From: a virus
Strand: one strand, 5' to 3'
Length of the DNA stretch: 64,000 nucleotides
IMG/VR virus record: IMGVR_UViG_3300008448_000019
Location: 1-64,000 of that record
The translations under genes were made by a program, and so were the position numbers. Position 1 is the first letter of the stretch. The number at the start of each line of letters is the position of its first letter. Shown here piece by piece: positions 1 to 64,000 of this stretch. Below the pieces are notes generated by a model that saw only the letters and a list, made by a program, of their open reading frames with translations, was not told where the DNA came from and did not search any database.

Positions 1-908
1 ACCGGGCCGTCCAATGATTCGTTAAAAGTTTTGGATCCGGTATCTTCACCCTCAACTACAACCTCAGCGTCAACGACGTCCATACCTTCCTGAGATAAGC
101 GGGCCGCTGCATGAATGGCTCCTGCGGCAAGCCGGTTGAGACGTTCGTTGATTACTTCCGCTGCAGGCCGGACGTCGATATTAACGTTCGAGTCAATCTC
201 TATACCTCCGCGCACGCCGGCTCGGTCAAGGATCTCGGTTGCGGCTTTGAGCATTACCGGTTCGCTCTCAGCGAACTCCATAAGCTCCTCAAGTTTGTCG
301 ACGGCATACGGGGCGGCTTGCATCAACTTAGTGCGCGCCCGTTCAATGTCATCCGAGGTTAACTTTTTAACACTGCGCAAATGTATCCGGCAGAGACCGT
401 CATCCTTTGGACGTCCCGATGCCCAGAGCATACAGCGGATACCGTCATCTTTGATCTGGCGGCAACGGTGGGGCTGGCAGAGCGGCTGGCGTTTAGCGGA
501 TTTTGGTCCACCGTCCTCTTGCTCTTTCAAGTATAACCTGGTAGAATGCACAACCCAAGGCGGTACTAAATAATCCGAGGCGGATTCCGCTAAGAGGTCC
601 AGGCCGGTTAAGAAATCTGAGTTGTTATCCGATTGGTTGACAAGTAGTGGACGCTTCTCCGCTAGGGATAGGAGGCGGCGTTCCTTGGTGGTCTCTTTTG
701 ATCGGGCCCTTATTAGTCCTGTAGGCACGCCGTTCGTTGAGAAGACTGGATCCCAGTTGAGTTTAGCGCGCCGTAATATACCACGGTTTTCATAGTTGTC
801 TTCACAGACGCCTTTATCGACTTCTTCGATTCCAAGAGAGGCCAGATCGGCCCTAAGGTCGATTGGTTCATCTATCTGATATTCAGGGGATAGGTCCTGA
901 GTGCTCAT
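1..908 (-). CDS. Terminase small subunit-like protein (3' end outside window)
   Basis: An open frame runs from ATG 908 to the window edge with no stop, giving at least 302 residues. The middle holds a Cys/His cluster (CQPHRC, then GIRC, then GLCRIH) that looks like a small zinc-binding knuckle. It is followed by a helical stretch with the pattern APYAVDKLEELM...LKAATEILDRAGVRGG. That pattern is typical of phage small terminase proteins, which recognise DNA for packaging. An SD-like GGAG lies 8 nt before the ATG. The large terminase would be expected beyond the left edge. The call rests on remembered family patterns; a general DNA-binding protein is the alternative. Confidence 0.6.
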   Translation of the reverse strand, partial: MSTQDLSPEYQIDEPIDLRADLASLGIEEVDKGVCEDNYENRGILRRAKLNWDPVFSTNGVPTGLIRARSKETTKERRLLSLAEKRPLLVNQSDNNSDFLTGLDLLAESASDYLVPPWVVHSTRLYLKEQEDGGPKSAKRQPLCQPHRCRQIKDDGIRCMLWASGRPKDDGLCRIHLRSVKKLTSDDIERARTKLMQAAPYAVDKLEELMEFAESEPVMLKAATEILDRAGVRGGIEIDSNVNIDVRPAAEVINERLNRLAAGAIHAAARLSQEGMDVVDAEVVVEGEDTGSKTFNESLDGP

Positions 909-1088
909 GTTAAACGCTCCAACTGTTTGAGTAGCGGACGACCAGGATCTACTGGGGAGAGGACGGAAATCCTGGCCGCCCTAACTAACAATTGTACATT
1001 CGTTAAAACTTGGTGATTAGTTCCGGACGAATTTTTGCGTGTGGAGAGAGTGTGAGCTACCTTTTTCCCCCGCATAAACAACGGATGA

Positions 1089-1757
1089 CTATTCAATTGA
1101 TGGCCTACCCTTTTTAGGTTGACCGTATATCTGATCAAATAGTACCTTAACCGTTATTTCCGTATCTCCAATGTCAATCGGAATGGCAGAATTCTTTCTC
1201 ATATTACAGAGTGCATGAGTCGGTTTAACATTCTCAACAGTGTCGGAGCCACCTGCTGCCAGCGGGATTACGTGATCTAAATGTAGGCCCTCCTGCCAGC
1301 CAGGAATTCCTGATGAGCGTGGGGCTGATAAATCAATTTCTCTGCCACATAGATAGCATGCTGTCCCATGAATACTTAGGATGTCTTTTGAAGTGTAGTG
1401 ATGCGATGGAGCTAGAGCTTTTCTAGCTCGCTTTCTTCTACTGGCTTTTAAGGCATATTCAGGGTTCTTTTTTCGGTACCCAGTTATGTATTCGTGAATC
1501 TCTGAAGCGTGGTTTCTCTTGTATATCTTTTGATATTCTTTTTGATAATTGTCGCCGTTAGCCCTGCGCCACTCTCGATAGAGCTTGTCGTAGCTTCGCT
1601 TATAGAGTCGACGATCTTCTAGTTGCTCTGGGGTTAGTTTTGAATTTAAGCCAGTATGAGGTTTGCCCTTTAGCAACAACTTTTGCTCAGGGGTAATCTT
1701 AAACTTGGGAAGAGCTACATAGCTCTCCGCCATCTCAGTTGTACATATCTCGCACAT
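1089..1757 (-). CDS. HNH endonuclease
   Basis: This 222-residue protein has a basic N-terminal half and a C-terminal HNH fold. The fold shows CYLCG, then LHLDHVIPLAAGG (the DH of the HNH core), then NVKPTHALCNMRK. The second zinc knuckle is reduced to one Cys. HNH nucleases next to terminase genes can assist packaging or act as free-standing homing endonucleases, and the sequence does not separate these. The start is probably leaderless: TAAACT, 6 nt, then ATG. The basic N-terminal segment may bind DNA. Confidence 0.85.
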   Translation of the reverse strand: MCEICTTEMAESYVALPKFKITPEQKLLLKGKPHTGLNSKLTPEQLEDRRLYKRSYDKLYREWRRANGDNYQKEYQKIYKRNHASEIHEYITGYRKKNPEYALKASRRKRARKALAPSHHYTSKDILSIHGTACYLCGREIDLSAPRSSGIPGWQEGLHLDHVIPLAAGGSDTVENVKPTHALCNMRKNSAIPIDIGDTEITVKVLFDQIYGQPKKGRPSIE

Positions 1758-1807
1758 AAATTTAGTTTAACATTAATGTTGTTTATTGATTTGTTTATGA
1801 CTTTTGT

Positions 1808-2053
1808 TTATTCATTAGGCTCAGAAATGAATCGTCCATAGGCATCTCGGTTGATACCATAAGTCGATGTGAAGTAAGAAATCTCTGACCGTTTCGATCT
1901 CATATAGTCGAAGACTTCCCAAGCTTCGGACCTGCTGACGAACCCAGGCTTCTTCATCTCAAGGCGGCAGTCGTTGATCCAGACATATATTGTCTTGTAA
2001 CTTATGCCCATCTCCTCAGCGAGTGGAACTATTTTCACTATGTCTTCTGCCAA
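1808..2053 (-). CDS. Small helix-turn-helix DNA-binding protein
   Basis: This 81-residue protein starts at TTG, preceded by GGGAG at 6 nt. Its N-terminal half (AEEMGISYKTIYVWINDCRL) reads as a helix-turn-helix of the excisionase/MerR-like type, with the recognition helix at about residues 18-29. It may be a regulator or an architectural protein. A second HTH of similar design is at 23280-23546. The target is unknown. Confidence 0.65.
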   Translation of the reverse strand: MAEDIVKIVPLAEEMGISYKTIYVWINDCRLEMKKPGFVSRSEAWEVFDYMRSKRSEISYFTSTYGINRDAYGRFISEPNE

Positions 2054-2179
2054 CTAAAACTCCCAGATAAAAAGTAAACCGTCTCGCCTACCTTAGCAGA
2101 CGAAACGGTCACTTCTGGTCAGTTTAGGAACTCTCTCCCAGCGTGAGTTGAGACACGTTAGATTCCTGCAGACCTGTAT

Positions 2180-2272
2180 TCATTTACACCTAGCAACTAT
2201 GCCAGGCATCGGAGAATACTCTCCGACTTCGGTTTCAGCTTGACCGCCTTCGCCGAAGCTTGTTGAACCCAT
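2180..2272 (-). CDS. Possible 30-residue peptide
   Basis: A short frame starts at ATG 2272 (MGSTSFGEGG...) and ends ...GIVARCK before TGA. It fills part of an otherwise empty 281-base gap. Codon choice looks gene-like, but no clear ribosome binding site is visible. The same bases can fold into short hairpins (CGGAGA/TCTCCG), so a structured RNA is an alternative. This is a weak call. Confidence 0.3.
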   Translation of the reverse strand: MGSTSFGEGGQAETEVGEYSPMPGIVARCK

Positions 2273-2334
2273 CTGTGGTACAAATGTGTTCTTAAGTACA
2301 TACTACAGTATCTTTTTTAAGCTGTGTAGAGAGG

Positions 2335-2568
2335 CTATTCAGCCTTCTTTTTTCTGGTAGTTTTTGGCTTTGTTGGCTTGGGCGTGTCGCTCTTAGTTTT
2401 GGCAACCTTACGCTTCTCAGCGGCAAGCAACCTAGACCTGTACTCAAGCTCAGTTACCCTGGAGATCATCTCTTTGAGGGCAATCAGATCGTCGACCTCA
2501 GCTTGAGTCCTCCGCGGTAGTCTACCAGTCAGGTTTAAAACCAGTTGGTCCCAGAAGGTGAACTTCAT
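2335..2568 (-). CDS. Hypothetical small protein with Lys-rich tail
   Basis: This 77-residue protein has a good ribosome binding site (AGGAGA) before ATG. The N-terminal two thirds is probably helical (VDDLIALKEMISRVTELEYRSRLLAAEKRK). The C-terminus is Lys/Thr/Pro-rich (KPTKPKTTRKKKAE), which suggests nucleic-acid contact. Its first codons overlap the end of the upstream gene. I do not recognise a family. Confidence 0.6.
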   Translation of the reverse strand: MKFTFWDQLVLNLTGRLPRRTQAEVDDLIALKEMISRVTELEYRSRLLAAEKRKVAKTKSDTPKPTKPKTTRKKKAE

Positions 2569-2749
2569 TATTCTCTCCTATTTTGCTTACGGTTGCCAGG
2601 GTCTCTGACTCCTCTTGATTATCAGTAACAATGGCCCAAACATACTCGGAGAGGGTATCTCCAACTTGAGCCTCAATTACATCATAGTCCACAAGGATTG
2701 CAATATGGCTCTCAATCGCCTTGGCTATCGACTCTAGTTTCTCTTCCAT
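2522..2749 (-). CDS. Hypothetical protein, 75 aa
   Basis: The chosen start is ATG 2749, which begins just after the upstream stop at 2751 and has GGGGAG upstream. It gives 75 acidic residues (MEEKLESIAKAIESH...). An ATG at 2770 is in frame but lies inside the upstream gene. The 3' end overlaps the next gene by 47 bases, which suggests translational coupling within this minus-strand operon. The family is unknown. Confidence 0.55.
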   Translation of the reverse strand: MEEKLESIAKAIESHIAILVDYDVIEAQVGDTLSEYVWAIVTDNQEESETLATVSKIGENNEVHLLGPTGFKPDW

Positions 2750-2750
2750 A

Positions 2751-3245
2751 TTAACCAGCACACTCCCCACAAAGTAGAGCTGTGACCAGTCGATCCTTGA
2801 GCTCGATGTCTAGGTCAAACCTGGTCCTACTGGTTGTTAAAAGTATTGGGCTCAGCTTCTTGTCTGTTGCCTTGCACTTCTCACAAGAGACAGGGTTGTT
2901 CATCCAATCCATGGATATCTGATTGTCGTCACCCCTATTGAGATTCTCCCTAACCACTGAGTGGATTCCCAGAGTCAGAGCGTGTCTAGGCCCATGGCCC
3001 GTAGACTTCCTCATAAAGAATCTACTGTTCGATACTCGAAGAACCGGATTCACATAAGCACAGTTACAGAGCTGCTTCCCAGCTTTACACTGAGTAATCC
3101 CAAGGATCTTGCTGTACTTATGGTGTTTAACTGGATGACCGCAAGCACAGATCTGTCCATTCAAAGCTTGCTCAGCTTCGAACTCATCTAGCACAGCTTC
3201 GACATCTTCCTCAGAGAAACTTAAAGAATTAAAAATGTCAGACAT
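2751..3245 (-). CDS. Cys-rich putative zinc-binding protein
   Basis: The 164-residue protein is translated from ATG 3245, which overlaps the upstream stop as TAATG; an upstream in-frame start would overlap more. It has two Cys clusters. The first is CACGHPVKHH...QCKAGKQLCNC at about residues 33-63. The second is CEKCKATDKK...LLCGECAG towards the C-terminus. Both look like zinc ribbons. The arrangement suggests a nucleic-acid or protein adaptor, but I do not recognise the family. Confidence 0.6.
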   Translation of the reverse strand: MSDIFNSLSFSEEDVEAVLDEFEAEQALNGQICACGHPVKHHKYSKILGITQCKAGKQLCNCAYVNPVLRVSNSRFFMRKSTGHGPRHALTLGIHSVVRENLNRGDDNQISMDWMNNPVSCEKCKATDKKLSPILLTTSRTRFDLDIELKDRLVTALLCGECAG

Positions 3246-3526
3246 TAACCTAGGTACTCCAATCCTGAAATCTTGTCCTTCGGGACTACATCCCAAATGA
3301 CTCCGTCATATCGATACAATGATCCTTTGGCGTCTTGATACCAACCGACTTTAACTCCTTCGACCGTTACGGAAGAGGCTAACTTTTCTGGATAGTAGTT
3401 CATCTCTTTCATCATTAGGTCGTTGATGTCTTTATTGAAATCAAGGTAGCCATCTCTGATATACCGTTCACGGTACTCTTCATGGATTGCTTTTAACACC
3501 TCGGTAGCTTCAGTGTCATTCATCAT
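3245..3526 (-). CDS. Hypothetical protein, first gene of left minus-strand operon
   Basis: About 93 residues follow two adjacent ATG codons (3526, 3523), with AGGAG just upstream; the second ATG has the better spacing. The N-terminus is helical and charged. The C-terminus contains GWYQDAKGSLYRYDGVIWDVVPK, which looks like a small beta domain. It is the first gene transcribed leftward from the AT-rich divergent region. The function is unknown. Confidence 0.6.
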   Translation of the reverse strand: MMNDTEATEVLKAIHEEYRERYIRDGYLDFNKDINDLMMKEMNYYPEKLASSVTVEGVKVGWYQDAKGSLYRYDGVIWDVVPKDKISGLEYLG

Positions 3527-3788
3527 ATCTCCTGTCTTTGTAGTAGTCTATATAGTCTCGAACAAAAAAGCAAATGTCAAGTCCAATTCCATAGTTTACA
3601 GTCTAGCATAGAAAATACTACTTATAGACTTATACACTTATTGGACTTTCAGCATAGTAACCCCCGGAAAAAACTCCTATACGGGCAATATACTAATAGT
3701 AAGATAAGTATATAAGTACTATTTTAACTAGGTATTATCAAAAAATAACCTAGTATTTTCTAGAATCTATGTTATACTTAGCCCTTTA

Positions 3789-3835
3789 GTATTATCAGAT
3801 TCTAAGAAAAGATATCTTTTTTCTTTTGATAATAC
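3789..3835. repeat. Nested inverted repeat
   Basis: GTATTATCA at 3789-3797 is mirrored by TGATAATAC at 3827-3835. Between them lies the perfect palindrome AAAAGATATCTTTT (3807-3820). A further GTATTATCA lies at 3732-3740. This is a strong dyad of protein-binding or cruciform type. Confidence 0.7.
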
Positions 3836-3926
3836 CTTCTATGATTCTAGCCTACTGCTGTTGCAAATATAAGTAATATAGGTCAATATGCCAGACCCCC
3901 CTGCTATACTTCAAACCGGAAATCAA

Positions 3927-4045
3927 AGTCAATAAATCAATAAATCAATCCCCCTACAAGTTTCAAAATTACGAAGCCAACTTCAGAACTCGTATAACTA
4001 TTGATCTATTGATTTATTGATTTTGATTATTGATTATTGATTTAT
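3927..4045. repeat. ATAAATC heptamer repeats in inverted clusters
   Basis: The left cluster (about 3927-3951) carries ATAAATC-type units in tandem. The right cluster (about 4001-4045) carries the complementary GATTTAT/TTGATTAT units. The two clusters could pair or serve as iteron-like binding sites. Confidence 0.6.
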
Positions 4046-4076
4046 ATTATATATAAAGAACTGCTATACTGAAGCC

Positions 4077-4238
4077 ATGCTAGATAGAGCCAATGAAGCC
4101 AGACGCAAGGCAGAAGCCCAAGCGTTATTTCAGTCTATGCTGAAGGCTCCTCACCTAGTCCAGACCCCAAAGAAGCTAAAGGGATCTAGGAAAGAAGCCA
4201 AGGATACTGCCATAAAAGACAGTAAAGACGGGGATTAA
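4077..4238 (+). CDS. Small charged protein, 53 aa
   Basis: The frame starts at ATG 4077 (MLDRANEARRKAEAQALF...) and ends ...KDSKDGD before TAA. It is Lys/Ala-rich, predicted helical, and has no family I recognise. TATACT lies exactly 6 nt before the ATG and there is no ribosome binding site, so it is probably leaderless. It is the first rightward gene from the AT-rich region. Confidence 0.55.
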   Translation: MLDRANEARRKAEAQALFQSMLKAPHLVQTPKKLKGSRKEAKDTAIKDSKDGD

Positions 4239-4517
4239 ATACCCCTCCTAACAATACACTATCCATCTAACTTGTCAAGTAGTTATTTATCCCCAATAGC
4301 CACGGTTTCTCCGTAGTATACCAACCAAGCAAGATAGCGCAAGTAAGTTTTTAATCCCTCCAATCCGTCCAATCCCCTTCAATCCCTTTATTACTTTTAT
4401 AAGTTGAAAAATATTTTCTAGAATTTTCTATATTAAGAAACTAATCAAAGGATTAAGAGGATTGGAAGGATTGAATCTACTAAACTCCCCCTCTCATTCA
4501 GCCCTTAAAATAGTCTT
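4239..4517. repeat. Intergenic CCAATCC / GGATTGG repeats
   Basis: No gene is seen here. Around 4362-4390 AATCC units occur in tandem (CCCTCCAATCCGTCCAATCC). Around 4447-4472 the complementary units occur (GGATTAAGAGGATTGGAAGG). The two arms form a long imperfect inverted repeat across an AT-rich centre. They may be regulator sites for the leaderless promoter TAAAAT at 4506-4511. Confidence 0.5.
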
Positions 4518-4766
4518 ATGGCAGGTCAGAGAGATCCACTAGCAACGCCTATAGATGTAGCTCTAAGGCGTTTAGAATTATGCGCTTATGCCGTCCAGGA
4601 AGTCCACACAGAGGTACAGCAGCCTACAGATCCAGAACACAAGGCAGACCTTCTATTGGCCACAGAGGCCCTTACATATGAAGTTCTGGACCTTCTCAAG
4701 ACCGTTAAGTATTATGCCTGGGGGCCAGAACGAGAAGAAGAATTTGAAGAGGGTAGAGAGCTTTAG
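4518..4766 (+). CDS. Hypothetical protein, 82 aa
   Basis: This acidic, probably all-helical protein (IDVALRRLELCAYAVQEVH...) is unrelated to families I know. TAAAAT lies 6 nt before the ATG and no ribosome binding site is visible, which points to a leaderless transcript. It faces the two small minus-strand membrane genes at 4770-5115. Confidence 0.55.
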   Translation: MAGQRDPLATPIDVALRRLELCAYAVQEVHTEVQQPTDPEHKADLLLATEALTYEVLDLLKTVKYYAWGPEREEEFEEGREL

Positions 4767-4769
4767 CCT

Positions 4770-4919
4770 CTATCTCTGCCTCCGAGTCTTAAAGAACTCT
4801 CTCCGCTGATCAGGGGTCATCTCTTTTATCTCTTTAGATAGTTTGATAGATACGACAAAATAAGCGCCAACAGCACCAACAAACCAGGCTAATACGCCCA
4901 GCCAGATAAGTATCTCCAT
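4770..4919 (-). CDS. Small membrane protein, 49 aa
   Basis: The chosen start is ATG 4919, which has TAGAAT 7 nt upstream (leaderless type); longer in-frame starts would overlap the next gene. One transmembrane helix (ILIWLGVLAWFVGAVGAYFV) is followed by a charged cytoplasmic tail (KLSKEIKEMTPDQRREF). It may help modify or lyse the membrane, but nothing specific supports that. Confidence 0.6.
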   Translation of the reverse strand: MEILIWLGVLAWFVGAVGAYFVVSIKLSKEIKEMTPDQRREFFKTRRQR

Positions 4920-4947
4920 GACACCTATTCTACCAGCAATTGAGGGG

Positions 4948-5115
4948 CTACTTAAAGCTTGAGCCCCATTGCATGTCGATAAGCTCAGAAGTCTTCTTCT
5001 TTGCCTTACCAGCATTGGCTACAGCCATTACTACAGCTATAGCAAACAGGCTTACGAATACAGAAGCAACACCTACCCAAAAGGATAGCCAGCTCCAAAC
5101 GAATGTAATTTCCAT
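4948..5115 (-). CDS. Small membrane protein, 55 aa
   Basis: ATG 5115 follows a strong ribosome binding site (GGAGG, 8 nt spacing). The protein has a long hydrophobic helix (WLSFWVGVASVFVSLFAIAV) and then a Lys-rich tail (AGKAKKKTSELID). It sits directly upstream of the membrane gene at 4770-4919. The pair may act together. Confidence 0.65.
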   Translation of the reverse strand: MEITFVWSWLSFWVGVASVFVSLFAIAVVMAVANAGKAKKKTSELIDMQWGSSFK

Positions 5116-5167
5116 AATTTACACCTCCTAAACCAATAACCCTAGCACACTGTTAAGGCAAATGCAA

Positions 5168-6226
5168 CTAAATTAAATAGGAAAGTTGACCGCTAGTTAG
5201 GGTCTTAATTACCTTATCCGGATCCCTACGGCTAGGGATACTTATATGGGTATGCTGCCTCATAAAGGATAAGGTCGAATAGTAGTTATGTATCTGCTGT
5301 TTAGGGTAGACATAGCTATCCTTCTCAAACCTCATAACCTGGACCAGCTCAGCCTGAACCTCAATGATTGTCTGGTTAGGCCTCATAAATATCATGTTAG
5401 CTAGGCCAGAGCTTGTAATGGAAGCTAGGGTCTTTACCTCACTCATATACACAATCTGCTCCATAATAGAGCCAAACTTCTTCTCAGGGCTGAAAGCTTC
5501 GTACCCTTGACTGACAAAGAATTCCTCTAACTTTAGGGCGTCGTTCATTCTCAGGTCGTCCCTGTAGTCTGGATAGTCCTCTTCTATAGGTCCTAAATCA
5601 GATGGAGCGTTGCCTCTAGATATGTATAGCTTCCTAAACGGTTCAACCGACTCGGTAGCATTCATATACTTTCTAGAGTATTTAATAGCAATGTCTGCCA
5701 TATACTCCACGTCTAAGAAAGACATCAAGTGGTGGATATTGACTTGTCTGTCTATTCGCACATAGTTATTAAATTTATAGACTGGTGCATAGTCTTTCCC
5801 CGGTACGGTGGATACGGTTGTATAGTTTACACCTTGCCCGTCTAGAATTAAAAATAGTAGCTCGTAGAAATTATCTATACCCTTAGTGCCTCTAGCTCTT
5901 TGTAGGTATAAAACAAACTTAATATTTGAATGCTCCTTATGTATCTTAAGGATCATAGTTAGAGAGTCTATAAAAAAGTGATAGATAGTGTCTTGGACAT
6001 AAATTAAAACTTTAATCTCATCTGAAATCATTTCATTTGTATCTACAAAATCTAATTCAGTGCTGCCCATATTTACGGGATCAGGGTTATGTAGAGATAA
6101 TGAAAGATCTTTTAAAGACGGAGCGAGACTAAACTCTTCAAAAATTTGGTGCGTAGTTATGTAGCACTCTTCTGGCTCGTATGTATTCTCTAAATCAATA
6201 CGTAATTTTCTAGTGGATTCTTCCAT
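5168..6226 (-). CDS. GT61-like (DUF563-type) glycosyltransferase
   Basis: This 352-residue protein has the C-terminal signature of GT61/DUF563 transferases: LYISRGN at about 200-206, then a GY-acidic segment (FFVSQGYEAFSPEKK). These are followed by a block with VKTLASITSSGLANMIF (264-280) and an IIEV strand. Such enzymes move a sugar from a nucleotide sugar to a glycan or protein. Two paralogues with the same block lie at 16454-17383 and 19398-20384, beside 2OG oxygenases. TAGTAT lies 6 nt before the ATG, consistent with leaderless expression. Donor and acceptor are unknown; fibres, host wall glycans or DNA bases are possible. Confidence 0.65.
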   Translation of the reverse strand: MEESTRKLRIDLENTYEPEECYITTHQIFEEFSLAPSLKDLSLSLHNPDPVNMGSTELDFVDTNEMISDEIKVLIYVQDTIYHFFIDSLTMILKIHKEHSNIKFVLYLQRARGTKGIDNFYELLFLILDGQGVNYTTVSTVPGKDYAPVYKFNNYVRIDRQVNIHHLMSFLDVEYMADIAIKYSRKYMNATESVEPFRKLYISRGNAPSDLGPIEEDYPDYRDDLRMNDALKLEEFFVSQGYEAFSPEKKFGSIMEQIVYMSEVKTLASITSSGLANMIFMRPNQTIIEVQAELVQVMRFEKDSYVYPKQQIHNYYSTLSFMRQHTHISIPSRRDPDKVIKTLTSGQLSYLI

Positions 6227-6308
6227 AAAAAAATACTACTACAAATAGAAGTCTGATAAAATATAAGCAGTAGTTCTCTGGGGAGAGGCCTAATTTAAAG
6301 GCCCCAGA

Positions 6309-6593
6309 TTGAAAACAACCCTTAATGTTCTTGCCCGAATAGTGGCAACCTTTATCGCATCTGCCCTAGGCGTCATTGGCGCTGGAGCTGTCATGGGCGT
6401 AGACCTATGGCTGGCTATGGCTATGGGCGGAATCCTTGCAGTTGCCAAGGTTATCGAGCGTCTATCCGTTGCCTTCCTAGAAGATGGCAAATTAACCCGT
6501 GCAGAAATCAACGCTGCCTTTGCCCCTGCTATGTCCCTTAAGGGCGTCGATCAGGACGGCAATTCCACCACTAAGGCTAAGGCCAAGAAGTAG
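6309..6593 (+). CDS. Small membrane protein, possible holin; paralogue of 32185-32538
   Basis: These 94 residues start at TTG, with AAAGG 7 nt upstream. Two hydrophobic helices (ATFIASALGVIGAGAVM and LAMAMGGILAVAKVIE) lead to a conserved segment ending DGKLTRAEINAAFA. The protein at 32185-32538 has the same layout and a near-matching segment (DGDLSNDEINRAFA). Position near the lysis genes and two membrane segments fit a holin, but the EIN-type tail is not a known holin signature. It is followed after 3 nt by the surface protein gene. Confidence 0.6.
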   Translation: MKTTLNVLARIVATFIASALGVIGAGAVMGVDLWLAMAMGGILAVAKVIERLSVAFLEDGKLTRAEINAAFAPAMSLKGVDQDGNSTTKAKAKK

Positions 6594-6596
6594 AGT

Positions 6597-8573
6597 ATGC
6601 CTAAATTTAAACTAACTAGAAGCAGAATCCTTCTAGCCTTTTTACTCGCGTTTGCCCCAGCATTCCTTGCAGCAGACTTAGCCAACGCTAATACTTGCGT
6701 CTACCCAGGACAAGAAGCTGCAGTGGCTGCTGCCCAACAAAATGCTTCAACTGAACCAGTAGTTGTAGAGCTTAACACTTGCGGTGGAGATGACACCTCT
6801 TATCAGATTCCACTATCCGTTGACGTAACTTTTGACGGAGTAGCCTATAACAGCGTCTACGCTACAACCAACTCAGTTATCGTCTTCGGCGCTCCAGATG
6901 GAACCTACTGGACTTACCCCTCTACTCCTTCTATCTCCCTCTACTCCTTCGACTGGGTTGTATACCCGCAGTGGAGATCTGACGAACATTTAATCATTCG
7001 TTCATCAGATGGTGGATTCCAGGTAGACATTTCAGCTAGACCAATCTGGCTACAAAATGCAACAGAGCCAACTCATATTGTGATTACTGCTGCCATTCTT
7101 TCAGATGGCACAGTTGCTATGGCTTACACCCTCTCTGGTCCAGAGTACCCACAGTACAACCCTAGAACCGGAGTGCGTCTAAACGATGGCACAATCGTTG
7201 ACTTTGAGACCTACGGAATTGAAGAGACTGAAGAGACTCCAGAGCTTACTCCAGAGCCACCAACAGAGAACCCTTTTACCCCAGAGCCACCAGCTCCGTC
7301 TCTTAACGCTCCAACAAACGTAACCGCTACTCAACTACAGGATGGAACCGTTCAGCTTACCTGGGATGCTCCAACCCCTACAAGCACTTCAGTAGAGCGC
7401 TACGCAGTCAGTTGGTCAACAGATAACTTTGTCACCGGCTGGGGAGTAGCGTCTACTACAAACAGCATCATCATACCTAGAGACTCTTTCCAAACAACAG
7501 GTGGATTAGATCAGACTTACCAATTCAGAATACGTTCTGATAACGACACAGAAGCTGTCTACTCTCCATACTCGGACACTGCTTCGACATTAGTAGCGTC
7601 CCCTCCACCGCCTCCACCTACAGTTCCAAATGGTGCAACAGTTACAAACGAAGGCCAGTCTATAGAGATAATCGCCCCTGAAGGTCAGAGAATTGCCAGT
7701 GCCACAGGATACTACGGAGATCCAAACAACTCGACCAGAGGACAAGACGTCTCTTCTATTTTGTTTGAGCTACTAGCTGGAGAGACTTCAGCAACAGTAG
7801 AAGTATCGAACGAAACTTTCCAGAATGATCCAGCAGGCGGAACCGTGAAGGTGCTAATCCTTCTGGTTACTTATGAGCCGATTCCAGTGGAGCCGACTCC
7901 GACTCCATCCCCAGAACCGACCGTTGAACCAACCGTACCGCCGACCACACCAGTAGTCCCAGAACCAGAACCATCGCTGGAGCCAGAGCCAGAAGAACCG
8001 ACCACACCACAGCCAGAGGAACCAGAGCAACCAGAAGAGCCAACCACAGAACCTGTAGAGCCCTCTCCAGAACCTGTCGAACCTGAGCCTTCACCTGAAC
8101 CTTCACCTGAACCAACTCCTTCTGAAGAGGAGCCTATCACTTCTGTAGAGGATTTGCCAGAGGAGATTACCCCTGAAGTCCTTATGGATATAGACCTAGC
8201 TGAAATAGTCCCTACAGAGCTCTCAGAGGCCCAGGCAGAGGCTCTTATTGAGGCAGCCCTCGAGACCTTCGAAACAGCAGAACCAGGCTCTGAGGAGTAC
8301 GAGCAGGCTCTTGAGGCCCTATTCGTGGCAGCCCAGCAGGATGACATTGTCCTAGACGAGTCCCTAGCAGCCATCCCACTCCTTGGTGACGTCCTTGGAG
8401 GGGCCCTAGAAACCCTTAACTTCCTAGGAAACGCTGGAGCTGACATGAGCCCTCAGGTCCGAGAGCAGTCAGAAAAGGTGGTTGTTACAGCCGTTGTAGT
8501 CACCCAGATAGCCCTATCCGCCGTTTCAATGGCCGGTATAGCAACCACCGTAAACATAAGAAGCGGAGCATAA
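6597..8573 (+). CDS. Secreted, membrane-anchored FN3 protein with Pro/Glu-rich stalk
   Basis: The 658-residue protein begins with a clear signal peptide (basic MPKFKLTRSR, a hydrophobic core, cleavage near ANA at 31). It continues with an extracellular beta domain (about 35-215). A fibronectin type III domain follows (about 236-335, with VQLTWDAPTP). A second beta domain (about 345-425) comes next, then a low-complexity PEP/PSPEP stalk (about 430-510), an acidic helical region and a hydrophobic C-terminal helix (about 632-652). It looks like a surface protein made during infection or a virion adhesin. It is unusual for a phage to encode a protein with both an export signal and a C-terminal anchor. 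Confidence 0.7.
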   Translation: MPKFKLTRSRILLAFLLAFAPAFLAADLANANTCVYPGQEAAVAAAQQNASTEPVVVELNTCGGDDTSYQIPLSVDVTFDGVAYNSVYATTNSVIVFGAPDGTYWTYPSTPSISLYSFDWVVYPQWRSDEHLIIRSSDGGFQVDISARPIWLQNATEPTHIVITAAILSDGTVAMAYTLSGPEYPQYNPRTGVRLNDGTIVDFETYGIEETEETPELTPEPPTENPFTPEPPAPSLNAPTNVTATQLQDGTVQLTWDAPTPTSTSVERYAVSWSTDNFVTGWGVASTTNSIIIPRDSFQTTGGLDQTYQFRIRSDNDTEAVYSPYSDTASTLVASPPPPPPTVPNGATVTNEGQSIEIIAPEGQRIASATGYYGDPNNSTRGQDVSSILFELLAGETSATVEVSNETFQNDPAGGTVKVLILLVTYEPIPVEPTPTPSPEPTVEPTVPPTTPVVPEPEPSLEPEPEEPTTPQPEEPEQPEEPTTEPVEPSPEPVEPEPSPEPSPEPTPSEEEPITSVEDLPEEITPEVLMDIDLAEIVPTELSEAQAEALIEAALETFETAEPGSEEYEQALEALFVAAQQDDIVLDESLAAIPLLGDVLGGALETLNFLGNAGADMSPQVREQSEKVVVTAVVVTQIALSAVSMAGIATTVNIRSGA

Positions 8574-8981
8574 ATGTACGAATATCGAGTAAAGCAAGTC
8601 TTAAGGGTAGTTGACGGAGACACTATTGACGTCGATCTAGATCTAGGCTTCAACATCTCCTACACCCAGCGAGTCCGTCTAGCTGGAATAGATACACCAG
8701 AATCACGCACGACTGACAAAGCAGAAAAGGCTTTAGGACTAGAAGTTAAGAAGCACTTAGCTGAGACCCTAAAGGCTGCAAGTCTTATTGTTATTCGCAC
8801 CGAGAAGCCAGACTCTACTGAAAAGTATGGCCGGATCCTTGGTTGGATTTTCCTAGATGGCGCAAGCGAATCCGTTAACACTGCATTAATTGCAGGAGGA
8901 TATGCGTGGGACTACATGGGAGAAACAAAAGTCAAAGACTTTGAACTACTAAAACAAAGAAGAGAAAAAGGAAGCAAATAA
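8574..8981 (+). CDS. Staphylococcal nuclease-like (SNase) protein
   Basis: This 135-residue protein has the SNase core: DGDT (14-17), RLAGIDTPE (35-43) and EKYGRILGW with Arg87. Arg35, Glu43 and Arg87 match the catalytic set of the family, and Asp40 matches a calcium ligand. The family cuts DNA or RNA with calcium. There is no signal peptide, so it probably acts inside the cell, for example in degrading host nucleic acid. The ATG directly follows the upstream TAA, suggesting one operon from 6309 to 9188. Confidence 0.85.
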   Translation: MYEYRVKQVLRVVDGDTIDVDLDLGFNISYTQRVRLAGIDTPESRTTDKAEKALGLEVKKHLAETLKAASLIVIRTEKPDSTEKYGRILGWIFLDGASESVNTALIAGGYAWDYMGETKVKDFELLKQRREKGSK

Positions 8982-9188
8982 ATGCATTTCATCAAAGCAC
9001 TAGTAAAAGACGTAATCGAGCAGTCGTGGACTCTTCTTGGTATGGCCGTTGCATGGTTAGTACTAGAAGGCTCCGCTAAAGATCTAACAGGAAACCTAAT
9101 TGGTTTGACCCTCCTCCTGTGGGTTGTAACCTTCCCGTTCTTCCGCTATGAGAAGGAAGAAAAAGAAACAAAAAAGAAAACTAAGTAG
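8982..9188 (+). CDS. Small membrane protein, 68 aa
   Basis: The ATG directly follows the nuclease stop codon. Two hydrophobic segments (WTLLGMAVAWLVLEG and LIGLTLLLWVVTFPFF) are followed by a Lys/Glu-rich tail (RYEKEEKETKKKTK). It is the last gene before a terminator and lies just upstream of two lysins, so a holin or antiholin role is possible. Nothing more specific supports that. Confidence 0.6.
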   Translation: MHFIKALVKDVIEQSWTLLGMAVAWLVLEGSAKDLTGNLIGLTLLLWVVTFPFFRYEKEEKETKKKTK

Positions 9189-9200
9189 TCGTTCCCTAAG

Positions 9201-9242
9201 CCCCGGTAGCTCTCTGTAATTGGAGTAGTTACCGGGGTTTCT
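9201..9242 (+). terminator. Rho-independent terminator
   Basis: The stem CCCCGGTA (9201-9208) pairs with TACCGGGG (9230-9237) and is followed by TTTCTTA. It ends the 6309-9188 operon. Confidence 0.85.
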
Positions 9243-9265
9243 TATATCCGTTGTAAATAAAAGGG

Positions 9266-9287
9266 TGAAAAATTTTTCATGTATAAT
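9266..9287 (+). promoter_or_regulatory. Palindrome and -10 box before M23 lysin
   Basis: The perfect 14-base palindrome TGAAAAATTTTTCA (9266-9279) lies 2 nt upstream of TATAAT (9282-9287). This is where an operator or activator site would sit. The lysin gene starts 69 bases downstream. Confidence 0.55.
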
Positions 9288-9356
9288 ATAATTTGATGCT
9301 GAAAAGCAGTATTAACGCACATTCCAAATAATTATGGAAAACTAAGGAGATTTAAT

Positions 9357-10031
9357 ATGTCAACATGGATACGGCCAGTAGATGGCGGATCAATTTCAGA
9401 TAGCTTTAACGGGCACAAGAATAGGGCAAAGCCCTCAGTAAATCCAGGAGTTGACTACGCGGTTGCTACTGGAACACCAGCAAAAGCAGTCGCTGACGGA
9501 ACTGTTATAAATATTGTTAACACTTTCACCGGGGCTGGTGGACGTATGGTATTTCTAAGCTTCCCATCAGGTCACACTGCAGATTACCTGCACCTTTCAC
9601 GCATTGATGTTCAACCAGGACAAGCAGTAAAGCAGGGTCAAGTAATTGGCCTAACTGGTGGCTCAGGTCTTGGCAAAGAAAACGGCTACGGAGCACACCT
9701 TCACTTCTCATTCAGAGTCGGCGGTACACCAACTATGGGTGCTGGAAACATTGACTACGAAGCTTTTAGAGGCGCACCTACAAGTGCTGCACCTGCACCT
9801 GCAACACCTGCAGCACCAGCTAAAGCTGGAACAAGAGCGTACCCAGGAAGAATGCTAAAGCAAGGCGAACCTGCTAACGCAGATGTTCTTTACTTACAAA
9901 ACAAACTTGGTGTAAACCCAACTGGTCCATTCGGTCCTAAGACTCACGCAGCTGTTGTCGCTTTCCAAGCTTCAAAAGGTTTAACTGCTGATGGAGTTGT
10001 CGGACCTAAGACCTGGGGACTGCTGGGCTAA
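9357..10031 (+). CDS. M23-type endopeptidase with peptidoglycan-binding domain (lysin)
   Basis: The 224-residue protein has an N-terminal LytM/M23 domain (about 1-125) and an Ala/Pro linker. A C-terminal PG_binding_1 domain follows (about 168-224, YLQNKLG...GPFGPKTHAAVVAFQ...DGVVGPKTWGLL). M23 enzymes cut peptide cross-links with zinc. The HLH pair is present (114-116), but the first motif reads NPGVD (29-33) where the family has HxxxD, so one zinc ligand is Asn. It may be less active or use another ligand. AAGGAGA stands before the ATG. The next gene is an amidase carrying the same wall-binding domain. Confidence 0.85.
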   Translation: MSTWIRPVDGGSISDSFNGHKNRAKPSVNPGVDYAVATGTPAKAVADGTVINIVNTFTGAGGRMVFLSFPSGHTADYLHLSRIDVQPGQAVKQGQVIGLTGGSGLGKENGYGAHLHFSFRVGGTPTMGAGNIDYEAFRGAPTSAAPAPATPAAPAKAGTRAYPGRMLKQGEPANADVLYLQNKLGVNPTGPFGPKTHAAVVAFQASKGLTADGVVGPKTWGLLG

Positions 10032-10159
10032 TAAAAAGTACTTAACTTTACTTTTACTTTATAAATCAAGGGGGCTTGTCGAAGACGGCACTATTGTTTC
10101 TAAAACTGGAAACAAGTCCCAACGCGCAAGGAGAAGTAAATGTTAAAGAGGAGAAACGT

Positions 10160-10930
10160 ATGACGTGGTATCCAAAAGTATCAGGAGTACAAGATAACGG
10201 ATTTGGTGGCTCTCGTAATGGTCAACCAATCAACGGAGTAGTAATACACCACGTTGCAGGTACTAACGGGTTATCTTATGTAGCTAACGCTAACACTAGA
10301 GATTCACACCCCACATATCACATAGCCAGAAGCGGAGCTGTAACAGGGATTGTAAACCCTGAACGCAGACCCCACTCAACTGGTGGAGCCCCAGATCCAA
10401 ACGCTGTTTCGTTTGAGATAGATAACTCTTCTACTGGAGGAGATTGGCCTATATCTCCGGAATCTCTTAATGCTTTAATTGATGTAATTGTGTTTCACGC
10501 AAGTCAATCGCCTAGAGCAGGAAAAGGATTTGCAAAGAATGAGCCTTCAGTTAGACAGTCAGAGTTCTTTATAGCGTGGCACTCACAGTACAAAGCAACC
10601 GCTTGTCCTGGACCATTCATAATGTCTCAACTTGACTACATTGTTGCTGAGTGCAATAAGAGAGCATCTAACTCTGCACCAGCACCAACGTCAATTCCAG
10701 TCCCTACCCCACCACCTACTCCTCCAGTAAGTAAAAAACCTAGATTAGGTAAGTGGTTAAAAATAGGATCTACAGGACCGAATGTAGTTTTTCTACAAAG
10801 TAAGTTGGGTCTAAAACAAGACGGACAGTTCGGTCCAATCACTGACAGAGCAGTCCGAGCTTTTCAGAAAGCAAATGGTTTAAAAGTTGACGGCATTGTT
10901 GGACCAATAACTTGGTCAAGACTCCCATAG
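10160..10930 (+). CDS. N-acetylmuramoyl-L-alanine amidase with peptidoglycan-binding domain
   Basis: I place the start at ATG 10160 because AGAGGAGA lies at ideal distance; a TTG at 10076 would add 28 unrelated residues. The 256-residue protein has an Amidase_2 fold (about 1-165), with VIHHVAG (His30/31), THYH-like PTYHIA, WHSQYKATACPGP (His141, Cys149). A Pro-rich linker and a PG_binding_1 domain (about 190-256) follow. It cuts the bond between MurNAc and L-Ala. The binding domain resembles that of the preceding M23 lysin, suggesting shared descent. Confidence 0.9.
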   Translation: MTWYPKVSGVQDNGFGGSRNGQPINGVVIHHVAGTNGLSYVANANTRDSHPTYHIARSGAVTGIVNPERRPHSTGGAPDPNAVSFEIDNSSTGGDWPISPESLNALIDVIVFHASQSPRAGKGFAKNEPSVRQSEFFIAWHSQYKATACPGPFIMSQLDYIVAECNKRASNSAPAPTSIPVPTPPPTPPVSKKPRLGKWLKIGSTGPNVVFLQSKLGLKQDGQFGPITDRAVRAFQKANGLKVDGIVGPITWSRLP

Positions 10931-10949
10931 CACACAGACCTTAAAAACA

Positions 10950-10982
10950 AAAAACCCCCGGCCTCTACACCGGGGGCTTTCT
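10950..10982. terminator. Terminator
   Basis: CCCCCGG (10955-10961) pairs with CCGGGGG (10970-10976). There are A-runs on the left and TTT on the right, so it can act in both directions between convergent genes. Confidence 0.85.
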
Positions 10983-11052
10983 GTATCAATCACACTAAAG
11001 GAATAACAATGAACAGTACCCATAAGTACAATTTCATTATACACACAAAAGT

Positions 11053-11352
11053 CTAAAAATCATCCTCTTCGCGACGTCTTTTTTCTTCAAGTTCTTCTTC
11101 GCTATACATAGACTCGTCAATCATACCCATGACATTTTCCATAATCTCATCAAAGGATTGGTTGATCCTAATCACGTTACGATCGCGCATAAACATCTCA
11201 GCCAGCTCAGCTTTATAAATAAGCTTTTGTAAGGTCTTTTGATCTTTAGCACCTAGGTTTTTAAATAGAGGATTGGCCAAAATCATACGCTGAATGTCGT
11301 ACATGTGGCGCTGCTTTTGAAGACGTTGCAAGCTCTTCTCATTAATCCTCAT
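11053..11352 (-). CDS. Hypothetical protein, 99 aa
   Basis: This all-helical charged protein has a ribosome binding site (AGGAGA, 8 nt). The N-terminus is basic and the C-terminus very acidic (EEELEEKRRREEDDF). It is the last gene of the minus-strand run 11053-13658. I do not recognise a family. Confidence 0.65.
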   Translation of the reverse strand: MRINEKSLQRLQKQRHMYDIQRMILANPLFKNLGAKDQKTLQKLIYKAELAEMFMRDRNVIRINQSFDEIMENVMGMIDESMYSEEELEEKRRREEDDF

Positions 11353-11409
11353 GCCAGTAGTCTCCTAAGCTTTTAATCGGGCTATGTTTACCCTATCAGA
11401 ATATTTAGA

Positions 11410-11598
11410 CTACAAATACTTCTTTGAGACCTTGTCGTTAAAGTCTTTTACCCAGTCCCTTGTGGGACCCTCTAAGTCTTCAGATGACACGTTTTCTGAC
11501 AGTGCAGAGACAACTTCAGCTACCCCAGCTCTAAAGCCATCGTCCCACTTCTTTTGCTCTTCCATTTGGCTCTGAAAGTATGGAGGTGTTGGAGTCAT
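11410..11598 (-). CDS. Hypothetical protein, 62 aa
   Basis: The small hydrophilic protein is helical in the middle (FRAGVAEVVSALSENVSSED). The ribosome binding site AGGAAAT lies inside the right arm of the hairpin at 11607-11629, so translation may depend on that hairpin opening. The function is unknown. Confidence 0.55.
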   Translation of the reverse strand: MTPTPPYFQSQMEEQKKWDDGFRAGVAEVVSALSENVSSEDLEGPTRDWVKDFNDKVSKKYL

Positions 11599-11606
11599 AA
11601 TATTTC

Positions 11607-11629
11607 CTATCTCTAAAGATAGGTTAATT
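11607..11629. promoter_or_regulatory. Hairpin overlapping a ribosome binding site
   Basis: CCTATCT and AGATAGG form a 7-bp stem with a 4-base loop, followed on the plus strand by TTAATTTT. On the minus strand the stem covers the ribosome binding site of the gene ending at 11410. It may act as a weak terminator for the gene above or as a translational switch. Confidence 0.5.
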
Positions 11630-11637
11630 TTATCAGT

Positions 11638-11826
11638 CTAGTTTTTCTCTGATTTGGCCCAAGGCATCTGGGTAAGGACACCCTTGTACCAGTCCCACCG
11701 AAAGTATAGGTTTTCCGGCCTACTGTAGCCTAGGAACTCCCTAGCTACAAGCCAGTCCAAGACTTCCTCGCGGCCCTCTTGCTTAAGCTTTTCGGCTTCT
11801 TCATTACTCACTTGGCCATTTGCCAT
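11638..11826 (-). CDS. Hypothetical protein, 62 aa
   Basis: The protein is rich in charged and aromatic residues (YFRWDWYKGVLTQMPW near the end). Its start overlaps the upstream gene by 23 bases, so it is probably translationally coupled. I do not recognise a family. Confidence 0.55.
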   Translation of the reverse strand: MANGQVSNEEAEKLKQEGREEVLDWLVAREFLGYSRPENLYFRWDWYKGVLTQMPWAKSEKN

Positions 11827-12091
11827 CTAGAACCATCATTGCGATAACGCTATAGTTTGCAAGATCTAGGAAAGAGTCGCGCAAACTTTCGTTCTCTGGT
11901 GTTGCACCGCTGTCAATCAAGTGATTAATACGAGATAGCTTGTCATGCATACGAACCCTAAGACCATTCAAAGGACCTCCAGGAGCTCTAGAGATATTAA
12001 GTGGCCCATAGTCAGCCTGCTTCTTAACTAGAACTTGATAGGTCTCACTGTAAAACGGTTTAGATACTTCTTTAAATTGTTCAATGTCCAT
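11804..12091 (-). CDS. DUF1599 / nucleotide-modification-associated domain-like protein
   Basis: The 95-residue protein shows the pattern KKQADYGPLNI, then GLRVRMHDKLSRINHL, then ESLRDSFLDLANYSVIAMMV. This resembles the DUF1599 family (nucleotide modification associated domain 1), found in many phages. The family is all-helical and has been linked by gene context to nucleotide or base modification, without proven chemistry. It overlaps the upstream membrane gene by 1 base. Confidence 0.65.
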   Translation of the reverse strand: MDIEQFKEVSKPFYSETYQVLVKKQADYGPLNISRAPGGPLNGLRVRMHDKLSRINHLIDSGATPENESLRDSFLDLANYSVIAMMVLDGKWPSE

Positions 12092-12363
12092 TAGTTTTTT
12101 CTCCCTATAATTTCGTTAACTAGATCTTTTGCACTTCTTTTGTCTTCACCAGCAGCTGCACCATACTTATGTAGTAAGCATAATAGTACAGAAGCATACA
12201 AAAGTTCGTCCATTAGCGCGAGTCCAGGGATCCAGTCAAAAGGATCAGGAATGATGATTAACGCGACAAGAACCCAAGTGGCACCCTTAACCAATACAGG
12301 AGCTCTCCCATACTGGGCAAGATGTGGTTTTGCAGCATCCTTAACTCTCTGTTTAAGAGTCAA
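12091..12363 (-). CDS. DUF1232-like membrane protein
   Basis: These 90 residues hold a hydrophobic segment with the pattern IIIPDPFDWIPGLALMDELLY, which recalls DUF1232 (SPxDLIPD...D). One or two membrane helices lie in the middle and charged ends flank them. It overlaps its neighbours by 1 and 11 bases. The function of the family is unknown. Confidence 0.55.
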   Translation of the reverse strand: MTLKQRVKDAAKPHLAQYGRAPVLVKGATWVLVALIIIPDPFDWIPGLALMDELLYASVLLCLLHKYGAAAGEDKRSAKDLVNEIIGRKN

Positions 12364-12538
12364 GCTCGACTTTTTCTATAACAGTAATGGCGTCGAACAT
12401 ACCATGCTTTGTAAGTTCAGCAACCACCAAGTCTTGGAACCGTAAGGCTCCTTCTTGCATGATCATTTTTACAGCGAGCTCTTCGGCCTCACCAATGTCG
12501 ACAAGTTCAACCTGCCGATCATACTTTTTTGCGTCCAT
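12353..12538 (-). CDS. Hypothetical protein, 61 aa
   Basis: The acidic helical protein overlaps both neighbours (11 and 20 bases), as is usual in a compact phage operon. The sequence MDAKKYDRQVELVDIGEAEE matches no family I know. Confidence 0.5.
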   Translation of the reverse strand: MDAKKYDRQVELVDIGEAEELAVKMIMQEGALRFQDLVVAELTKHGMFDAITVIEKVELDS

Positions 12539-12839
12539 CTATCTTTTCAATCTTTCGTACGATTGTTGTCCTACGCCAAGTATAACCACTTGTGGCGTCG
12601 ATTCCTTCACAATCTAGGTGCATTATCTGCCCAACAGTAGCATTTACTGCCCGAAGATTGAACCACATATTATCCCCACGAAGCATTACCACTTCTAGCT
12701 CTAGCTCCTCTTCAGGAGCCTTACCCATCCCATCCCCCGGTGCGCGCTTAGCTATCCCACGATTGAGATTAATAATGTAAGAACTGGTTTCTGTGTAAAC
12801 CTTATACACACCAGAAGTCTTACCCTCTAAGCTGTTCAT
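12519..12839 (-). CDS. Hypothetical beta-rich protein, 106 aa
   Basis: The pattern of alternating hydrophobic residues (SSYIINLNRG, LELEVVMLRGDNMWFNLRAV) suggests a small beta-barrel. TACAAT lies 6 nt before the ATG, so a leaderless internal promoter is likely. It overlaps the upstream gene by 4 bases. No family is recognised. Confidence 0.55.
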   Translation of the reverse strand: MNSLEGKTSGVYKVYTETSSYIINLNRGIAKRAPGDGMGKAPEEELELEVVMLRGDNMWFNLRAVNATVGQIMHLDCEGIDATSGYTWRRTTIVRKIEKIDGRKKV

Positions 12840-13024
12840 CTTCTAATTGTATCAGACCTTCTTTTAGCTCTTCTTCCCCTAGGCTTTTTTCTTCTACTCT
12901 GTCTAAGAGCTTTAACTAGAATTAAATATGTAACCCAAGCAAAAGCGATCTCAAAGCCAACGTTCATTAGGAAGTCTGCCAATAGATGATGCGGGTCCGT
13001 TAGAATATCAATCCAAGTTTGCAT
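12836..13024 (-). CDS. Small membrane protein with Arg/Lys-rich tail
   Basis: The 62-residue protein has one transmembrane helix (VGFEIAFAWVTYLILV) and a strongly basic C-terminus (RRKKPRGRRAKRRSD). The basic tail should stay in the cytoplasm by the positive-inside rule. It may be a lysis accessory or membrane tether. It overlaps both neighbours slightly. Confidence 0.6.
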   Translation of the reverse strand: MQTWIDILTDPHHLLADFLMNVGFEIAFAWVTYLILVKALRQSRRKKPRGRRAKRRSDTIRR

Positions 13025-13215
13025 TAAGGTGTCTCACTCCAACAGCAACCATCACAGGAGTGGACCGCATCTTCTCCCTCATATTCAAGTTCTGGATCCG
13101 GATGACCAATCCCGTGTATACAAATCCGTTCCATAACTTTAATATCACGTCGCCATGATCTAGGTGCATCACTTAGTGGGAGATCTCTAGGAGCGTGCTC
13201 AGTCATTTGGGTCAT
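13024..13215 (-). CDS. Small Cys/His-containing protein
   Basis: The 63-residue protein ends with CIHGIGHPDPE...AVHSCDGCCWSE, a Cys/His set that could bind one zinc. It overlaps both neighbours, so it is part of the operon. The role is unknown. Confidence 0.55.
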   Translation of the reverse strand: MTQMTEHAPRDLPLSDAPRSWRRDIKVMERICIHGIGHPDPELEYEGEDAVHSCDGCCWSETP

Positions 13216-13399
13216 CTCGAAAAGTAGAAGTCATTTTATAAAACTCTAGGTCAGCATAAACCTGACGAGTTAGTTTATTTGCCTGATCCATCATAATCTT
13301 TGCAACTTCTACCTTCGCCCAAAGATCAGCAAGTTTCTCACTGTCTATGGATTTAGCGTATTCCGATGCGTCAAAGTTAAAGTCAAAACTTTCATTCAT
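13199..13399 (-). CDS. Hypothetical helical protein, 66 aa
   Basis: An acidic N-terminus (MNESFDFNFDASEYAK) leads to an amphipathic helix (KLADLWAKVEVAKIMMDQANK). It overlaps the upstream gene by 8 bases. The function is unknown. Confidence 0.55.
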   Translation of the reverse strand: MNESFDFNFDASEYAKSIDSEKLADLWAKVEVAKIMMDQANKLTRQVYADLEFYKMTSTFRDDPND

Positions 13400-13658
13400 C
13401 TTTGTAGTCCGTTCTAGAGACTACCTGCTTGGCGATCTCTAAGGTCAACCTAGCATCCTCTTCCTCATCTGTCAAGGAGTGGTAGATCGTGTCCAACTCT
13501 TCATATATCCGGCCCTTCTCGAACATTACCCCCATCTCATACCCAAATTCAGAAGCTGCATCTAATGCTGCTTTTTGTGCGTTTTCTGCTACAGTTTTGG
13601 CGTCTATCACTTTCGCCATGTAGTCGCTTAAGTATGCGCTTCGTTCTTTAAAGTCCAT
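13392..13658 (-). CDS. Hypothetical helical protein, 88 aa
   Basis: This is the first gene of the 13658-11053 minus-strand run. It is predicted to be mostly helical with possible coiled-coil character (AKTVAENAQKAALDAASE, DARLTLEIAKQVVS). It diverges from the lysin at 13748, and the 89-base gap holds both promoters. No family is recognised. Confidence 0.6.
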   Translation of the reverse strand: MDFKERSAYLSDYMAKVIDAKTVAENAQKAALDAASEFGYEMGVMFEKGRIYEELDTIYHSLTDEEEDARLTLEIAKQVVSRTDYKDE

Positions 13659-13747
13659 GATGAAAGCCTACACTATCTAATCCAAATTCGCACCCCCCGA
13701 GCGCTTGGTACAATTGAGTGGGAGATACTATATCTAGGAGAGTTACA

Positions 13748-14971
13748 ATGGCAAAAGCACAGTTCCCTATAGACGGGAAACAGGGGAAGGCTTGGAAGAT
13801 TACAAGTCCTTTCGGATGGAGAGTGCATCCCATCGAAAAAATTAAGAAGCACCATAATGGCGATGACCTTTGGGGACCAGCCGAAAAGATTTTCTGTGAA
13901 GCTTGGCATGACGGAACTGTAGTCTATGCAGGCACATCAAAGCTTAAAAACGCTGACGGATCTTTAGGAGGAGTTGGATACTACGTAGACCTTCGTTGTA
14001 AAGTTAACGGTAAGTGGTACGTCACCCGCTACGGCCACATGGTAGAAGGATCTCTTAAAGTCAAGACCGGGCAGAAGATTGAAGCTGGAACGGTTCTAGG
14101 AGTCATGGGAAACACCGGAGCTTCAGCTGGAAGACACCTACACTTTGAAATTGTTGAAGGCAAAAAGCACGTCTGGGATCTAAAAGGCAAAGGCTTCGTT
14201 AGCCCAATTGCTTTTGTTAAGTCTGTTATCCAGCAGGAAAAGCTAATTGCAGAAGGTAAAGTTGCAACTCCAGAAAATGCTCCTGTCACCATAGCTCCAA
14301 TCAACCACGAAGATGCGGAGCCTGTTGCGCAACACGCAACACCCGCACCAAAGAAAGCAGCACCAGCAAAGACTGCTGTAGCAGGAATTCCTTTACACCC
14401 ACTAATCGAAAAGGAAGGACTAACTCCTGGAAGCCCAGAAGCAGTTCTAGCTCTTGCAAAATACTTTGTAGACAAGAAGTACGTCGAGGGACCAAAGAAA
14501 GACACCATGTTCGGTAAGTTCATGGGACTTAACTATGCTCCGTGGTGTGCGTCTTTCGTTTCCTACATCTTCCAGAAGTCTGGAGCAGGCTACATTGTAC
14601 GCAACGCTCAGACCCCTAAGGGATACGTAGGCTGCACTGCAGGAATCAATGGTCTAAAGAAGAAAGGCTTTGAAGCCGTAAAGGTTACCGAAGCCCTTCC
14701 TGGCGACATCATATTCTTCGACTGGGAGCGCAACAATGACCCAGACCACACTGGAATTGTTCTTAAGACTAACCCTAAGAAGAAGACCATCACATGCTAC
14801 GAAGGAAACACCACTAACGGAATGGGTGGATCACAGTCTAACGGTGGAGGCGTGTACAAGCGCGACCGTCGCTACGACCAGGTTCACGTTGTTATCCGTC
14901 CGAAGTTTAAAGCTACTTCGGCCCCTCAGCCAGCTACACCTAGTGCAGATGGAACAAACCCGACAAAGTAA
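13748..14971 (+). CDS. Bifunctional M23 + CHAP lysin
   Basis: The start is ATG 13748, with AGGAGA upstream; a GTG at 13718 lies before the ribosome binding site. The 407-residue protein has an M23 domain (about 15-150) with an intact HNGDD (His36, Asp40) and GRHLHFEI. An Ala/Pro linker follows. A C-terminal CHAP domain (about 240-385) shows PWCASFV (catalytic Cys), PGDIIFFDW and DPDHTGIV (catalytic His). Both halves cut peptidoglycan peptide bonds. It is the third wall hydrolase in 6 kb and could be a virion-associated lysin for DNA entry instead of a second endolysin. Confidence 0.9.
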   Translation: MAKAQFPIDGKQGKAWKITSPFGWRVHPIEKIKKHHNGDDLWGPAEKIFCEAWHDGTVVYAGTSKLKNADGSLGGVGYYVDLRCKVNGKWYVTRYGHMVEGSLKVKTGQKIEAGTVLGVMGNTGASAGRHLHFEIVEGKKHVWDLKGKGFVSPIAFVKSVIQQEKLIAEGKVATPENAPVTIAPINHEDAEPVAQHATPAPKKAAPAKTAVAGIPLHPLIEKEGLTPGSPEAVLALAKYFVDKKYVEGPKKDTMFGKFMGLNYAPWCASFVSYIFQKSGAGYIVRNAQTPKGYVGCTAGINGLKKKGFEAVKVTEALPGDIIFFDWERNNDPDHTGIVLKTNPKKKTITCYEGNTTNGMGGSQSNGGGVYKRDRRYDQVHVVIRPKFKATSAPQPATPSADGTNPTK

Positions 14972-14987
14972 TAAGCAACAAGTAGAG

Positions 14988-15021
14988 CTGGCATCTAGGA
15001 CATCCTAGGTGCCAGTTTTAT
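14988..15021. terminator. Terminator between lysin and thyX
   Basis: CTGGCATCTAGGA (14988-15000) pairs with TCCTAGGTGCCAG (15003-15015) with one mismatch, then TTTTATTTT. It ends the lysin transcript. Confidence 0.85.
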
Positions 15022-15022
15022 T

Positions 15023-15721
15023 TTATGGGGCTACTCGACCATTCATGTTAAATGTCTTATAAGTAATTGGCATCTTTTCAGCAAAGATAGCTTCCATCTT
15101 TTCTGCAACCATTTCAATCTCAGCCTGTGGGTAAGAAGGAAACTTAGACCACTCAACGGAAGTACGCAAGCTCAAAAAGTTCATCAGGGCACGAGCGTTC
15201 ATTGTTACAAACATAGAAGAGTAAAGTCCAACTGGTAGTACAGTTCTGGCTACTTCTCGAGCAACTCCCTCTTTTAGTAGCTTTTCGTAGGAAGAGTATG
15301 CCTCAGTAGCAATTCGCTTTATGTCAGCAGGTAGTATCTTTTTCTGCCTGTAGGTCCCCTCTTCAAAAGTATATGAGCCAGGTTTACCAACCTGAACTAA
15401 CTTACGGCTCTCTTTAGGGACATAGAAAATAGGAGCCAACTCTTTATAGCGTCCAGACTCCTCATTGTATGAAGCAATCCTGTGACGCATAAACTCACGG
15501 AAGACAAAGATAGGTGCCTCGATATAGAAGGTAAAAGCATTGTGCTCAAACGGAGTACCATGACGATCTTTCATTAAATAGTTAATCAGTCCAGCATCTC
15601 TTTCAGGAGTACTAGTTCCGCCACCAGTGGACACTCGGGCAGACTTAACAACGCTAGAGTCGTCGCCCATAGACTGAACAAGCTCAACCGTCATACTAGA
15701 TCTAAATATAATTTCTGTCAT
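15023..15721 (-). CDS. thyX: Flavin-dependent thymidylate synthase
   Basis: The 232-residue protein has the ThyX motif RHRIASYNEESGR (79-91). It makes dTMP from dUMP using FAD, NADPH and methylene-tetrahydrofolate. The ATG directly follows the stop codon of the oxygenase gene 15722-16426, so the two share one transcript. With dUTPase and ribonucleotide reductase in the same window it supplies dTTP for phage DNA replication. The length is usual for the family and all key residues are present. Confidence 0.95.
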   Translation of the reverse strand: MTEIIFRSSMTVELVQSMGDDSSVVKSARVSTGGGTSTPERDAGLINYLMKDRHGTPFEHNAFTFYIEAPIFVFREFMRHRIASYNEESGRYKELAPIFYVPKESRKLVQVGKPGSYTFEEGTYRQKKILPADIKRIATEAYSSYEKLLKEGVAREVARTVLPVGLYSSMFVTMNARALMNFLSLRTSVEWSKFPSYPQAEIEMVAEKMEAIFAEKMPITYKTFNMNGRVAP

Positions 15722-16426
15722 TTAATACTTCCTCTTAGTTGAATATTTCATATGTATATCGCTAGGACTGTGGACAAAACCTTCAGGTAGCTCTGTTTGT
15801 TTTATAAAGCAAGGAAACACGTAGCGAAAGGGACCGGGTCCAGGAGGGTTCACTCCATGAGGGTGTGTCTCACCCGATGAGAAAAACAGCATTGAACCAG
15901 CTTCAGGCTTAACTTCTAGCCCCTGCTCAGGGAATATGACTTCCCCGTGAACGTAATCATCATTCAAGTAGATAACTGCAGCGTAAGCAACATACGGATC
16001 AACATGGTTATCTACGTGAACTTTAAGATCTGACCCTTCGTATTGACGTTGAATAGTGCCTAGGCCATTAAAGTACAAGTTTGGGTCATAGGAGATAATC
16101 TTTGTAATAGCGTCATTAACTTTGCCTAGTATCGGGAGATTCTCGACTCTAACAGTTTTATCTGCCCAATCAAAAGTGATGGCGAGTTTGCCTTCTTTGT
16201 TTAAAGTTTCAATATCCCGAGTGCCATATTCTCGCTCCGCCCTATCGCGCAGGTGGTCCATGTAATGACCCAACCAGTCTTCTTCAGAAAGACTTTCAAT
16301 GTAGTCAAACACAGGCTTTAGATCTTCGTCATTTACAAGATTTCGCACTAGCCAAACTTCGGATGCAAGCTCTTCTACTTCATAGCCAGCAGCAGTAAAG
16401 GCGTCTACATTAAATACAGGACTCAT
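15722..16426 (-). CDS. 2OG/Fe(II) oxygenase, prolyl 4-hydroxylase-like
   Basis: The 234-residue protein has the iron-binding HVD (His137, Asp139) and HPHGV (His190), and Arg201 for 2-oxoglutarate. The P4H-type core YLNDDYVHGEVIFPEQ lies between them. Related enzymes hydroxylate prolines or other side chains. It is similar to the protein at 17393-18037, with the shared segment IQRQYEG. TATACT 7 nt before the ATG points to a leaderless start. The substrate is not shown by the sequence. Confidence 0.88.
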   Translation of the reverse strand: MSPVFNVDAFTAAGYEVEELASEVWLVRNLVNDEDLKPVFDYIESLSEEDWLGHYMDHLRDRAEREYGTRDIETLNKEGKLAITFDWADKTVRVENLPILGKVNDAITKIISYDPNLYFNGLGTIQRQYEGSDLKVHVDNHVDPYVAYAAVIYLNDDYVHGEVIFPEQGLEVKPEAGSMLFFSSGETHPHGVNPPGPGPFRYVFPCFIKQTELPEGFVHSPSDIHMKYSTKRKY

Positions 16427-16453
16427 ATAACTAAGTATAGGCCATCCCCGGGC

Positions 16454-17383
16454 TCAACCCGATAGAAGTGATTTTAGCCCTGAATTTGACTCAATAATCT
16501 CTAGTAAATTAGACGAGCTTCCATCGCTACTTATTGAGACATGGTTTAAATCAAAAGCTTTTGAGATCTCATAATACAATGTTTGAACCATACCAGGAGT
16601 TACCGCTGGGTCCCCATGAAATAGTTCAACAGCAAACTCCACGACAGTAGATCCAGGATGCATAAAAATAGAGGCCAGCAAAGATGAGCTGGTTACAGAA
16701 GCAAGGACTTTGGCAGACGTTATAATTTCCAACTGCTGATCATAAGTTTCAAGGTCTTCAGGGTATATAACAGTAAAACCAAGAGTGCGCATGTAGTCCT
16801 CTAAAACTTCTTCTTGAGAGATGCGATCTCCGAACGTGCTACTTAAGAGCGTCTTACCCCTACTCAGGTATATTTTTTCAGAAGGAGTTTTCTGCTCTAT
16901 TTCACTTAAAAATACATCTCTAACTCTTTTTAAAGTATACGGAGAACTAGCAATGCTCTTGCAGTGAACCACAAAGTTGTTTGCAACAGCACCGGTATTT
17001 ACCTGCTCAACTTGAGGAGTAAAGGTAATATCATGTCCCAAGCTTTTCAGTTTTCTAGAGAAGAATTCAAGAAGGGTCCCCGTGTTATTTCTTAGTGCGG
17101 GAATGCTTTCTGGACCAGCGCTAAATATAAAATGAATCTTTTCAGGCGAAGTGTCAATTTCATATATGGCGCAACCCAGTACTTCCGAAATTAAATGACC
17201 ATACGTAACATCTCCCGGAAGAAATACTTTTCTTTTTTTAGATATATAGCTTTGACTTACATCTTGCCCACCATAATCAGAAACTACTATCGACTGCCGG
17301 GTCATGTGGATATACTTAATATTTTCCCCTAGGTGACTGTCGGCAAACCCATAGGTTGGGTGCTCATTAACCCCAATACTCAT
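16454..17383 (-). CDS. GT61-like glycosyltransferase
   Basis: The 309-residue protein carries the GT61/DUF563 C-terminal pattern: IYLSRGKT (171-178), LGFTVIYPEDLE, and SAKVLASVTSSSLLASIF (223-240), then TVVEF. It closely resembles the paralogue at 19398-20384 and more distantly the one at 5168-6226. It lies between two P4H-like oxygenases on the same strand, 9 bases after one of them, so hydroxylation and glycosylation may be linked. AGGGAT serves as a weak ribosome binding site. Acceptor and donor are unknown. Confidence 0.65.
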   Translation of the reverse strand: MSIGVNEHPTYGFADSHLGENIKYIHMTRQSIVVSDYGGQDVSQSYISKKRKVFLPGDVTYGHLISEVLGCAIYEIDTSPEKIHFIFSAGPESIPALRNNTGTLLEFFSRKLKSLGHDITFTPQVEQVNTGAVANNFVVHCKSIASSPYTLKRVRDVFLSEIEQKTPSEKIYLSRGKTLLSSTFGDRISQEEVLEDYMRTLGFTVIYPEDLETYDQQLEIITSAKVLASVTSSSLLASIFMHPGSTVVEFAVELFHGDPAVTPGMVQTLYYEISKAFDLNHVSISSDGSSSNLLEIIESNSGLKSLLSG

Positions 17384-17392
17384 ATTTTATCC

Positions 17393-18037
17393 CTACACTT
17401 TTTTGTTTACAAAAGCTGGAAGCGCATACCTAACAGGTCCAGCTTCTACTGGAGTAACTCCATGTAGGTATTCGTCAGCCGAAGGGAAGACTATTAAGTT
17501 ACCAGCTTCTGGTTTAAACAGCACATCAATAGTAGGAAAGTGCAACTCCCCGCCATTGAAGTCTCCATTAACGTACATGACAGCAGCGTAGGCCACAAGA
17601 GGATTAGACAAGCTGTCTACGTGATACCCAAGGTCGATACCCTCATACTGCCTTTGAATAGATCCAGCGCCCTGTAGCTCTAGATCTTTTAAGTTTTCAA
17701 AGATTTTACCAAGCCTAGTATTAATACTGTTGCAGACAGTTTCATCTTTAATAAGGGCGTTTTTATCAACCCAATTCGAATCTATTTTAACAGGATGACC
17801 TAGCTCCTGGGCCTCTTCAATAGTGTCTACACCATATTGATTCTTAATAAACTCGTAAAGACTTTGAGTGTACTGAACACTCCAATCATCCTCGCTCATG
17901 CTCGAGAACTGATTGGTTAAAGTTTCGATCTCATGATCAGTCAGAAAATCTTTTACTACGAATATGCCAGGGTATATCTCACTAGCGGTTAATCCAGCAT
18001 TCGAGAAGTCGTCTAAAGCTAAAGATGCGTCTTTCAT
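17393..18037 (-). CDS. 2OG/Fe(II) oxygenase, prolyl 4-hydroxylase-like
   Basis: The 214-residue protein has HVD (His139, Asp141), LHGV (His192) and Arg203, around the core YVNGDFNGGELHFP. It is a sister of the enzyme at 15722-16426. The start follows TATAAT by 7 nt (leaderless type). It lies 8 bases downstream of the sugar nucleotidyltransferase gene and upstream of a GT61-like gene. Confidence 0.88.
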   Translation of the reverse strand: MKDASLALDDFSNAGLTASEIYPGIFVVKDFLTDHEIETLTNQFSSMSEDDWSVQYTQSLYEFIKNQYGVDTIEEAQELGHPVKIDSNWVDKNALIKDETVCNSINTRLGKIFENLKDLELQGAGSIQRQYEGIDLGYHVDSLSNPLVAYAAVMYVNGDFNGGELHFPTIDVLFKPEAGNLIVFPSADEYLHGVTPVEAGPVRYALPAFVNKKV

Positions 18038-18045
18038 ATGTTTAA

Positions 18046-18777
18046 TTATAGACTATCTGTCAGTGAATCCAAGTACAACTTTAAGTCCTCAGGAGTCCCT
18101 AGAGGTATCATCTTGTCCACAGGGTAGACACCTACAGATTTTCCATCAAGAATTGCCTCGTTATATACCGGAGTCACATAAAACTCACCGTTGACTCTAA
18201 TGTCCTTTTTAATCATTTGCTCTGCGTACTTGACAAAATCTGAGCCATATCTCCAATAATAAATCCCAACAGTGGCCTGGTCACTAATTGGATTCTTTTC
18301 AGCCACCTCGACTACATGACCACTCTCGTCTGTTTTAGCATAAGACCACTGGTCACCCTCGGCTGTAAAAGTAGCAATACTTCCATCTAAGTTTCTATTC
18401 TCCCCAGCATCTTTGAGGAAATCATTTGGCACCCACTCTACAATTTGATCTGCGTTACAGATTACTAACAAGTCATCGTTGTCTATGTAGTCTTTTGCAA
18501 CTAGTACAGTAGCTGCCGCCCCCTCTGTAATCTCATCTACTTCAAGCACAATAACTTCTAAAGACGGAGTCATCGCTGGGAGGAGCTCAGTAAGGTTGTA
18601 CTTTTTATTGTGTTCGGCCTGCACTACATAGACATAGCGAGCGCCGATGCCCATGCTCCAGACTGCCTTCTGAACCATAGGAAGCCCGGTTACATCAATC
18701 AAAGGTTTAGGCAATTCGTAGCCAGCATCGGAAAACCGACTGCCACCCCCGGCCATGGGAATAACTACGTTTGTCAT
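18046..18777 (-). CDS. Sugar nucleotidyltransferase
   Basis: The 243-residue protein has the NTP_transferase fold. It opens VVIPMAGGGSRF (nucleotide-binding loop, 4-15), followed by YELPKPLIDV (catalytic Lys) and LLVICNADQ (metal-binding Asp). These enzymes join a nucleotide to a sugar phosphate to make NDP-sugars, the donors for glycosyltransferases. GAGGAG precedes the ATG. Among GT61-like genes and beside oxygenases it probably supplies a donor for glycosylation. The sugar cannot be told; a LicC-type cytidylyltransferase is an alternative. Confidence 0.8.
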   Translation of the reverse strand: MTNVVIPMAGGGSRFSDAGYELPKPLIDVTGLPMVQKAVWSMGIGARYVYVVQAEHNKKYNLTELLPAMTPSLEVIVLEVDEITEGAAATVLVAKDYIDNDDLLVICNADQIVEWVPNDFLKDAGENRNLDGSIATFTAEGDQWSYAKTDESGHVVEVAEKNPISDQATVGIYYWRYGSDFVKYAEQMIKKDIRVNGEFYVTPVYNEAILDGKSVGVYPVDKMIPLGTPEDLKLYLDSLTDSL

Positions 18778-18846
18778 AGGGAAAATCTCCTCAGCTTGCG
18801 TTCCGGTAATATAGTCTAATACTACGTGAAACTAGGAGACTTAAAT

Positions 18847-19401
18847 ATGGAACCCACCTACGAAGTGCTAGAGGGGAACATCTCTGCAGACGAGCTACGC
18901 CAGCTTAACGAGATGGTAATAAAAAATTCTGGCTACGACCCGAAGCCTTTATTTGAGGGGTCTGGACTTATAGAAAGTTTTTCAGTAGAGGTTCCAGAAA
19001 ACTATCCTATATCTATGGATCCAAACAAAATCTTACTTAAAGTTTTGAATATTGTAAAAGACTACTTTTTAGATAAATATGACATGCTGGGGACACTAAC
19101 GTTTAATCGGATGTTTGGTGTCACCATGTTTGAGGGGGCAGTTCTACCTGCACACAGGGATGAAGACGCAAACAACGATGGCATATTTGATGGAATGAAG
19201 CGGTCTCACGTTTGCAGTCTTATTCTAAACGATGACTATGAAGGCGGGGAACTTGTGTTCCCAGATCAGAACACTTCTGTAAAAGCAAAAGCTGGAGACA
19301 TGGTTGTCTTCCCTGGCTATTATGTTTCGCACGGAGTTGCAGAGATTACAAAAGGAACACGTAGAGTTCTTCTAGTTTTCTTCTACGACGTTCTTTCTTA
19401 A
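18847..19401 (+). CDS. 2OG/Fe(II) oxygenase, prolyl 4-hydroxylase-like
   Basis: The start is ATG 18847, 8 nt after AGGAGA; a GTG at 18826 lies before that site. The 184-residue protein has HRD (His103, Asp105), SHGV (His162) and an Arg pair at 172-173, around LNDDYEGGELVFPDQ. The core is almost identical to those of the enzymes in the 50-55 kb cassette. It is transcribed away from the nucleotidyltransferase and convergent with a GT61-like gene. Confidence 0.88.
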   Translation: MEPTYEVLEGNISADELRQLNEMVIKNSGYDPKPLFEGSGLIESFSVEVPENYPISMDPNKILLKVLNIVKDYFLDKYDMLGTLTFNRMFGVTMFEGAVLPAHRDEDANNDGIFDGMKRSHVCSLILNDDYEGGELVFPDQNTSVKAKAGDMVVFPGYYVSHGVAEITKGTRRVLLVFFYDVLS

Positions 19402-20384
19402 CTCAATAGAAAGCTTTTAACAGCTAAATTTGTTTCTATAGAGTTAATTACTTCGGAAGCAACTCTAGAATTAGAAATTGAAAGATAGTTTTTTCTATTT
19501 ACTTCGGACAAGACTTTGTAGTGGGAGTGGATCCTGCTATCCTCCAACGGGGTAGAAAGCTCTACTATGCAAGTATTTGGTGCCATAACTACAGAGGCAA
19601 TTAATGAAGAGCTAGTAACAGAGGCTAAAAGTTTAGCTGACGCTATTAGCTGCAGCTGATCAGCAAAAGACTCTATGTCCTCTGGGTATACAATTTCAAA
19701 TCCAAGACTTTTAAAGTAAGCTTCTACTTGCTCTTCATCATCTATTCTGTCAGTGAATTTATATTTGTTTTCGTCTCTATACTTACTCATGCCAATCGAT
19801 GTTGTCGTCTCAGACAGAGGGATCATCATATGTTTGTTACCAATATAAGTTGTAGTCTTACCCCTACTTAAATAGATTTTTTTACTAGGAGGTTTAGAGT
19901 AGTCAAGACCGCTAGACAAGAAAGCACCAACCCTAGAACCGTTATCCGGGGCAATGTGATGCCACATTTTGTATAAGACAAAGTTATTTATGACAACCCC
20001 ACCATCATCTATAAACTCGACTTCATGACCTAGATCAGTGAACCTCTTGACTAAGTACTTTGTGAGACTTTCAGATCCTTCTAAAATTCGTTCCCTATGG
20101 TCAGCGCTTTGGGCAAAAACAAAAATGAGCTTTTCTTTAGTTAAAGACATTTCTTTTATGGCCATATCGACCCAAAACATTAGTATGTGGCCATACGAAT
20201 CAGTATTGTCAAAAACAATTTTTCTTTTGTTAGAAACCAAAAACTTAACAGAGTTGGAGCCCACTTTACTGGTATTAAAGTCTTCCACTCTAAATCGATT
20301 TGCACTGTGGCCATTTCTTCTTAAGAGCTTTGTCTCGCTATGCCAAGTACCAGCATGAGCTTCTACATCATGTTTAGCCCTCAT
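19398..20384 (-). CDS. GT61-like glycosyltransferase
   Basis: I prefer ATG 20384, with GGAG upstream, over ATG 20408. The 328-residue protein has IYLSRGKT, a FKSLGFEIVYPEDIESF segment and SAKLLASVTSSSLIASVV, as in the paralogue at 16454-17383. Between SRGKT and the GF segment it carries an extra 20-30 residues, which may alter specificity. The 3' end overlaps the oxygenase gene 18847-19401 on the other strand by 4 bases. Confidence 0.65.
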   Translation of the reverse strand: MRAKHDVEAHAGTWHSETKLLRRNGHSANRFRVEDFNTSKVGSNSVKFLVSNKRKIVFDNTDSYGHILMFWVDMAIKEMSLTKEKLIFVFAQSADHRERILEGSESLTKYLVKRFTDLGHEVEFIDDGGVVINNFVLYKMWHHIAPDNGSRVGAFLSSGLDYSKPPSKKIYLSRGKTTTYIGNKHMMIPLSETTTSIGMSKYRDENKYKFTDRIDDEEQVEAYFKSLGFEIVYPEDIESFADQLQLIASAKLLASVTSSSLIASVVMAPNTCIVELSTPLEDSRIHSHYKVLSEVNRKNYLSISNSRVASEVINSIETNLAVKSFLLS

Positions 20385-20541
20385 GTTGCACTCCCTGGTG
20401 ACACTCACACGAGCACCTGTGCCTAGGAAACTCCACTATACACTCCTCATCATTTCCATCCATACACCATCCAAATAGGACTTTCTTCTCTGCTGCTTCG
20501 TCTGCAACAGTAGTGGCGTTTATATTTTCACGTTCAGACAT
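20374..20541 (-). CDS. Small Cys-rich protein, 55 aa
   Basis: The start is ATG 20541 with AGGAGC upstream, one base after the stop of the DUF2061 gene. The C-terminal half (GWCMDGNDEECIV...RHRCSCECHQG) has five Cys and two His, enough for a zinc site. It overlaps the next gene by 11 bases. The function is unknown. Confidence 0.55.
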   Translation of the reverse strand: MSERENINATTVADEAAEKKVLFGWCMDGNDEECIVEFPRHRCSCECHQGVQHEG

Positions 20542-20542
20542 C

Positions 20543-20743
20543 TCAGCTCCTACCCCAGTCCACACCCAGCCACACACGCTCGTGTATGTAGTACAGCACA
20601 AAGTTAATTACGTTCGACACAACAGTCAGCGACACCGCGAAAGCCCAGCTCCCGGTCATGGCATAGCCAATCAACAGGGTGCTAACAACTGCAATTACGC
20701 GCCAAGTCAGAGACTTAGCCAGCGAACGTTTTTTACTTACCAT
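20543..20743 (-). CDS. DUF2061-like membrane protein
   Basis: The 66-residue protein matches the remembered DUF2061 pattern: RSLAKSLTWRVIAVVSTLLIGY, then TGSWAFAVSLTVVSNVINFVL, then YYIHERVWLGVDWG. It has two membrane helices. The family is widespread in bacteria and phages, without known function. The start may be leaderless (TATGAT, 8 nt). Confidence 0.75.
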   Translation of the reverse strand: MVSKKRSLAKSLTWRVIAVVSTLLIGYAMTGSWAFAVSLTVVSNVINFVLYYIHERVWLGVDWGRS

Positions 20744-20800
20744 ATTCCCATATCATAACACAGCCCCACACTTAGGGACCTTATGATATATAATTACCAT

Positions 20801-21385
20801 ATGTTCAGCGAAAAGCATAACAAAAATCTTTTAAAAGAGTCTATAAGAAATAGAACTGTCACAGTTTTCCCAAAACACTACTCTAATTTCCCAGACAAAT
20901 GGGACTATTTTATCAACTTTATTGACTTTGGCTCGCAGCAACCAATGCCTAAATCAAGACAAGAGGAGATGGAAGAAGGCGACGATAATAGTCAATTTAG
21001 AAAAGGTCTAGTTGCTTTCTGGGGCTATATGACAATCCTTATAGATAGACCACAAGAAGACTTTTTCCCAGGGCTTGAAGAAATAAAGTCAGATCTTGTC
21101 TCTACTTTTAATAAAGAACCAAGCGGGTCCCTTGCAATTATTAGCTTAAGTAGCTCAGAAAAGAAAGTCGAGAGACACGAAGACGATACTGATAATGTCT
21201 ACACACAATGCGTAGGATCCGTCACATGGAGAATCTACGTCGGAGACTCAAAAGAATACACTGACTATGAACTAAATCCAGGGGATGTAATCTTTGTACC
21301 ATCTGGTACGTCTCATGAAGTATTTCCAAATACCCCAAGAAGTGCAATCGTATTTGTCTTTAAAAAAGAAGATGACATCGTTTAA
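20801..21385 (+). CDS. JmjC/cupin-type 2OG/Fe(II) oxygenase-like protein
   Basis: I choose ATG 20801, because TATAAT lies exactly 6 nt upstream; an ATG at 20783 precedes the box. The 194-residue protein has ERHEDDTDNVYTQCVGSVTW, which fits the cupin_8/JmjC pattern HxD..D...Q..G...W (His126, Asp128). It continues with LNPGDVIFVPSGTSHEV (His172) and an Arg at 180. This is a different oxygenase class from the P4H-like enzymes around it. JmjC-type enzymes hydroxylate or demethylate proteins or RNA. The substrate is unknown. Confidence 0.7.
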   Translation: MFSEKHNKNLLKESIRNRTVTVFPKHYSNFPDKWDYFINFIDFGSQQPMPKSRQEEMEEGDDNSQFRKGLVAFWGYMTILIDRPQEDFFPGLEEIKSDLVSTFNKEPSGSLAIISLSSSEKKVERHEDDTDNVYTQCVGSVTWRIYVGDSKEYTDYELNPGDVIFVPSGTSHEVFPNTPRSAIVFVFKKEDDIV

Positions 21386-21399
21386 GATTCTGAATTATG

Positions 21400-21472
21400 T
21401 CCCCGCCATCGGACTCGAACCGATACTGTACCGATTTTAAGTCGGCTCTCTCTGCCATTGGAGTACACGGGG
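21400..21472 (-). tRNA. tRNA-Leu (UAA), short variable arm
   Basis: The minus strand folds as a 73-nt cloverleaf. The acceptor is CCCCGTG/GGCGGGG and the anticodon loop is CTTAAAA (UAA). The T-arm is ATCGG-TTCGAGT-CCGAT and the discriminator is A; CCA is not encoded. The anticodon reads UUA, a Leu codon, but the variable loop is only about 5 nt, while bacterial tRNA-Leu normally has a long arm. The D-stem is weak. It may be a phage-adapted tRNA. Confidence 0.8.
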
Positions 21473-21483
21473 TGTCTTAATTA

Positions 21484-21831
21484 CTAAGACTTTTTAGCTA
21501 CATACCCCTCAACCCAATCAAGGCCGACTGGATCTCCGGTTAAGGCACTAGCTGCATAGAAAGAGACCCACTGACCTTTTGCTAGGCAAACAGTAGTTCT
21601 AGCCTCTGTTTCTTCGCGATCAAATTTGCCAGTGCCGTCTCCTCTATCTCTTGCAAAGGATGTGGACATAGCTAACAGGTCCCCTGTGTCGGTAACTAGA
21701 ACTTTGTCAGCAGAAAACCCGACATCCCTTCCGTCAGTCAAGGTAGCTATATAAAAATACTTTCCGTATCTCCAAGCATTCTCATATGATAAAGTCTCTT
21801 CCGAGAGCCTAAGTGCAGATTTTTGTTTCAT
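21484..21831 (-). CDS. Hypothetical protein, 115 aa
   Basis: AGGAGA precedes the ATG by 5 nt. The middle is beta-rich (YFYIATLTDGRDVGFSADKVLVT). The end has aromatic residues (GQWVSFYAASAL, GLDWVEGYV). It sits between the tRNA-Leu and the DUF6421-like gene. No family is recognised. Confidence 0.6.
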   Translation of the reverse strand: MKQKSALRLSEETLSYENAWRYGKYFYIATLTDGRDVGFSADKVLVTDTGDLLAMSTSFARDRGDGTGKFDREETEARTTVCLAKGQWVSFYAASALTGDPVGLDWVEGYVAKKS

Positions 21832-21900
21832 TTGCGTCTCCTATCTATATTTGTTTTTAACGCAAAAACACTGTATCACAGGTTACCCCACTTTGGCAAG

Positions 21901-23226
21901 TTAAATAATAATCCCCACTGCCGACTGCACCACAGGGGACAACTTTTTAGATAGTGCTTCATAGAACATAGAGAGCGGAAACTCGTCTTCCATAACTTGG
22001 TCAGTAAGATCACCAGGCGTTCCAGTAAGGGGTAAGTCCTTAGTGGCCCACTTAGACGCAGGATGCGGCGGCAGCCATTTAGATACCAAATCATATGCTG
22101 CCAGCCAGTGCACGGTTCTAGGTCGATCAATCGAGTTAAAGTAAAGCTCGTTTATATCATCAGAAAGGCGTATAACCGAGTCAGCAAGTCTCTCCCAGTC
22201 TATGGTCAGCTTAGTGTCCACCCAGTGAATAACTTTGTTCTGGTGTAAGTATGCAAAAAGCAGTTGACCAGCCACGGAGTCATAGTTTCGCTCCCTGCCA
22301 TTAGTCAGTGGAAACCTAAAGATGCGGTCAAACAAGACAGCATATTGAACTAACCGAGCATGCTTTCTAGCTTCCGGATCTGCATCCACATCATTGACAA
22401 TCGCAACACACTCTCTAAATGCTGTTAGATCACAGCGGAGCTCCTCGAGCGCATACAAAAAGAAAGGCATGCGCTGCTTAATCATAAAAGGATCAAAGGG
22501 CAGATTGCCTCGCATATGAGCGCGGTCATGAATCAAGTCCCACAAAACAAAAGTATGCTCTGCTAACTCCCTGTTTGTTAGTAAGCTCTTAGCCTCTAGA
22601 GGAAGATCAAGGTTTGTTATCTCACTCGCGGATAGTGCCACTCTTCTTAATCTAGCGGCCTCCCTGTCAGCGAAAATTCCGCCCCAAGTAAACTTAGGGG
22701 CAGACTTAGTTGCAACCGACTCGGGGAACAGAACGGCCGAGTTTGTTAAATACCCTGAGCTAAAGCTTAAAAACCTAATAGGAATAAATGCAGGGTTTGT
22801 ATAACTTTTTTCTACCCGAGCAATAAAGTCTGGCCAAATAACCTCAAACGCCACAGCCTCTACATATCGATTATTAGAGCCGTTCTGTGTATAAGTGGGA
22901 AACACCACTATGTGCAAAACATTGTTGGCTCTGTTTTGTTCTGGCTTAAACTTAGACAAAGACTCATAAAAGTCAGGGGTCTCAAAGCCAGAGTCGGCCC
23001 AGTCTTCAAAGTCAGAAGCGCAGGCTAGAAGATACTCCCGGTCGTGCGTAAGCTCTCTAGAGATATTACGTAGCTCGTTAGCCAGCTCTTTTACCGCGAT
23101 TAGACAGGCATCATGTTTAGAAACATCAGGAATGCTTCCATCTTGCACCTGATACGTCCTTAGGGTGGCAGCAGCACCCTTAATGGTTCGCCAAGAGCGG
23201 GAACTAGTCAACTGGTAATTTAGCAT
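21901..23226 (-). CDS. DUF6421-like actinobacterial protein, possible metal enzyme
   Basis: The 441-residue protein resembles the actinobacterial DUF6421 family from memory. It has WDLIHDRAHMRGNLPFDPF, then FMIKQRMPFFLYALEELRCDL. The HxxxH followed by EELRCD recalls zinc peptidases in which an Glu downstream completes the site, but this is only a pattern likeness. TACAAT lies 6 nt before the ATG (leaderless type). Full length with no breaks suggests a gene taken from a host and kept in function. What it does for the phage is unknown. Confidence 0.6.
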   Translation of the reverse strand: MLNYQLTSSRSWRTIKGAAATLRTYQVQDGSIPDVSKHDACLIAVKELANELRNISRELTHDREYLLACASDFEDWADSGFETPDFYESLSKFKPEQNRANNVLHIVVFPTYTQNGSNNRYVEAVAFEVIWPDFIARVEKSYTNPAFIPIRFLSFSSGYLTNSAVLFPESVATKSAPKFTWGGIFADREAARLRRVALSASEITNLDLPLEAKSLLTNRELAEHTFVLWDLIHDRAHMRGNLPFDPFMIKQRMPFFLYALEELRCDLTAFRECVAIVNDVDADPEARKHARLVQYAVLFDRIFRFPLTNGRERNYDSVAGQLLFAYLHQNKVIHWVDTKLTIDWERLADSVIRLSDDINELYFNSIDRPRTVHWLAAYDLVSKWLPPHPASKWATKDLPLTGTPGDLTDQVMEDEFPLSMFYEALSKKLSPVVQSAVGIII

Positions 23227-23279
23227 AAGTTAATTGTAATCACATACCGTGAAGTCTAGACCGCTAGCTTTAGCCCTGC

Positions 23280-23546
23280 TTAGGGTCTTAAATCTTTTTT
23301 AATTCTTGTTATAACTGACTCATGATAGTTACTAATTCCGCCCCTAAACAGGGCTGGCATCCTGTCATTTTGATTGTTGCTTCGCTTCCACTTTTTCATA
23401 AAAGCTTTAATCTTAAGAGCGTGGGCAACCTCAACTTGGCCGTCAGCTCCCATCTCTAGGAAACCAATTCGTCTCCACGAGTACAGCGTATGGGGGGACA
23501 TTCCTATAGCTTCAGCTACCTGACGTATGTTACCTCTTTCAATCAT
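23280..23546 (-). CDS. Small HTH regulator
   Basis: The 88-residue protein opens with an HTH (VAEAIGMSPHTLYSWRRIGFL, about 11-31). A basic tail follows (KAFMKKWKRSNNQ, ITRIKKDLRP). The layout resembles the protein at 1808-2053. It probably binds DNA as a small regulator. Confidence 0.65.
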   Translation of the reverse strand: MIERGNIRQVAEAIGMSPHTLYSWRRIGFLEMGADGQVEVAHALKIKAFMKKWKRSNNQNDRMPALFRGGISNYHESVITRIKKDLRP

Positions 23547-23551
23547 AATTT

Positions 23552-24061
23552 CTACTTCTTAGTCCTCTGATAGTACTCTCTGTGCTTCTTGTTGTAAGCC
23601 GGTCTATCTCTCTCGCGCTCTCTTCTTTTTGATTCTCTGTTAGAGTCTCGTTCGCAAACAAGACAGGTGTGCTTCTTGGGGTGGGTGTTCTCAGGAGTTC
23701 TAGGGTGGCCTTTTTTGCAGTACGGATCCTTACTAGGAATTCTCACTACATTTCGGCCTTTGCTTATTGCATCTCTAGCATTATCACGAGCACTGCCTAG
23801 ACTTAAGTGGTTTGGGTTGACGCAGGATCTAATATCACAGGAGTGCATAACGTGATCTTTAGGACCAGACAAAATTCCATCATTTTTAGCTAAAGCCCAA
23901 GATATCTTGTGAGCAGAAACTCCTTTACCGTTTATAGCAAAAGAACCATAGCCCTTACTATTTACCGCTCTAGTCCAAAGCCAGCATGACTTTTCATCTT
24001 TTATATCTACCTTTGCCCAAAACCTGGCTAAAGCTTCGGGAGTTAAATTTAGTGCTGTCAT
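23552..24061 (-). CDS. HNH_3-type homing endonuclease
   Basis: The 169-residue protein has SCWLWTRAVNSKGYGSF, SAHKISWALAKND, DHVMHSCDIRSCVNPNHL (the HNH core), then LGSARDNARDAISKGR, all usual for HNH_3 homing enzymes. A second Cys set (CKKGHP...CLVCERD) may bind zinc. The C-terminus is very basic. It lies just downstream of tRNA-Met, a common homing site. AAAGGA precedes the ATG. Confidence 0.85.
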   Translation of the reverse strand: MTALNLTPEALARFWAKVDIKDEKSCWLWTRAVNSKGYGSFAINGKGVSAHKISWALAKNDGILSGPKDHVMHSCDIRSCVNPNHLSLGSARDNARDAISKGRNVVRIPSKDPYCKKGHPRTPENTHPKKHTCLVCERDSNRESKRRERERDRPAYNKKHREYYQRTKK

Positions 24062-24079
24062 TTTTTCTTTTCCTTTCTG

Positions 24080-24153
24080 TCGAGACTGTCGGACTTGAAC
24101 CGACGACCGAACGGTTATGAGCCGTTTGCTCTAACCAGCTGAGCTAAGTCTCG
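24080..24153 (-). tRNA. tRNA with CAU anticodon (Met, or Ile2)
   Basis: The 74-nt cloverleaf on the minus strand has a 7-bp acceptor CGAGACT/AGTCTCG and a D-arm GCTC...GAGC. The anticodon loop is CTCATAA (CAU) and the T-arm is GTCGG-TTCAAGT-CCGAC, with discriminator A. CCA is not encoded. The acceptor is fully paired, so it is an elongator Met or a lysidine-modified Ile tRNA, not an initiator by obvious signs. Confidence 0.92.
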
Positions 24154-24186
24154 TTTTCTTATAACATACACATTATCCTAAAACTT

Positions 24187-25122
24187 TTAAAAAAGATCTT
24201 TATATTTCTCATACTCGTCTTCAAGACCAATTGAGTGCCACCAGTCTCGAGGAGATTTAATGGCCTTTAACACTTTAAAAGGACCAGAATTACTAATCAT
24301 AGCTGCAAAAATCTTGGGGCACACTACAGACAAATCATCTTTCTGGATGCCCCAACTATCACGAAAATTCCTATTGTGGCTCTCCGGCTCACTACTGTAG
24401 ACCGTTTCATAATACCTATCTGGTTCATGATTAATAACTTTCTGCGTCACCATCAACCTCGAGGTCCAACCCAGCATAAACATTTCAAAAGATAGGAACG
24501 GCTCTTCTTGGTCATTTTGCCAGAGTTCGCCCCATCTAATCTCATCTGCAAAGGTTCCTCTAGTGAATATCATTCCAGCTTGAACATAGTCTGAAACAGG
24601 CATCTCTTCAGTCTCTAATAAGTCTTTGTATATTAAATCTTTCATAACAAGCCTCGGGATATTTACTTCATTATCTAAGCTGACAGACATCTGATAGTGA
24701 ATATACTTCATGGTGCCATTCTTGTGCAAAATTGAGCCAGGCTCGTAAGCCTGTAGTACTGTCTTCTTGTCATTGAATGACTCTAAGCTGCGGATTAACT
24801 CTTCGTCCCAGCCTTCCGCCAAAAAGGTGTGAGAATCTATAGATAGATAGTAGTCTTCGCCAGCATACAACTTATTAAGGATGCTTCTAAGCCTGTATAC
24901 CCCTGGCCTATTTTCAGGGTGTATAGTCAACAATCTTAGGTTTTTACTAGGAAGCCCCGTAAGATCTGGCATTGGAATTTCATTATCGTACTGAGCACCA
25001 ATAGCAACAAACACTCTTTCAGGGTTCAAGGCATTTTGAAATATTGAATCAAGAGTCTCCCTAAGCACTGGATCTCTATAAGCAGGGACCATAACAAAAA
25101 TTGTTTTGTTTAGGTAACTCAC
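24187..25122 (-). CDS. GT60-like glycosyltransferase (hydroxyproline GlcNAc-transferase family)
   Basis: The 311-residue protein matches the pattern of PF11397/GT60. It opens IFVMVPAYRDPVLRETL (8-24) and has NPERVFVAIGAQYD (33-46). RPGVYRLRSILNKLYAGEDYYLSIDSHTF (72-100) follows, with the metal-binding SIDSH, then GWDEELI (104-110). The known member Gnt1 of Dictyostelium adds GlcNAc to hydroxyproline on Skp1. In a genome with eleven P4H-like enzymes and collagen-like fibres this is striking. It starts at GTG with a G-rich ribosome binding site. A general GT2-like role remains possible. Confidence 0.7.
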   Translation of the reverse strand: MSYLNKTIFVMVPAYRDPVLRETLDSIFQNALNPERVFVAIGAQYDNEIPMPDLTGLPSKNLRLLTIHPENRPGVYRLRSILNKLYAGEDYYLSIDSHTFLAEGWDEELIRSLESFNDKKTVLQAYEPGSILHKNGTMKYIHYQMSVSLDNEVNIPRLVMKDLIYKDLLETEEMPVSDYVQAGMIFTRGTFADEIRWGELWQNDQEEPFLSFEMFMLGWTSRLMVTQKVINHEPDRYYETVYSSEPESHNRNFRDSWGIQKDDLSVVCPKIFAAMISNSGPFKVLKAIKSPRDWWHSIGLEDEYEKYKDLF

Positions 25123-25153
25123 CTCTTACCCCCTATTTTTGCAAAATCAGTGT

Positions 25154-25184
25154 TTGACATGTATACTTTTTCCTATGGTAATAA
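25154..25184 (+). promoter_or_regulatory. Promoter for 25219 gene
   Basis: TTGACA (25154-25159) is followed by TAATAA (25179-25184). AGGAGA precedes the ATG. It is one of the few recognisable -35/-10 pairs in the window. Confidence 0.45.
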
Positions 25185-25218
25185 TGACGTTCACTACTTT
25201 CTAGTATAGGAGAATAAT

Positions 25219-25548
25219 ATGACAACTGAAGAAAAAAGTCAAGCCGCTACCAAGATCAATCCTCGCGCAGGGCTACTTCGCGGAGTTCGCTTATGGCCAG
25301 ACCCAGACGGAATCCTAGACAGCCCGTTCGAAGAGCAAGGCCAGAAGATGGGCTATGTCTATGTGTACGGCGAAGAGGAGCCTGCAGTGTTTGACGGAAC
25401 AGCTTGGCACCCAATTCTTGTTGACTCCCTTGATTGGAACTCAATGCAGGATGAAGTTGCAGCTCAGTACTACAAAGTAATAAAGCACGCGGAAACCAAT
25501 AAAGAGTACGAGGATCTAGCCAACTATATAAATGGAACTAATTACTAG
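25219..25548 (+). CDS. Hypothetical protein, 109 aa
   Basis: The acidic, soluble protein has a YVYVYGEEEPAVFDGTAWHPI segment that looks beta-rich. AGGAGA lies before the ATG. It is transcribed between the GT60-like gene and an oxygenase and converges on the latter, overlapping by 4 bases. No family is recognised. Confidence 0.65.
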   Translation: MTTEEKSQAATKINPRAGLLRGVRLWPDPDGILDSPFEEQGQKMGYVYVYGEEEPAVFDGTAWHPILVDSLDWNSMQDEVAAQYYKVIKHAETNKEYEDLANYINGTNY

Positions 25549-26207
25549 TTAATTACGTCTCCACCAGCTACATCTTCTGCAAAAAACTGAACTGAAGAGA
25601 TGTTGCCTTTTCGCGCAAAGAAGAATACTAGGACTTTTCTTAGGCCACCAGTGACGGTCTTTACTTCGTGTATGTGGTCTATGTCGCCTCTAAAGTAGAC
25701 CAGCTGGCCTGCTTTAGGCTTTATCAATATATTTTGTAGAGGAAACTCTATCTCTCCACCAGTGAAATCTACCCCTACGCTATTTAGATAGACAAGAGCA
25801 GAAAACTCCAACTCTTCTTCAATGCCATCATCTCTCCAAGGAGAGCCATCTAGTTTTGTACTATCCGAGTGAAGAGGGTTACTTCCACCCTCTCCTAGCT
25901 CTTGGTAGTTGCAGTTTACTAAATCCATCTCGACGCCAAAGTGTTCTTCCATGGAAACTCTGACTCTTTTGTATACGTCTTCTAAAGCTCTAACGGTTTT
26001 TTCTGATTCAGTGCCCTCGAATCCCGGGACAGCAGGAGTCCCACTACCGACAGAAGCAGCTATTGCAGAGGTCTCGTATCCCAAAGCTCCACGCATTGCC
26101 TGCCTAGGGCTGTCCTTTAGCATAGGGTCTAGGAACTCTACTAGCTCTACTATCAAGCTACTGTCTAGAAAATCGTCTATTACAATCGGTCCCATAAATT
26201 TATCCAT
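25545..26207 (-). CDS. 2OG/Fe(II) oxygenase, prolyl 4-hydroxylase-like
   Basis: The start at ATG 26207 is chosen because TATACT lies 7 nt upstream; longer in-frame starts precede the box. The 220-residue protein has HSD (His113, Asp115), HIHEV (His180) and Arg190, with the core TGGEIEFPLQNILIKPKAG. A long loop between the strands (SPWRDDGIEEELE) is typical of eukaryote-like P4H proteins. The substrate is unknown. Confidence 0.88.
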   Translation of the reverse strand: MDKFMGPIVIDDFLDSSLIVELVEFLDPMLKDSPRQAMRGALGYETSAIAASVGSGTPAVPGFEGTESEKTVRALEDVYKRVRVSMEEHFGVEMDLVNCNYQELGEGGSNPLHSDSTKLDGSPWRDDGIEEELEFSALVYLNSVGVDFTGGEIEFPLQNILIKPKAGQLVYFRGDIDHIHEVKTVTGGLRKVLVFFFARKGNISSVQFFAEDVAGGDVIN

Positions 26208-26233
26208 AACCACTAGTATACCTTGGGCTAGGG

Positions 26234-26239
26234 TAAAAT
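26234..26239 (+). promoter_or_regulatory. -10 box TAAAAT for 26280 gene
   Basis: TAAAAT stands 40 bases before the ATG, and GAGGAT provides the ribosome binding site. It faces the leaderless promoter of the oxygenase gene, so the two transcripts start almost back to back. Confidence 0.45.
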
Positions 26240-26279
26240 GATATAACAAGCCCAGTAATTACGATCAAACCGAGGATAA

Positions 26280-26903
26280 ATGAGCACCATAGAATCCATC
26301 TACGATATACCACTTAAGTCCCTAGAGGGAGAAGAAAACTTTCTATCCAAGTTCAAGGGCAAAGTATCTATGATTGTCAACGTAACGGCCGACTGCGGAA
26401 ACTCCCCTCAGTTAGAGACCCTAGAAGAGATATATAAAAAGTACAAAGATCAAGGCTTTGAGATAGTTGCTGTGCCAACTAACGACTTTTGCGGCCCTGG
26501 GATTACTTACAACGAGTACGCAGAAAATGGCATTAGCTGTGGAGAAGACGCCAAAGACTATGCAGTAAACAAATACAACGTAACATTTGAGTTTTCCGAG
26601 CTAGTCACATCTAATCCCCACGAGACTTGGAGAGAGAAGCGTAACAACTACGCTGAGACCCACGAGCTCTATAAGGAGCTTACAAAAGACTCCAACGAAG
26701 CGATGGGCGGGAACTTTGAGAAGTTTTTGGTAGACCGAGATGGAAAGCTAATTAAGAGATTCCACAACTATACGCTGTTGGACTACTACCACAAAAACGT
26801 TACTGAAGGTATCGTAGAGCCCATGCAGAACCAAGATCATCCGCCACTTACTTCAGAAGAAGCTTACAATCTAATCTGCTCAGAGATAGAAAAACTTCTC
26901 TAA
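26280..26903 (+). CDS. Glutathione-peroxidase-like thioredoxin-fold protein
   Basis: The 207-residue protein follows the GPx pattern: FKGKVSMIVNVTADCGNSPQLETLEEIYKKY is the catalytic Cys region (TADCG). Next is FEIVAVPTNDF, where the family has PCNQF, and then GGNFEKFLVDRDGKLIKRF, where WNFEKF is usual. So Cys and Asn of the tetrad remain, but Gln and Trp are replaced. It may reduce peroxide or act as another thiol redox enzyme during infection. The ribosome binding site is good. It converges with dut. Confidence 0.75.
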   Translation: MSTIESIYDIPLKSLEGEENFLSKFKGKVSMIVNVTADCGNSPQLETLEEIYKKYKDQGFEIVAVPTNDFCGPGITYNEYAENGISCGEDAKDYAVNKYNVTFEFSELVTSNPHETWREKRNNYAETHELYKELTKDSNEAMGGNFEKFLVDRDGKLIKRFHNYTLLDYYHKNVTEGIVEPMQNQDHPPLTSEEAYNLICSEIEKLL

Positions 26904-27376
26904 ACTCCTGTAGATCCAAATCCGCCTTCGCCTCTGTCGCTTTCAGTAAGGGCGTCTACTGGATTAAACTCAACGGTTTCGACCTTTTGCACAACAAGCT
27001 GAGCAATCCTATCTCCAGCCTGAACTTCAAAGTAGCTATCCGTTGTGTTGTAGAGAATTACCCCTACCTCACCTCTATAACCAGAGTCGATAGTCCCAGG
27101 AGTGTTAAGCACAGTGATTCCACTTTTTAGAGCTAGACCACTTCTAGGGTGTACCAGACCAACATACCCATAAGGAATTGCAATCTTTATCCCAGTCTTC
27201 ACAAGTGCACGACCGCCAGCAGGTATAAGCGCATACCCACTTGAAGTCAGGTCCGCACCAGCATCCCCATCCCTTGCATACTTAGGAATAGATCCGCCTT
27301 CTAGGACTTCGATGTCAACAATAGGGGCGTTTACAGTTTTGCATGAACAACTCATTTTTGGTCTAATCCTCACCAT
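26900..27376 (-). CDS. dut: dUTP diphosphatase
   Basis: All five trimeric dUTPase motifs are present: DAGADL (I), HPRSGLA (II), NTPGTIDSGYRGE (III), DRIAQLVV (IV) and RGEGGFGSTG (V). It turns dUTP into dUMP, the substrate of ThyX, and keeps uracil out of DNA. The start is uncertain: ATG 27376 overlaps the upstream gene, while ATG 27355 would begin MSCSCKTV. Expected length is kept in either case. Confidence 0.95.
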   Translation of the reverse strand: MVRIRPKMSCSCKTVNAPIVDIEVLEGGSIPKYARDGDAGADLTSSGYALIPAGGRALVKTGIKIAIPYGYVGLVHPRSGLALKSGITVLNTPGTIDSGYRGEVGVILYNTTDSYFEVQAGDRIAQLVVQKVETVEFNPVDALTESDRGEGGFGSTGV

Positions 27377-27704
27377 TCTCTAGCTCTGCCTTCTTGGCAG
27401 CTTTCTTCTCTTTGTACTCTACTGCAAGATTGCCTACAGTTTGGTTTTTATAGTGAACTGTTTTTATCTGCCCCACCCTAAAACTTCTCATAGACTCGGC
27501 TCCCTTAGGGCCACCCCAAACATCTATCCACTCGGTGGTAGGAGTGGTGACTTTCTTTACAAACCTAAATCTTCCCCGGACGCCACGAATTTTTACTTCA
27601 GTGCCAAGAGTGACGTTTCTCCCATTGACTTGGATCGAGGTTTCACAGACCCAAGCATCGTTAGGCCTTGGACCTGACGGCTCCTGGCTTTTTCTTCGAC
27701 CCAA
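27363..27704 (-). CDS. Hypothetical beta-rich protein, 113 aa
   Basis: The start is TTG 27704, 7 nt after GAGGAG and inside the upstream gene. The protein has a small beta-barrel look (GTEVKIRGVRGRFRFVKKV, TEWIDVWGGPKG). A Lys/Glu-rich tail follows. It is of a type common in actinophage genomes, but I cannot name a function. It overlaps dut by 14 bases if ATG 27376 is used. Confidence 0.6.
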   Translation of the reverse strand: MGRRKSQEPSGPRPNDAWVCETSIQVNGRNVTLGTEVKIRGVRGRFRFVKKVTTPTTEWIDVWGGPKGAESMRSFRVGQIKTVHYKNQTVGNLAVEYKEKKAAKKAELENGED

Positions 27705-28059
27705 CTTCAGGCTCCTCTTCTAGTTGCAACCACTCTATAACCTCTGGATTGTCTTTGATGAACAATAACATAGGAGATTCCCAAATGCCAATAAAATGAT
27801 GTTCCCAGACTTCATACTCATCTTTGCCACTAGGTTGCTTCATTCCCGCAGCATGTACCATCCCTAGAGCATGAATCACTTCGTGTAGGAGCGTCTGCTG
27901 TTTTTTAGTGAAGGCAATAGAGGCGTCTATTACTATTAAGTTCCCCTGGTCCAAAGTGTAACCATAAGAGTTATCGTTAAGGGTGCCGTCTTGCTTTACG
28001 CTACGCTCTTCGACCTTAAAGATCTGCGCACCAATTTTTACTCTGTTTGGGATTGACAT
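27661..28059 (-). CDS. HEXXH metallopeptidase-like protein
   Basis: The 132-residue protein contains LLHEVIHALGMVH, a HEXXH zinc site plus a third His, as in small phage metallopeptidases of ImmA/IrrE or SprT type. A beta segment precedes it (YGYTLDQGNLIVIDASIAF). The fold and size suggest a compact zinc peptidase, target unknown. TAGACT lies 6 nt before the ATG (leaderless type). Confidence 0.7.
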   Translation of the reverse strand: MSIPNRVKIGAQIFKVEERSVKQDGTLNDNSYGYTLDQGNLIVIDASIAFTKKQQTLLHEVIHALGMVHAAGMKQPSGKDEYEVWEHHFIGIWESPMLLFIKDNPEVIEWLQLEEEPEVGSKKKPGAVRSKA

Positions 28060-28080
28060 AGGGCCAGTCTACCCGAAATT

Positions 28081-28986
28081 CTAGGAAAGCAGTAGAACGG
28101 CGTTTAGGGCCAGTGATATGGCCCTTTCGGGGTCATCTAGGTGCAATGCAGGGGTCCCAGCAAGCATTAACCCAGCTAAAATCTTAGCATCATTTTCAGT
28201 TAAGTCAAATGTTTCTAACATTGGATCAAAAGCAATCCTGGCATCGATTGTCCAGATTTCACCAACCGTAAATAGTTCATAACCGTTGTCCGACCTTACA
28301 AGTTTGTAGTGACCCTCTACTATTTTGTCGTACCAGCTATAGCAACTCTGAGCCAATTTAGCTATGTCATAAGCCTTAGGGCCATATATCGAAGGTTCGT
28401 TAAATCCTCCTCTAGGATCTAAAACTTTAATCTTTTTTAAGTCGTTGCTAATCAGTATGTTGGAGAAGCAAAAATCACCATGCAGCAAAGAAACTTCTTT
28501 AGTTACCCTAAACAGCACTCCCATTTGAGATATTAGTGAATCTGCTAACCCCCTTCTTGCAACCCCATTTACAATACATCCGTTAAAGAATATGTTTCTA
28601 AGCTCTTTATTGTCTAGCCCACGAGCTCTTTTTAGCGCCTTACCTATAAAGATCTCGTAAAGGTAGGAAAAAGAGGTATCCTCTAAGTTTTCATTAAATG
28701 ACATATAAGCTTCGCTTATTGAAAAGAATATAGAGGCCCACTCCTCCGAAGATAGCTCCCTGCTATTGACTAGCTCAGTTATAGTAGTCCATTCTAGATA
28801 CTCCATCTCGTACCAAGAAAAGTCCTCAGAATACCTATATAGTTTAGGCATAAGCTTCTTTACTCCATCAGGAGCATCTACGTAAAATAGGATTTCGTTT
28901 TTAAGCTTTTCTACGTCCGTGGATGACTTACGGACCACACCACGCTCAGCATCAATATCAACCTTGTTAAATGACCTAGGCTTCAT
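28081..28986 (-). CDS. APH-like kinase
   Basis: Start ATG 28986 is chosen; an earlier TTG would extend further into the recombinase gene. The 301-residue protein has the kinase signature LHGDFCFSNILISND (catalytic Asp) followed by KVLDPRG (metal-binding Asp). This version of the aminoglycoside/choline kinase motif is seen in proteins of capsule loci, often near nucleotidyltransferases. It may phosphorylate a sugar or amino-alcohol for activation by the enzyme at 18046-18777. Substrate and partnership are inferred. Confidence 0.65.
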   Translation of the reverse strand: MKPRSFNKVDIDAERGVVRKSSTDVEKLKNEILFYVDAPDGVKKLMPKLYRYSEDFSWYEMEYLEWTTITELVNSRELSSEEWASIFFSISEAYMSFNENLEDTSFSYLYEIFIGKALKRARGLDNKELRNIFFNGCIVNGVARRGLADSLISQMGVLFRVTKEVSLLHGDFCFSNILISNDLKKIKVLDPRGGFNEPSIYGPKAYDIAKLAQSCYSWYDKIVEGHYKLVRSDNGYELFTVGEIWTIDARIAFDPMLETFDLTENDAKILAGLMLAGTPALHLDDPERAISLALNAVLLLS

Positions 28987-29665
28987 CTTTTGATTCCCCA
29001 ACAATAGTGGCGTCTACTATATTCTTTACAGTTGACGCGTACCACTTTCTACCATTCTGCGTAGGCACCTCGTCCCTGTTCAGATCATCAGCAATCTTTC
29101 CATAGGCGCGTCCACGATTTCGCTCCGACAAGATGCGCTCCTTGACCTCAGCTGGAGTCTTGTTCTTAGGCCCCATATCCACACCCCAAACAATCCCCCG
29201 CTCGCGGCGGTCTTTATGCACGTCTTTCTGGCGAGCAGCAATAATGCCTCGCTCCATCTCAGCGAGCGCCGACATCACCGTCACAACGAAGCGCCCCTGG
29301 TAGGTCGAGGTGTCTAGGTTTAGGTCCAACATGATCAACCTCCACCCCTCCTTGTTGGCTCTATCCACGATATCCAAGAAGTCTGTAGTCGACCTAGCAA
29401 GTCTGTCTATTCTTGTAACAATAAGGGCGTCTACTTCTTTGCGCTTCAAGCGCCCCAACGTCTCTGTCAAAGCCGGCCTACCAGTAATCGACTTACCAGA
29501 CTTACCCTCTTCACGCACCAGCTCCCATGATTCAAAGCCATGGAACTCAGCAGCGTTCACCATTGTGCGTTCCTGCACGTCTAGCGACACTCCATCGCTC
29601 ACTTGTAGCGCTGTAGATACTCGAGCATAGAGGAGGGCTTTTCCGGCTCTAATAGGGGCGTCCAC
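28976..29665 (-). CDS. Serine recombinase (resolvase/invertase type)
   Basis: The 229-residue protein has LLYARVSTALQ (catalytic Ser17), EGKSGKSITGRPAL, DALIVTRIDRLARST and FVVTVMSALAEMER. A short C-terminal HTH follows (ERNRGRAYGKIADDLNRDEVPT). The size fits resolvases and invertases, not large integrases. It starts at GTG overlapping the upstream stop (TAGTG). It could resolve multimers, invert a segment or move DNA cassettes. No crossover site is evident. Confidence 0.9.
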   Translation of the reverse strand: MDAPIRAGKALLYARVSTALQVSDGVSLDVQERTMVNAAEFHGFESWELVREEGKSGKSITGRPALTETLGRLKRKEVDALIVTRIDRLARSTTDFLDIVDRANKEGWRLIMLDLNLDTSTYQGRFVVTVMSALAEMERGIIAARQKDVHKDRRERGIVWGVDMGPKNKTPAEVKERILSERNRGRAYGKIADDLNRDEVPTQNGRKWYASTVKNIVDATIVGESKDEA

Positions 29666-30258
29666 TATTTCAGCTCAAAGTTTTTATCTTTTGTTGTCCA
29701 GAAGCACAAGCTATACCTGTCTTCCTCGACAGGCTTAACGTAGTGCATTCCAGTTGTTTTACTAGGGAAGAATACAAGATCGCCCTTCTCTGGCTTGTGA
29801 GAGTAGTTTAAGCTGACAAACTTAAGCTCACCGCCAACTTTTAGAGTGTTTAAATATAAAACAGCGCTGTACTCAAAGTGAAGGTTTACTCCGTTATCTA
29901 CATCAGAGTGCATCCCCACCTCAGCCCCAGGATACTGTTTGGCCACAAACATAGAGCACATATAGAGATCATCAGTGACGCTATAAAAATCTTTAATCTT
30001 GTCTAGTATTTTAGAGATTAGACTACGTACTTTAACTAGTTCCTCCCCCTTAAAAAGATCCATAGTGGGCCTAGCAAGAAGCTTATTCTTAATGTCATTT
30101 TCATAGTTACCAAAGATTAGTGTTCTTCTTTTCCCGTCTTGGACAACCATAAAATTGTCTAGCTCATCTTTTTCAAGCCTGTTTATCAAGTCTATGTAGT
30201 AAGAAATGTCTGCATCGTCAACAAACCCGGGGGCCACTTCTATTTTGTCTAATTTCAT
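29665..30258 (-). CDS. 2OG/Fe(II) oxygenase, prolyl 4-hydroxylase-like
   Basis: Start ATG 30258 follows TATACT by 6 nt (leaderless). The 197-residue protein has HSD (His117, Asp119), MHYV (His172) and Arg181. The core LYLNTLKVGGELKF is more divergent than in the cassette enzymes. The gene overlaps the recombinase start by 1 base, so the two are cotranscribed. It diverges from a second oxygenase at 30333. Confidence 0.85.
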   Translation of the reverse strand: MKLDKIEVAPGFVDDADISYYIDLINRLEKDELDNFMVVQDGKRRTLIFGNYENDIKNKLLARPTMDLFKGEELVKVRSLISKILDKIKDFYSVTDDLYMCSMFVAKQYPGAEVGMHSDVDNGVNLHFEYSAVLYLNTLKVGGELKFVSLNYSHKPEKGDLVFFPSKTTGMHYVKPVEEDRYSLCFWTTKDKNFELK

Positions 30259-30332
30259 ATTTACAGTATACAAAGAAAACTCTCCCTCTGCAAAGGAATA
30301 GGGGCGCTTATAGTTCTTGCTATACTGTAAAA
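30245..30332. promoter_or_regulatory. Mirrored divergent leaderless promoters
   Basis: On the minus strand TATACTGTAAAT leads straight into ATG 30258. On the plus strand TATACTGTAAAA leads straight into ATG 30333. The two oxygenase genes thus have near-identical start elements facing apart, separated by about 50 bases. Confidence 0.75.
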
Positions 30333-30935
30333 ATGATAGAAAACAGATTCCCGGACTACATAATTGATGATAATTTCTTGAGTTTAGAGGACTTGGCTGA
30401 GCTAAAAGATTCTATTTTAGAGCTCCCATTCTCCTTAAACCCATCAATCGGGGCAGCCAACGATGGGATTTATGGAATAGAAGGACCTAACTTCTTAGAT
30501 AGACTAGTTGTAGTCTCTGAGCCCGATCCAGAAGACATAAACAGTCCACTTCTCCCCCTAGCCCACAAGCTAGTAGACAAGTTCTGCGACAAGCATAACT
30601 TTAAGGTTTTAGACTTTTTTAGGACAAGGGTCAATCTAACACCTCTTTCAAAAGACAATAGACCACTAACCCCCCACGTAGACCTAAGAAACAGATATAA
30701 GCACTACATTCTTTTAATATTTCTAAATGACTCTGACGGAGATACCATTATGTATGACCTAAAGGTGGACGGAAATATTCACAAGCAAGAAGAGCTAAAG
30801 ATTATGAAAAGGCTCTCCCCTAAAGCCGGTAGGGCAGTACTTTTTGATGGAGACTACTTCCACGCATGGGAACACCCAAAAGACCACGACTACCGGCTAA
30901 GCATGATAGCCAACATTAGCGTTGAAAAGCTGTGA
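30333..30935 (+). CDS. 2OG/Fe(II) oxygenase family protein
   Basis: The 200-residue protein has PHVDLR (His115, Asp117), FHAWEHP (His177) and Arg188. An insertion (GNIHKQEELKIMKRL) separates the strands. The core IFLNDSDGDTIMYD differs from the LNDDYEGGE type, so this is a separate subfamily, like those often seen in cyanophage genomes. The leaderless start is described in the divergent promoter entry. Confidence 0.8.
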   Translation: MIENRFPDYIIDDNFLSLEDLAELKDSILELPFSLNPSIGAANDGIYGIEGPNFLDRLVVVSEPDPEDINSPLLPLAHKLVDKFCDKHNFKVLDFFRTRVNLTPLSKDNRPLTPHVDLRNRYKHYILLIFLNDSDGDTIMYDLKVDGNIHKQEELKIMKRLSPKAGRAVLFDGDYFHAWEHPKDHDYRLSMIANISVEKL

Positions 30936-30969
30936 GAATAGGGCAGCAAAGACGCCTATTTGTCACTAT

Positions 30970-31040
30970 TTTGTACAACCTTAGGTTTAAGTTTATACAA
31001 GGTTTTTGTACACTACCTTTTGTACATTAACTATACAAAT
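30970..31040. repeat. TTTGTACA operator-like repeats
   Basis: TTTGTACAA (30970-30978), TTTTTGTACACT (31003-31014) and TTTTGTACATT (31018-31028) share TTTGTACA, whose core TTGTACAA is palindromic. Related ATACAAG/ATACAAAT units are nearby. They lie beyond the ends of two convergent genes, where no promoter is needed, so the role is unclear. Confidence 0.55.
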
Positions 31041-31070
31041 GGCGGGCACCAACGTGCTATATTTAGTACC

Positions 31071-31469
31071 TTAACGAGTTGGAATATAGTTAACTCTGCC
31101 TATTAAAACCTCTTTAGCGTTAACGACAGCCATCACTCTATAAATGGCAACTGCACCAGGTGCATCTACTACGGTCCTACTAGTAGCTCCAGCTGGAGAG
31201 ATTGCAAATAGCCTCCAAGCCGGTCTAATAGAGCCAGTCTTATAGATTCTGTATTCAGTAGCATTAGTGACTGGCACCCACTCTAGTTTTGCTCTAGATG
31301 ATCCAGGCGCTTGCTGAGAGATCTTAACGGCTTCACTGGATGCAACCACTGTGGATGCTAGTAGATATCCTCTACTAACAGCTTGCGCCGGAGCTACGAG
31401 AGCTACAGACGAAGATAGGACTAGTGTTGCTAGCCCTAGAACTGTAAGTGTTTTCCATATTCTTATCAT
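31071..31469 (-). CDS. Secreted protein with FN3-like domain
   Basis: The 132-residue protein has a signal peptide (basic MIRIWK, a hydrophobic core TVLGLATLVLSSSVALVA, cleavage near AQA). A single beta domain follows, with KLEWVPVTNATEYRIYKTG, the FN3 pattern. It is probably exported by the infected cell, perhaps to stick to the surface. TAGTTT lies 6 nt before the ATG. The role is unknown. Confidence 0.65.
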   Translation of the reverse strand: MIRIWKTLTVLGLATLVLSSSVALVAPAQAVSRGYLLASTVVASSEAVKISQQAPGSSRAKLEWVPVTNATEYRIYKTGSIRPAWRLFAISPAGATSRTVVDAPGAVAIYRVMAVVNAKEVLIGRVNYIPTR

Positions 31470-31558
31470 GGAGTCAAACTAGCAAATTAAGGTAGATAAG
31501 TCAAATAGACTATAAGTGTATCATACTTAAAGATTATGTCAAGTTTTAGTGAATAAGA

Positions 31559-31613
31559 AAGCGAGCCCATTTCAGGTTTTTTGAGGAAAGCTCGTTTACT
31601 GATGGGCCCGCTT
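31559..31613 (-). terminator. Hairpin downstream of tRNA-Asn
   Basis: GCGAGCCCAT (31561-31570) pairs with ATGGGCCCGC (31602-31611) with one mismatch, and on the minus strand TTTCTTATT follows. It probably ends the tRNA-Asn transcript; the 31-base loop holds a second small stem. Confidence 0.55.
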
Positions 31614-31634
31614 CTTGGAGAGGTTAAGTCTCCG

Positions 31635-31706
31635 CTCCTCCCCGTGGATTCGAACCACGAACCATTCGATTAACAGTCGAACGCTCTGCCGTTGAGCTAG
31701 AGAGGA
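31635..31706 (-). tRNA. tRNA-Asn (GUU)
   Basis: The 72-nt cloverleaf has acceptor TCCTCTC/GGGAGGA and a D-arm GCTC...GAGC. The anticodon loop is CTGTTAA (GUU) and the T-arm CGTGG-TTCGAAT-CCACG, with discriminator G. CCA is not encoded. Confidence 0.95.
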
Positions 31707-31713
31707 TTATTAG

Positions 31714-31854
31714 TTACTTTACAGCAACTAACCTACGCTTGACTGGGTCAAACATCTTGGGGTGCTTTTTTCTAGCTTTACCATTATTGCGATCTGCGCC
31801 AGAATTATCTTTTACCGGGGTGGTAGGTTTTCCCCCGCCTTTACCTTTTGCCAT
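31714..31854 (-). CDS. Small basic protein, 46 aa
   Basis: ATG 31854 follows GGAGAG. The protein is Gly/Lys-rich at the start (MAKGKGGGKPTTPVK) and basic at the end (RKKHPKMFDPVKRRLVAVK). It fills the gap between the tRNA and the next gene. It may bind nucleic acid. No family is recognised. Confidence 0.6.
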   Translation of the reverse strand: MAKGKGGGKPTTPVKDNSGADRNNGKARKKHPKMFDPVKRRLVAVK

Positions 31855-31862
31855 TACTCTCC

Positions 31863-32120
31863 TTATACGTCAATGCCGCGATTAGTAGCTCTCCAGGTTG
31901 AAGGAGAGTGGTTTGTCTCAATTGCTGCTTTATGATCATCATCTTCATAAAGCCTAATAATGTGCAGACAGGGGTCGTTGCCTTCCTCAAATTCTGCATC
32001 TTCTGGCTCAGACGTCGGAAGACCGTCATGGGTGTAGCAAACGGCAGGGCCGCACCACCCATTAGACACTCCGACTTTAAGCCACTCTTCGAAATCAACA
32101 CTTCTATCAATATCAGTCAT
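31863..32120 (-). CDS. Conserved actinophage-type hypothetical protein, 85 aa
   Basis: Start ATG 32120 has TATGGT 6 nt upstream. The protein (MTDIDRSVDFEEWLKVG...) has two Cys in NGWCGPAVCYTHDG and a third in DPCLHIIRLYE. Proteins of this look recur in phages of Actinobacteria, from memory. The function is unknown. Confidence 0.65.
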   Translation of the reverse strand: MTDIDRSVDFEEWLKVGVSNGWCGPAVCYTHDGLPTSEPEDAEFEEGNDPCLHIIRLYEDDDHKAAIETNHSPSTWRATNRGIDV

Positions 32121-32136
32121 AAAGACACCATAACAC

Positions 32137-32175
32137 AAAAAGAGGGCCACACCAAATTGATGTAGCCCTCTTTTT
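32137..32175. terminator. Bidirectional terminator
   Basis: AAAAAGAGGGC pairs with GCCCTCTTTTT around a 17-base loop. A- and T-runs on either side let it work both ways between 32120 and 32185. Confidence 0.85.
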
Positions 32176-32184
32176 AGGGGTTAA

Positions 32185-32538
32185 TTACTTAGAAGTTTCG
32201 TACTCTTCGTCGTCTTCGTACTCGTCCTCATCGCTAGAGAAGGAGTTTAGGTCATCCTGAGTGGTTTCCTGCGCCGGAACTGACTGTGAGCTCTGGGCAG
32301 AAAGTTCAGCCTCAGCGGAGCTTGCAAATGCACGGTTAATTTCGTCGTTGCTCAAGTCGCCGTCAACTACATAAGATCTAGATAGTGACTCGGCGACGTC
32401 CATTACGCCGATAAAAGCTGCAAGCATAGCTGCCTGCCAGAGTTCAACTCCAGCAATGCTACCACCAGCAAGGGTTCCGCTTACGCGAAGAATGATAAGA
32501 GCTATAGTCCTCTTAGCGACTGTTGTTGCAATATTCAA
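32185..32538 (-). CDS. Membrane protein, paralogue of 6309-6593
   Basis: The 117-residue protein shares with 6309-6593 two hydrophobic helices (IALIILRVSGTLAGGSIAG; AAMLAAFIGVMDVAE) and the segment DGDLSNDEINRAFA. It adds an acidic tail (FSSDEDEYEDDEEYE). Two copies might be holin and antiholin, or belong to two expression phases. It lies far from the lysins. Confidence 0.6.
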   Translation of the reverse strand: MNIATTVAKRTIALIILRVSGTLAGGSIAGVELWQAAMLAAFIGVMDVAESLSRSYVVDGDLSNDEINRAFASSAEAELSAQSSQSVPAQETTQDDLNSFSSDEDEYEDDEEYETSK

Positions 32539-32596
32539 TGTGTCTCCCTGGGTAGAGTTAAATAGGTTAATTGCCTCTCTCCCAGGCTCTTCTATT

Positions 32597-32953
32597 TTAC
32601 CGCGTTTTCGATTCTCTTAGTGGAGTCAGTCCCAGAGAGCGTTGTAGCTTAACTCCCCTACCCCGGCGGATAGCGCGACGTTCGTTCTCTGTAGTTCCCC
32701 CCCAGATCCCATGCTGACCAGTAGTCATTGCATACATTAAGCAGTCAAGTTTTAACGGACACTCATTGCAAATTGCTTTAGCACTTCGCTCATTTTCATA
32801 TGAGCTGGCTGCTGACTTTCCGTTTTCATCATCAAAATAGTCTTTAGGAAAAAAAGAATCAGGGTCTGTTTCAGCACAAAGTGGTACAGCGTCGGTGTTA
32901 AGTAGAAACCATGGAACTATTCCAGTACCTTCAGTCGGGTAGAGACCTGCCAT
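32597..32953 (-). CDS. WhiB-family regulator
   Basis: The 118-residue protein has the four iron-sulphur Cys (26, 62, 65, 71) in PLCAETDPDSFFP and ICNECPLKLDC. It also has the turn GIWGGTTENER and a basic tail. WhiB proteins bind a 4Fe-4S cluster and RNA polymerase sigma factor and occur only in Actinobacteria and their phages. It may redirect host transcription. AAAGG lies 12 nt before the ATG. Confidence 0.92.
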   Translation of the reverse strand: MAGLYPTEGTGIVPWFLLNTDAVPLCAETDPDSFFPKDYFDDENGKSAASSYENERSAKAICNECPLKLDCLMYAMTTGQHGIWGGTTENERRAIRRGRGVKLQRSLGLTPLRESKTR

Positions 32954-32968
32954 TTAGATATGTACCTT

Positions 32969-33154
32969 TCAACCGCGACTTGAGTTGAACCCCGTTCCAT
33001 TAAATGTAATAGAAGGAGCTCCAAATATACGTATAAGTCTACCATTGCAGGTCGGTTCAGCGCAAGTTGATCTGCTTGCTTCTTCTGACATTTCACGTAT
33101 TTCTGTAAATCGGTGTTCAGGGTTTTCTGAACATTTATATTCATAAGTTGGCAT
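32969..33154 (-). CDS. FmdB-like zinc ribbon protein
   Basis: The 61-residue protein opens MPTYEYKCSENPEHRF, the usual start of FmdB/CxxC_CxxC_SSSS zinc ribbons. CAEPTCNGRLIRIFG gives the second pair; here the first pair is spread (one Cys visible at 8). TAAGAT lies 6 nt before the ATG. It is a small regulator or nucleic-acid binder. Confidence 0.8.
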   Translation of the reverse strand: MPTYEYKCSENPEHRFTEIREMSEEASRSTCAEPTCNGRLIRIFGAPSITFNGTGFNSSRG

Positions 33155-33176
33155 AACTATATCTTACAAAAGAAAT

Positions 33177-33198
33177 GCCACCCCGAAGGATGGCTTTT
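33177..33198 (-). terminator. UUCG tetraloop terminator of nrd operon
   Basis: On the minus strand GCCATCC-TTCG-GGGTGGC forms a 7-bp stem with a UUCG loop, followed by ATTTCTTTT. It closes the nrd operon just after the 14-residue peptide frame. Confidence 0.8.
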
Positions 33199-33199
33199 C

Positions 33200-33244
33200 T
33201 TACTTATTGGTTCCGCACTGGCAGTCGCCACAATTGCAATCCAT
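33200..33244 (-). CDS. 14-residue metallothionein-like peptide
   Basis: The frame MDCNCGDCQCGTNK has four Cys in CxCxxCxC order and a strong ribosome binding site (AAGGAGG, 4 nt spacing). It sits between nrdF and its terminator. Such a peptide could bind zinc or iron. The strong start signal is the main support. Confidence 0.5.
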   Translation of the reverse strand: MDCNCGDCQCGTNK

Positions 33245-33253
33245 GCTACCTCC

Positions 33254-36332
<3,079 letters not shown>

Positions 36333-36727
36333 AGTAGCTCTAGCCTCTCTATAACTTCTATTACATCATCTGGTGTGCCAGTTATTTCTACACGATACAG
36401 CAAAGGCGCACCTGTCTTTGCTGCAACAGTCTCCGCTGCTCCGCAGTAGTGAGCACCAAAGTTTGTGTTGCCGGTTCCTACAATACCCTTAAGAAACTTC
36501 CTATTTTCCTCAATGTTGAGAAATTTAACTACAGGTCGAGGAACAGTCTTGCCTTCAGCTCCCCCTCCGTAAGAGGGAACAACTAAAACAAAGTCTCTGG
36601 TTACTACTAAAGGTTTTTTGTCATCCCACTTGATTGGAACTCTTATGGAGTTTATTCCAAGTTTTTCTACAAATCTTTTAGTGTTTTCAGACACGTTCGA
36701 AAAATAAACGATGTCAAACACGGTGCC

Positions 36728-36949
36728 TCAGTTAGTTAAGGCGTCTAGCTTATCTGGGCGGAATCCGCTCCAGTGGCTCTCTCCGGATACAACTACAGGG
36801 GCTGCCTGGTACCCAAGGCTCTTAACAAGATCCATTGCAATTTCGTCTTCGCTAAGGTCGACAGTTCTAAAGTCTACTTCTAATTTTGATAGGTACTTCT
36901 TTGTGCTCTCGCATTGAACGCAAGAAGGGAGGGTATACACAGTTACCAT
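36728..36949 (-). CDS. nrdH: NrdH glutaredoxin-like protein
   Basis: The 73-residue protein has CVQC (10-13), APVVV and the C-terminal WSGFRPDKL. It passes electrons from thioredoxin reductase to NrdE. It is the first gene of the operon and ends 6 bases before nrdI. Confidence 0.95.
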   Translation of the reverse strand: MVTVYTLPSCVQCESTKKYLSKLEVDFRTVDLSEDEIAMDLVKSLGYQAAPVVVSGESHWSGFRPDKLDALTN

Positions 36950-36981
36950 TTTTAGGTACCTTTCAAATTAGAGACGGAAAA

Positions 36982-37018
36982 TCCTGACGTTTTTTATTGC
37001 TAAAAGCAAACGTCAGGA
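36982..37018 (-). terminator. Hairpin upstream of nrdH
   Basis: TCCTGACGTTT pairs with AAACGTCAGGA. On the minus strand ATTTTCC follows. It either ends the 37062-37289 transcript or attenuates reading into the nrd operon. Confidence 0.6.
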
Positions 37019-37061
37019 CTGGTTGAGTATCCAGTATAGAACAAAAATTAACGAGTGATTT

Positions 37062-37289
37062 TTACTCTTCTGAAAAGAATAGTGCTTCAGAAATTTTTTT
37101 GCAAATCGGGCAAAGTGGAAACTTTTTAGGGTCTCTGGACGGGATAAAAAGTTTTCCGCATACGGCAAGAACTGGAGTCCCTAAAACATAGCCTTCAGTG
37201 ACCGATACTTTTTCCGCGTAGTGGGCAAACCTACTTGCATCTTCTAGGTCAGAATCTAAGGTAGACAGGTCAATTAAAGTCTCACTCAT
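37062..37289 (-). CDS. DUF3039 protein
   Basis: The 75-residue protein follows the DUF3039 pattern RFAHYAEK...VTEGYVLGTPVLAVCGKLFIPSRDPKKFPLCPICK, with three Cys for a zinc ribbon. The family is found in Actinobacteria. TATACT lies 6 nt before the ATG. It faces away from the fibre genes. Confidence 0.85.
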   Translation of the reverse strand: MSETLIDLSTLDSDLEDASRFAHYAEKVSVTEGYVLGTPVLAVCGKLFIPSRDPKKFPLCPICKKISEALFFSEE

Positions 37290-37330
37290 ATTGAAAGTAT
37301 ACCGCCCTTATTGGCAAAGCTCAGATGATG

Positions 37331-37336
37331 TAAAAT
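37331..37336 (+). promoter_or_regulatory. -10 box of first fibre module
   Basis: TAAAAT lies about 37 bases before the first gene of the fibre module, the same box that precedes the second module and the gene at 59648. No -35 is clear. Confidence 0.5.
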
Positions 37337-37372
37337 AATAGAGACTGTACCTTTGCCGAAAGAGTCAATCAA

Positions 37373-37735
37373 ATGAGCGCTCCTGCCGGTCTTTATAATA
37401 TCGTGGCTGATCAAGGCTCCACCTTGTCACGCACTGTTTTATGGAGAGATCCTGCAAAAAAACCGATTCTTTTGGCGGGTTATACAGCCAGAATGAAAGT
37501 TAGATCGATCTCTGATAACTCCACAGTAATTCTTTCAATTACTACTGAAAACGGTGGAATATCTTTGGGTCAGACTAACGGTCATATCAATATATACGTT
37601 ACGGATGAGGTCATGGCAACTATACCAGAAGGTAAGTATTTGTACGACCTAGAGTTAGTTGCCCCAACTAGCAGTCTTTACGTATACAAGATTTTACGTG
37701 GAAATTTTGTAGTTCGAGCAGAGGTGACTAGATAA
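37373..37735 (+). CDS. Virion module protein A1; paralogue of 55071-55430
   Basis: The 120-residue protein has LYNIVADQGSTLSRTVLWRD, YTARMKVRS, GKYLYDLELVAP and ILRGNFVVRAEVTR. The copy at 55071 shows YDILVDQGATLNRALF, YIARMHIRD, YDLELESP and [14 protein letters not shown]. Both precede a fibre gene with a TAATG-type overlap. The beta-rich pattern suggests a fibre-connecting or baseplate protein. Confidence 0.65.
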   Translation: MSAPAGLYNIVADQGSTLSRTVLWRDPAKKPILLAGYTARMKVRSISDNSTVILSITTENGGISLGQTNGHINIYVTDEVMATIPEGKYLYDLELVAPTSSLYVYKILRGNFVVRAEVTR

Positions 37736-38052
37736 TGCCAAGCGACTCATCAAGCAACGTTACTTCAGGTAGAAACGCTAGACAGATAGTAGTTACCGCT
37801 CCTGGACCGCAGGGAGCATCAGGACTCTCCGGTGTTCAGACTAGCGAAGTAGTGGATCTAGTTTCATACGTACACAACCAAGGGGCTGTATCAGCTGCGT
37901 GGACAGTAAACCACAACCTAAACTTCTTTCCTAACGTCACCGTTTACGATAGCGCTGGCTCAATGGTAGAAGGCACAGTCAGTCACACCAATCAAGTAAC
38001 ACTAATTATTACTTTTTCAGCAGCAATCTCTGGAAAAGCTCATCTCTCATAA
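37735..38052 (+). CDS. Short fibre-like protein
   Basis: The 105-residue protein starts with [13 protein letters not shown], matching the start of the long collagen-like protein at 55430. It ends with AAWTVNHNLNFFPNVTVYD, a C-terminal domain also seen in 38071-39906 (WTVTHNLGTRNVVIQVYD). It may be a minimal or shortened fibre that kept only both ends. It overlaps A1 by 1 base. Confidence 0.6.
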   Translation: MPSDSSSNVTSGRNARQIVVTAPGPQGASGLSGVQTSEVVDLVSYVHNQGAVSAAWTVNHNLNFFPNVTVYDSAGSMVEGTVSHTNQVTLIITFSAAISGKAHLS

Positions 38053-38070
38053 GAAAGAAGAACAATAACA

Positions 38071-39906
38071 ATGGCTCGTCAATTTCTAACTGGGCTCAAT
38101 CTTAATAAGAATGAGCTTTTAAATGCAAAGATTCAAAACCTATCCATCGCCCCAGCTAACCCGGTACCAGGTCAGATCTACTTTGATACTGACACCAAGC
38201 AACTAACTATCTGGGACAGCACCACATGGGTATCACTAGCGGCCGGTGGCAACGTTACAGAAGCAATTAATGCTGCTATCGACCTACTAGACACAGACGA
38301 CATCGAGGAGGGCTCCAGTAATCTTTATTACACTACTGCACGCGCCAAGACCGATGCAGCTGCTCTTCTAACAGGCGCGACAAAGACCAACATCACAATT
38401 ACAGGTGATGGAACTGGTCTTACCATTACAGCAGAAAACGGCGTTGGTGACTCAACCACTGATGACCTAGATGAAGGTACCACTAACAAGTACTTCACCG
38501 ACACTCGTGCTCGCAATGCTATCTCTGCTGGAGACGGTATTGACTACGACAGCGCTACCGGAGTAATTTCAGCCGATCTAGGATCTGGCCTTGAGATTAG
38601 TGCCGGCGAGATTGTTGTTGACACAGATACAATTGCTACTCGCCTTTACGCAGACGATGCAGCATCTAGTGCAGTAACAACTCACAACAACCTATCTTCT
38701 GGCGTTCACGGCGTCGTTGGAGACGTTGTTGGTGACACTGACTCTCAGACACTGACCAACAAGACTCTAGGTTCAGGAACTGTACTAAGTGCAAACGTAG
38801 ACGCAGACCAGAACAAGATTGTTGATCTTGCTGACCCAACAAGCGCACAAGACGCAGCTACTAAGAATTACGTTGACACCGAAATTGGTGACCACGCAGA
38901 TGACACCAGCAGCGTTCACGGAGTTACTGGAAACGTAGTAGGAACCACTGACACTCAGACCCTAACCAACAAAACACTGGGCTCTGGTTCTGCTCTTAGC
39001 GCTGACCTAAGCGCTGGCACCTACAAAATTACCAACTTAGGAACTCCTGTTGATGCAAGCGATGCCGCAACCAAGGGCTACGTTGATTCAGTAGCTGAAG
39101 GTCTACACGTCCACGCTTCTGTAAAGGCAGCAACAACTGGAAACGTTAACCTAGGTTCCGGAGTTGCAGCTGTTGATGGCGTAACCATCAATAGCGGAGA
39201 CCGAGTTCTTGTTAGGGCTCAGACAAACGCAGCTCAGAACGGTATCTACGTATCTAACGGAACCACTCTTTCTCGTGCACTTGATTATGACAGTGCTGGA
39301 GAAATTGATCCAGGTGACTTCGTATTCGTAGATCAGGGTGCCACATACGGCAACGCTGGTTTCGTACAGACAAATGTTATAGCAACTCTAGGCACTGACG
39401 ACATCGCCTGGGTACAGTTCTCTGGTGCTGGAACATTTGTTGCAGGCGATGGTCTAACCCTAGACGGTAACATCTTCAACGCAGTAGGCACTGCTGACAG
39501 AATTACAGTAGCTGCTGATGCAATTGACATCGCGTCTACTTACGCTGGTCAGTCATCCATTACCACAGTAGGAACAATTGCTACTGGTACATGGAACGGT
39601 ACAACCATTGCTATTGCAAACGGTGGTACTGGTGCAACTACTGCAGCCGATGCTCGCACAAACCTTGGTGCAACAACCAAGTACACTGCAGCAAACCCAC
39701 TACTAACCGAAACAAGCGGATCCGTTACTTGGACAGTTACTCACAACCTAGGAACTAGGAACGTAGTAATCCAGGTTTACGACATCGCCAGCTTTGACGA
39801 AGTAATAGTTGACGTAGACAGAACCAACACCAACACCGCAACTTTGAGTTGGGTAGCAGCGGATGATGTTGCTGCTGACTCTTACCAAGTTGTTATAGTA
39901 GGCTAA
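38071..39906 (+). CDS. Tail fibre protein
   Basis: The 611-residue protein begins with a phage fibre N-terminal domain (NPVPGQIYFDTDTKQLTIWD). Repeats follow (VHGVVGDVVGDTDSQTLTNKTLGSG twice). Next are [22 protein letters not shown] with [19 protein letters not shown], and the fibre repeat IANGGTGATTAADARTNLG. It ends with the WTVTHNLG domain. It has the composition of a trimeric shaft. It probably binds the host surface. Confidence 0.75.
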   Translation: MARQFLTGLNLNKNELLNAKIQNLSIAPANPVPGQIYFDTDTKQLTIWDSTTWVSLAAGGNVTEAINAAIDLLDTDDIEEGSSNLYYTTARAKTDAAALLTGATKTNITITGDGTGLTITAENGVGDSTTDDLDEGTTNKYFTDTRARNAISAGDGIDYDSATGVISADLGSGLEISAGEIVVDTDTIATRLYADDAASSAVTTHNNLSSGVHGVVGDVVGDTDSQTLTNKTLGSGTVLSANVDADQNKIVDLADPTSAQDAATKNYVDTEIGDHADDTSSVHGVTGNVVGTTDTQTLTNKTLGSGSALSADLSAGTYKITNLGTPVDASDAATKGYVDSVAEGLHVHASVKAATTGNVNLGSGVAAVDGVTINSGDRVLVRAQTNAAQNGIYVSNGTTLSRALDYDSAGEIDPGDFVFVDQGATYGNAGFVQTNVIATLGTDDIAWVQFSGAGTFVAGDGLTLDGNIFNAVGTADRITVAADAIDIASTYAGQSSITTVGTIATGTWNGTTIAIANGGTGATTAADARTNLGATTKYTAANPLLTETSGSVTWTVTHNLGTRNVVIQVYDIASFDEVIVDVDRTNTNTATLSWVAADDVAADSYQVVIVG

Positions 39907-39928
39907 TAACCTATAAAAAGGATAGGTC

Positions 39929-40684
39929 TTGTCTAAAAAGTTTTTAACCCCTGTAGGCCTACCGTCGGGAAACACTCTCCCGTCGGTAGGTTCTGCTGGC
40001 GATCTCTTTTTTAAGGCAGACGAAAATAAAGTCTATGTCCACACGGGTTCGGCTTGGATTGTTCAGCAGGGCCCTACCGGCGCAACAGGTCCTACGGGAG
40101 CAACTGGTGCAACAGGTGCAACAGGTGCAACTGGAGCAACCGGTCCAACTGGTGCTGACGCTTTATGGAACTTTGTTGGGGACTACTCTTCATCTACTGT
40201 ATACACTGTCGGTGATGTAGCCACATACGAAGGCCAGACATGGTATCGCAATATAGATATTGGATCAACAGGACCATATCCAGGGCAACCTACAGGTGGA
40301 ACTGTATATTGGACACTACTTTCTGCAAAAGGTGCAACCGGACCGACTGGTGCAACAGGTAGTACAGGTGCAACAGGTGCCACAGGGCCAGGCGTACCAA
40401 CAGGTGGAACCACCGGTCAGATTCTTGCAAAAATTGATGGCGACAACTACAACACTCAGTGGATAACGAACACTGGCGGCGGGGCTTCATCTGTTGCAGA
40501 ACTAACAGATGTTTTGCTAACCGACCTGGCCGACAATCAAATATTACTGTACAATAGTAGTAACTCTCAGTGGGAAAACGTAGATACTGATGTACTTACT
40601 GGAGCAAATTACGACGTATTAGACGGTGGAAGCGCTGACTCCATGTATCTAGTAACCGTTAATGGTGGAAATGCGAATGGATAA
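39929..40684 (+). CDS. Short collagen-like fibre protein
   Basis: The 251-residue protein starts at TTG after AAGGATAGG. It has a globular head ([20 protein letters not shown]). A first GPT/GAT collagen run (about 48-76) follows, then a carbohydrate-binding-like domain ([29 protein letters not shown]). A second short run precedes a C-terminal [12 protein letters not shown] tail. The ALWNFVG domain recurs in 55430-58729. Confidence 0.75.
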
Positions 40685-40686
40685 TT

Positions 40687-43600
40687 ATGGCAGTTAAAAT
40701 TCAAATTAGACGCGATACAGCCTCTAACTGGACCTCAGTCAATCCCACTCTTTCCGCTGGAGAACTGGGCTTTGAAACCAATACCGGCAAGATTAAAGTA
40801 GGTACTGGATCAGCTACTTGGACAGCCCTTCCATACGCAGGCATGACTCCTACCGAAGTTTCCTCTGCTATTACAGCTGCCATTGGTGGAGTTGTTGACT
40901 TAGCTCCGGGGGCTTTAGACACACTAAACGAACTTGCAGCCGCAATTAATGATGATGCAAACTTCTTTACCACAATCTCTACAAGCATAGGGACCAAACA
41001 GGATAAGGTAACTGGCGTATCAGACACCGAGATCGGGTACCTAGATGGTGTAACTTCTGCAATCCAGACTCAGCTAAATTCAAAGGCAAGTAGCACTGAT
41101 CTATCAACCCACGCTTCGGATACAACTGACGTTCACGGCATCGCAGACACCTCTCTACTAGAGACAGCTACCGGTGCTCAGACTAAGGCAGATGCAGCCG
41201 AGACAGCAGCTAACGCTTACACCGACGACTTAATCGGCGACGAAACTGTAGACGGCACAGCAGGTAACACTGTTTCAGCTAGAATTGCATCCGCAGTTTC
41301 AGGCGGCATATCTGACCATGAATCAGAGACAACTAACGTTCACGGCATTCCTGATACCTCTGCTTTAGAGACAACTTCCGGTGCTCAAGACAGAGCCAAT
41401 GCTGCTCAAGCTGCTGCAGAACTTTCAGCAGCCCAGCTATATGCTCCTCTAGCTGGAGCTACATTTACAGGTCAAGTAACTCTACACGCAGATCCAACTC
41501 AAAACTTAGACGCCGCAACTAAAGGATACGTTGACGCTGTTGCAGAGGGTCTACATGTTCACGAGTCTACTGTTGCTGCAACAACAGCTAACATAAACCT
41601 AACATCTGGAGGACTTTTAGTTGTAGATGGCGTTCAGTTAGTTGCAGACGACAGAGTATTAGTTCGAGCTCAAACTGCTCCAGCACAAAATGGTATTTAT
41701 CTTGCTAAATCCGGCGCTTGGGTAAGAGCAGATGACTACAATAGCCCAGCTGAAATTCAAGGCGGAGACTTTACTTTTGTAACCGGAGGAACTTTATATA
41801 ACTCCTCAGGTTGGGTGCAGACTGATGCAATAACCACACTCGGAACAGACCCAATTACATTTACTCAATTTTCTGGTGCTGGCACTTACTTAGCAGGGAA
41901 CGGTCTAGAGCTAACAGGCAACGAATTTAGTATTGACACTTCTGTAGTGGCAACTCTTGACGGAACTGGAGTACTACTAGAAACTCAAGTTCCAGGCTAT
42001 CTAGTAGTTAGTGATGAAATCGATGACAGAATAGAAACTGCATACGATAATGCAATCAATGCAATTGCAACTCACAACAACGCTACAACTAACGTTCACG
42101 GCATTACCGACACTTCAGCTTTAGAGACGCAAACTGGTGCTCAGACTAAGGCAGATGCAGCCGAGACAGCAGCCATTGCCGAAGCACAGATCTTGGTAGA
42201 TGCAGGAGTAGATGAAGCAGTAGAAACTGCAAATACTTTTACAACCACAGCCGTGAGCAATCACAATTTAGATGAAACTAACGTTCACGGTATTACCGAT
42301 GCTAGTCTTTTAGTTTACGACGGAGATTTAAGTGTTGTACAGGGATTGTTACAAGACTCCATTGACGAAAAAGCACCAATCAACGGTCCAACATTTACGG
42401 GAACCGTATCTGGTATTACCAAGTCTATGGTTGGTCTTGGAAGCGTTGACAATACTTCTGACGCAGATAAACCAATATCATCAGACACTCAGGATGCTTT
42501 AGATCTAAAGGCACCAATAAACAGCCCAACATTTACTGGAACTGTAGCTGGTGTAACAAAGTCTATGGTTGGTCTTGGCAGCGTTGACAATACTTCTGAC
42601 ATAGACAAGCCAGTATCAACTGCTACCCAGGTTTTGATTAACCAGAAGGCAGCGCTAAACAGCCCTACCTTCACCGGAACCGTATCTGGTATTACCAAGG
42701 CGATGGTGGGTCTTGGTAACGTTGACAACACCTCAGATGCCAATAAGCCTGTCTCTACTGCCACCCAAACTGCACTAGATGCAAAAGCATCTAACTCCGC
42801 GCTAGCTGCCCACGAAGCTGACACCACAAACATCCACGGCATCGCGGATACCGCTGCTCTTGAGACCCAGACAGGTGCTCAGACTAAAGCCACCACTGCG
42901 CTTAACACTGCTAACACCTACACAGACACTTCAATAAACGCGCTTACTACTTCTGACATTGAAGAAGGTACAAACCTATACTTCACTAACGAACGTGCGC
43001 AAGATGCTGTTGGAGCAAACGTCGGCAACGGTCTTACTTATGATGACCCAACAGCCGCTATTTCTGTAAAGCTAGGCACTGGCGTTGAGTTTGATGGCTC
43101 AGGAAACGTTAAGATTACCGATGCTGTAACTACTAACAGCGGAACACAGACTCTTACTAATAAGACTATTAACACTACAAGCAACGACATTACAGTTGTG
43201 ACTGCAGATGTTAGTGACCTAACCGCATCTGCAGCTGAGCTAAACACTCTTGACGGCATAACCGCATCAACTGAAGAGTTAAACTATGTTGATGGTGTAA
43301 CTTCTGCAATTCAGACTCAGCTGGACGCAAAAGCATCTCTTGCTGGCGCAACCTTTACTGGTACCGTATCCGGTATCTCAAAGAGCATGGTTGGATTAGG
43401 CAACGTAGACAACACTTCAGACGCTAACAAGCCTGTATCTACCGCAACTCAAACTGCTCTTGATGGCAAGCTATCACTAACCGGTGGAACTTTAACTGGA
43501 GCCTTGACTCTTTCTGGTGCACCAAGTTTGGACTTACATGCTGCAACAAAGGCTTATGTTGACAACCTAGCAACAGGACTAAGCGTTAAGGATCCAGTAG

Positions 43601-44802
43601 ATGTAGCTACGACTGCAAATCTCGCTGGAACCTACGACAATGGCACATCTGGACTCGGAGCAACTATCACTAAAGCATCTAACGGTGCTCTAGGAACTAT
43701 TGACGGATATACAGTTCTTCTAAATGATCGAATTCTAGTTAGAGCTCAGACTGACGCTACAGAGAATGGTATCTACACCGTAACCGATCTTGGATCAGGT
43801 TCAGCCCCATGGGAGTTAACCCGTGCAACTGACTCAGACAACAGCCCTACCTCTGAAGTCGCTGGTGGAAACTTCTGTCTAGTACAGAACGGTACTCTCT
43901 ACGCTAACGCTGGTTTTATTGTTGCTAACAGCGGAATAGTTGACCTTGGTGTTGACGACCTTAACTTCACTCAGTTTAGCGCAGCTCAAAACATTACTGC
44001 TGGAACTGGAATTGTTAAAGACGGTTCAGAGATCTCGATTGATGCGGCTGTAGTAGCAACTCTTGCTGACCCAACCTTTACCGGAACTGTTGTACTTCCA
44101 GCAACTACCTCAATCGGAGACGTGTCTAACGCCGAGCTTGCGTATGTAAATGGAGTCACTTCTGCAATCCAAACACAGTTGGATGCTAAGGCTCCTCTAC
44201 AAAGCCCAGAGTTTACGGGAACTGTTGTGATGCCTCTAACTGCTGGTGTAGTTAAAGCCGTAACTGGTGGTGCACTTACTTCTGGAAACATCCAACCAGC
44301 TGACGTTGCGGGTACTGCAGTAATTACTACAGACTCTCGACTATCTAACTCTCGTACCCCTACCGGCCCTGCTGGTGGAGACTTAACTGGGACCTACCCA
44401 AACCCAACCTTGGCAACCTCAGGTGTGACTGCTGGTTCATACACCAACGCAAACATTACAGTGGACGCAAAGGGTCGTATCACCGTTGCTTCTAACGGCG
44501 AGGGTGGCGGTGCAAGCCTTGTGGTCTCAGCAACTCCTCCAACCGGAGCAACCCAGGGTGACTTATGGTTCAATAGCGAGCAAGCTGGAATTTACGCCTT
44601 CTACGATGGCTATTGGGTTTTAACTTCCGGTGAGGCCGGTCCGCAAGGTCCCGCTGGTCCAACTGGCCCTTCTGGCGAGTCTCTACCTACCGGAGGAACT
44701 ACCGGACAATTTTTAGTTAAACTTTCCAACACTAACGGAGATGCTGGTTGGACAACGCTTCCTACTGATACCGATATAATGGTAATCATGGGTGCTTACT
44801 AA
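40687..44802 (+). CDS. Very long tail fibre protein
   Basis: The 1371-residue protein has a head with [33 protein letters not shown], the usual phage fibre attachment domain. Repeated shaft units follow: [16 protein letters not shown](S/N)VDNTSD several times, [14 protein letters not shown] and [19 protein letters not shown] short collagen run ([13 protein letters not shown]) lies near the end. Repeats are not identical at DNA level, so it is an old array. Confidence 0.8.
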
Positions 44803-44838
44803 ACGCACAAATAACAAAAGAAAAGAGAGTAGTAACTA

Positions 44839-45153
44839 ATGGCTACCACAACTAAAGCTCTAACAAGAGCCGCATTCGCTACAACTGTAGGCGATCTATA
44901 TACCGTGCCGACGACTGGAACTACAACCGTTGTGACCAACATTGTTGTAGTAAATACCAGTGCATCAGAGCAGACATTCAACATTTTGTTGGATGGCGTT
45001 GAAGTGTTCGATCAGACCCCAATTGCAGGTCACGCAACAATTTCAGTAGATATGAAACAGGTTTTAGGTGCTAACGCAACTCCAAAAAAGATTCGCGGAT
45101 TTGCATCAGCCACCACAGTAAAAGTCCACATTAGCGGAGTAGAGATAGCGTAA
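44839..45153 (+). CDS. Small virion-type protein, 104 aa
   Basis: The protein is beta-rich (LYTVPTTGTTTVVTNIVVVN, VEVFDQTPIAGHATISVDM). This pattern is common for small phage structural proteins bound to fibres. AGAGAG precedes the ATG. The next gene overlaps by 1 base. Confidence 0.6.
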   Translation: MATTTKALTRAAFATTVGDLYTVPTTGTTTVVTNIVVVNTSASEQTFNILLDGVEVFDQTPIAGHATISVDMKQVLGANATPKKIRGFASATTVKVHISGVEIA

Positions 45154-48100
45154 TGAGTATTCAACAGTTTCCGGCATCAGATGGCCGTTTTAACCCAACA
45201 GAAATTCTTACCGATCCGGTAAATAAACTACGCACCTCTACCGCTCAGGCGCTGATCGATACCGACTTTGAGTACGGTACCCAGCAATCTAAGTGGGAGA
45301 ATCTAGCCGTAACCAACAACCGTCCTTTTGCAGCACCCTCAGCAACTGCAATCCCTAACGTTTCTGGAATAAGCATGTCAACAAACGCTCGCGTTGTGAC
45401 AGTGACACTTTCTACAACTACAGCAACTGTAACTGGCGCTGACCCATCCACCCCATTTTCTGGCTACGTTCAATACACAACTTCTGCGGCTCACGGTTTT
45501 TCAACAGGGCAATACGTGACTATTTCTGGATCATCAATTTCTGGTTATAACGGAACTTACTTAATCTACTCAACCCCAAGCACCACAACTTTTGCAGTTG
45601 TAAATTCAACAACAGGAACAGAGACTTGGACTTCAGGTCAGGCTATTGCCGGTGTTGCCCCTGTTACCGGAACTGCAGTAAACGTACAGGATACTTTTCT
45701 TTCAGAGGCAAACGGTAACTTCTTGATCGAGTCAGGTGGAGGTACTGGAACATTTACCTACCTAGGTCGTGCTCAAAACAAAACCACTGTTACAGACATT
45801 CTCGACCCAAACAAGACTGCAATTTACGTTGCTAACTTATACACCAACGCAAAAATTGGTGGAACTCCAACCGTTACGGTTTCAGGTTCAGATCTTAAGG
45901 TGAATGTAACGACTACTGTTCCTCACGGGCTATCAATTGGTAACACAATTGCGGTGACTGGTATCACTGGAACTAATCCACCAAACGGCTCATACCGCGT
46001 GGCAACAGTAGCCACCCCAACCACTTTTGTTTATTACGCCGACCCTACTGAAGGCACTCCTTCTGGCTTAACTGCAACAAACGCGTCTATTTATGTACGT
46101 CCGCAGGCTCAGTTCTTGCACCGTGCATTTGATGGTGGTGTTTTGTTCTCTGCTAACGCAAGCTCAAACTACGAAGCTGCAATTCGTCAGACTAGACGTT
46201 ACTTCCGTTACCAGTCAGGTAAGGGTCTTCAAATTTCATCTGGAACAATCTTTAAGCCATATGCAACCATCGATGGTATTACCTCGTCTGGAACTACTGC
46301 CACTGTTACCACTAAAGAGCAGCACAACATTCAGCCAGGAACCTCGATCCTAGTTGCGGGTGCAAACGAAGCTCCATACAACGGAACATTCAGCGTAGCC
46401 CAGATTACTGGCTTTAACACATTTACATACGAGATGGCGACATCTGCTGCTGGACCAGCTACTGGTATCGTAAACCTAAACGTAAACTCTTGGTACGGAT
46501 CAGCTAACCGACTAGGTCAGTTTGACTCTCAAAACGGTGTTTTCTGGGAGTTTGATGGCCAAGGTCTATATGTTGTAAAGCGCTCATCTACTCAGCAGCT
46601 CTCTGGTCGCTCAACTGTAACTCAAGGCTCTAACGTAGTTACCCGTACTAGTTCTTCATTCCCAACTGCATACTCTAGCCAGCTAATCCCAGGCGACTAT
46701 GTAGTAATCCGCGGACAGTCATACCGAGTTATCGCGGTTGATGACATATCAGCTACCCCTAACTTCACGATTTCACCTTCATATCGTGCTGCTAGCGCGT
46801 CTCACGTGAGTATTTCAAAGACTATTGATGTTCGTATTCCTCAGTCTCAGTTCAACTTAGACAAGTGTGACGGTACTGGACCTTCTGGCTACACCGTTGA
46901 CTTAACGAAGATGCAGATGTTCTACATTGACTACTCTTGGTATGGTGCTGGCTTTATTCGCTGGGGCCTCCGTGGTGAAGACGGCAACGTGTTCTACGTT
47001 CACAAGATGAAGAACAACAACGTCAACAACGAAGCGTATATGCGTTCTGGAAACCTCCCAGCTCGCTACGAGTCTTCCACGCTGCCACCAACTACCCGTG
47101 TTGATGAGAGTCTCTCAAGCACTGACACAACCATGACAGTGCTTGACACCTCTGCGTTCCCTTCATCAGGAACTCTTATTATTCGCCCTAGTACTACTGA
47201 TAACCAGGCTGGACTATTGCAAGAGTACGTAAACTACACTGGCAAGACTGCAACCACTTTCACCGGTCTAACTCGTGGTGGTGCTGGTGCAACCGCTGTA
47301 GCCACTACTTGGACTACTGGATCTAACTCAGGAATTGTTTCAGATGCAACTGGACTTCAAGTTGGACAGCGCGTGTTTTCTAGCACATCTCCTAGCCCAG
47401 CCCCAGATGGTGCGTTTATCACAAACATTGCCGGTACTGTAGTCACTTTAAATACTGCAATCACTTCATCTAACCCAACACTGATTTTTGCACCAATGGG
47501 TGCGACTGCTCAGACCTACACCCACGTAGATACTGCACCCACTTCGGTGGAGTTGGCGTATCCTTCATTTGCACCGTCCATCTCCCACTGGGGAACGTCG
47601 GTAATTATGGATGGTCGTTTCGACGATGATGCGTCTCTCATCTTTACCTACGGTCAGACTGGAACCGTTTCAATCCCAGCGAATGGATCGAAAGCACTGT
47701 TCTCAATCCGTTTAGCTCCATCTGTAGATAATGGCATTAGCGCTAACTTTGGACAGCGTGAAATCATCAACCGCATGCAGCTTAAGATGAACAGCCTTGG
47801 TGTGACCACAACCTCAGCGAGTACAAACTATCTAGTGCGTGCATACTTGAACGCAGTGCCTTCAGCTTCAGTCGCCTGGACCACTCCAAACTTCGCTGAA
47901 ACAGGAACAGCCAACTCATCTCTGGCTCAAATTGCTGACTATCGTACAAATGGTAACGTAACTGTCTCCGGTGGTGAAATTACTGGTGGTTTCTTGTCTC
48001 AGGGTACTGACTCAATCGAGCTGAGCCGCCTTCGCGACCTTGGCAACTGTGTGCTTGGTGGTGGAGGTACAACCTCTAACTCAGGCATTTATCCAGATGG

Positions 48101-48191
48101 CCCAGACACACTAACCATCGTTGTAACTAACCTATCGTCATCAACTGCGTCATTCAGCGGTCGTCTAGCATGGACAGAGGCACAAGCATAA
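45153..48191 (+). CDS. Large tail/baseplate-type structural protein B1; paralogue of 61219-64000
   Basis: The 1012-residue beta-rich protein begins TSTAQALIDTDFEYGTQQSKWE and has repeat domains with the pattern TTSAAHGFSTGQYVTISG and VPHGLSIGNTIAVTG. It carries QTRRYFRYQSGKG, MQMFYIDYSWYGAGFIRWGLR and HWGTSVIMDG, all shared with the protein at 61219. It may be a structural or receptor-binding protein. Start and end overlap its neighbours as TAATG. Confidence 0.7.
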   Translation: MSIQQFPASDGRFNPTEILTDPVNKLRTSTAQALIDTDFEYGTQQSKWENLAVTNNRPFAAPSATAIPNVSGISMSTNARVVTVTLSTTTATVTGADPSTPFSGYVQYTTSAAHGFSTGQYVTISGSSISGYNGTYLIYSTPSTTTFAVVNSTTGTETWTSGQAIAGVAPVTGTAVNVQDTFLSEANGNFLIESGGGTGTFTYLGRAQNKTTVTDILDPNKTAIYVANLYTNAKIGGTPTVTVSGSDLKVNVTTTVPHGLSIGNTIAVTGITGTNPPNGSYRVATVATPTTFVYYADPTEGTPSGLTATNASIYVRPQAQFLHRAFDGGVLFSANASSNYEAAIRQTRRYFRYQSGKGLQISSGTIFKPYATIDGITSSGTTATVTTKEQHNIQPGTSILVAGANEAPYNGTFSVAQITGFNTFTYEMATSAAGPATGIVNLNVNSWYGSANRLGQFDSQNGVFWEFDGQGLYVVKRSSTQQLSGRSTVTQGSNVVTRTSSSFPTAYSSQLIPGDYVVIRGQSYRVIAVDDISATPNFTISPSYRAASASHVSISKTIDVRIPQSQFNLDKCDGTGPSGYTVDLTKMQMFYIDYSWYGAGFIRWGLRGEDGNVFYVHKMKNNNVNNEAYMRSGNLPARYESSTLPPTTRVDESLSSTDTTMTVLDTSAFPSSGTLIIRPSTTDNQAGLLQEYVNYTGKTATTFTGLTRGGAGATAVATTWTTGSNSGIVSDATGLQVGQRVFSSTSPSPAPDGAFITNIAGTVVTLNTAITSSNPTLIFAPMGATAQTYTHVDTAPTSVELAYPSFAPSISHWGTSVIMDGRFDDDASLIFTYGQTGTVSIPANGSKALFSIRLAPSVDNGISANFGQREIINRMQLKMNSLGVTTTSASTNYLVRAYLNAVPSASVAWTTPNFAETGTANSSLAQIADYRTNGNVTVSGGEITGGFLSQGTDSIELSRLRDLGNCVLGGGGTTSNSGIYPDGPDTLTIVVTNLSSSTASFSGRLAWTEAQA

Positions 48192-49051
48192 TGCCTATTA
48201 ATTTTCCTGCAGAACCAGAAGTTGGCGATGAGTATACGTACAATGACCGAACTTGGACTTGGTCTGGAGAGGTTTGGACACCAAACCGCGCGCAGTACAC
48301 TGCAAGTCGAGACATTGTTTCAGATGTTGACGGATATCTTGTAGCTGCCACTACCACGTCAACAGAGATTGGCTACGTAGCTGGCGTAACCTCCTCTATT
48401 CAAGACCAACTCGAGGACAAGGCACCACTAGCAAGCCCGTCGTTTACCGGAACACCAGTAGCACCAACAGCAACCGCTGACCAAAACGACACACAGATTG
48501 CAACTACTGCATTTGTTGTTGGTCAAGCTGCTTCAGCCACTCCGGAAGCTGACGGCACTGCTGCAGCTGGTACATCTTTAAAGTATGCTAGAGCAGATCA
48601 CGTTCACCCAACAGACACCACCCTAGCTCCTAAGGCATCCCCAACATTTACAGGAACAGTAACCGTTGGTGCTAGCGGCATTGCGTTTTCCGATGGAACT
48701 CAGACATTGCAGGGTGTACCGTCGCTTACTCCGATCAAAGCTGCCATTACAGCCAATGCCACCACATCAACACTACCTCAGCCCTTAACATATAGAGACT
48801 CACTAACTGCAATTGGCGGAGCTTATAGTGTTACAGTAGATGCAGACACTACTAACTCAATCACTTTCCCAATTGGGACTACCCTCAACTTCTACCAGAG
48901 CGTGGGAGCTGGAGGAGCTTCTATTGTGCAAGGAGCGTCTGTGACTCTTTTGTATACACCTGGATTGGTCTTTAGGGCGTTGAATTCTTCAGTATCCCTG
49001 ACTAAGGTAGCTGCAAACACTTGGCTGGTCTTTGGAGACCTAAAGGCTTAA
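48191..49051 (+). CDS. Tail fibre protein, 286 aa
   Basis: Start ATG 48191 overlaps the upstream stop (TAATG). The head reads FPAEPEVGDEYTYNDRTWTWSGEVW, like the start of the collagen protein at 59648. Then come GYVAGVTSSIQDQLEDKAPLASPSFTGTP and a C-terminal beta domain. The start and end are similar in plan to 55430's C-terminus ([21 protein letters not shown]). Confidence 0.7.
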   Translation: MPINFPAEPEVGDEYTYNDRTWTWSGEVWTPNRAQYTASRDIVSDVDGYLVAATTTSTEIGYVAGVTSSIQDQLEDKAPLASPSFTGTPVAPTATADQNDTQIATTAFVVGQAASATPEADGTAAAGTSLKYARADHVHPTDTTLAPKASPTFTGTVTVGASGIAFSDGTQTLQGVPSLTPIKAAITANATTSTLPQPLTYRDSLTAIGGAYSVTVDADTTNSITFPIGTTLNFYQSVGAGGASIVQGASVTLLYTPGLVFRALNSSVSLTKVAANTWLVFGDLKA

Positions 49052-49077
49052 TTAAATCTAAGGTAGAATGACATATT

Positions 49078-49917
49078 ATGAGCAAATCACCTGGCAAGCG
49101 TTCCCAACAGCAAAATGACTCTTTAGAGCCATCGGCTCCTATTAACATAGTTGCTACAAACGTAGGAACAAACAGGGGATTTAACAATGGTGCAGCAAGC
49201 GTAGCTTTTTCTCTACCTGCCACCTCACCAGAAGCAACTTCTTACACCGTAACCGCTACGGCTTCTGGAGAAACAACTAGGACTGGAACAGGGTCTTCAT
49301 CTCCAGTAGTGGTAGAGACTCTAACTTCTGCAGTAACTTATACCATTAGCGTGACTGCAACAAATGCAGCAGGAACATCAGCCTCTTCTGCAACAACAAC
49401 AGTAGCCGTGACCACTGTGCCAGCAACACCAAACGCCCCTACAGTCACTAACTCTACTGCTAACACAACAAATCCAGGATCTAACGCTAACCAAATTGAC
49501 GCGGTCTCTTGGTCAGCCCCTGCAACTGGCGGATCTGCAATAACTTCTTATTACTGGGAGAGTACAGACTCTAAATCAGACACTACTGCATCAACTTCAG
49601 CAAACGTGCTTCAGGAAGCTAACACTTCTCAGCAGTATAAAGTAAGAGCAATTAATGCTAACGGTAACTCGGAGTTTTCCCCCCTTTCTATTCAAAACAC
49701 AACTCCTCCATTCTTTCCACCATTTTTTCCTTTCTTCCCGCCGTTCTTCCCGTTTTTCCCATTCTTCCCGTTCTTCCCATTCTTCCCTCCTTTCTTCCCG
49801 TTCTTCCCGCCTAGGTTCCCTTTCTTCCCGTTCTTCCCGCCTAGGTTCCCTTTCTTCCCGTTCTTCCCGCCTAGGTTCCCTTTCTTCCCTCCTGGCTTCC
49901 GGGTTAGAGCAGTTTAG
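49078..49917 (+). CDS. FN3 protein with Phe-Pro repeat tail
   Basis: The 279-residue protein has two fibronectin type III-like domains (about 20-110 and 118-205). The C-terminal 65 residues are almost only Phe, Pro and a few Arg (FFPPFFPFFPPFFPFFPFF...). The end of the tail is built of a 30-base repeat. TAGAAT lies 8 nt before the ATG. The tail is very hydrophobic and could insert in or bind to a membrane or pack inside a fibre. I recognise no family for it. Confidence 0.65.
   Translation: MSKSPGKRSQQQNDSLEPSAPINIVATNVGTNRGFNNGAASVAFSLPATSPEATSYTVTATASGETTRTGTGSSSPVVVETLTSAVTYTISVTATNAAGTSASSATTTVAVTTVPATPNAPTVTNSTANTTNPGSNANQIDAVSWSAPATGGSAITSYYWESTDSKSDTTASTSANVLQEANTSQQYKVRAINANGNSEFSPLSIQNTTPPFFPPFFPFFPPFFPFFPFFPFFPFFPPFFPFFPPRFPFFPFFPPRFPFFPFFPPRFPFFPPGFRVRAV
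49801..49890 (+). repeat. 30-bp tandem repeat in FFP tail
   Basis: Three units begin TTCTTCCCGCCTAGG at 49801, 49831 and 49861, differing only at the last base. Each encodes about ten residues of the Phe/Pro tail, so the tail length can change by slippage. Confidence 0.9.
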
Positions 49918-49980
49918 ACACCAGTAAGATTTATCACTGTTTTTACAGCAAATTTTAAAAAATGCTGTAGGATGTACAGT

Positions 49981-50724
49981 ATGAATGATTGGTTTACAAA
50001 AGATAGGTCAGAGACCTCAGCAAATAGAATGCCAGATAGGGCATCGCTGCACAATCCAAATATCAGTGTAGCTAACCCTGCCCTAGGTATTAACGTGTAT
50101 AGTGGAGCAATTACCAAGGAACAAGGTAAAAGCTATATTGATACGCTAGAGAAAAACTTAAGTAGTGGTGGCAGGTATGGCTGGAACGGCGCTCGAGTCA
50201 CCTCGTCTTCGGAAGTTGATCTACAAGCAAGAAATGCTTTAGATTTTAAAATAAACTCCACTGGTTTAGGCCCGCGCAATGAACACAACGCCGAACTCTA
50301 CGATGTTCACGAAGGAGTCTTTCAAGCGGTCCGCCAATGTGTAGATGATTACGGTCAATACTGGGGCGTAGGTATTGCATCTTACGAAGCTTTTAATTTT
50401 GTAAAATATGACGGACCGGGAACCCACTTTAAAGTTCACGCAGACCACGGGCCAACTTATGTGTGCACCATATCAGTTGTTGTATACCTAAACGACGACT
50501 ACGAGGGTGGAGAGATCTGGTTTCCTAGAATGAATAGCTTATCTATTAAGCCTAAAGCTGGAGACATCGTGGTTTTCCCATCCACATATATCTATGAACA
50601 TGCTTCTCAAGATATGATCTCGGGAGTCAAATATTCAGTTGTAATTATGACTGACTATAACGACCGAGGCGACGTAAATCATAAAGTTTCCCCAATTATT
50701 CAAGACTACAAGCTAAAGTATTAA
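49981..50724 (+). CDS. 2OG/Fe(II) oxygenase, prolyl 4-hydroxylase-like (cassette 1)
   Basis: TAGGAT lies 7 nt before ATG 49981 and overlaps an earlier ATG at 49972, so the later start is chosen. The 247-residue protein has HAD (His153, Asp155), EHAS (His207) and Lys217 for 2-oxoglutarate, as in animal P4H. The core is LNDDYEGGEIWFP. The N-terminal 100 residues are specific to this enzyme and its neighbour at 50735. It is the first gene of the cassette between the fibre modules. Confidence 0.88.
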   Translation: MNDWFTKDRSETSANRMPDRASLHNPNISVANPALGINVYSGAITKEQGKSYIDTLEKNLSSGGRYGWNGARVTSSSEVDLQARNALDFKINSTGLGPRNEHNAELYDVHEGVFQAVRQCVDDYGQYWGVGIASYEAFNFVKYDGPGTHFKVHADHGPTYVCTISVVVYLNDDYEGGEIWFPRMNSLSIKPKAGDIVVFPSTYIYEHASQDMISGVKYSVVIMTDYNDRGDVNHKVSPIIQDYKLKY

Positions 50725-50734
50725 GGAGTTTAAA

Positions 50735-51484
50735 ATGCAAGATAAGCATGTAGGAGAGCCAGACGACCGAATGAAACAGGAGATGTCAGAGCACCAAGAT
50801 AGACTCCAAAATTGGTATGAGATTCAAGAACAAACGTGGTCTAATGCTAGAGAAATAGCCCCAAACTCCGGTATCTGGGTATACGAGAACGTAATTCAAG
50901 AAAATATGGACGTTATCAATCGTCTAGAAGGTGTTCTATTAGACCCTTCTAACAGATATACATATCAAGATGCGTTAGTTGGCTACGGAGTAAAAATGCC
51001 AGAGTATAGAGACTGCTTTGACTTTAAATACAAAAAAAGTGATATTGAACACGACAAGTCAGAGGCTGGACAAAAACTAGTAAAGCTGTGGGAAGACACT
51101 CACTACAGGCAGCTACAAGCAGTCAAACACTACACCAAAAATTACAACATCGGTGAGCTCCGCTATTGGGAGGCAACTAACTACGTTAAGTATGGACCAG
51201 GGCAACACTTTCAAGAGCACCACGATCACGGGTACTCGTATAACTGCGTAGTGTCTTTGGTGGCTTTTCCAAACGACAACTATGAAGGTGGAGAGCTGGC
51301 TTTCAGCATCCAAGGAGTTACTGTTAAACCTAAAGCTGGAGATTTGTATGTGTTCCCATCTAACTACATGTACCCCCACCGAGCTATGCCAGTAACATCC
51401 GGTACAAAATACTCGATGGTAACTATGTTAGATTTTTCCGATAAGTTTCACAAGCCTGCTTTCGATATCGAGACCGGAAACTAG
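50735..51484 (+). CDS. 2OG/Fe(II) oxygenase, prolyl 4-hydroxylase-like (cassette 2)
   Basis: AAGGAG lies 6 nt before the ATG. The 249-residue protein has EHHDHG (His162, Asp164), YPHRA (His215) and Lys225. The core reads PNDNYEGGELAFS. Its catalytic half is close to that of 49981 (VKYGPGQHFQEHHDHG against VKYDGPGTHFKVHADHG), so the two are recent duplicates. Confidence 0.88.
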   Translation: MQDKHVGEPDDRMKQEMSEHQDRLQNWYEIQEQTWSNAREIAPNSGIWVYENVIQENMDVINRLEGVLLDPSNRYTYQDALVGYGVKMPEYRDCFDFKYKKSDIEHDKSEAGQKLVKLWEDTHYRQLQAVKHYTKNYNIGELRYWEATNYVKYGPGQHFQEHHDHGYSYNCVVSLVAFPNDNYEGGELAFSIQGVTVKPKAGDLYVFPSNYMYPHRAMPVTSGTKYSMVTMLDFSDKFHKPAFDIETGN

Positions 51485-52218
51485 TGAAAAAAATAAGGGT
51501 CCAACGATTAGGACCTGAATCAGCTAAATTAGAACAGCTAAAAGCCACTAGAGACTGGATGGACAATACAGCTGATAAGCATGCCTACATGTGTTTTCCG
51601 TTAACGCTAACAAATGGTCTTGGCTGGGGAATATCATTTGATAGAGATATTCGTGCAGTGTGGGATGGTGTAGACAACTATGAACCGGACCATGTAACAA
51701 TTTTAGAGGGCGAAGATACCGTGTATACAGGTAGGTCCCATGCAAGCTTAAGCTTTAAAACCGGACTACTAATTAATACAGATGAAGATACGTCTATATT
51801 AACGATGCCAGTCCCCAATCAATTCATAAGAGGAATGCAGACTTTTACAACTCTTATGAGCACGTCTTTTTATCCCGGAGAACTACCAATAGCTATAAAA
51901 ATAACCGAACCAAATAAAGAAATATTTATACCAGCGGGAACTCCAGTTGCTGCAATCATACCAATTTCAGTAGCTGGCCTACAAAATAACTACGAGATGT
52001 CAATAACCGAAGGAAGCATGCCACCAGAGTACTGGGAAGAGCTAAAAAAGTATGGAGACGCAGCGGAGGCTAAAAATTCTGTAGGCGACTGGTCTAAAAT
52101 GTATAGAAATGCTACTAACTATGACGGATCTTCTATGGGAAAGCACGAGACAAAAAGTATTAAACTAAAAACAACAGTATGCCCCGTGACAGGAGCTACA
52201 AGTGAAACAGCTAATTAG
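51484..52218 (+). CDS. DUF6065-like protein (first copy)
   Basis: It starts at GTG overlapping the upstream TAG (TAGTG). The 244-residue protein has LGWGISFDRDIRAVWDG, then DTSILTMPVPNQF, FYPGELPIAIKI and EIFIPAGTPVAAIIPI. The last segments match the DUF6065 pattern as I recall it. It is a beta-rich fold with no known chemistry. It shares plan with the next gene, and together they break the run of oxygenases. Confidence 0.55.
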   Translation: MKKIRVQRLGPESAKLEQLKATRDWMDNTADKHAYMCFPLTLTNGLGWGISFDRDIRAVWDGVDNYEPDHVTILEGEDTVYTGRSHASLSFKTGLLINTDEDTSILTMPVPNQFIRGMQTFTTLMSTSFYPGELPIAIKITEPNKEIFIPAGTPVAAIIPISVAGLQNNYEMSITEGSMPPEYWEELKKYGDAAEAKNSVGDWSKMYRNATNYDGSSMGKHETKSIKLKTTVCPVTGATSETAN

Positions 52219-52936
52219 TTTTATTAGAAATAGGCCGTGGCTGACCAGGGAGAGCGATTCAGTACCTAAACCTACAATCCAAACAATCCCTGACTGGTAT
52301 AGAAAAGCCGATAGATTTGCAGTAAAACCAGATACTGGAGAGTATTGGCAAGATCCGATGGTCGGGGGAAAAATACCAACTTGGAAAGCCTGTCCAGCAA
52401 TATTTGACATAATGGGGACAGGATATGTATACCGTACCCCATGCGACATAGAATTTTATGAAGAAAATGGAGCAATAAAAGTAAAAGTTTTAGATGAAAA
52501 AAACAAAGACTTCGTTCAGGTGCGCCCACCGATGCATCAATTTTCTCATCCCATGGGCTATCATGAATTTCACTTTGCATGGTGGTCTGACTGGGCAGTA
52601 AAAGTTCCAGAAGGCTACAGCGTTCTCTACACCCAGCCATTTAATAGATTTGAACTGCCATTTCTAACTACCAGTGGAATCATAGATAATGATCAAGTAA
52701 ATCTTCCTGGAACTATGCCATTTTTTGTAGTAAAAGGCTTTACTGGAGTTGTACCAGCAGGGACCCCATACGCTCAGATGCTACCTTTTAAGAGGGAAAA
52801 TTGGCATTCCGAGGTAGACGCAGATATTTCCCACAAAGAAATGGCCACAAACAACCACTCTAATAGTGCAAAATACCGCGTCCCGGACGGGGGCGTCTAC
52901 CAAAAACAAGTTTGGACTCGTAGGGTTTACGAATAA
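52202..52936 (+). CDS. DUF6065-like protein (second copy)
   Basis: The start is GTG, 17 bases inside the upstream gene. The 244-residue protein has QTIPDWYRKADRF, then WWSDWAVKVPEGYSVLYTQPFNRFELPF, TTSGIIDNDQVNLPG and GVVPAGTPYAQMLPFKR, the common DUF6065 pattern. The match to the first copy is in the second half. Such proteins are found near 2OG oxygenases in some phages, from memory. The role is unknown. Confidence 0.6.
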   Translation: MKQLISFIRNRPWLTRESDSVPKPTIQTIPDWYRKADRFAVKPDTGEYWQDPMVGGKIPTWKACPAIFDIMGTGYVYRTPCDIEFYEENGAIKVKVLDEKNKDFVQVRPPMHQFSHPMGYHEFHFAWWSDWAVKVPEGYSVLYTQPFNRFELPFLTTSGIIDNDQVNLPGTMPFFVVKGFTGVVPAGTPYAQMLPFKRENWHSEVDADISHKEMATNNHSNSAKYRVPDGGVYQKQVWTRRVYE

Positions 52937-52950
52937 TATAGGATATAACT

Positions 52951-53646
52951 ATGAGCCAAGAAAATGTAACTAACAGCAAATCCAACCCTGTAAGGGTTTC
53001 AATCACGCCTTCCGGCTTTTTTGGAGCATCTCCAGACAATATCGTTTCTTTAGACAACTTTATGACGGAGTATGAGCTAGAGTATTTAAATAATTTTGCT
53101 CGTAAAAATACAGCCTGGGATGTGACTGAGTCCCATTTTAATGAAGATGGAGTATGTATCTATGACGCCTCTTACTGGGCAGACCGCGTAGCTACAGATG
53201 AAACTTTAAACTCTGTAGACCCCAAAGTTGTAGAAGTTATTGAAGGCATGCAAGCTAGGCTAAAAGTAGAAGTAGATAAATTTTTTAACGTAGATGCTCT
53301 ACCCACCAGCGCAGCTGTGGTCAGGTGGCTGCCTGGACAATTCCAATATCCGCATGCAGATAAAGAGCTACATATTGGTGAAGATCGAGGTAAACCAAAT
53401 GACTTTCCATACTATGACATTGCCGGACTGTTCTACATAAATGACGATTACGAGGGTGGAGAGTTGTACTTCCCAGATCAAGGAATACAGTTTAAGCCAA
53501 AGCCTGGATCAGCATACTTTTTTCCAGGAGATATGAACTACATCCACGGGGTGACGGAAATTACATCTGGAATTAGATATGTTTGTCCGTTTTTCTGGAC
53601 AATAGTGTCACACAAAAACACTAGCTCAGAGAAAATTGGAGAGTAG
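52951..53646 (+). CDS. 2OG/Fe(II) oxygenase, prolyl 4-hydroxylase-like (cassette 3)
   Basis: TAGGAT lies 6 nt before the ATG, so it may have its own leaderless promoter inside the cassette. The 231-residue protein has HAD (His135, Asp137), YIHGV (His199) and Arg209, with the core INDDYEGGELYFPDQG. A charged loop (KELHIGEDRGKPND) follows the first iron ligand pair. It is distinct from the first two cassette enzymes. Confidence 0.88.
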   Translation: MSQENVTNSKSNPVRVSITPSGFFGASPDNIVSLDNFMTEYELEYLNNFARKNTAWDVTESHFNEDGVCIYDASYWADRVATDETLNSVDPKVVEVIEGMQARLKVEVDKFFNVDALPTSAAVVRWLPGQFQYPHADKELHIGEDRGKPNDFPYYDIAGLFYINDDYEGGELYFPDQGIQFKPKPGSAYFFPGDMNYIHGVTEITSGIRYVCPFFWTIVSHKNTSSEKIGE

Positions 53647-53648
53647 AT

Positions 53649-54383
53649 ATGTCACTTTTTGTAGATAGCATAGACGTCAGTACTTTTAAAATTTACAAAG
53701 ACGCTCCCAACACTTTAGGAGAGCTAGGAATTCCACAAAATAGGATTATAGAAATTCCAAATTTTGTGACCCCTGAAGCCGCTGTGAGCATTATTAACTA
53801 TGTCGAATCATACTCAGAAATATGGGGAGATATAGCATTTTACGGATCCTCCGGCATGGGAATACACCCAGATGACCCAAGACTTGCTGAATACAACTTA
53901 CCGCCTATGTTTTTTGACTCACTAAGAAATAGGTTTAAAGAAGCTATAGAAGCTGTATTTGATAGAGAAGTGGTTGCAAACACGTCTCACGCTCAAAAAT
54001 GGGATGTAGGAGGTTTTGCTGCGCCTCACTCAGATAACTCAGATTTTGATGGAACGCCAAACGCTTTTGAGATTAATAAGTACGTTGGAATACTTTATCT
54101 AAATAACGACTACGAGGGTGGAGAGTTATACTTCCCAGAACACAACATAGAGTTCCAGCCAGCTGCATACTCTTATATTTGTTTCCCTGGAGGTGTTGAG
54201 AATATCCACGGAGTAAAAGAAATACTAAAAGGAACTAGGTATACTATGGTTTCTTTTTGGGATTTTGCCGACGCAGAGTACTCAGACGAAACAAAAGCCA
54301 AGTGGGAAGAAGAAATAAAAGGAATTCGTTCTGAGCAGGCTGCGCAAAAAGAAGAGTGGGAAAAAGGAAACAAGTACGCATAG
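53649..54383 (+). CDS. 2OG/Fe(II) oxygenase, prolyl 4-hydroxylase-like (cassette 4)
   Basis: GGAGAG precedes the ATG. The 244-residue protein has HSD (His127, Asp129), NIHGV (His187) and Arg197. The core is LNNDYEGGELYFPEHN. An acidic/basic C-terminal helix extends it (KAKWEEEIKGIRSEQAAQ). It overlaps the next gene by 1 base. Confidence 0.88.
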   Translation: MSLFVDSIDVSTFKIYKDAPNTLGELGIPQNRIIEIPNFVTPEAAVSIINYVESYSEIWGDIAFYGSSGMGIHPDDPRLAEYNLPPMFFDSLRNRFKEAIEAVFDREVVANTSHAQKWDVGGFAAPHSDNSDFDGTPNAFEINKYVGILYLNNDYEGGELYFPEHNIEFQPAAYSYICFPGGVENIHGVKEILKGTRYTMVSFWDFADAEYSDETKAKWEEEIKGIRSEQAAQKEEWEKGNKYA

Positions 54384-54979
54384 TGAGCCCAGAAGTATTT
54401 GCAGAAAGAATTTGCTACTATGAACAGGCCATCCCCAATCCAAAGAATATAGTAGAGCTACTAGAAACATCTAACAGTCAGCTAAAAAATGGTGATCTAA
54501 TAGACCCATGGCGCGAATGGGTAGCCTCGGGGACAGAAGAAAAACAAATATTTGGACATCAAAAATATACAGACGAGGCTAAGCTTAGCAAAAGCTCAGA
54601 AGTAGTTTCTTTTATATACACCACTATAAAGTCAGCACTAGACGCCGCAGGCAAAGACTACGCCCAAAGATTTAACATAGAGTACATAGAACCAGAGTCA
54701 ATAGGAATCTCTAAATATAGGGTAGGCGCTGCAATGGGGCCGCACGTTGACTACTACGGGGAACCAAATATTGAGCCACTTATGTCTGCTGTTATGTATT
54801 TAAATGATGATTATGAAGGAGGAGAGCTTAGGTTCCCCGACCAAGATGTGACAATAAAGCCCTCGGCAGGAAGTATTCTAGTTTTCCCCTCGGTGCCCCC
54901 CTTTTACCACGAACCCCTTCCTGTAACTTTTGGTACAAAATACATATCAGCAGCATTCTGGATAAAAAAGTTAAAGTAA
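54383..54979 (+). CDS. 2OG/Fe(II) oxygenase, prolyl 4-hydroxylase-like (cassette 5)
   Basis: I choose GTG 54383, which overlaps the upstream TAG (TAGTG), as at 51484; an ATG at 54356 lies inside the previous gene. The 198-residue protein has HVD (His121, Asp123), FYHEP (His176) and Lys186. The core is LNDDYEGGELRFPDQD. The cassette ends here; the second fibre module starts 91 bases later with its own promoter. Confidence 0.87.
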   Translation: MSPEVFAERICYYEQAIPNPKNIVELLETSNSQLKNGDLIDPWREWVASGTEEKQIFGHQKYTDEAKLSKSSEVVSFIYTTIKSALDAAGKDYAQRFNIEYIEPESIGISKYRVGAAMGPHVDYYGEPNIEPLMSAVMYLNDDYEGGELRFPDQDVTIKPSAGSILVFPSVPPFYHEPLPVTFGTKYISAAFWIKKLK

Positions 54980-55014
54980 ATTATACACTATATTTACTTT
55001 ATAGCGAATAATCA

Positions 55015-55037
55015 CTAAGGCATATCTCAGGTAAAAT
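55015..55037 (+). promoter_or_regulatory. Promoter of second fibre module, CTAAGG-N11-TAAAAT
   Basis: CTAAGG (55015-55020), 11 bases, then TAAAAT (55032-55037). The same two words at the same distance occur at 59584-59606. The spacing is too short for a sigma-70 -35 box, so CTAAGG may be an activator site. Confidence 0.55.
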
Positions 55038-55070
55038 GTAAGAGGTAGCCTATCCTAAGGGACAAATCTC

Positions 55071-58728
<3,658 letters not shown>

Positions 58729-58729
<1 letters not shown>

Positions 58730-59205
58730 TGGCAGGGCCTTTGAGCGGACTATTAGGTTCAACGCTGTACTCTGACTTTGTAGTGTTTAATGCCTCTACC
58801 ACTCCGACAAATAGTGTAACTGGTGGATGGTATAACTTCTATACCGGAGGAACTGTAAATTCTATAATGTCTACTACCTCTACAACTGTAGGCTTACGGG
58901 CTCCGTACTGGTGTGATGGAGTTTTAGAAACTAACAACAATATAAATATGATTGGTGCTAAGTTTATACAAATTCAAGTTTCAGCTTCTGGAGTAAGCCC
59001 TCCTCATTTTTATGCAAGTTTCGGTTGGGCAAGAAGTTCTGGCGGCTATGACGGATTTTCACTTGGAAACCCTAGTGATGCAAACTACAGCATAAGAACT
59101 CATACAATTCCAGTTACTGGCGCGGGTAATGGAAAAATACGACTTTATGTAACAAACTCCGATGCTGGATTTGTAACCCTTCACTCTATAGTTTTGAAGT
59201 ATTAG
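58729..59205 (+). CDS. Small virion-type protein, 158 aa
   Basis: Start ATG 58729 overlaps the upstream stop (TAATG). The beta-rich protein (FIQIQVSASGVSPPHFYASFGW, GNGKIRLYVTNSDAGFVTLHSIVLKY) looks like a fibre tip or attached lectin-type domain. No family is recognised. Confidence 0.6.
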
Positions 59206-59212
59206 GAGAAAA

Positions 59213-59545
59213 ATGTCAATTTGGGCAAAGATAGACAATGATAAATATATCTCACGGGTGGTTGAAGTAGAGGAAACCATTGAAACTCCCACTGACTGGC
59301 TTTTTAGCAATTTTGGCGATGGCCCTTGGGTGGACATTTCTAGTAGCCGAATTAGCCCAAGTTTTAGTGAAAAAGCTGGAGTGTATGACAGCGTAAATAA
59401 TGTTGTTTTTTCTCCCAACGTGTACCCTTCTTGGGTTTTAGATCAAGACAGCTTAACTTGGAATCCACCAGTTGAAGAACCACAAGACGAGAATGACTAT
59501 GAGTGGGATGAAGATACCACGTCATGGAAACAAACAAATCAATAG
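59213..59545 (+). CDS. Phage structural-type protein with PSW...W repeats, 110 aa
   Basis: AGGAGA precedes the ATG. It ends with PYPSWVLD-type pattern (YPSWVLDQDSLTWNPPVEEPQDEN) and YEWDEDTTSWK. These are common in short proteins near tail fibre genes of marine and freshwater phages, from memory. The function is unknown; it may help fibre assembly. Confidence 0.65.
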   Translation: MSIWAKIDNDKYISRVVEVEETIETPTDWLFSNFGDGPWVDISSSRISPSFSEKAGVYDSVNNVVFSPNVYPSWVLDQDSLTWNPPVEEPQDENDYEWDEDTTSWKQTNQ

Positions 59546-59583
59546 AAAATAGGCACAACTAGGCCTATGTAGTCTTAGCCTGC

Positions 59584-59606
59584 CTAAGGCTGTCCTATGG
59601 TAAAAT
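59584..59606 (+). promoter_or_regulatory. Promoter, CTAAGG-N11-TAAAAT
   Basis: CTAAGG (59584-59589), 11 bases, TAAAAT (59601-59606), as before 55071. The motif TAGACGCC (59621-59628) follows. The TTG start of the next gene is 42 bases further. Confidence 0.55.
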
Positions 59607-59619
59607 ATAGCTAGATCTA

Positions 59620-61218
<1,599 letters not shown>

Positions 61219-61219
<1 letters not shown>

Positions 61220-64000
61220 TGCCACAATTTTTATCAAATTTTGACCAAGCTTTTACTCCTTCTCAAGAGTTTACTGATCCAGTAGCAAAATTTAGGGTGT
61301 CCACCCCACAAGCTCTTATTGATACCGACTTCGAGTATGGTATTCAGGGTACCAAGTGGGAAGCGTTGGCAATGACCAACAACAGACCATTTGCATTTAA
61401 CTCAGCTATCCCGATCAAAAATGTTGCCTCTATTTCCATGCCAGCAGGGTCTAAAACTGTAACCGTAACTCTCACACCTAACACAAAAACTGTAACAGCT
61501 ATAAGCTTAGCAACTCCAGCTACGGGATACGTAACTTATACAACTAGCGCTGATCATGGTTTTACTATTGGAGAATATGTCAGCATTTCAGGTGTTACTG
61601 CTGCATATACTGGTTTATATCAAATTGTAGAAGTAGGGTCTGCCACAACGTTTTCAGTAGCAAACTCTAGCGTCGTTGCTGCCGGAGATCAGAGCGGAAC
61701 CGCAATCTCCGGTTACGCTCCGCCAGACGGATCAATTATAACTATTGTAGATACTTTAGTTAAGCCAGCAGATGGAACGTACCTAATTGAAGGTGGTGGA
61801 GGAACATCTCAGTTTACATACTATGCCACTGCAGAAAACAGTACATCTATAACATCTTTAGTTGACAGCAATAAAACCTCTATTTTTATAGCTCAGCCTT
61901 TCGCTTCAGCACCAATAGGAACCAATCCAACTGTAACATATACTGGAACAAAAGTTACTGTTGTAACTAGTGTCCCACACGGTCTGTCAATTGGAAACAA
62001 TATCGCACTAACCGGAACAACCGCCGATACTAACGCACCAAACGGCTCATGGACAGTCTCAACAGTATTAAATCCAACAACTATAGTATTCTACGCAGAC
62101 GCTGAGCCAACAGGAACAATAGGTGGCACTGCAAAACTTTATGTTAGGCCTCAGGGGACATTTGCCCACAGGCCTTTTGATGGTGGAGTAATATTTTCAA
62201 CAAATGGAAATTCTAATAATCAGCAGGCAATTAGACAAACTAGACGTTACTTCCGTTACCAGTCAGGTAAAGGAATTCAGTATAGCTCCGGTAGCCTACT
62301 TAAGCCATCTTTTCAACTAGATGAGCTGTCCGCCGATGGTGACACAATTACAATTCAAACAAAAGAACAACACAATCTGGTTCCAGGTGTACAGATAAAC
62401 ATCATTAACTCAGATACTACTGACTACAACGGTACTTATTTAGTGGACTCAGTTCTTACATATAATAGATTTACAGTAAAGACAACCCTACCTCTACCAC
62501 CAAACGCAACTGGACGATATTACATTACGGTAAGTCAGTGGACTGGATCTGTTGTTAGAGTTGGTCTTTTTGATGAGCAAAATGGAATATTTTTTGAATA
62601 CGATGGTAAAAAATTATATGCCGTACAAAGAAGCTCCACGTATCAGATTTCTGGTAGGGTAACTGTCACTAATGGGGGAAACACCGTAGCACAGTCTGGA
62701 CCAGACTTTCCGACAAGCTTTACTAATCAATTAAATCCAGGAGATTACATAGTCCTTAGAGGACAATCGTACAAAGTTTTAAGCATTGAAAGTGATACAA
62801 GTCTTACCATTTCTCCGTCCTACCGAGGACTGTCAGCTACAAATGTTATAGTTTCTAAGACAGTTAACAAGAAAATTCCTCAAGATCAGTGGAATATAGA
62901 TAAAGTAGATGGCACCGGGTATTCTGGCTACAATTTAGACTTAAACAGAATGCAAATGTTCTTTATTGACTACTCTTGGTATGGTGCTGGTGCCGTCCGC
63001 TGGGGCCTTAGAACAACCGATGGTGAAGTCACATATGTACACAAAGAAGCAAACAATAACGTAAATCTAGAAGCTTACATGCGTTCTGGTAACTTGCCAG
63101 GAAGATACGAAACAAACACCATACCAGTGTATACAAAAATATCTGCAAACTTAACTACATCAGATACTACACTTTATGTTGACTCTACTGCCGAATTCAA
63201 CCAGTCAGGAACTTTGGTAGTTAGAAACGGCACTAAAGTAGAGCTAATGAATTATGCTAACAAAACTGCAACATCATTTACTGGATTAACTCGCGTAAAG
63301 ACCGGAAACCCATCAGTAGATTTAACAATTGCGGTGGGGTCATCGGTAGGAACAGTATTTGATGAAGCTGACCTAGCAAACGTTCAAATTGGACAAAGAG
63401 TAATATCTAACAGCTTCCCAGAAGGAACATTTGTAGTTGGAATATCTGGAAGCGTTATAACTTTTAGCAAGGCAGCTACTAGTTTGAATCCTCCTGCAGT
63501 AATTTTTGCCCCAATGAGCGACATACCTCAAGCATTTACGTACCTAGAGCAGTCGCCAGTAATAGTAGAAAACGCTTACCCGCAGTTCTCTCCAACAGTC
63601 TCCCACTGGGGAACGTCGGTAATTATGGACGGTGGCTATGATGATGACAAGTCCTTAGTTTTTACTTATGGACAGCGAAACAGCATAACAATTGCACCTA
63701 ACATAACTAGATCATTGTTTTCAATACGAATAGCTCCATCCGTTGATAATGGTTTAATTAGCGAGTTTGGCGGCAGAGAAGTTGTCAATAGAATGCAGCT
63801 AACCCTAAGAAGCCTAGGAATATCTGCAAGAACTAGTGGAAACTTCCTTGTACGGGCAATTCTAAATGGAGTTCCAGCAACCAGCCAGTCTTGGACTGAC
63901 GCTACCGGTAATGCTGGAGCTCAGGCCAACTCCTCACTCGCACAGATTGCGGACTACAGCTCTAGGGATATACCTATTCTTGGAGGAGAAGTAGTAGCAG
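61219..64000 (+). CDS. Large structural protein B2 (3' end outside window); paralogue of 45153-48191
   Basis: ATG 61219 overlaps the upstream stop (TAATG). At least 927 residues are read with no stop before the window ends. It follows B1 almost domain by domain: ALIDTDFEYGIQGTKWE, HGFTIGEYVSISG, QTRRYFRYQSGKG, MQMFFIDYSWYGAGAVRWGLR and HWGTSVIMDGGYDDD. The conserved blocks include stretches of identical DNA. It is probably a virion protein alongside the collagen fibre before it. Confidence 0.7.

Follow-up and report, generated by a model that had tools for sequence, protein, structure and literature searches.

Can a phage carry both of the enzymes needed to hydroxylate a protein and then attach a sugar to the new hydroxyl? 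The question arises from a gene at positions 24187 to 25122 of an IMG/VR virus record (IMGVR_UViG_3300008448_000019) of 99,258 bases and 44.9% G+C, the first 64 kb of which form the window analyzed here. A reading made from the letters alone (the sequence-only reading) assigned the product to glycosyltransferase family GT60, placed the gene beside prolyl-hydroxylase-like genes, and proposed a viral hydroxylate-then-glycosylate pathway with collagen-like proteins as ready targets. In eukaryotes, sugars linked to hydroxyproline are known on Skp1 and in plant cell walls, and on Dictyostelium Skp1 the prolyl 4-hydroxylase (P4H) PhyA acts first and the GT60 GlcNAc-transferase Gnt1 second. The use that viruses make of prolyl hydroxylase has been termed cryptic in a study of viral auxiliary genes (PMC9301287).

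A WhiB gene at record positions 73629-74123 (PF02467, E 5e-17), together with the G+C content and the collagen-like genes, gives the record a resemblance to phages of low-GC freshwater Actinobacteria (PMC10202952), and we infer that its host probably belongs to the freshwater actinobacteria. Features of the window are collected in Table 1.

Table 1. Genes of the window that bear on the proposed pathway (2OG, 2OG-Fe(II) oxygenase)
Positions	Strand	Feature	Support
5168..6226	-	GT61 glycosyltransferase	E 2e-10
15722..16426	-	2OG in sugar-gene cluster	PF13640 E 2.4e-9
16454..17383	-	GT61 (PF04577) glycosyltransferase	E 1.6e-13
17393..18037	-	2OG, same sugar-gene cluster as 15722-16426	PF13640 E 3.6e-9
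18046..18777	-	Sugar-1-phosphate nucleotidyltransferase-like, RmlA/GlmU type	39% to that of the L004 GT60 operon
18826..19401	+	2OG	PF13640 E 1.1e-8
19398..20408	-	GT61 glycosyltransferase	E 1.9e-13
20783-21385		JmjC/cupin protein	
24187..25122	-	GT60/PF11397 glycosyltransferase, 311 aa, GTG start	DSH (residues 96-98), GWDE, EE (206-207), C-terminal His 232
25219..25548	+	109-aa ORF between GT60 and 25545-26249	No family matched
25545..26249	-	2OG nearest GT60	PF13640 E 2.3e-9
29665..30273	-	2OG, candidate GT60 partner	PF13640 E 5e-12
30333..30935	+	2OG-like, under Pfam cut-off	E 1.9e-4; 44% to an L010 protein
49078..49917	+	fn3 protein, C-terminal PFF/PPFF repeat, candidate hydroxyproline acceptor	
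49972..50724	+	2OG of fibre cassette	PF13640 E 6e-12
50735..51484	+	2OG of fibre cassette	PF13640 E 3e-14
51484..52218	+	DUF6065 protein inside fibre cassette	PF19541 E 2.5e-25
52951..53646	+	2OG of fibre cassette	PF13640 E 3.3e-7
53649..54383	+	2OG of fibre cassette	PF13640 E 3.2e-7
54356..54979	+	2OG of fibre cassette	PF13640 E 5e-13
55430..58729	+	Collagen-like protein, 1099 aa, GPT/GAT-rich, candidate Thr acceptor	PF01391 E 1.2e-63, 11 stretches
59648..61219	+	Collagen-like protein, 523 aa	PF01391 E 1.8e-39

The glycosyltransferase

The sequence-only reading had seen AYRDP, SIDSH, and GWDEELI in the order of the GT60 family and had named a best match to GT2 as an outcome that would count against it. 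The motifs do stand in that order, at residues 14-18, 94-98, and 104-110, and the Pfam match is to PF11397 (GlcNAc, GT60; E 1.1e-24, 88 bits, cut-off 21), the GT2 models Glycos_transf_2 and Glyco_tranf_2_3 reaching 0.05 at best, under the cut-off. PF11397 is present once in the full record, as two stretches (profile positions 1-43 and about 97-259 of 352), which leave the C-terminal third of the profile uncovered and the match short of full length; the protein also falls about 100 aa short of the GT60 kind more usual in viruses (about 420 aa). Full-length coverage is not a defining catalytic feature, yet its lack marks the clade of this protein as outlying. PF11397 matches all 40 of the aligned relatives, viral and bacterial, and this 40-member alignment shows no variation at D96, H98, W105, D106, E206, and G218 and almost none at E207 and H232. 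Replacement of DxD by DxH is a trait of GT27 and GT60 (PMC7185993), and D96-S-H98 has this form, accompanied by the downstream WD, the EE acid, and the C-terminal His. By these sequence comparisons, the protein is a member of GT60, in a short, outlying clade that has kept its catalytic residues.

A phmmer search of the PDB gave no meaningful match and a profile search only a weak one, to GalNAc-T7 (E 0.18), and a fold search was therefore adopted; among NCBIfam models none matches the protein. The AlphaFold model (pLDDT 85.6) has as its first 23 PDB matches GT27 polypeptide GalNAc-transferases (ppGalNAc-T) exclusively. Predicted fold and retained residues together point to an active-looking GT-A enzyme of a retaining family. 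It is only the family name that suggests UDP-GlcNAc as the donor, which may be a sugar other than GlcNAc, because the phage also has a sugar nucleotidyltransferase (18046-18777) and three GT61 genes. Membership in GT60 does not imply a hydroxyproline acceptor, because the Trypanosoma cruzi enzymes of the family act on Thr, the product of TcOGNT being GlcNAc-alpha-Thr (PMC9472816, PMC3769586); Ser/Thr O-glycosylation is common to GT60 and GT27 (PMC7185993).

Among named phage genomes, XacN1 alone has a relative of this GT60 (25%), whose own relatives are in two Stenotrophomonas phages; no hydroxylase is named in the annotation of the XacN1 region. A search of bacterial genomes returned Luteibacter only, and a narrower viral scan using the close GT60 trio found no further close members. 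We note that a tRNA-Met (cat) lies directly downstream of the gene, at 24079-24153, that HNH endonuclease-like genes are at 23552-24061 and 1089-1757, and that a full-length DUF6421 protein (E 7e-201) is encoded by this phage at 21901-23226.

The oxygenases

PF13640 has 11 matches in the record, all of them inside the window and 10 over the Pfam cut-off, and each of the 11 sequences shows the HxD...H triad and, after it, an Arg or Lys. Searched against the PDB, the profile of this group finds prolyl 3-hydroxylase 1 (P3H1), Bacillus P4H, PiuC, and PBCV-1 P4H; P3H1 and Bacillus P4H come first and stand far above Tet-like dioxygenases. In a fold search, the predicted model of 29665-30273 is nearest the PBCV-1 prolyl hydroxylase vCPH, followed by bacterial P4H and PHD2. 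Profile and model thus support assignment of the group to the protein prolyl hydroxylase type, although likeness to the P4H fold does not fix the substrate of 29665-30273.

The description of the GT60 gene as lying beside prolyl-hydroxylase-like genes needs qualifying: such genes are plentiful, and one lies upstream on the same strand at a distance of 422 bp, but the 109-aa ORF on the opposite strand intervenes. Beyond that oxygenase gene, a glutathione-peroxidase-like gene (PF00255; 26280-26903) on the opposite strand adjoins a 2OG gene and a dUTPase-like gene, and at 28081-29665 an APH-like kinase gene (sub-cut-off) overlaps a serine recombinase gene.

GT60-oxygenase pairs in related phages

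Related viral contigs place the two genes much closer together. In L004, whose GT60 is 68% identical, the order is nucleotidyltransferase-HAD, cupin, GT61-like, an ORF without assignment, 2OG, and GT60, the last two overlapping by 29 bp. In L010 (GT60 57% identical), a 2OG gene is followed after a 2-bp gap by a second GT60 gene. G067 has two 2OG-GT60 pairs with overlaps of 20 and 1 bp, the gap is 17 bp in G072, and the genes overlap in G070. The paired 2OG-like proteins are not all equally clear, as two of them (in G067 and G070) match a model built in this analysis and not Pfam, and the one in G070 has no clear HxD. In a single phage record (G067:C1:85000-110900; L378, L379), GT60 is present as four paralogues, and two of these have a paired 2OG.

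Six of the lineage's 12 canonical GT60 genes (those of the L004, L010, G067, G070, and G072 loci plus the window) have a 2OG gene directly upstream, compared with 22 of the 206 other non-2OG genes of the lineage loci; the P values (Fisher, 0.0014; binomial, 0.0008) are a guide only, because related genes are treated as independent. Divergent GT60 genes near 2OGs, which came from a scan with 50735-51484, are excluded from this count because a 2OG was the basis on which their loci were selected; once they are counted, a 2OG is upstream of 6 of 23 (P = 0.04) and on either side of 12 of 23 (P = 0.003). In a tree, the GT60s of the window and L004, two from L010, and two from G067 form one clade (support 100/97), and four of these six have a 2OG directly upstream. 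Pairing does not extend to more distant GT60s: 44 viral GT60 records include 40 more distant ones, of which 7 contain PF13640, never beside the GT60 gene and no nearer than 4.5 kb, and the 2OG model finds nothing within the flanks of 76 loci of the distant kind.

The partner 2OG of L004 (45%) and one of those in G067 (33%) both have 29665-30273 as their best match in the window, which by sequence is most likely this genome's copy of the ancestral GT60 partner. The pair therefore appears to have been separated here, where the two genes share a strand but are separated by about 4.5 kb, with other genes between them. Across this phage lineage, the GT60 enzyme is evolutionarily tied to a P4H-like oxygenase. 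A literature search covering few subscription papers turned up no account of GT60-2OG pairing in phages.

Candidate acceptors

Composition speaks against the collagen-like proteins as ready targets of this couple. Proline at Y of Gly-X-Y is the canonical collagen P4H site, and in 296 Gly-X-Y triplets (from the proteins beginning at 55430 and 59648, part of that at 39929, and that at 64206, beyond the window; the window alone gives nearly the same) Pro is at X in 93 and at Y in 1, Thr is at Y in 211, and Lys is at neither position in any. The 3,017 triplets of related loci have X-Pro in 868, Y-Pro in 15, and Y-Thr in 1,799. By protein, Thr occupies 121 of 161 Y positions in 55430-58729 and 56 of 87 in 59648-61219. 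With a single Y-Pro in 296, canonical P4H sites are nearly lacking from these collagens, which were rejected as canonical targets; such sites are absent from bacterial collagens generally (PMC8968730).

A better hydroxyproline candidate is the fn3 protein 49078-49917, in which the repeat (residues 210-279, 70 residues) has 27 Pro, 34 Phe, and no Ser or Thr. Next to it, at 49972-54979 and between tail-fibre and collagen-like genes, is a conserved cassette of five 2OGs, the DUF6065 protein, and a 244-aa protein without assignment. When the cassette oxygenase 50735-51484 was used as a scan query, it returned 295 related stretches in viral contigs, of which 80 loci were kept. Of these 80 2OG loci, 65 contain a Pro/Phe/Tyr repeat ORF, mostly at most 150 bp upstream of a 2OG, against 0 of 76 control loci. 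At least 120 viral stretches match the PFF pattern itself, and 89 of these also have a 2OG gene; the repeat ORFs head the conserved cassette, which has 3 to 12 2OGs per related locus.

Divergent GT60s occur in 15 of the 80 kept loci (four tested match PF11397 with E values of 5e-21 to 1e-23). Their distance to the 2OG pair that follows is 16-20 bp or about 600 bp, and 12 of these 15 loci have a repeat ORF on the upstream side of the GT60. These genes make up another phage GT60 subfamily, placed between a PPFF/PPYF-repeat protein and tandem 2OGs. It has CGH in place of DxH, and its activity is therefore doubtful. Among long 2OG-cassette records, 8 of 38 have a GT60 match, 7 over the cut-off, and many cassettes are without one. 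In L263 (6204-7223) and its relatives, where CGH replaces DxH, the rest of the GT60 family pattern is kept, and this kind adjoins 2OGs and a 263-aa protein without assignment that has an HMD...H pattern.

Proposed mechanism

Of the hydroxylate-then-glycosylate pathway put forward at the outset, the link between the two enzymes is borne out by the conserved pairs, while a hydroxyproline acceptor does not follow from the family of the transferase. Our tentative preference, held at a little under an even chance, is that GT60 takes the second step after a P4H-like oxygenase and acts on hydroxyproline of a phage structural protein. The oxygenase would hydroxylate prolines of a Pro-rich structural protein, with the PFF/PPFF repeats of 49078-49917 and similar proteins as the first-choice target and the X-position prolines of the Gly-Pro-Thr collagens as the second. 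GT60 would then move a hexose or HexNAc from a UDP-sugar onto the new hydroxyl, as in the PhyA/Gnt1 modification of Skp1, and the fibres might in consequence be stiffened or masked. Several observations count against this reading: the distance between GT60 and 29665-30273 in the window, the opposite-strand ORF before the nearest 2OG, the near absence of Y-Pro, the Thr-specific GT60 enzymes, the CGH subfamily, the cassettes without GT60, and the weak 2OG-like proteins of G067 and G070. The more specific proposal of a dedicated phage counterpart of PhyA-Gnt1, in which portable 2OG-GT60 pairs of an abundant aquatic lineage are aimed at a Ser/Thr-free PPFF/PFF-repeat fibre protein, we consider unlikely.

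Alternative roles

The abundance of Thr at Y raises the possibility that GT60 glycosylates Thr of the Gly-Pro-Thr/Gly-Ala-Thr collagen-like fibres, or of other Thr-rich phage proteins, while the 2OGs act on different residues of those fibres, for example the X-position prolines. Gly-Hyp-Thr(Gal) in the cuticle collagen of a vent worm offers a likeness for such an arrangement, which would also agree with the Thr acceptor of TcOGNT and with the nearest folds, those of Thr/Ser ppGalNAc-transferases. A bacterial example is the glycosylated BclA, and the positions hydroxylated by Bacillus P4H include both X and Y (PMC8968730). However, Y-position Thr is nothing unusual among bacterial collagens, reaching 48% in Gram-positives and mostly unglycosylated (PMC8968730), and Thr glycosylation by itself leaves the frequent overlap of GT60 and hydroxylase genes unexplained; we regard this role as possible but rather improbable.

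It is less plausible still that GT60 and its neighboring 2OG serve host takeover or superinfection exclusion by modifying a non-virion acceptor, be it a host surface polymer, a lipid, or a secreted small molecule. The L004 pair shares its operon with the nucleotidyltransferase-HAD fusion, cupin, and GT61-like genes, as in polysaccharide loci, and adjoins lysis genes, but the GT60 family and its nearest folds are protein-acceptor enzymes, and neither a flippase nor a polymerase gene is seen among the scanned window proteins. That GT60 is a passenger gained by transfer, its 2OG neighbors a by-product of 2OG-rich genomes, would fit the 11 oxygenase genes in 99 kb and the position of GT60 apart from its partner in the window; we give this little credence, as overlapping pairs recur in divergent GT60s above the local background and the catalytic residues of GT60 are kept. 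Phage TET-GT systems are known, and some of the 2OGs have weak, sub-cut-off Tet_JBP matches, but DNA hypermodification, with the 2OGs hydroxylating a base in TET/JBP fashion and GT60 glycosylating it, is very unlikely given the ranking of P3H1 and P4H far above Tet-like dioxygenases, the peptide specificity of the GT60 family, and the absence of a C5 DNA methylase (PF00145) from seven lineage records, several of them fragments (control positive in 10 of 14 genomes).

Comparison with known systems

Returning to hydroxylation followed by glycosylation, we note that each element has a precedent, in GT60 itself, in viral P4H, and in the glycosylation of phage virions. The conserved pair gives a direct, testable function for at least some of the 2OG genes so abundant in viruses. 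It points to hydroxylation and glycosylation of virion fibres by the phage's own enzymes, and suggests that phages have evolved a two-step protein decoration of their own, with hydroxyproline as the candidate sugar-bearing residue.

TcOGNT (UDP-GlcNAc:polypeptide alpha-GlcNAc-transferase) is likewise a GT60 enzyme, and the mucin-like Thr on which it acts can be compared with the Thr-rich GPT/GAT collagens here; it is, however, a protist Golgi enzyme that does not need a hydroxylase partner. PBCV-1 vCPH is viral and, by the predicted model, the closest solved fold for the partner oxygenase 29665-30273, but it comes from an algal virus, the identity is only about 20%, and its gene is not known to be paired with GT60. 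Bacillus anthracis BclA with BaP4H provides a parallel of a bacterial collagen that has glycosylation plus a bacterial P4H (PMC8968730). BclA is, however, a spore protein served by different glycosyltransferases. Mycobacteriophage glycosyltransferases place glycans on the capsid and tail tube of actinobacterial phages, as cited in PMC12619734, and, unlike the system proposed here, without a hydroxylase step. As with PhyA-Gnt1, the phage has a GT60/PF11397 enzyme together with a P4H-type 2OG, and a like two-step logic is proposed for it. The two differ in that the phage genes are an overlapping or adjacent couple in relatives and the phage glycosyltransferase is shorter (about 310 aa), and no Skp1-like target is seen in the phage. 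The phage pair thus offers a prokaryote-side system for comparison with the eukaryotic oxygen-sensing modification pathway.
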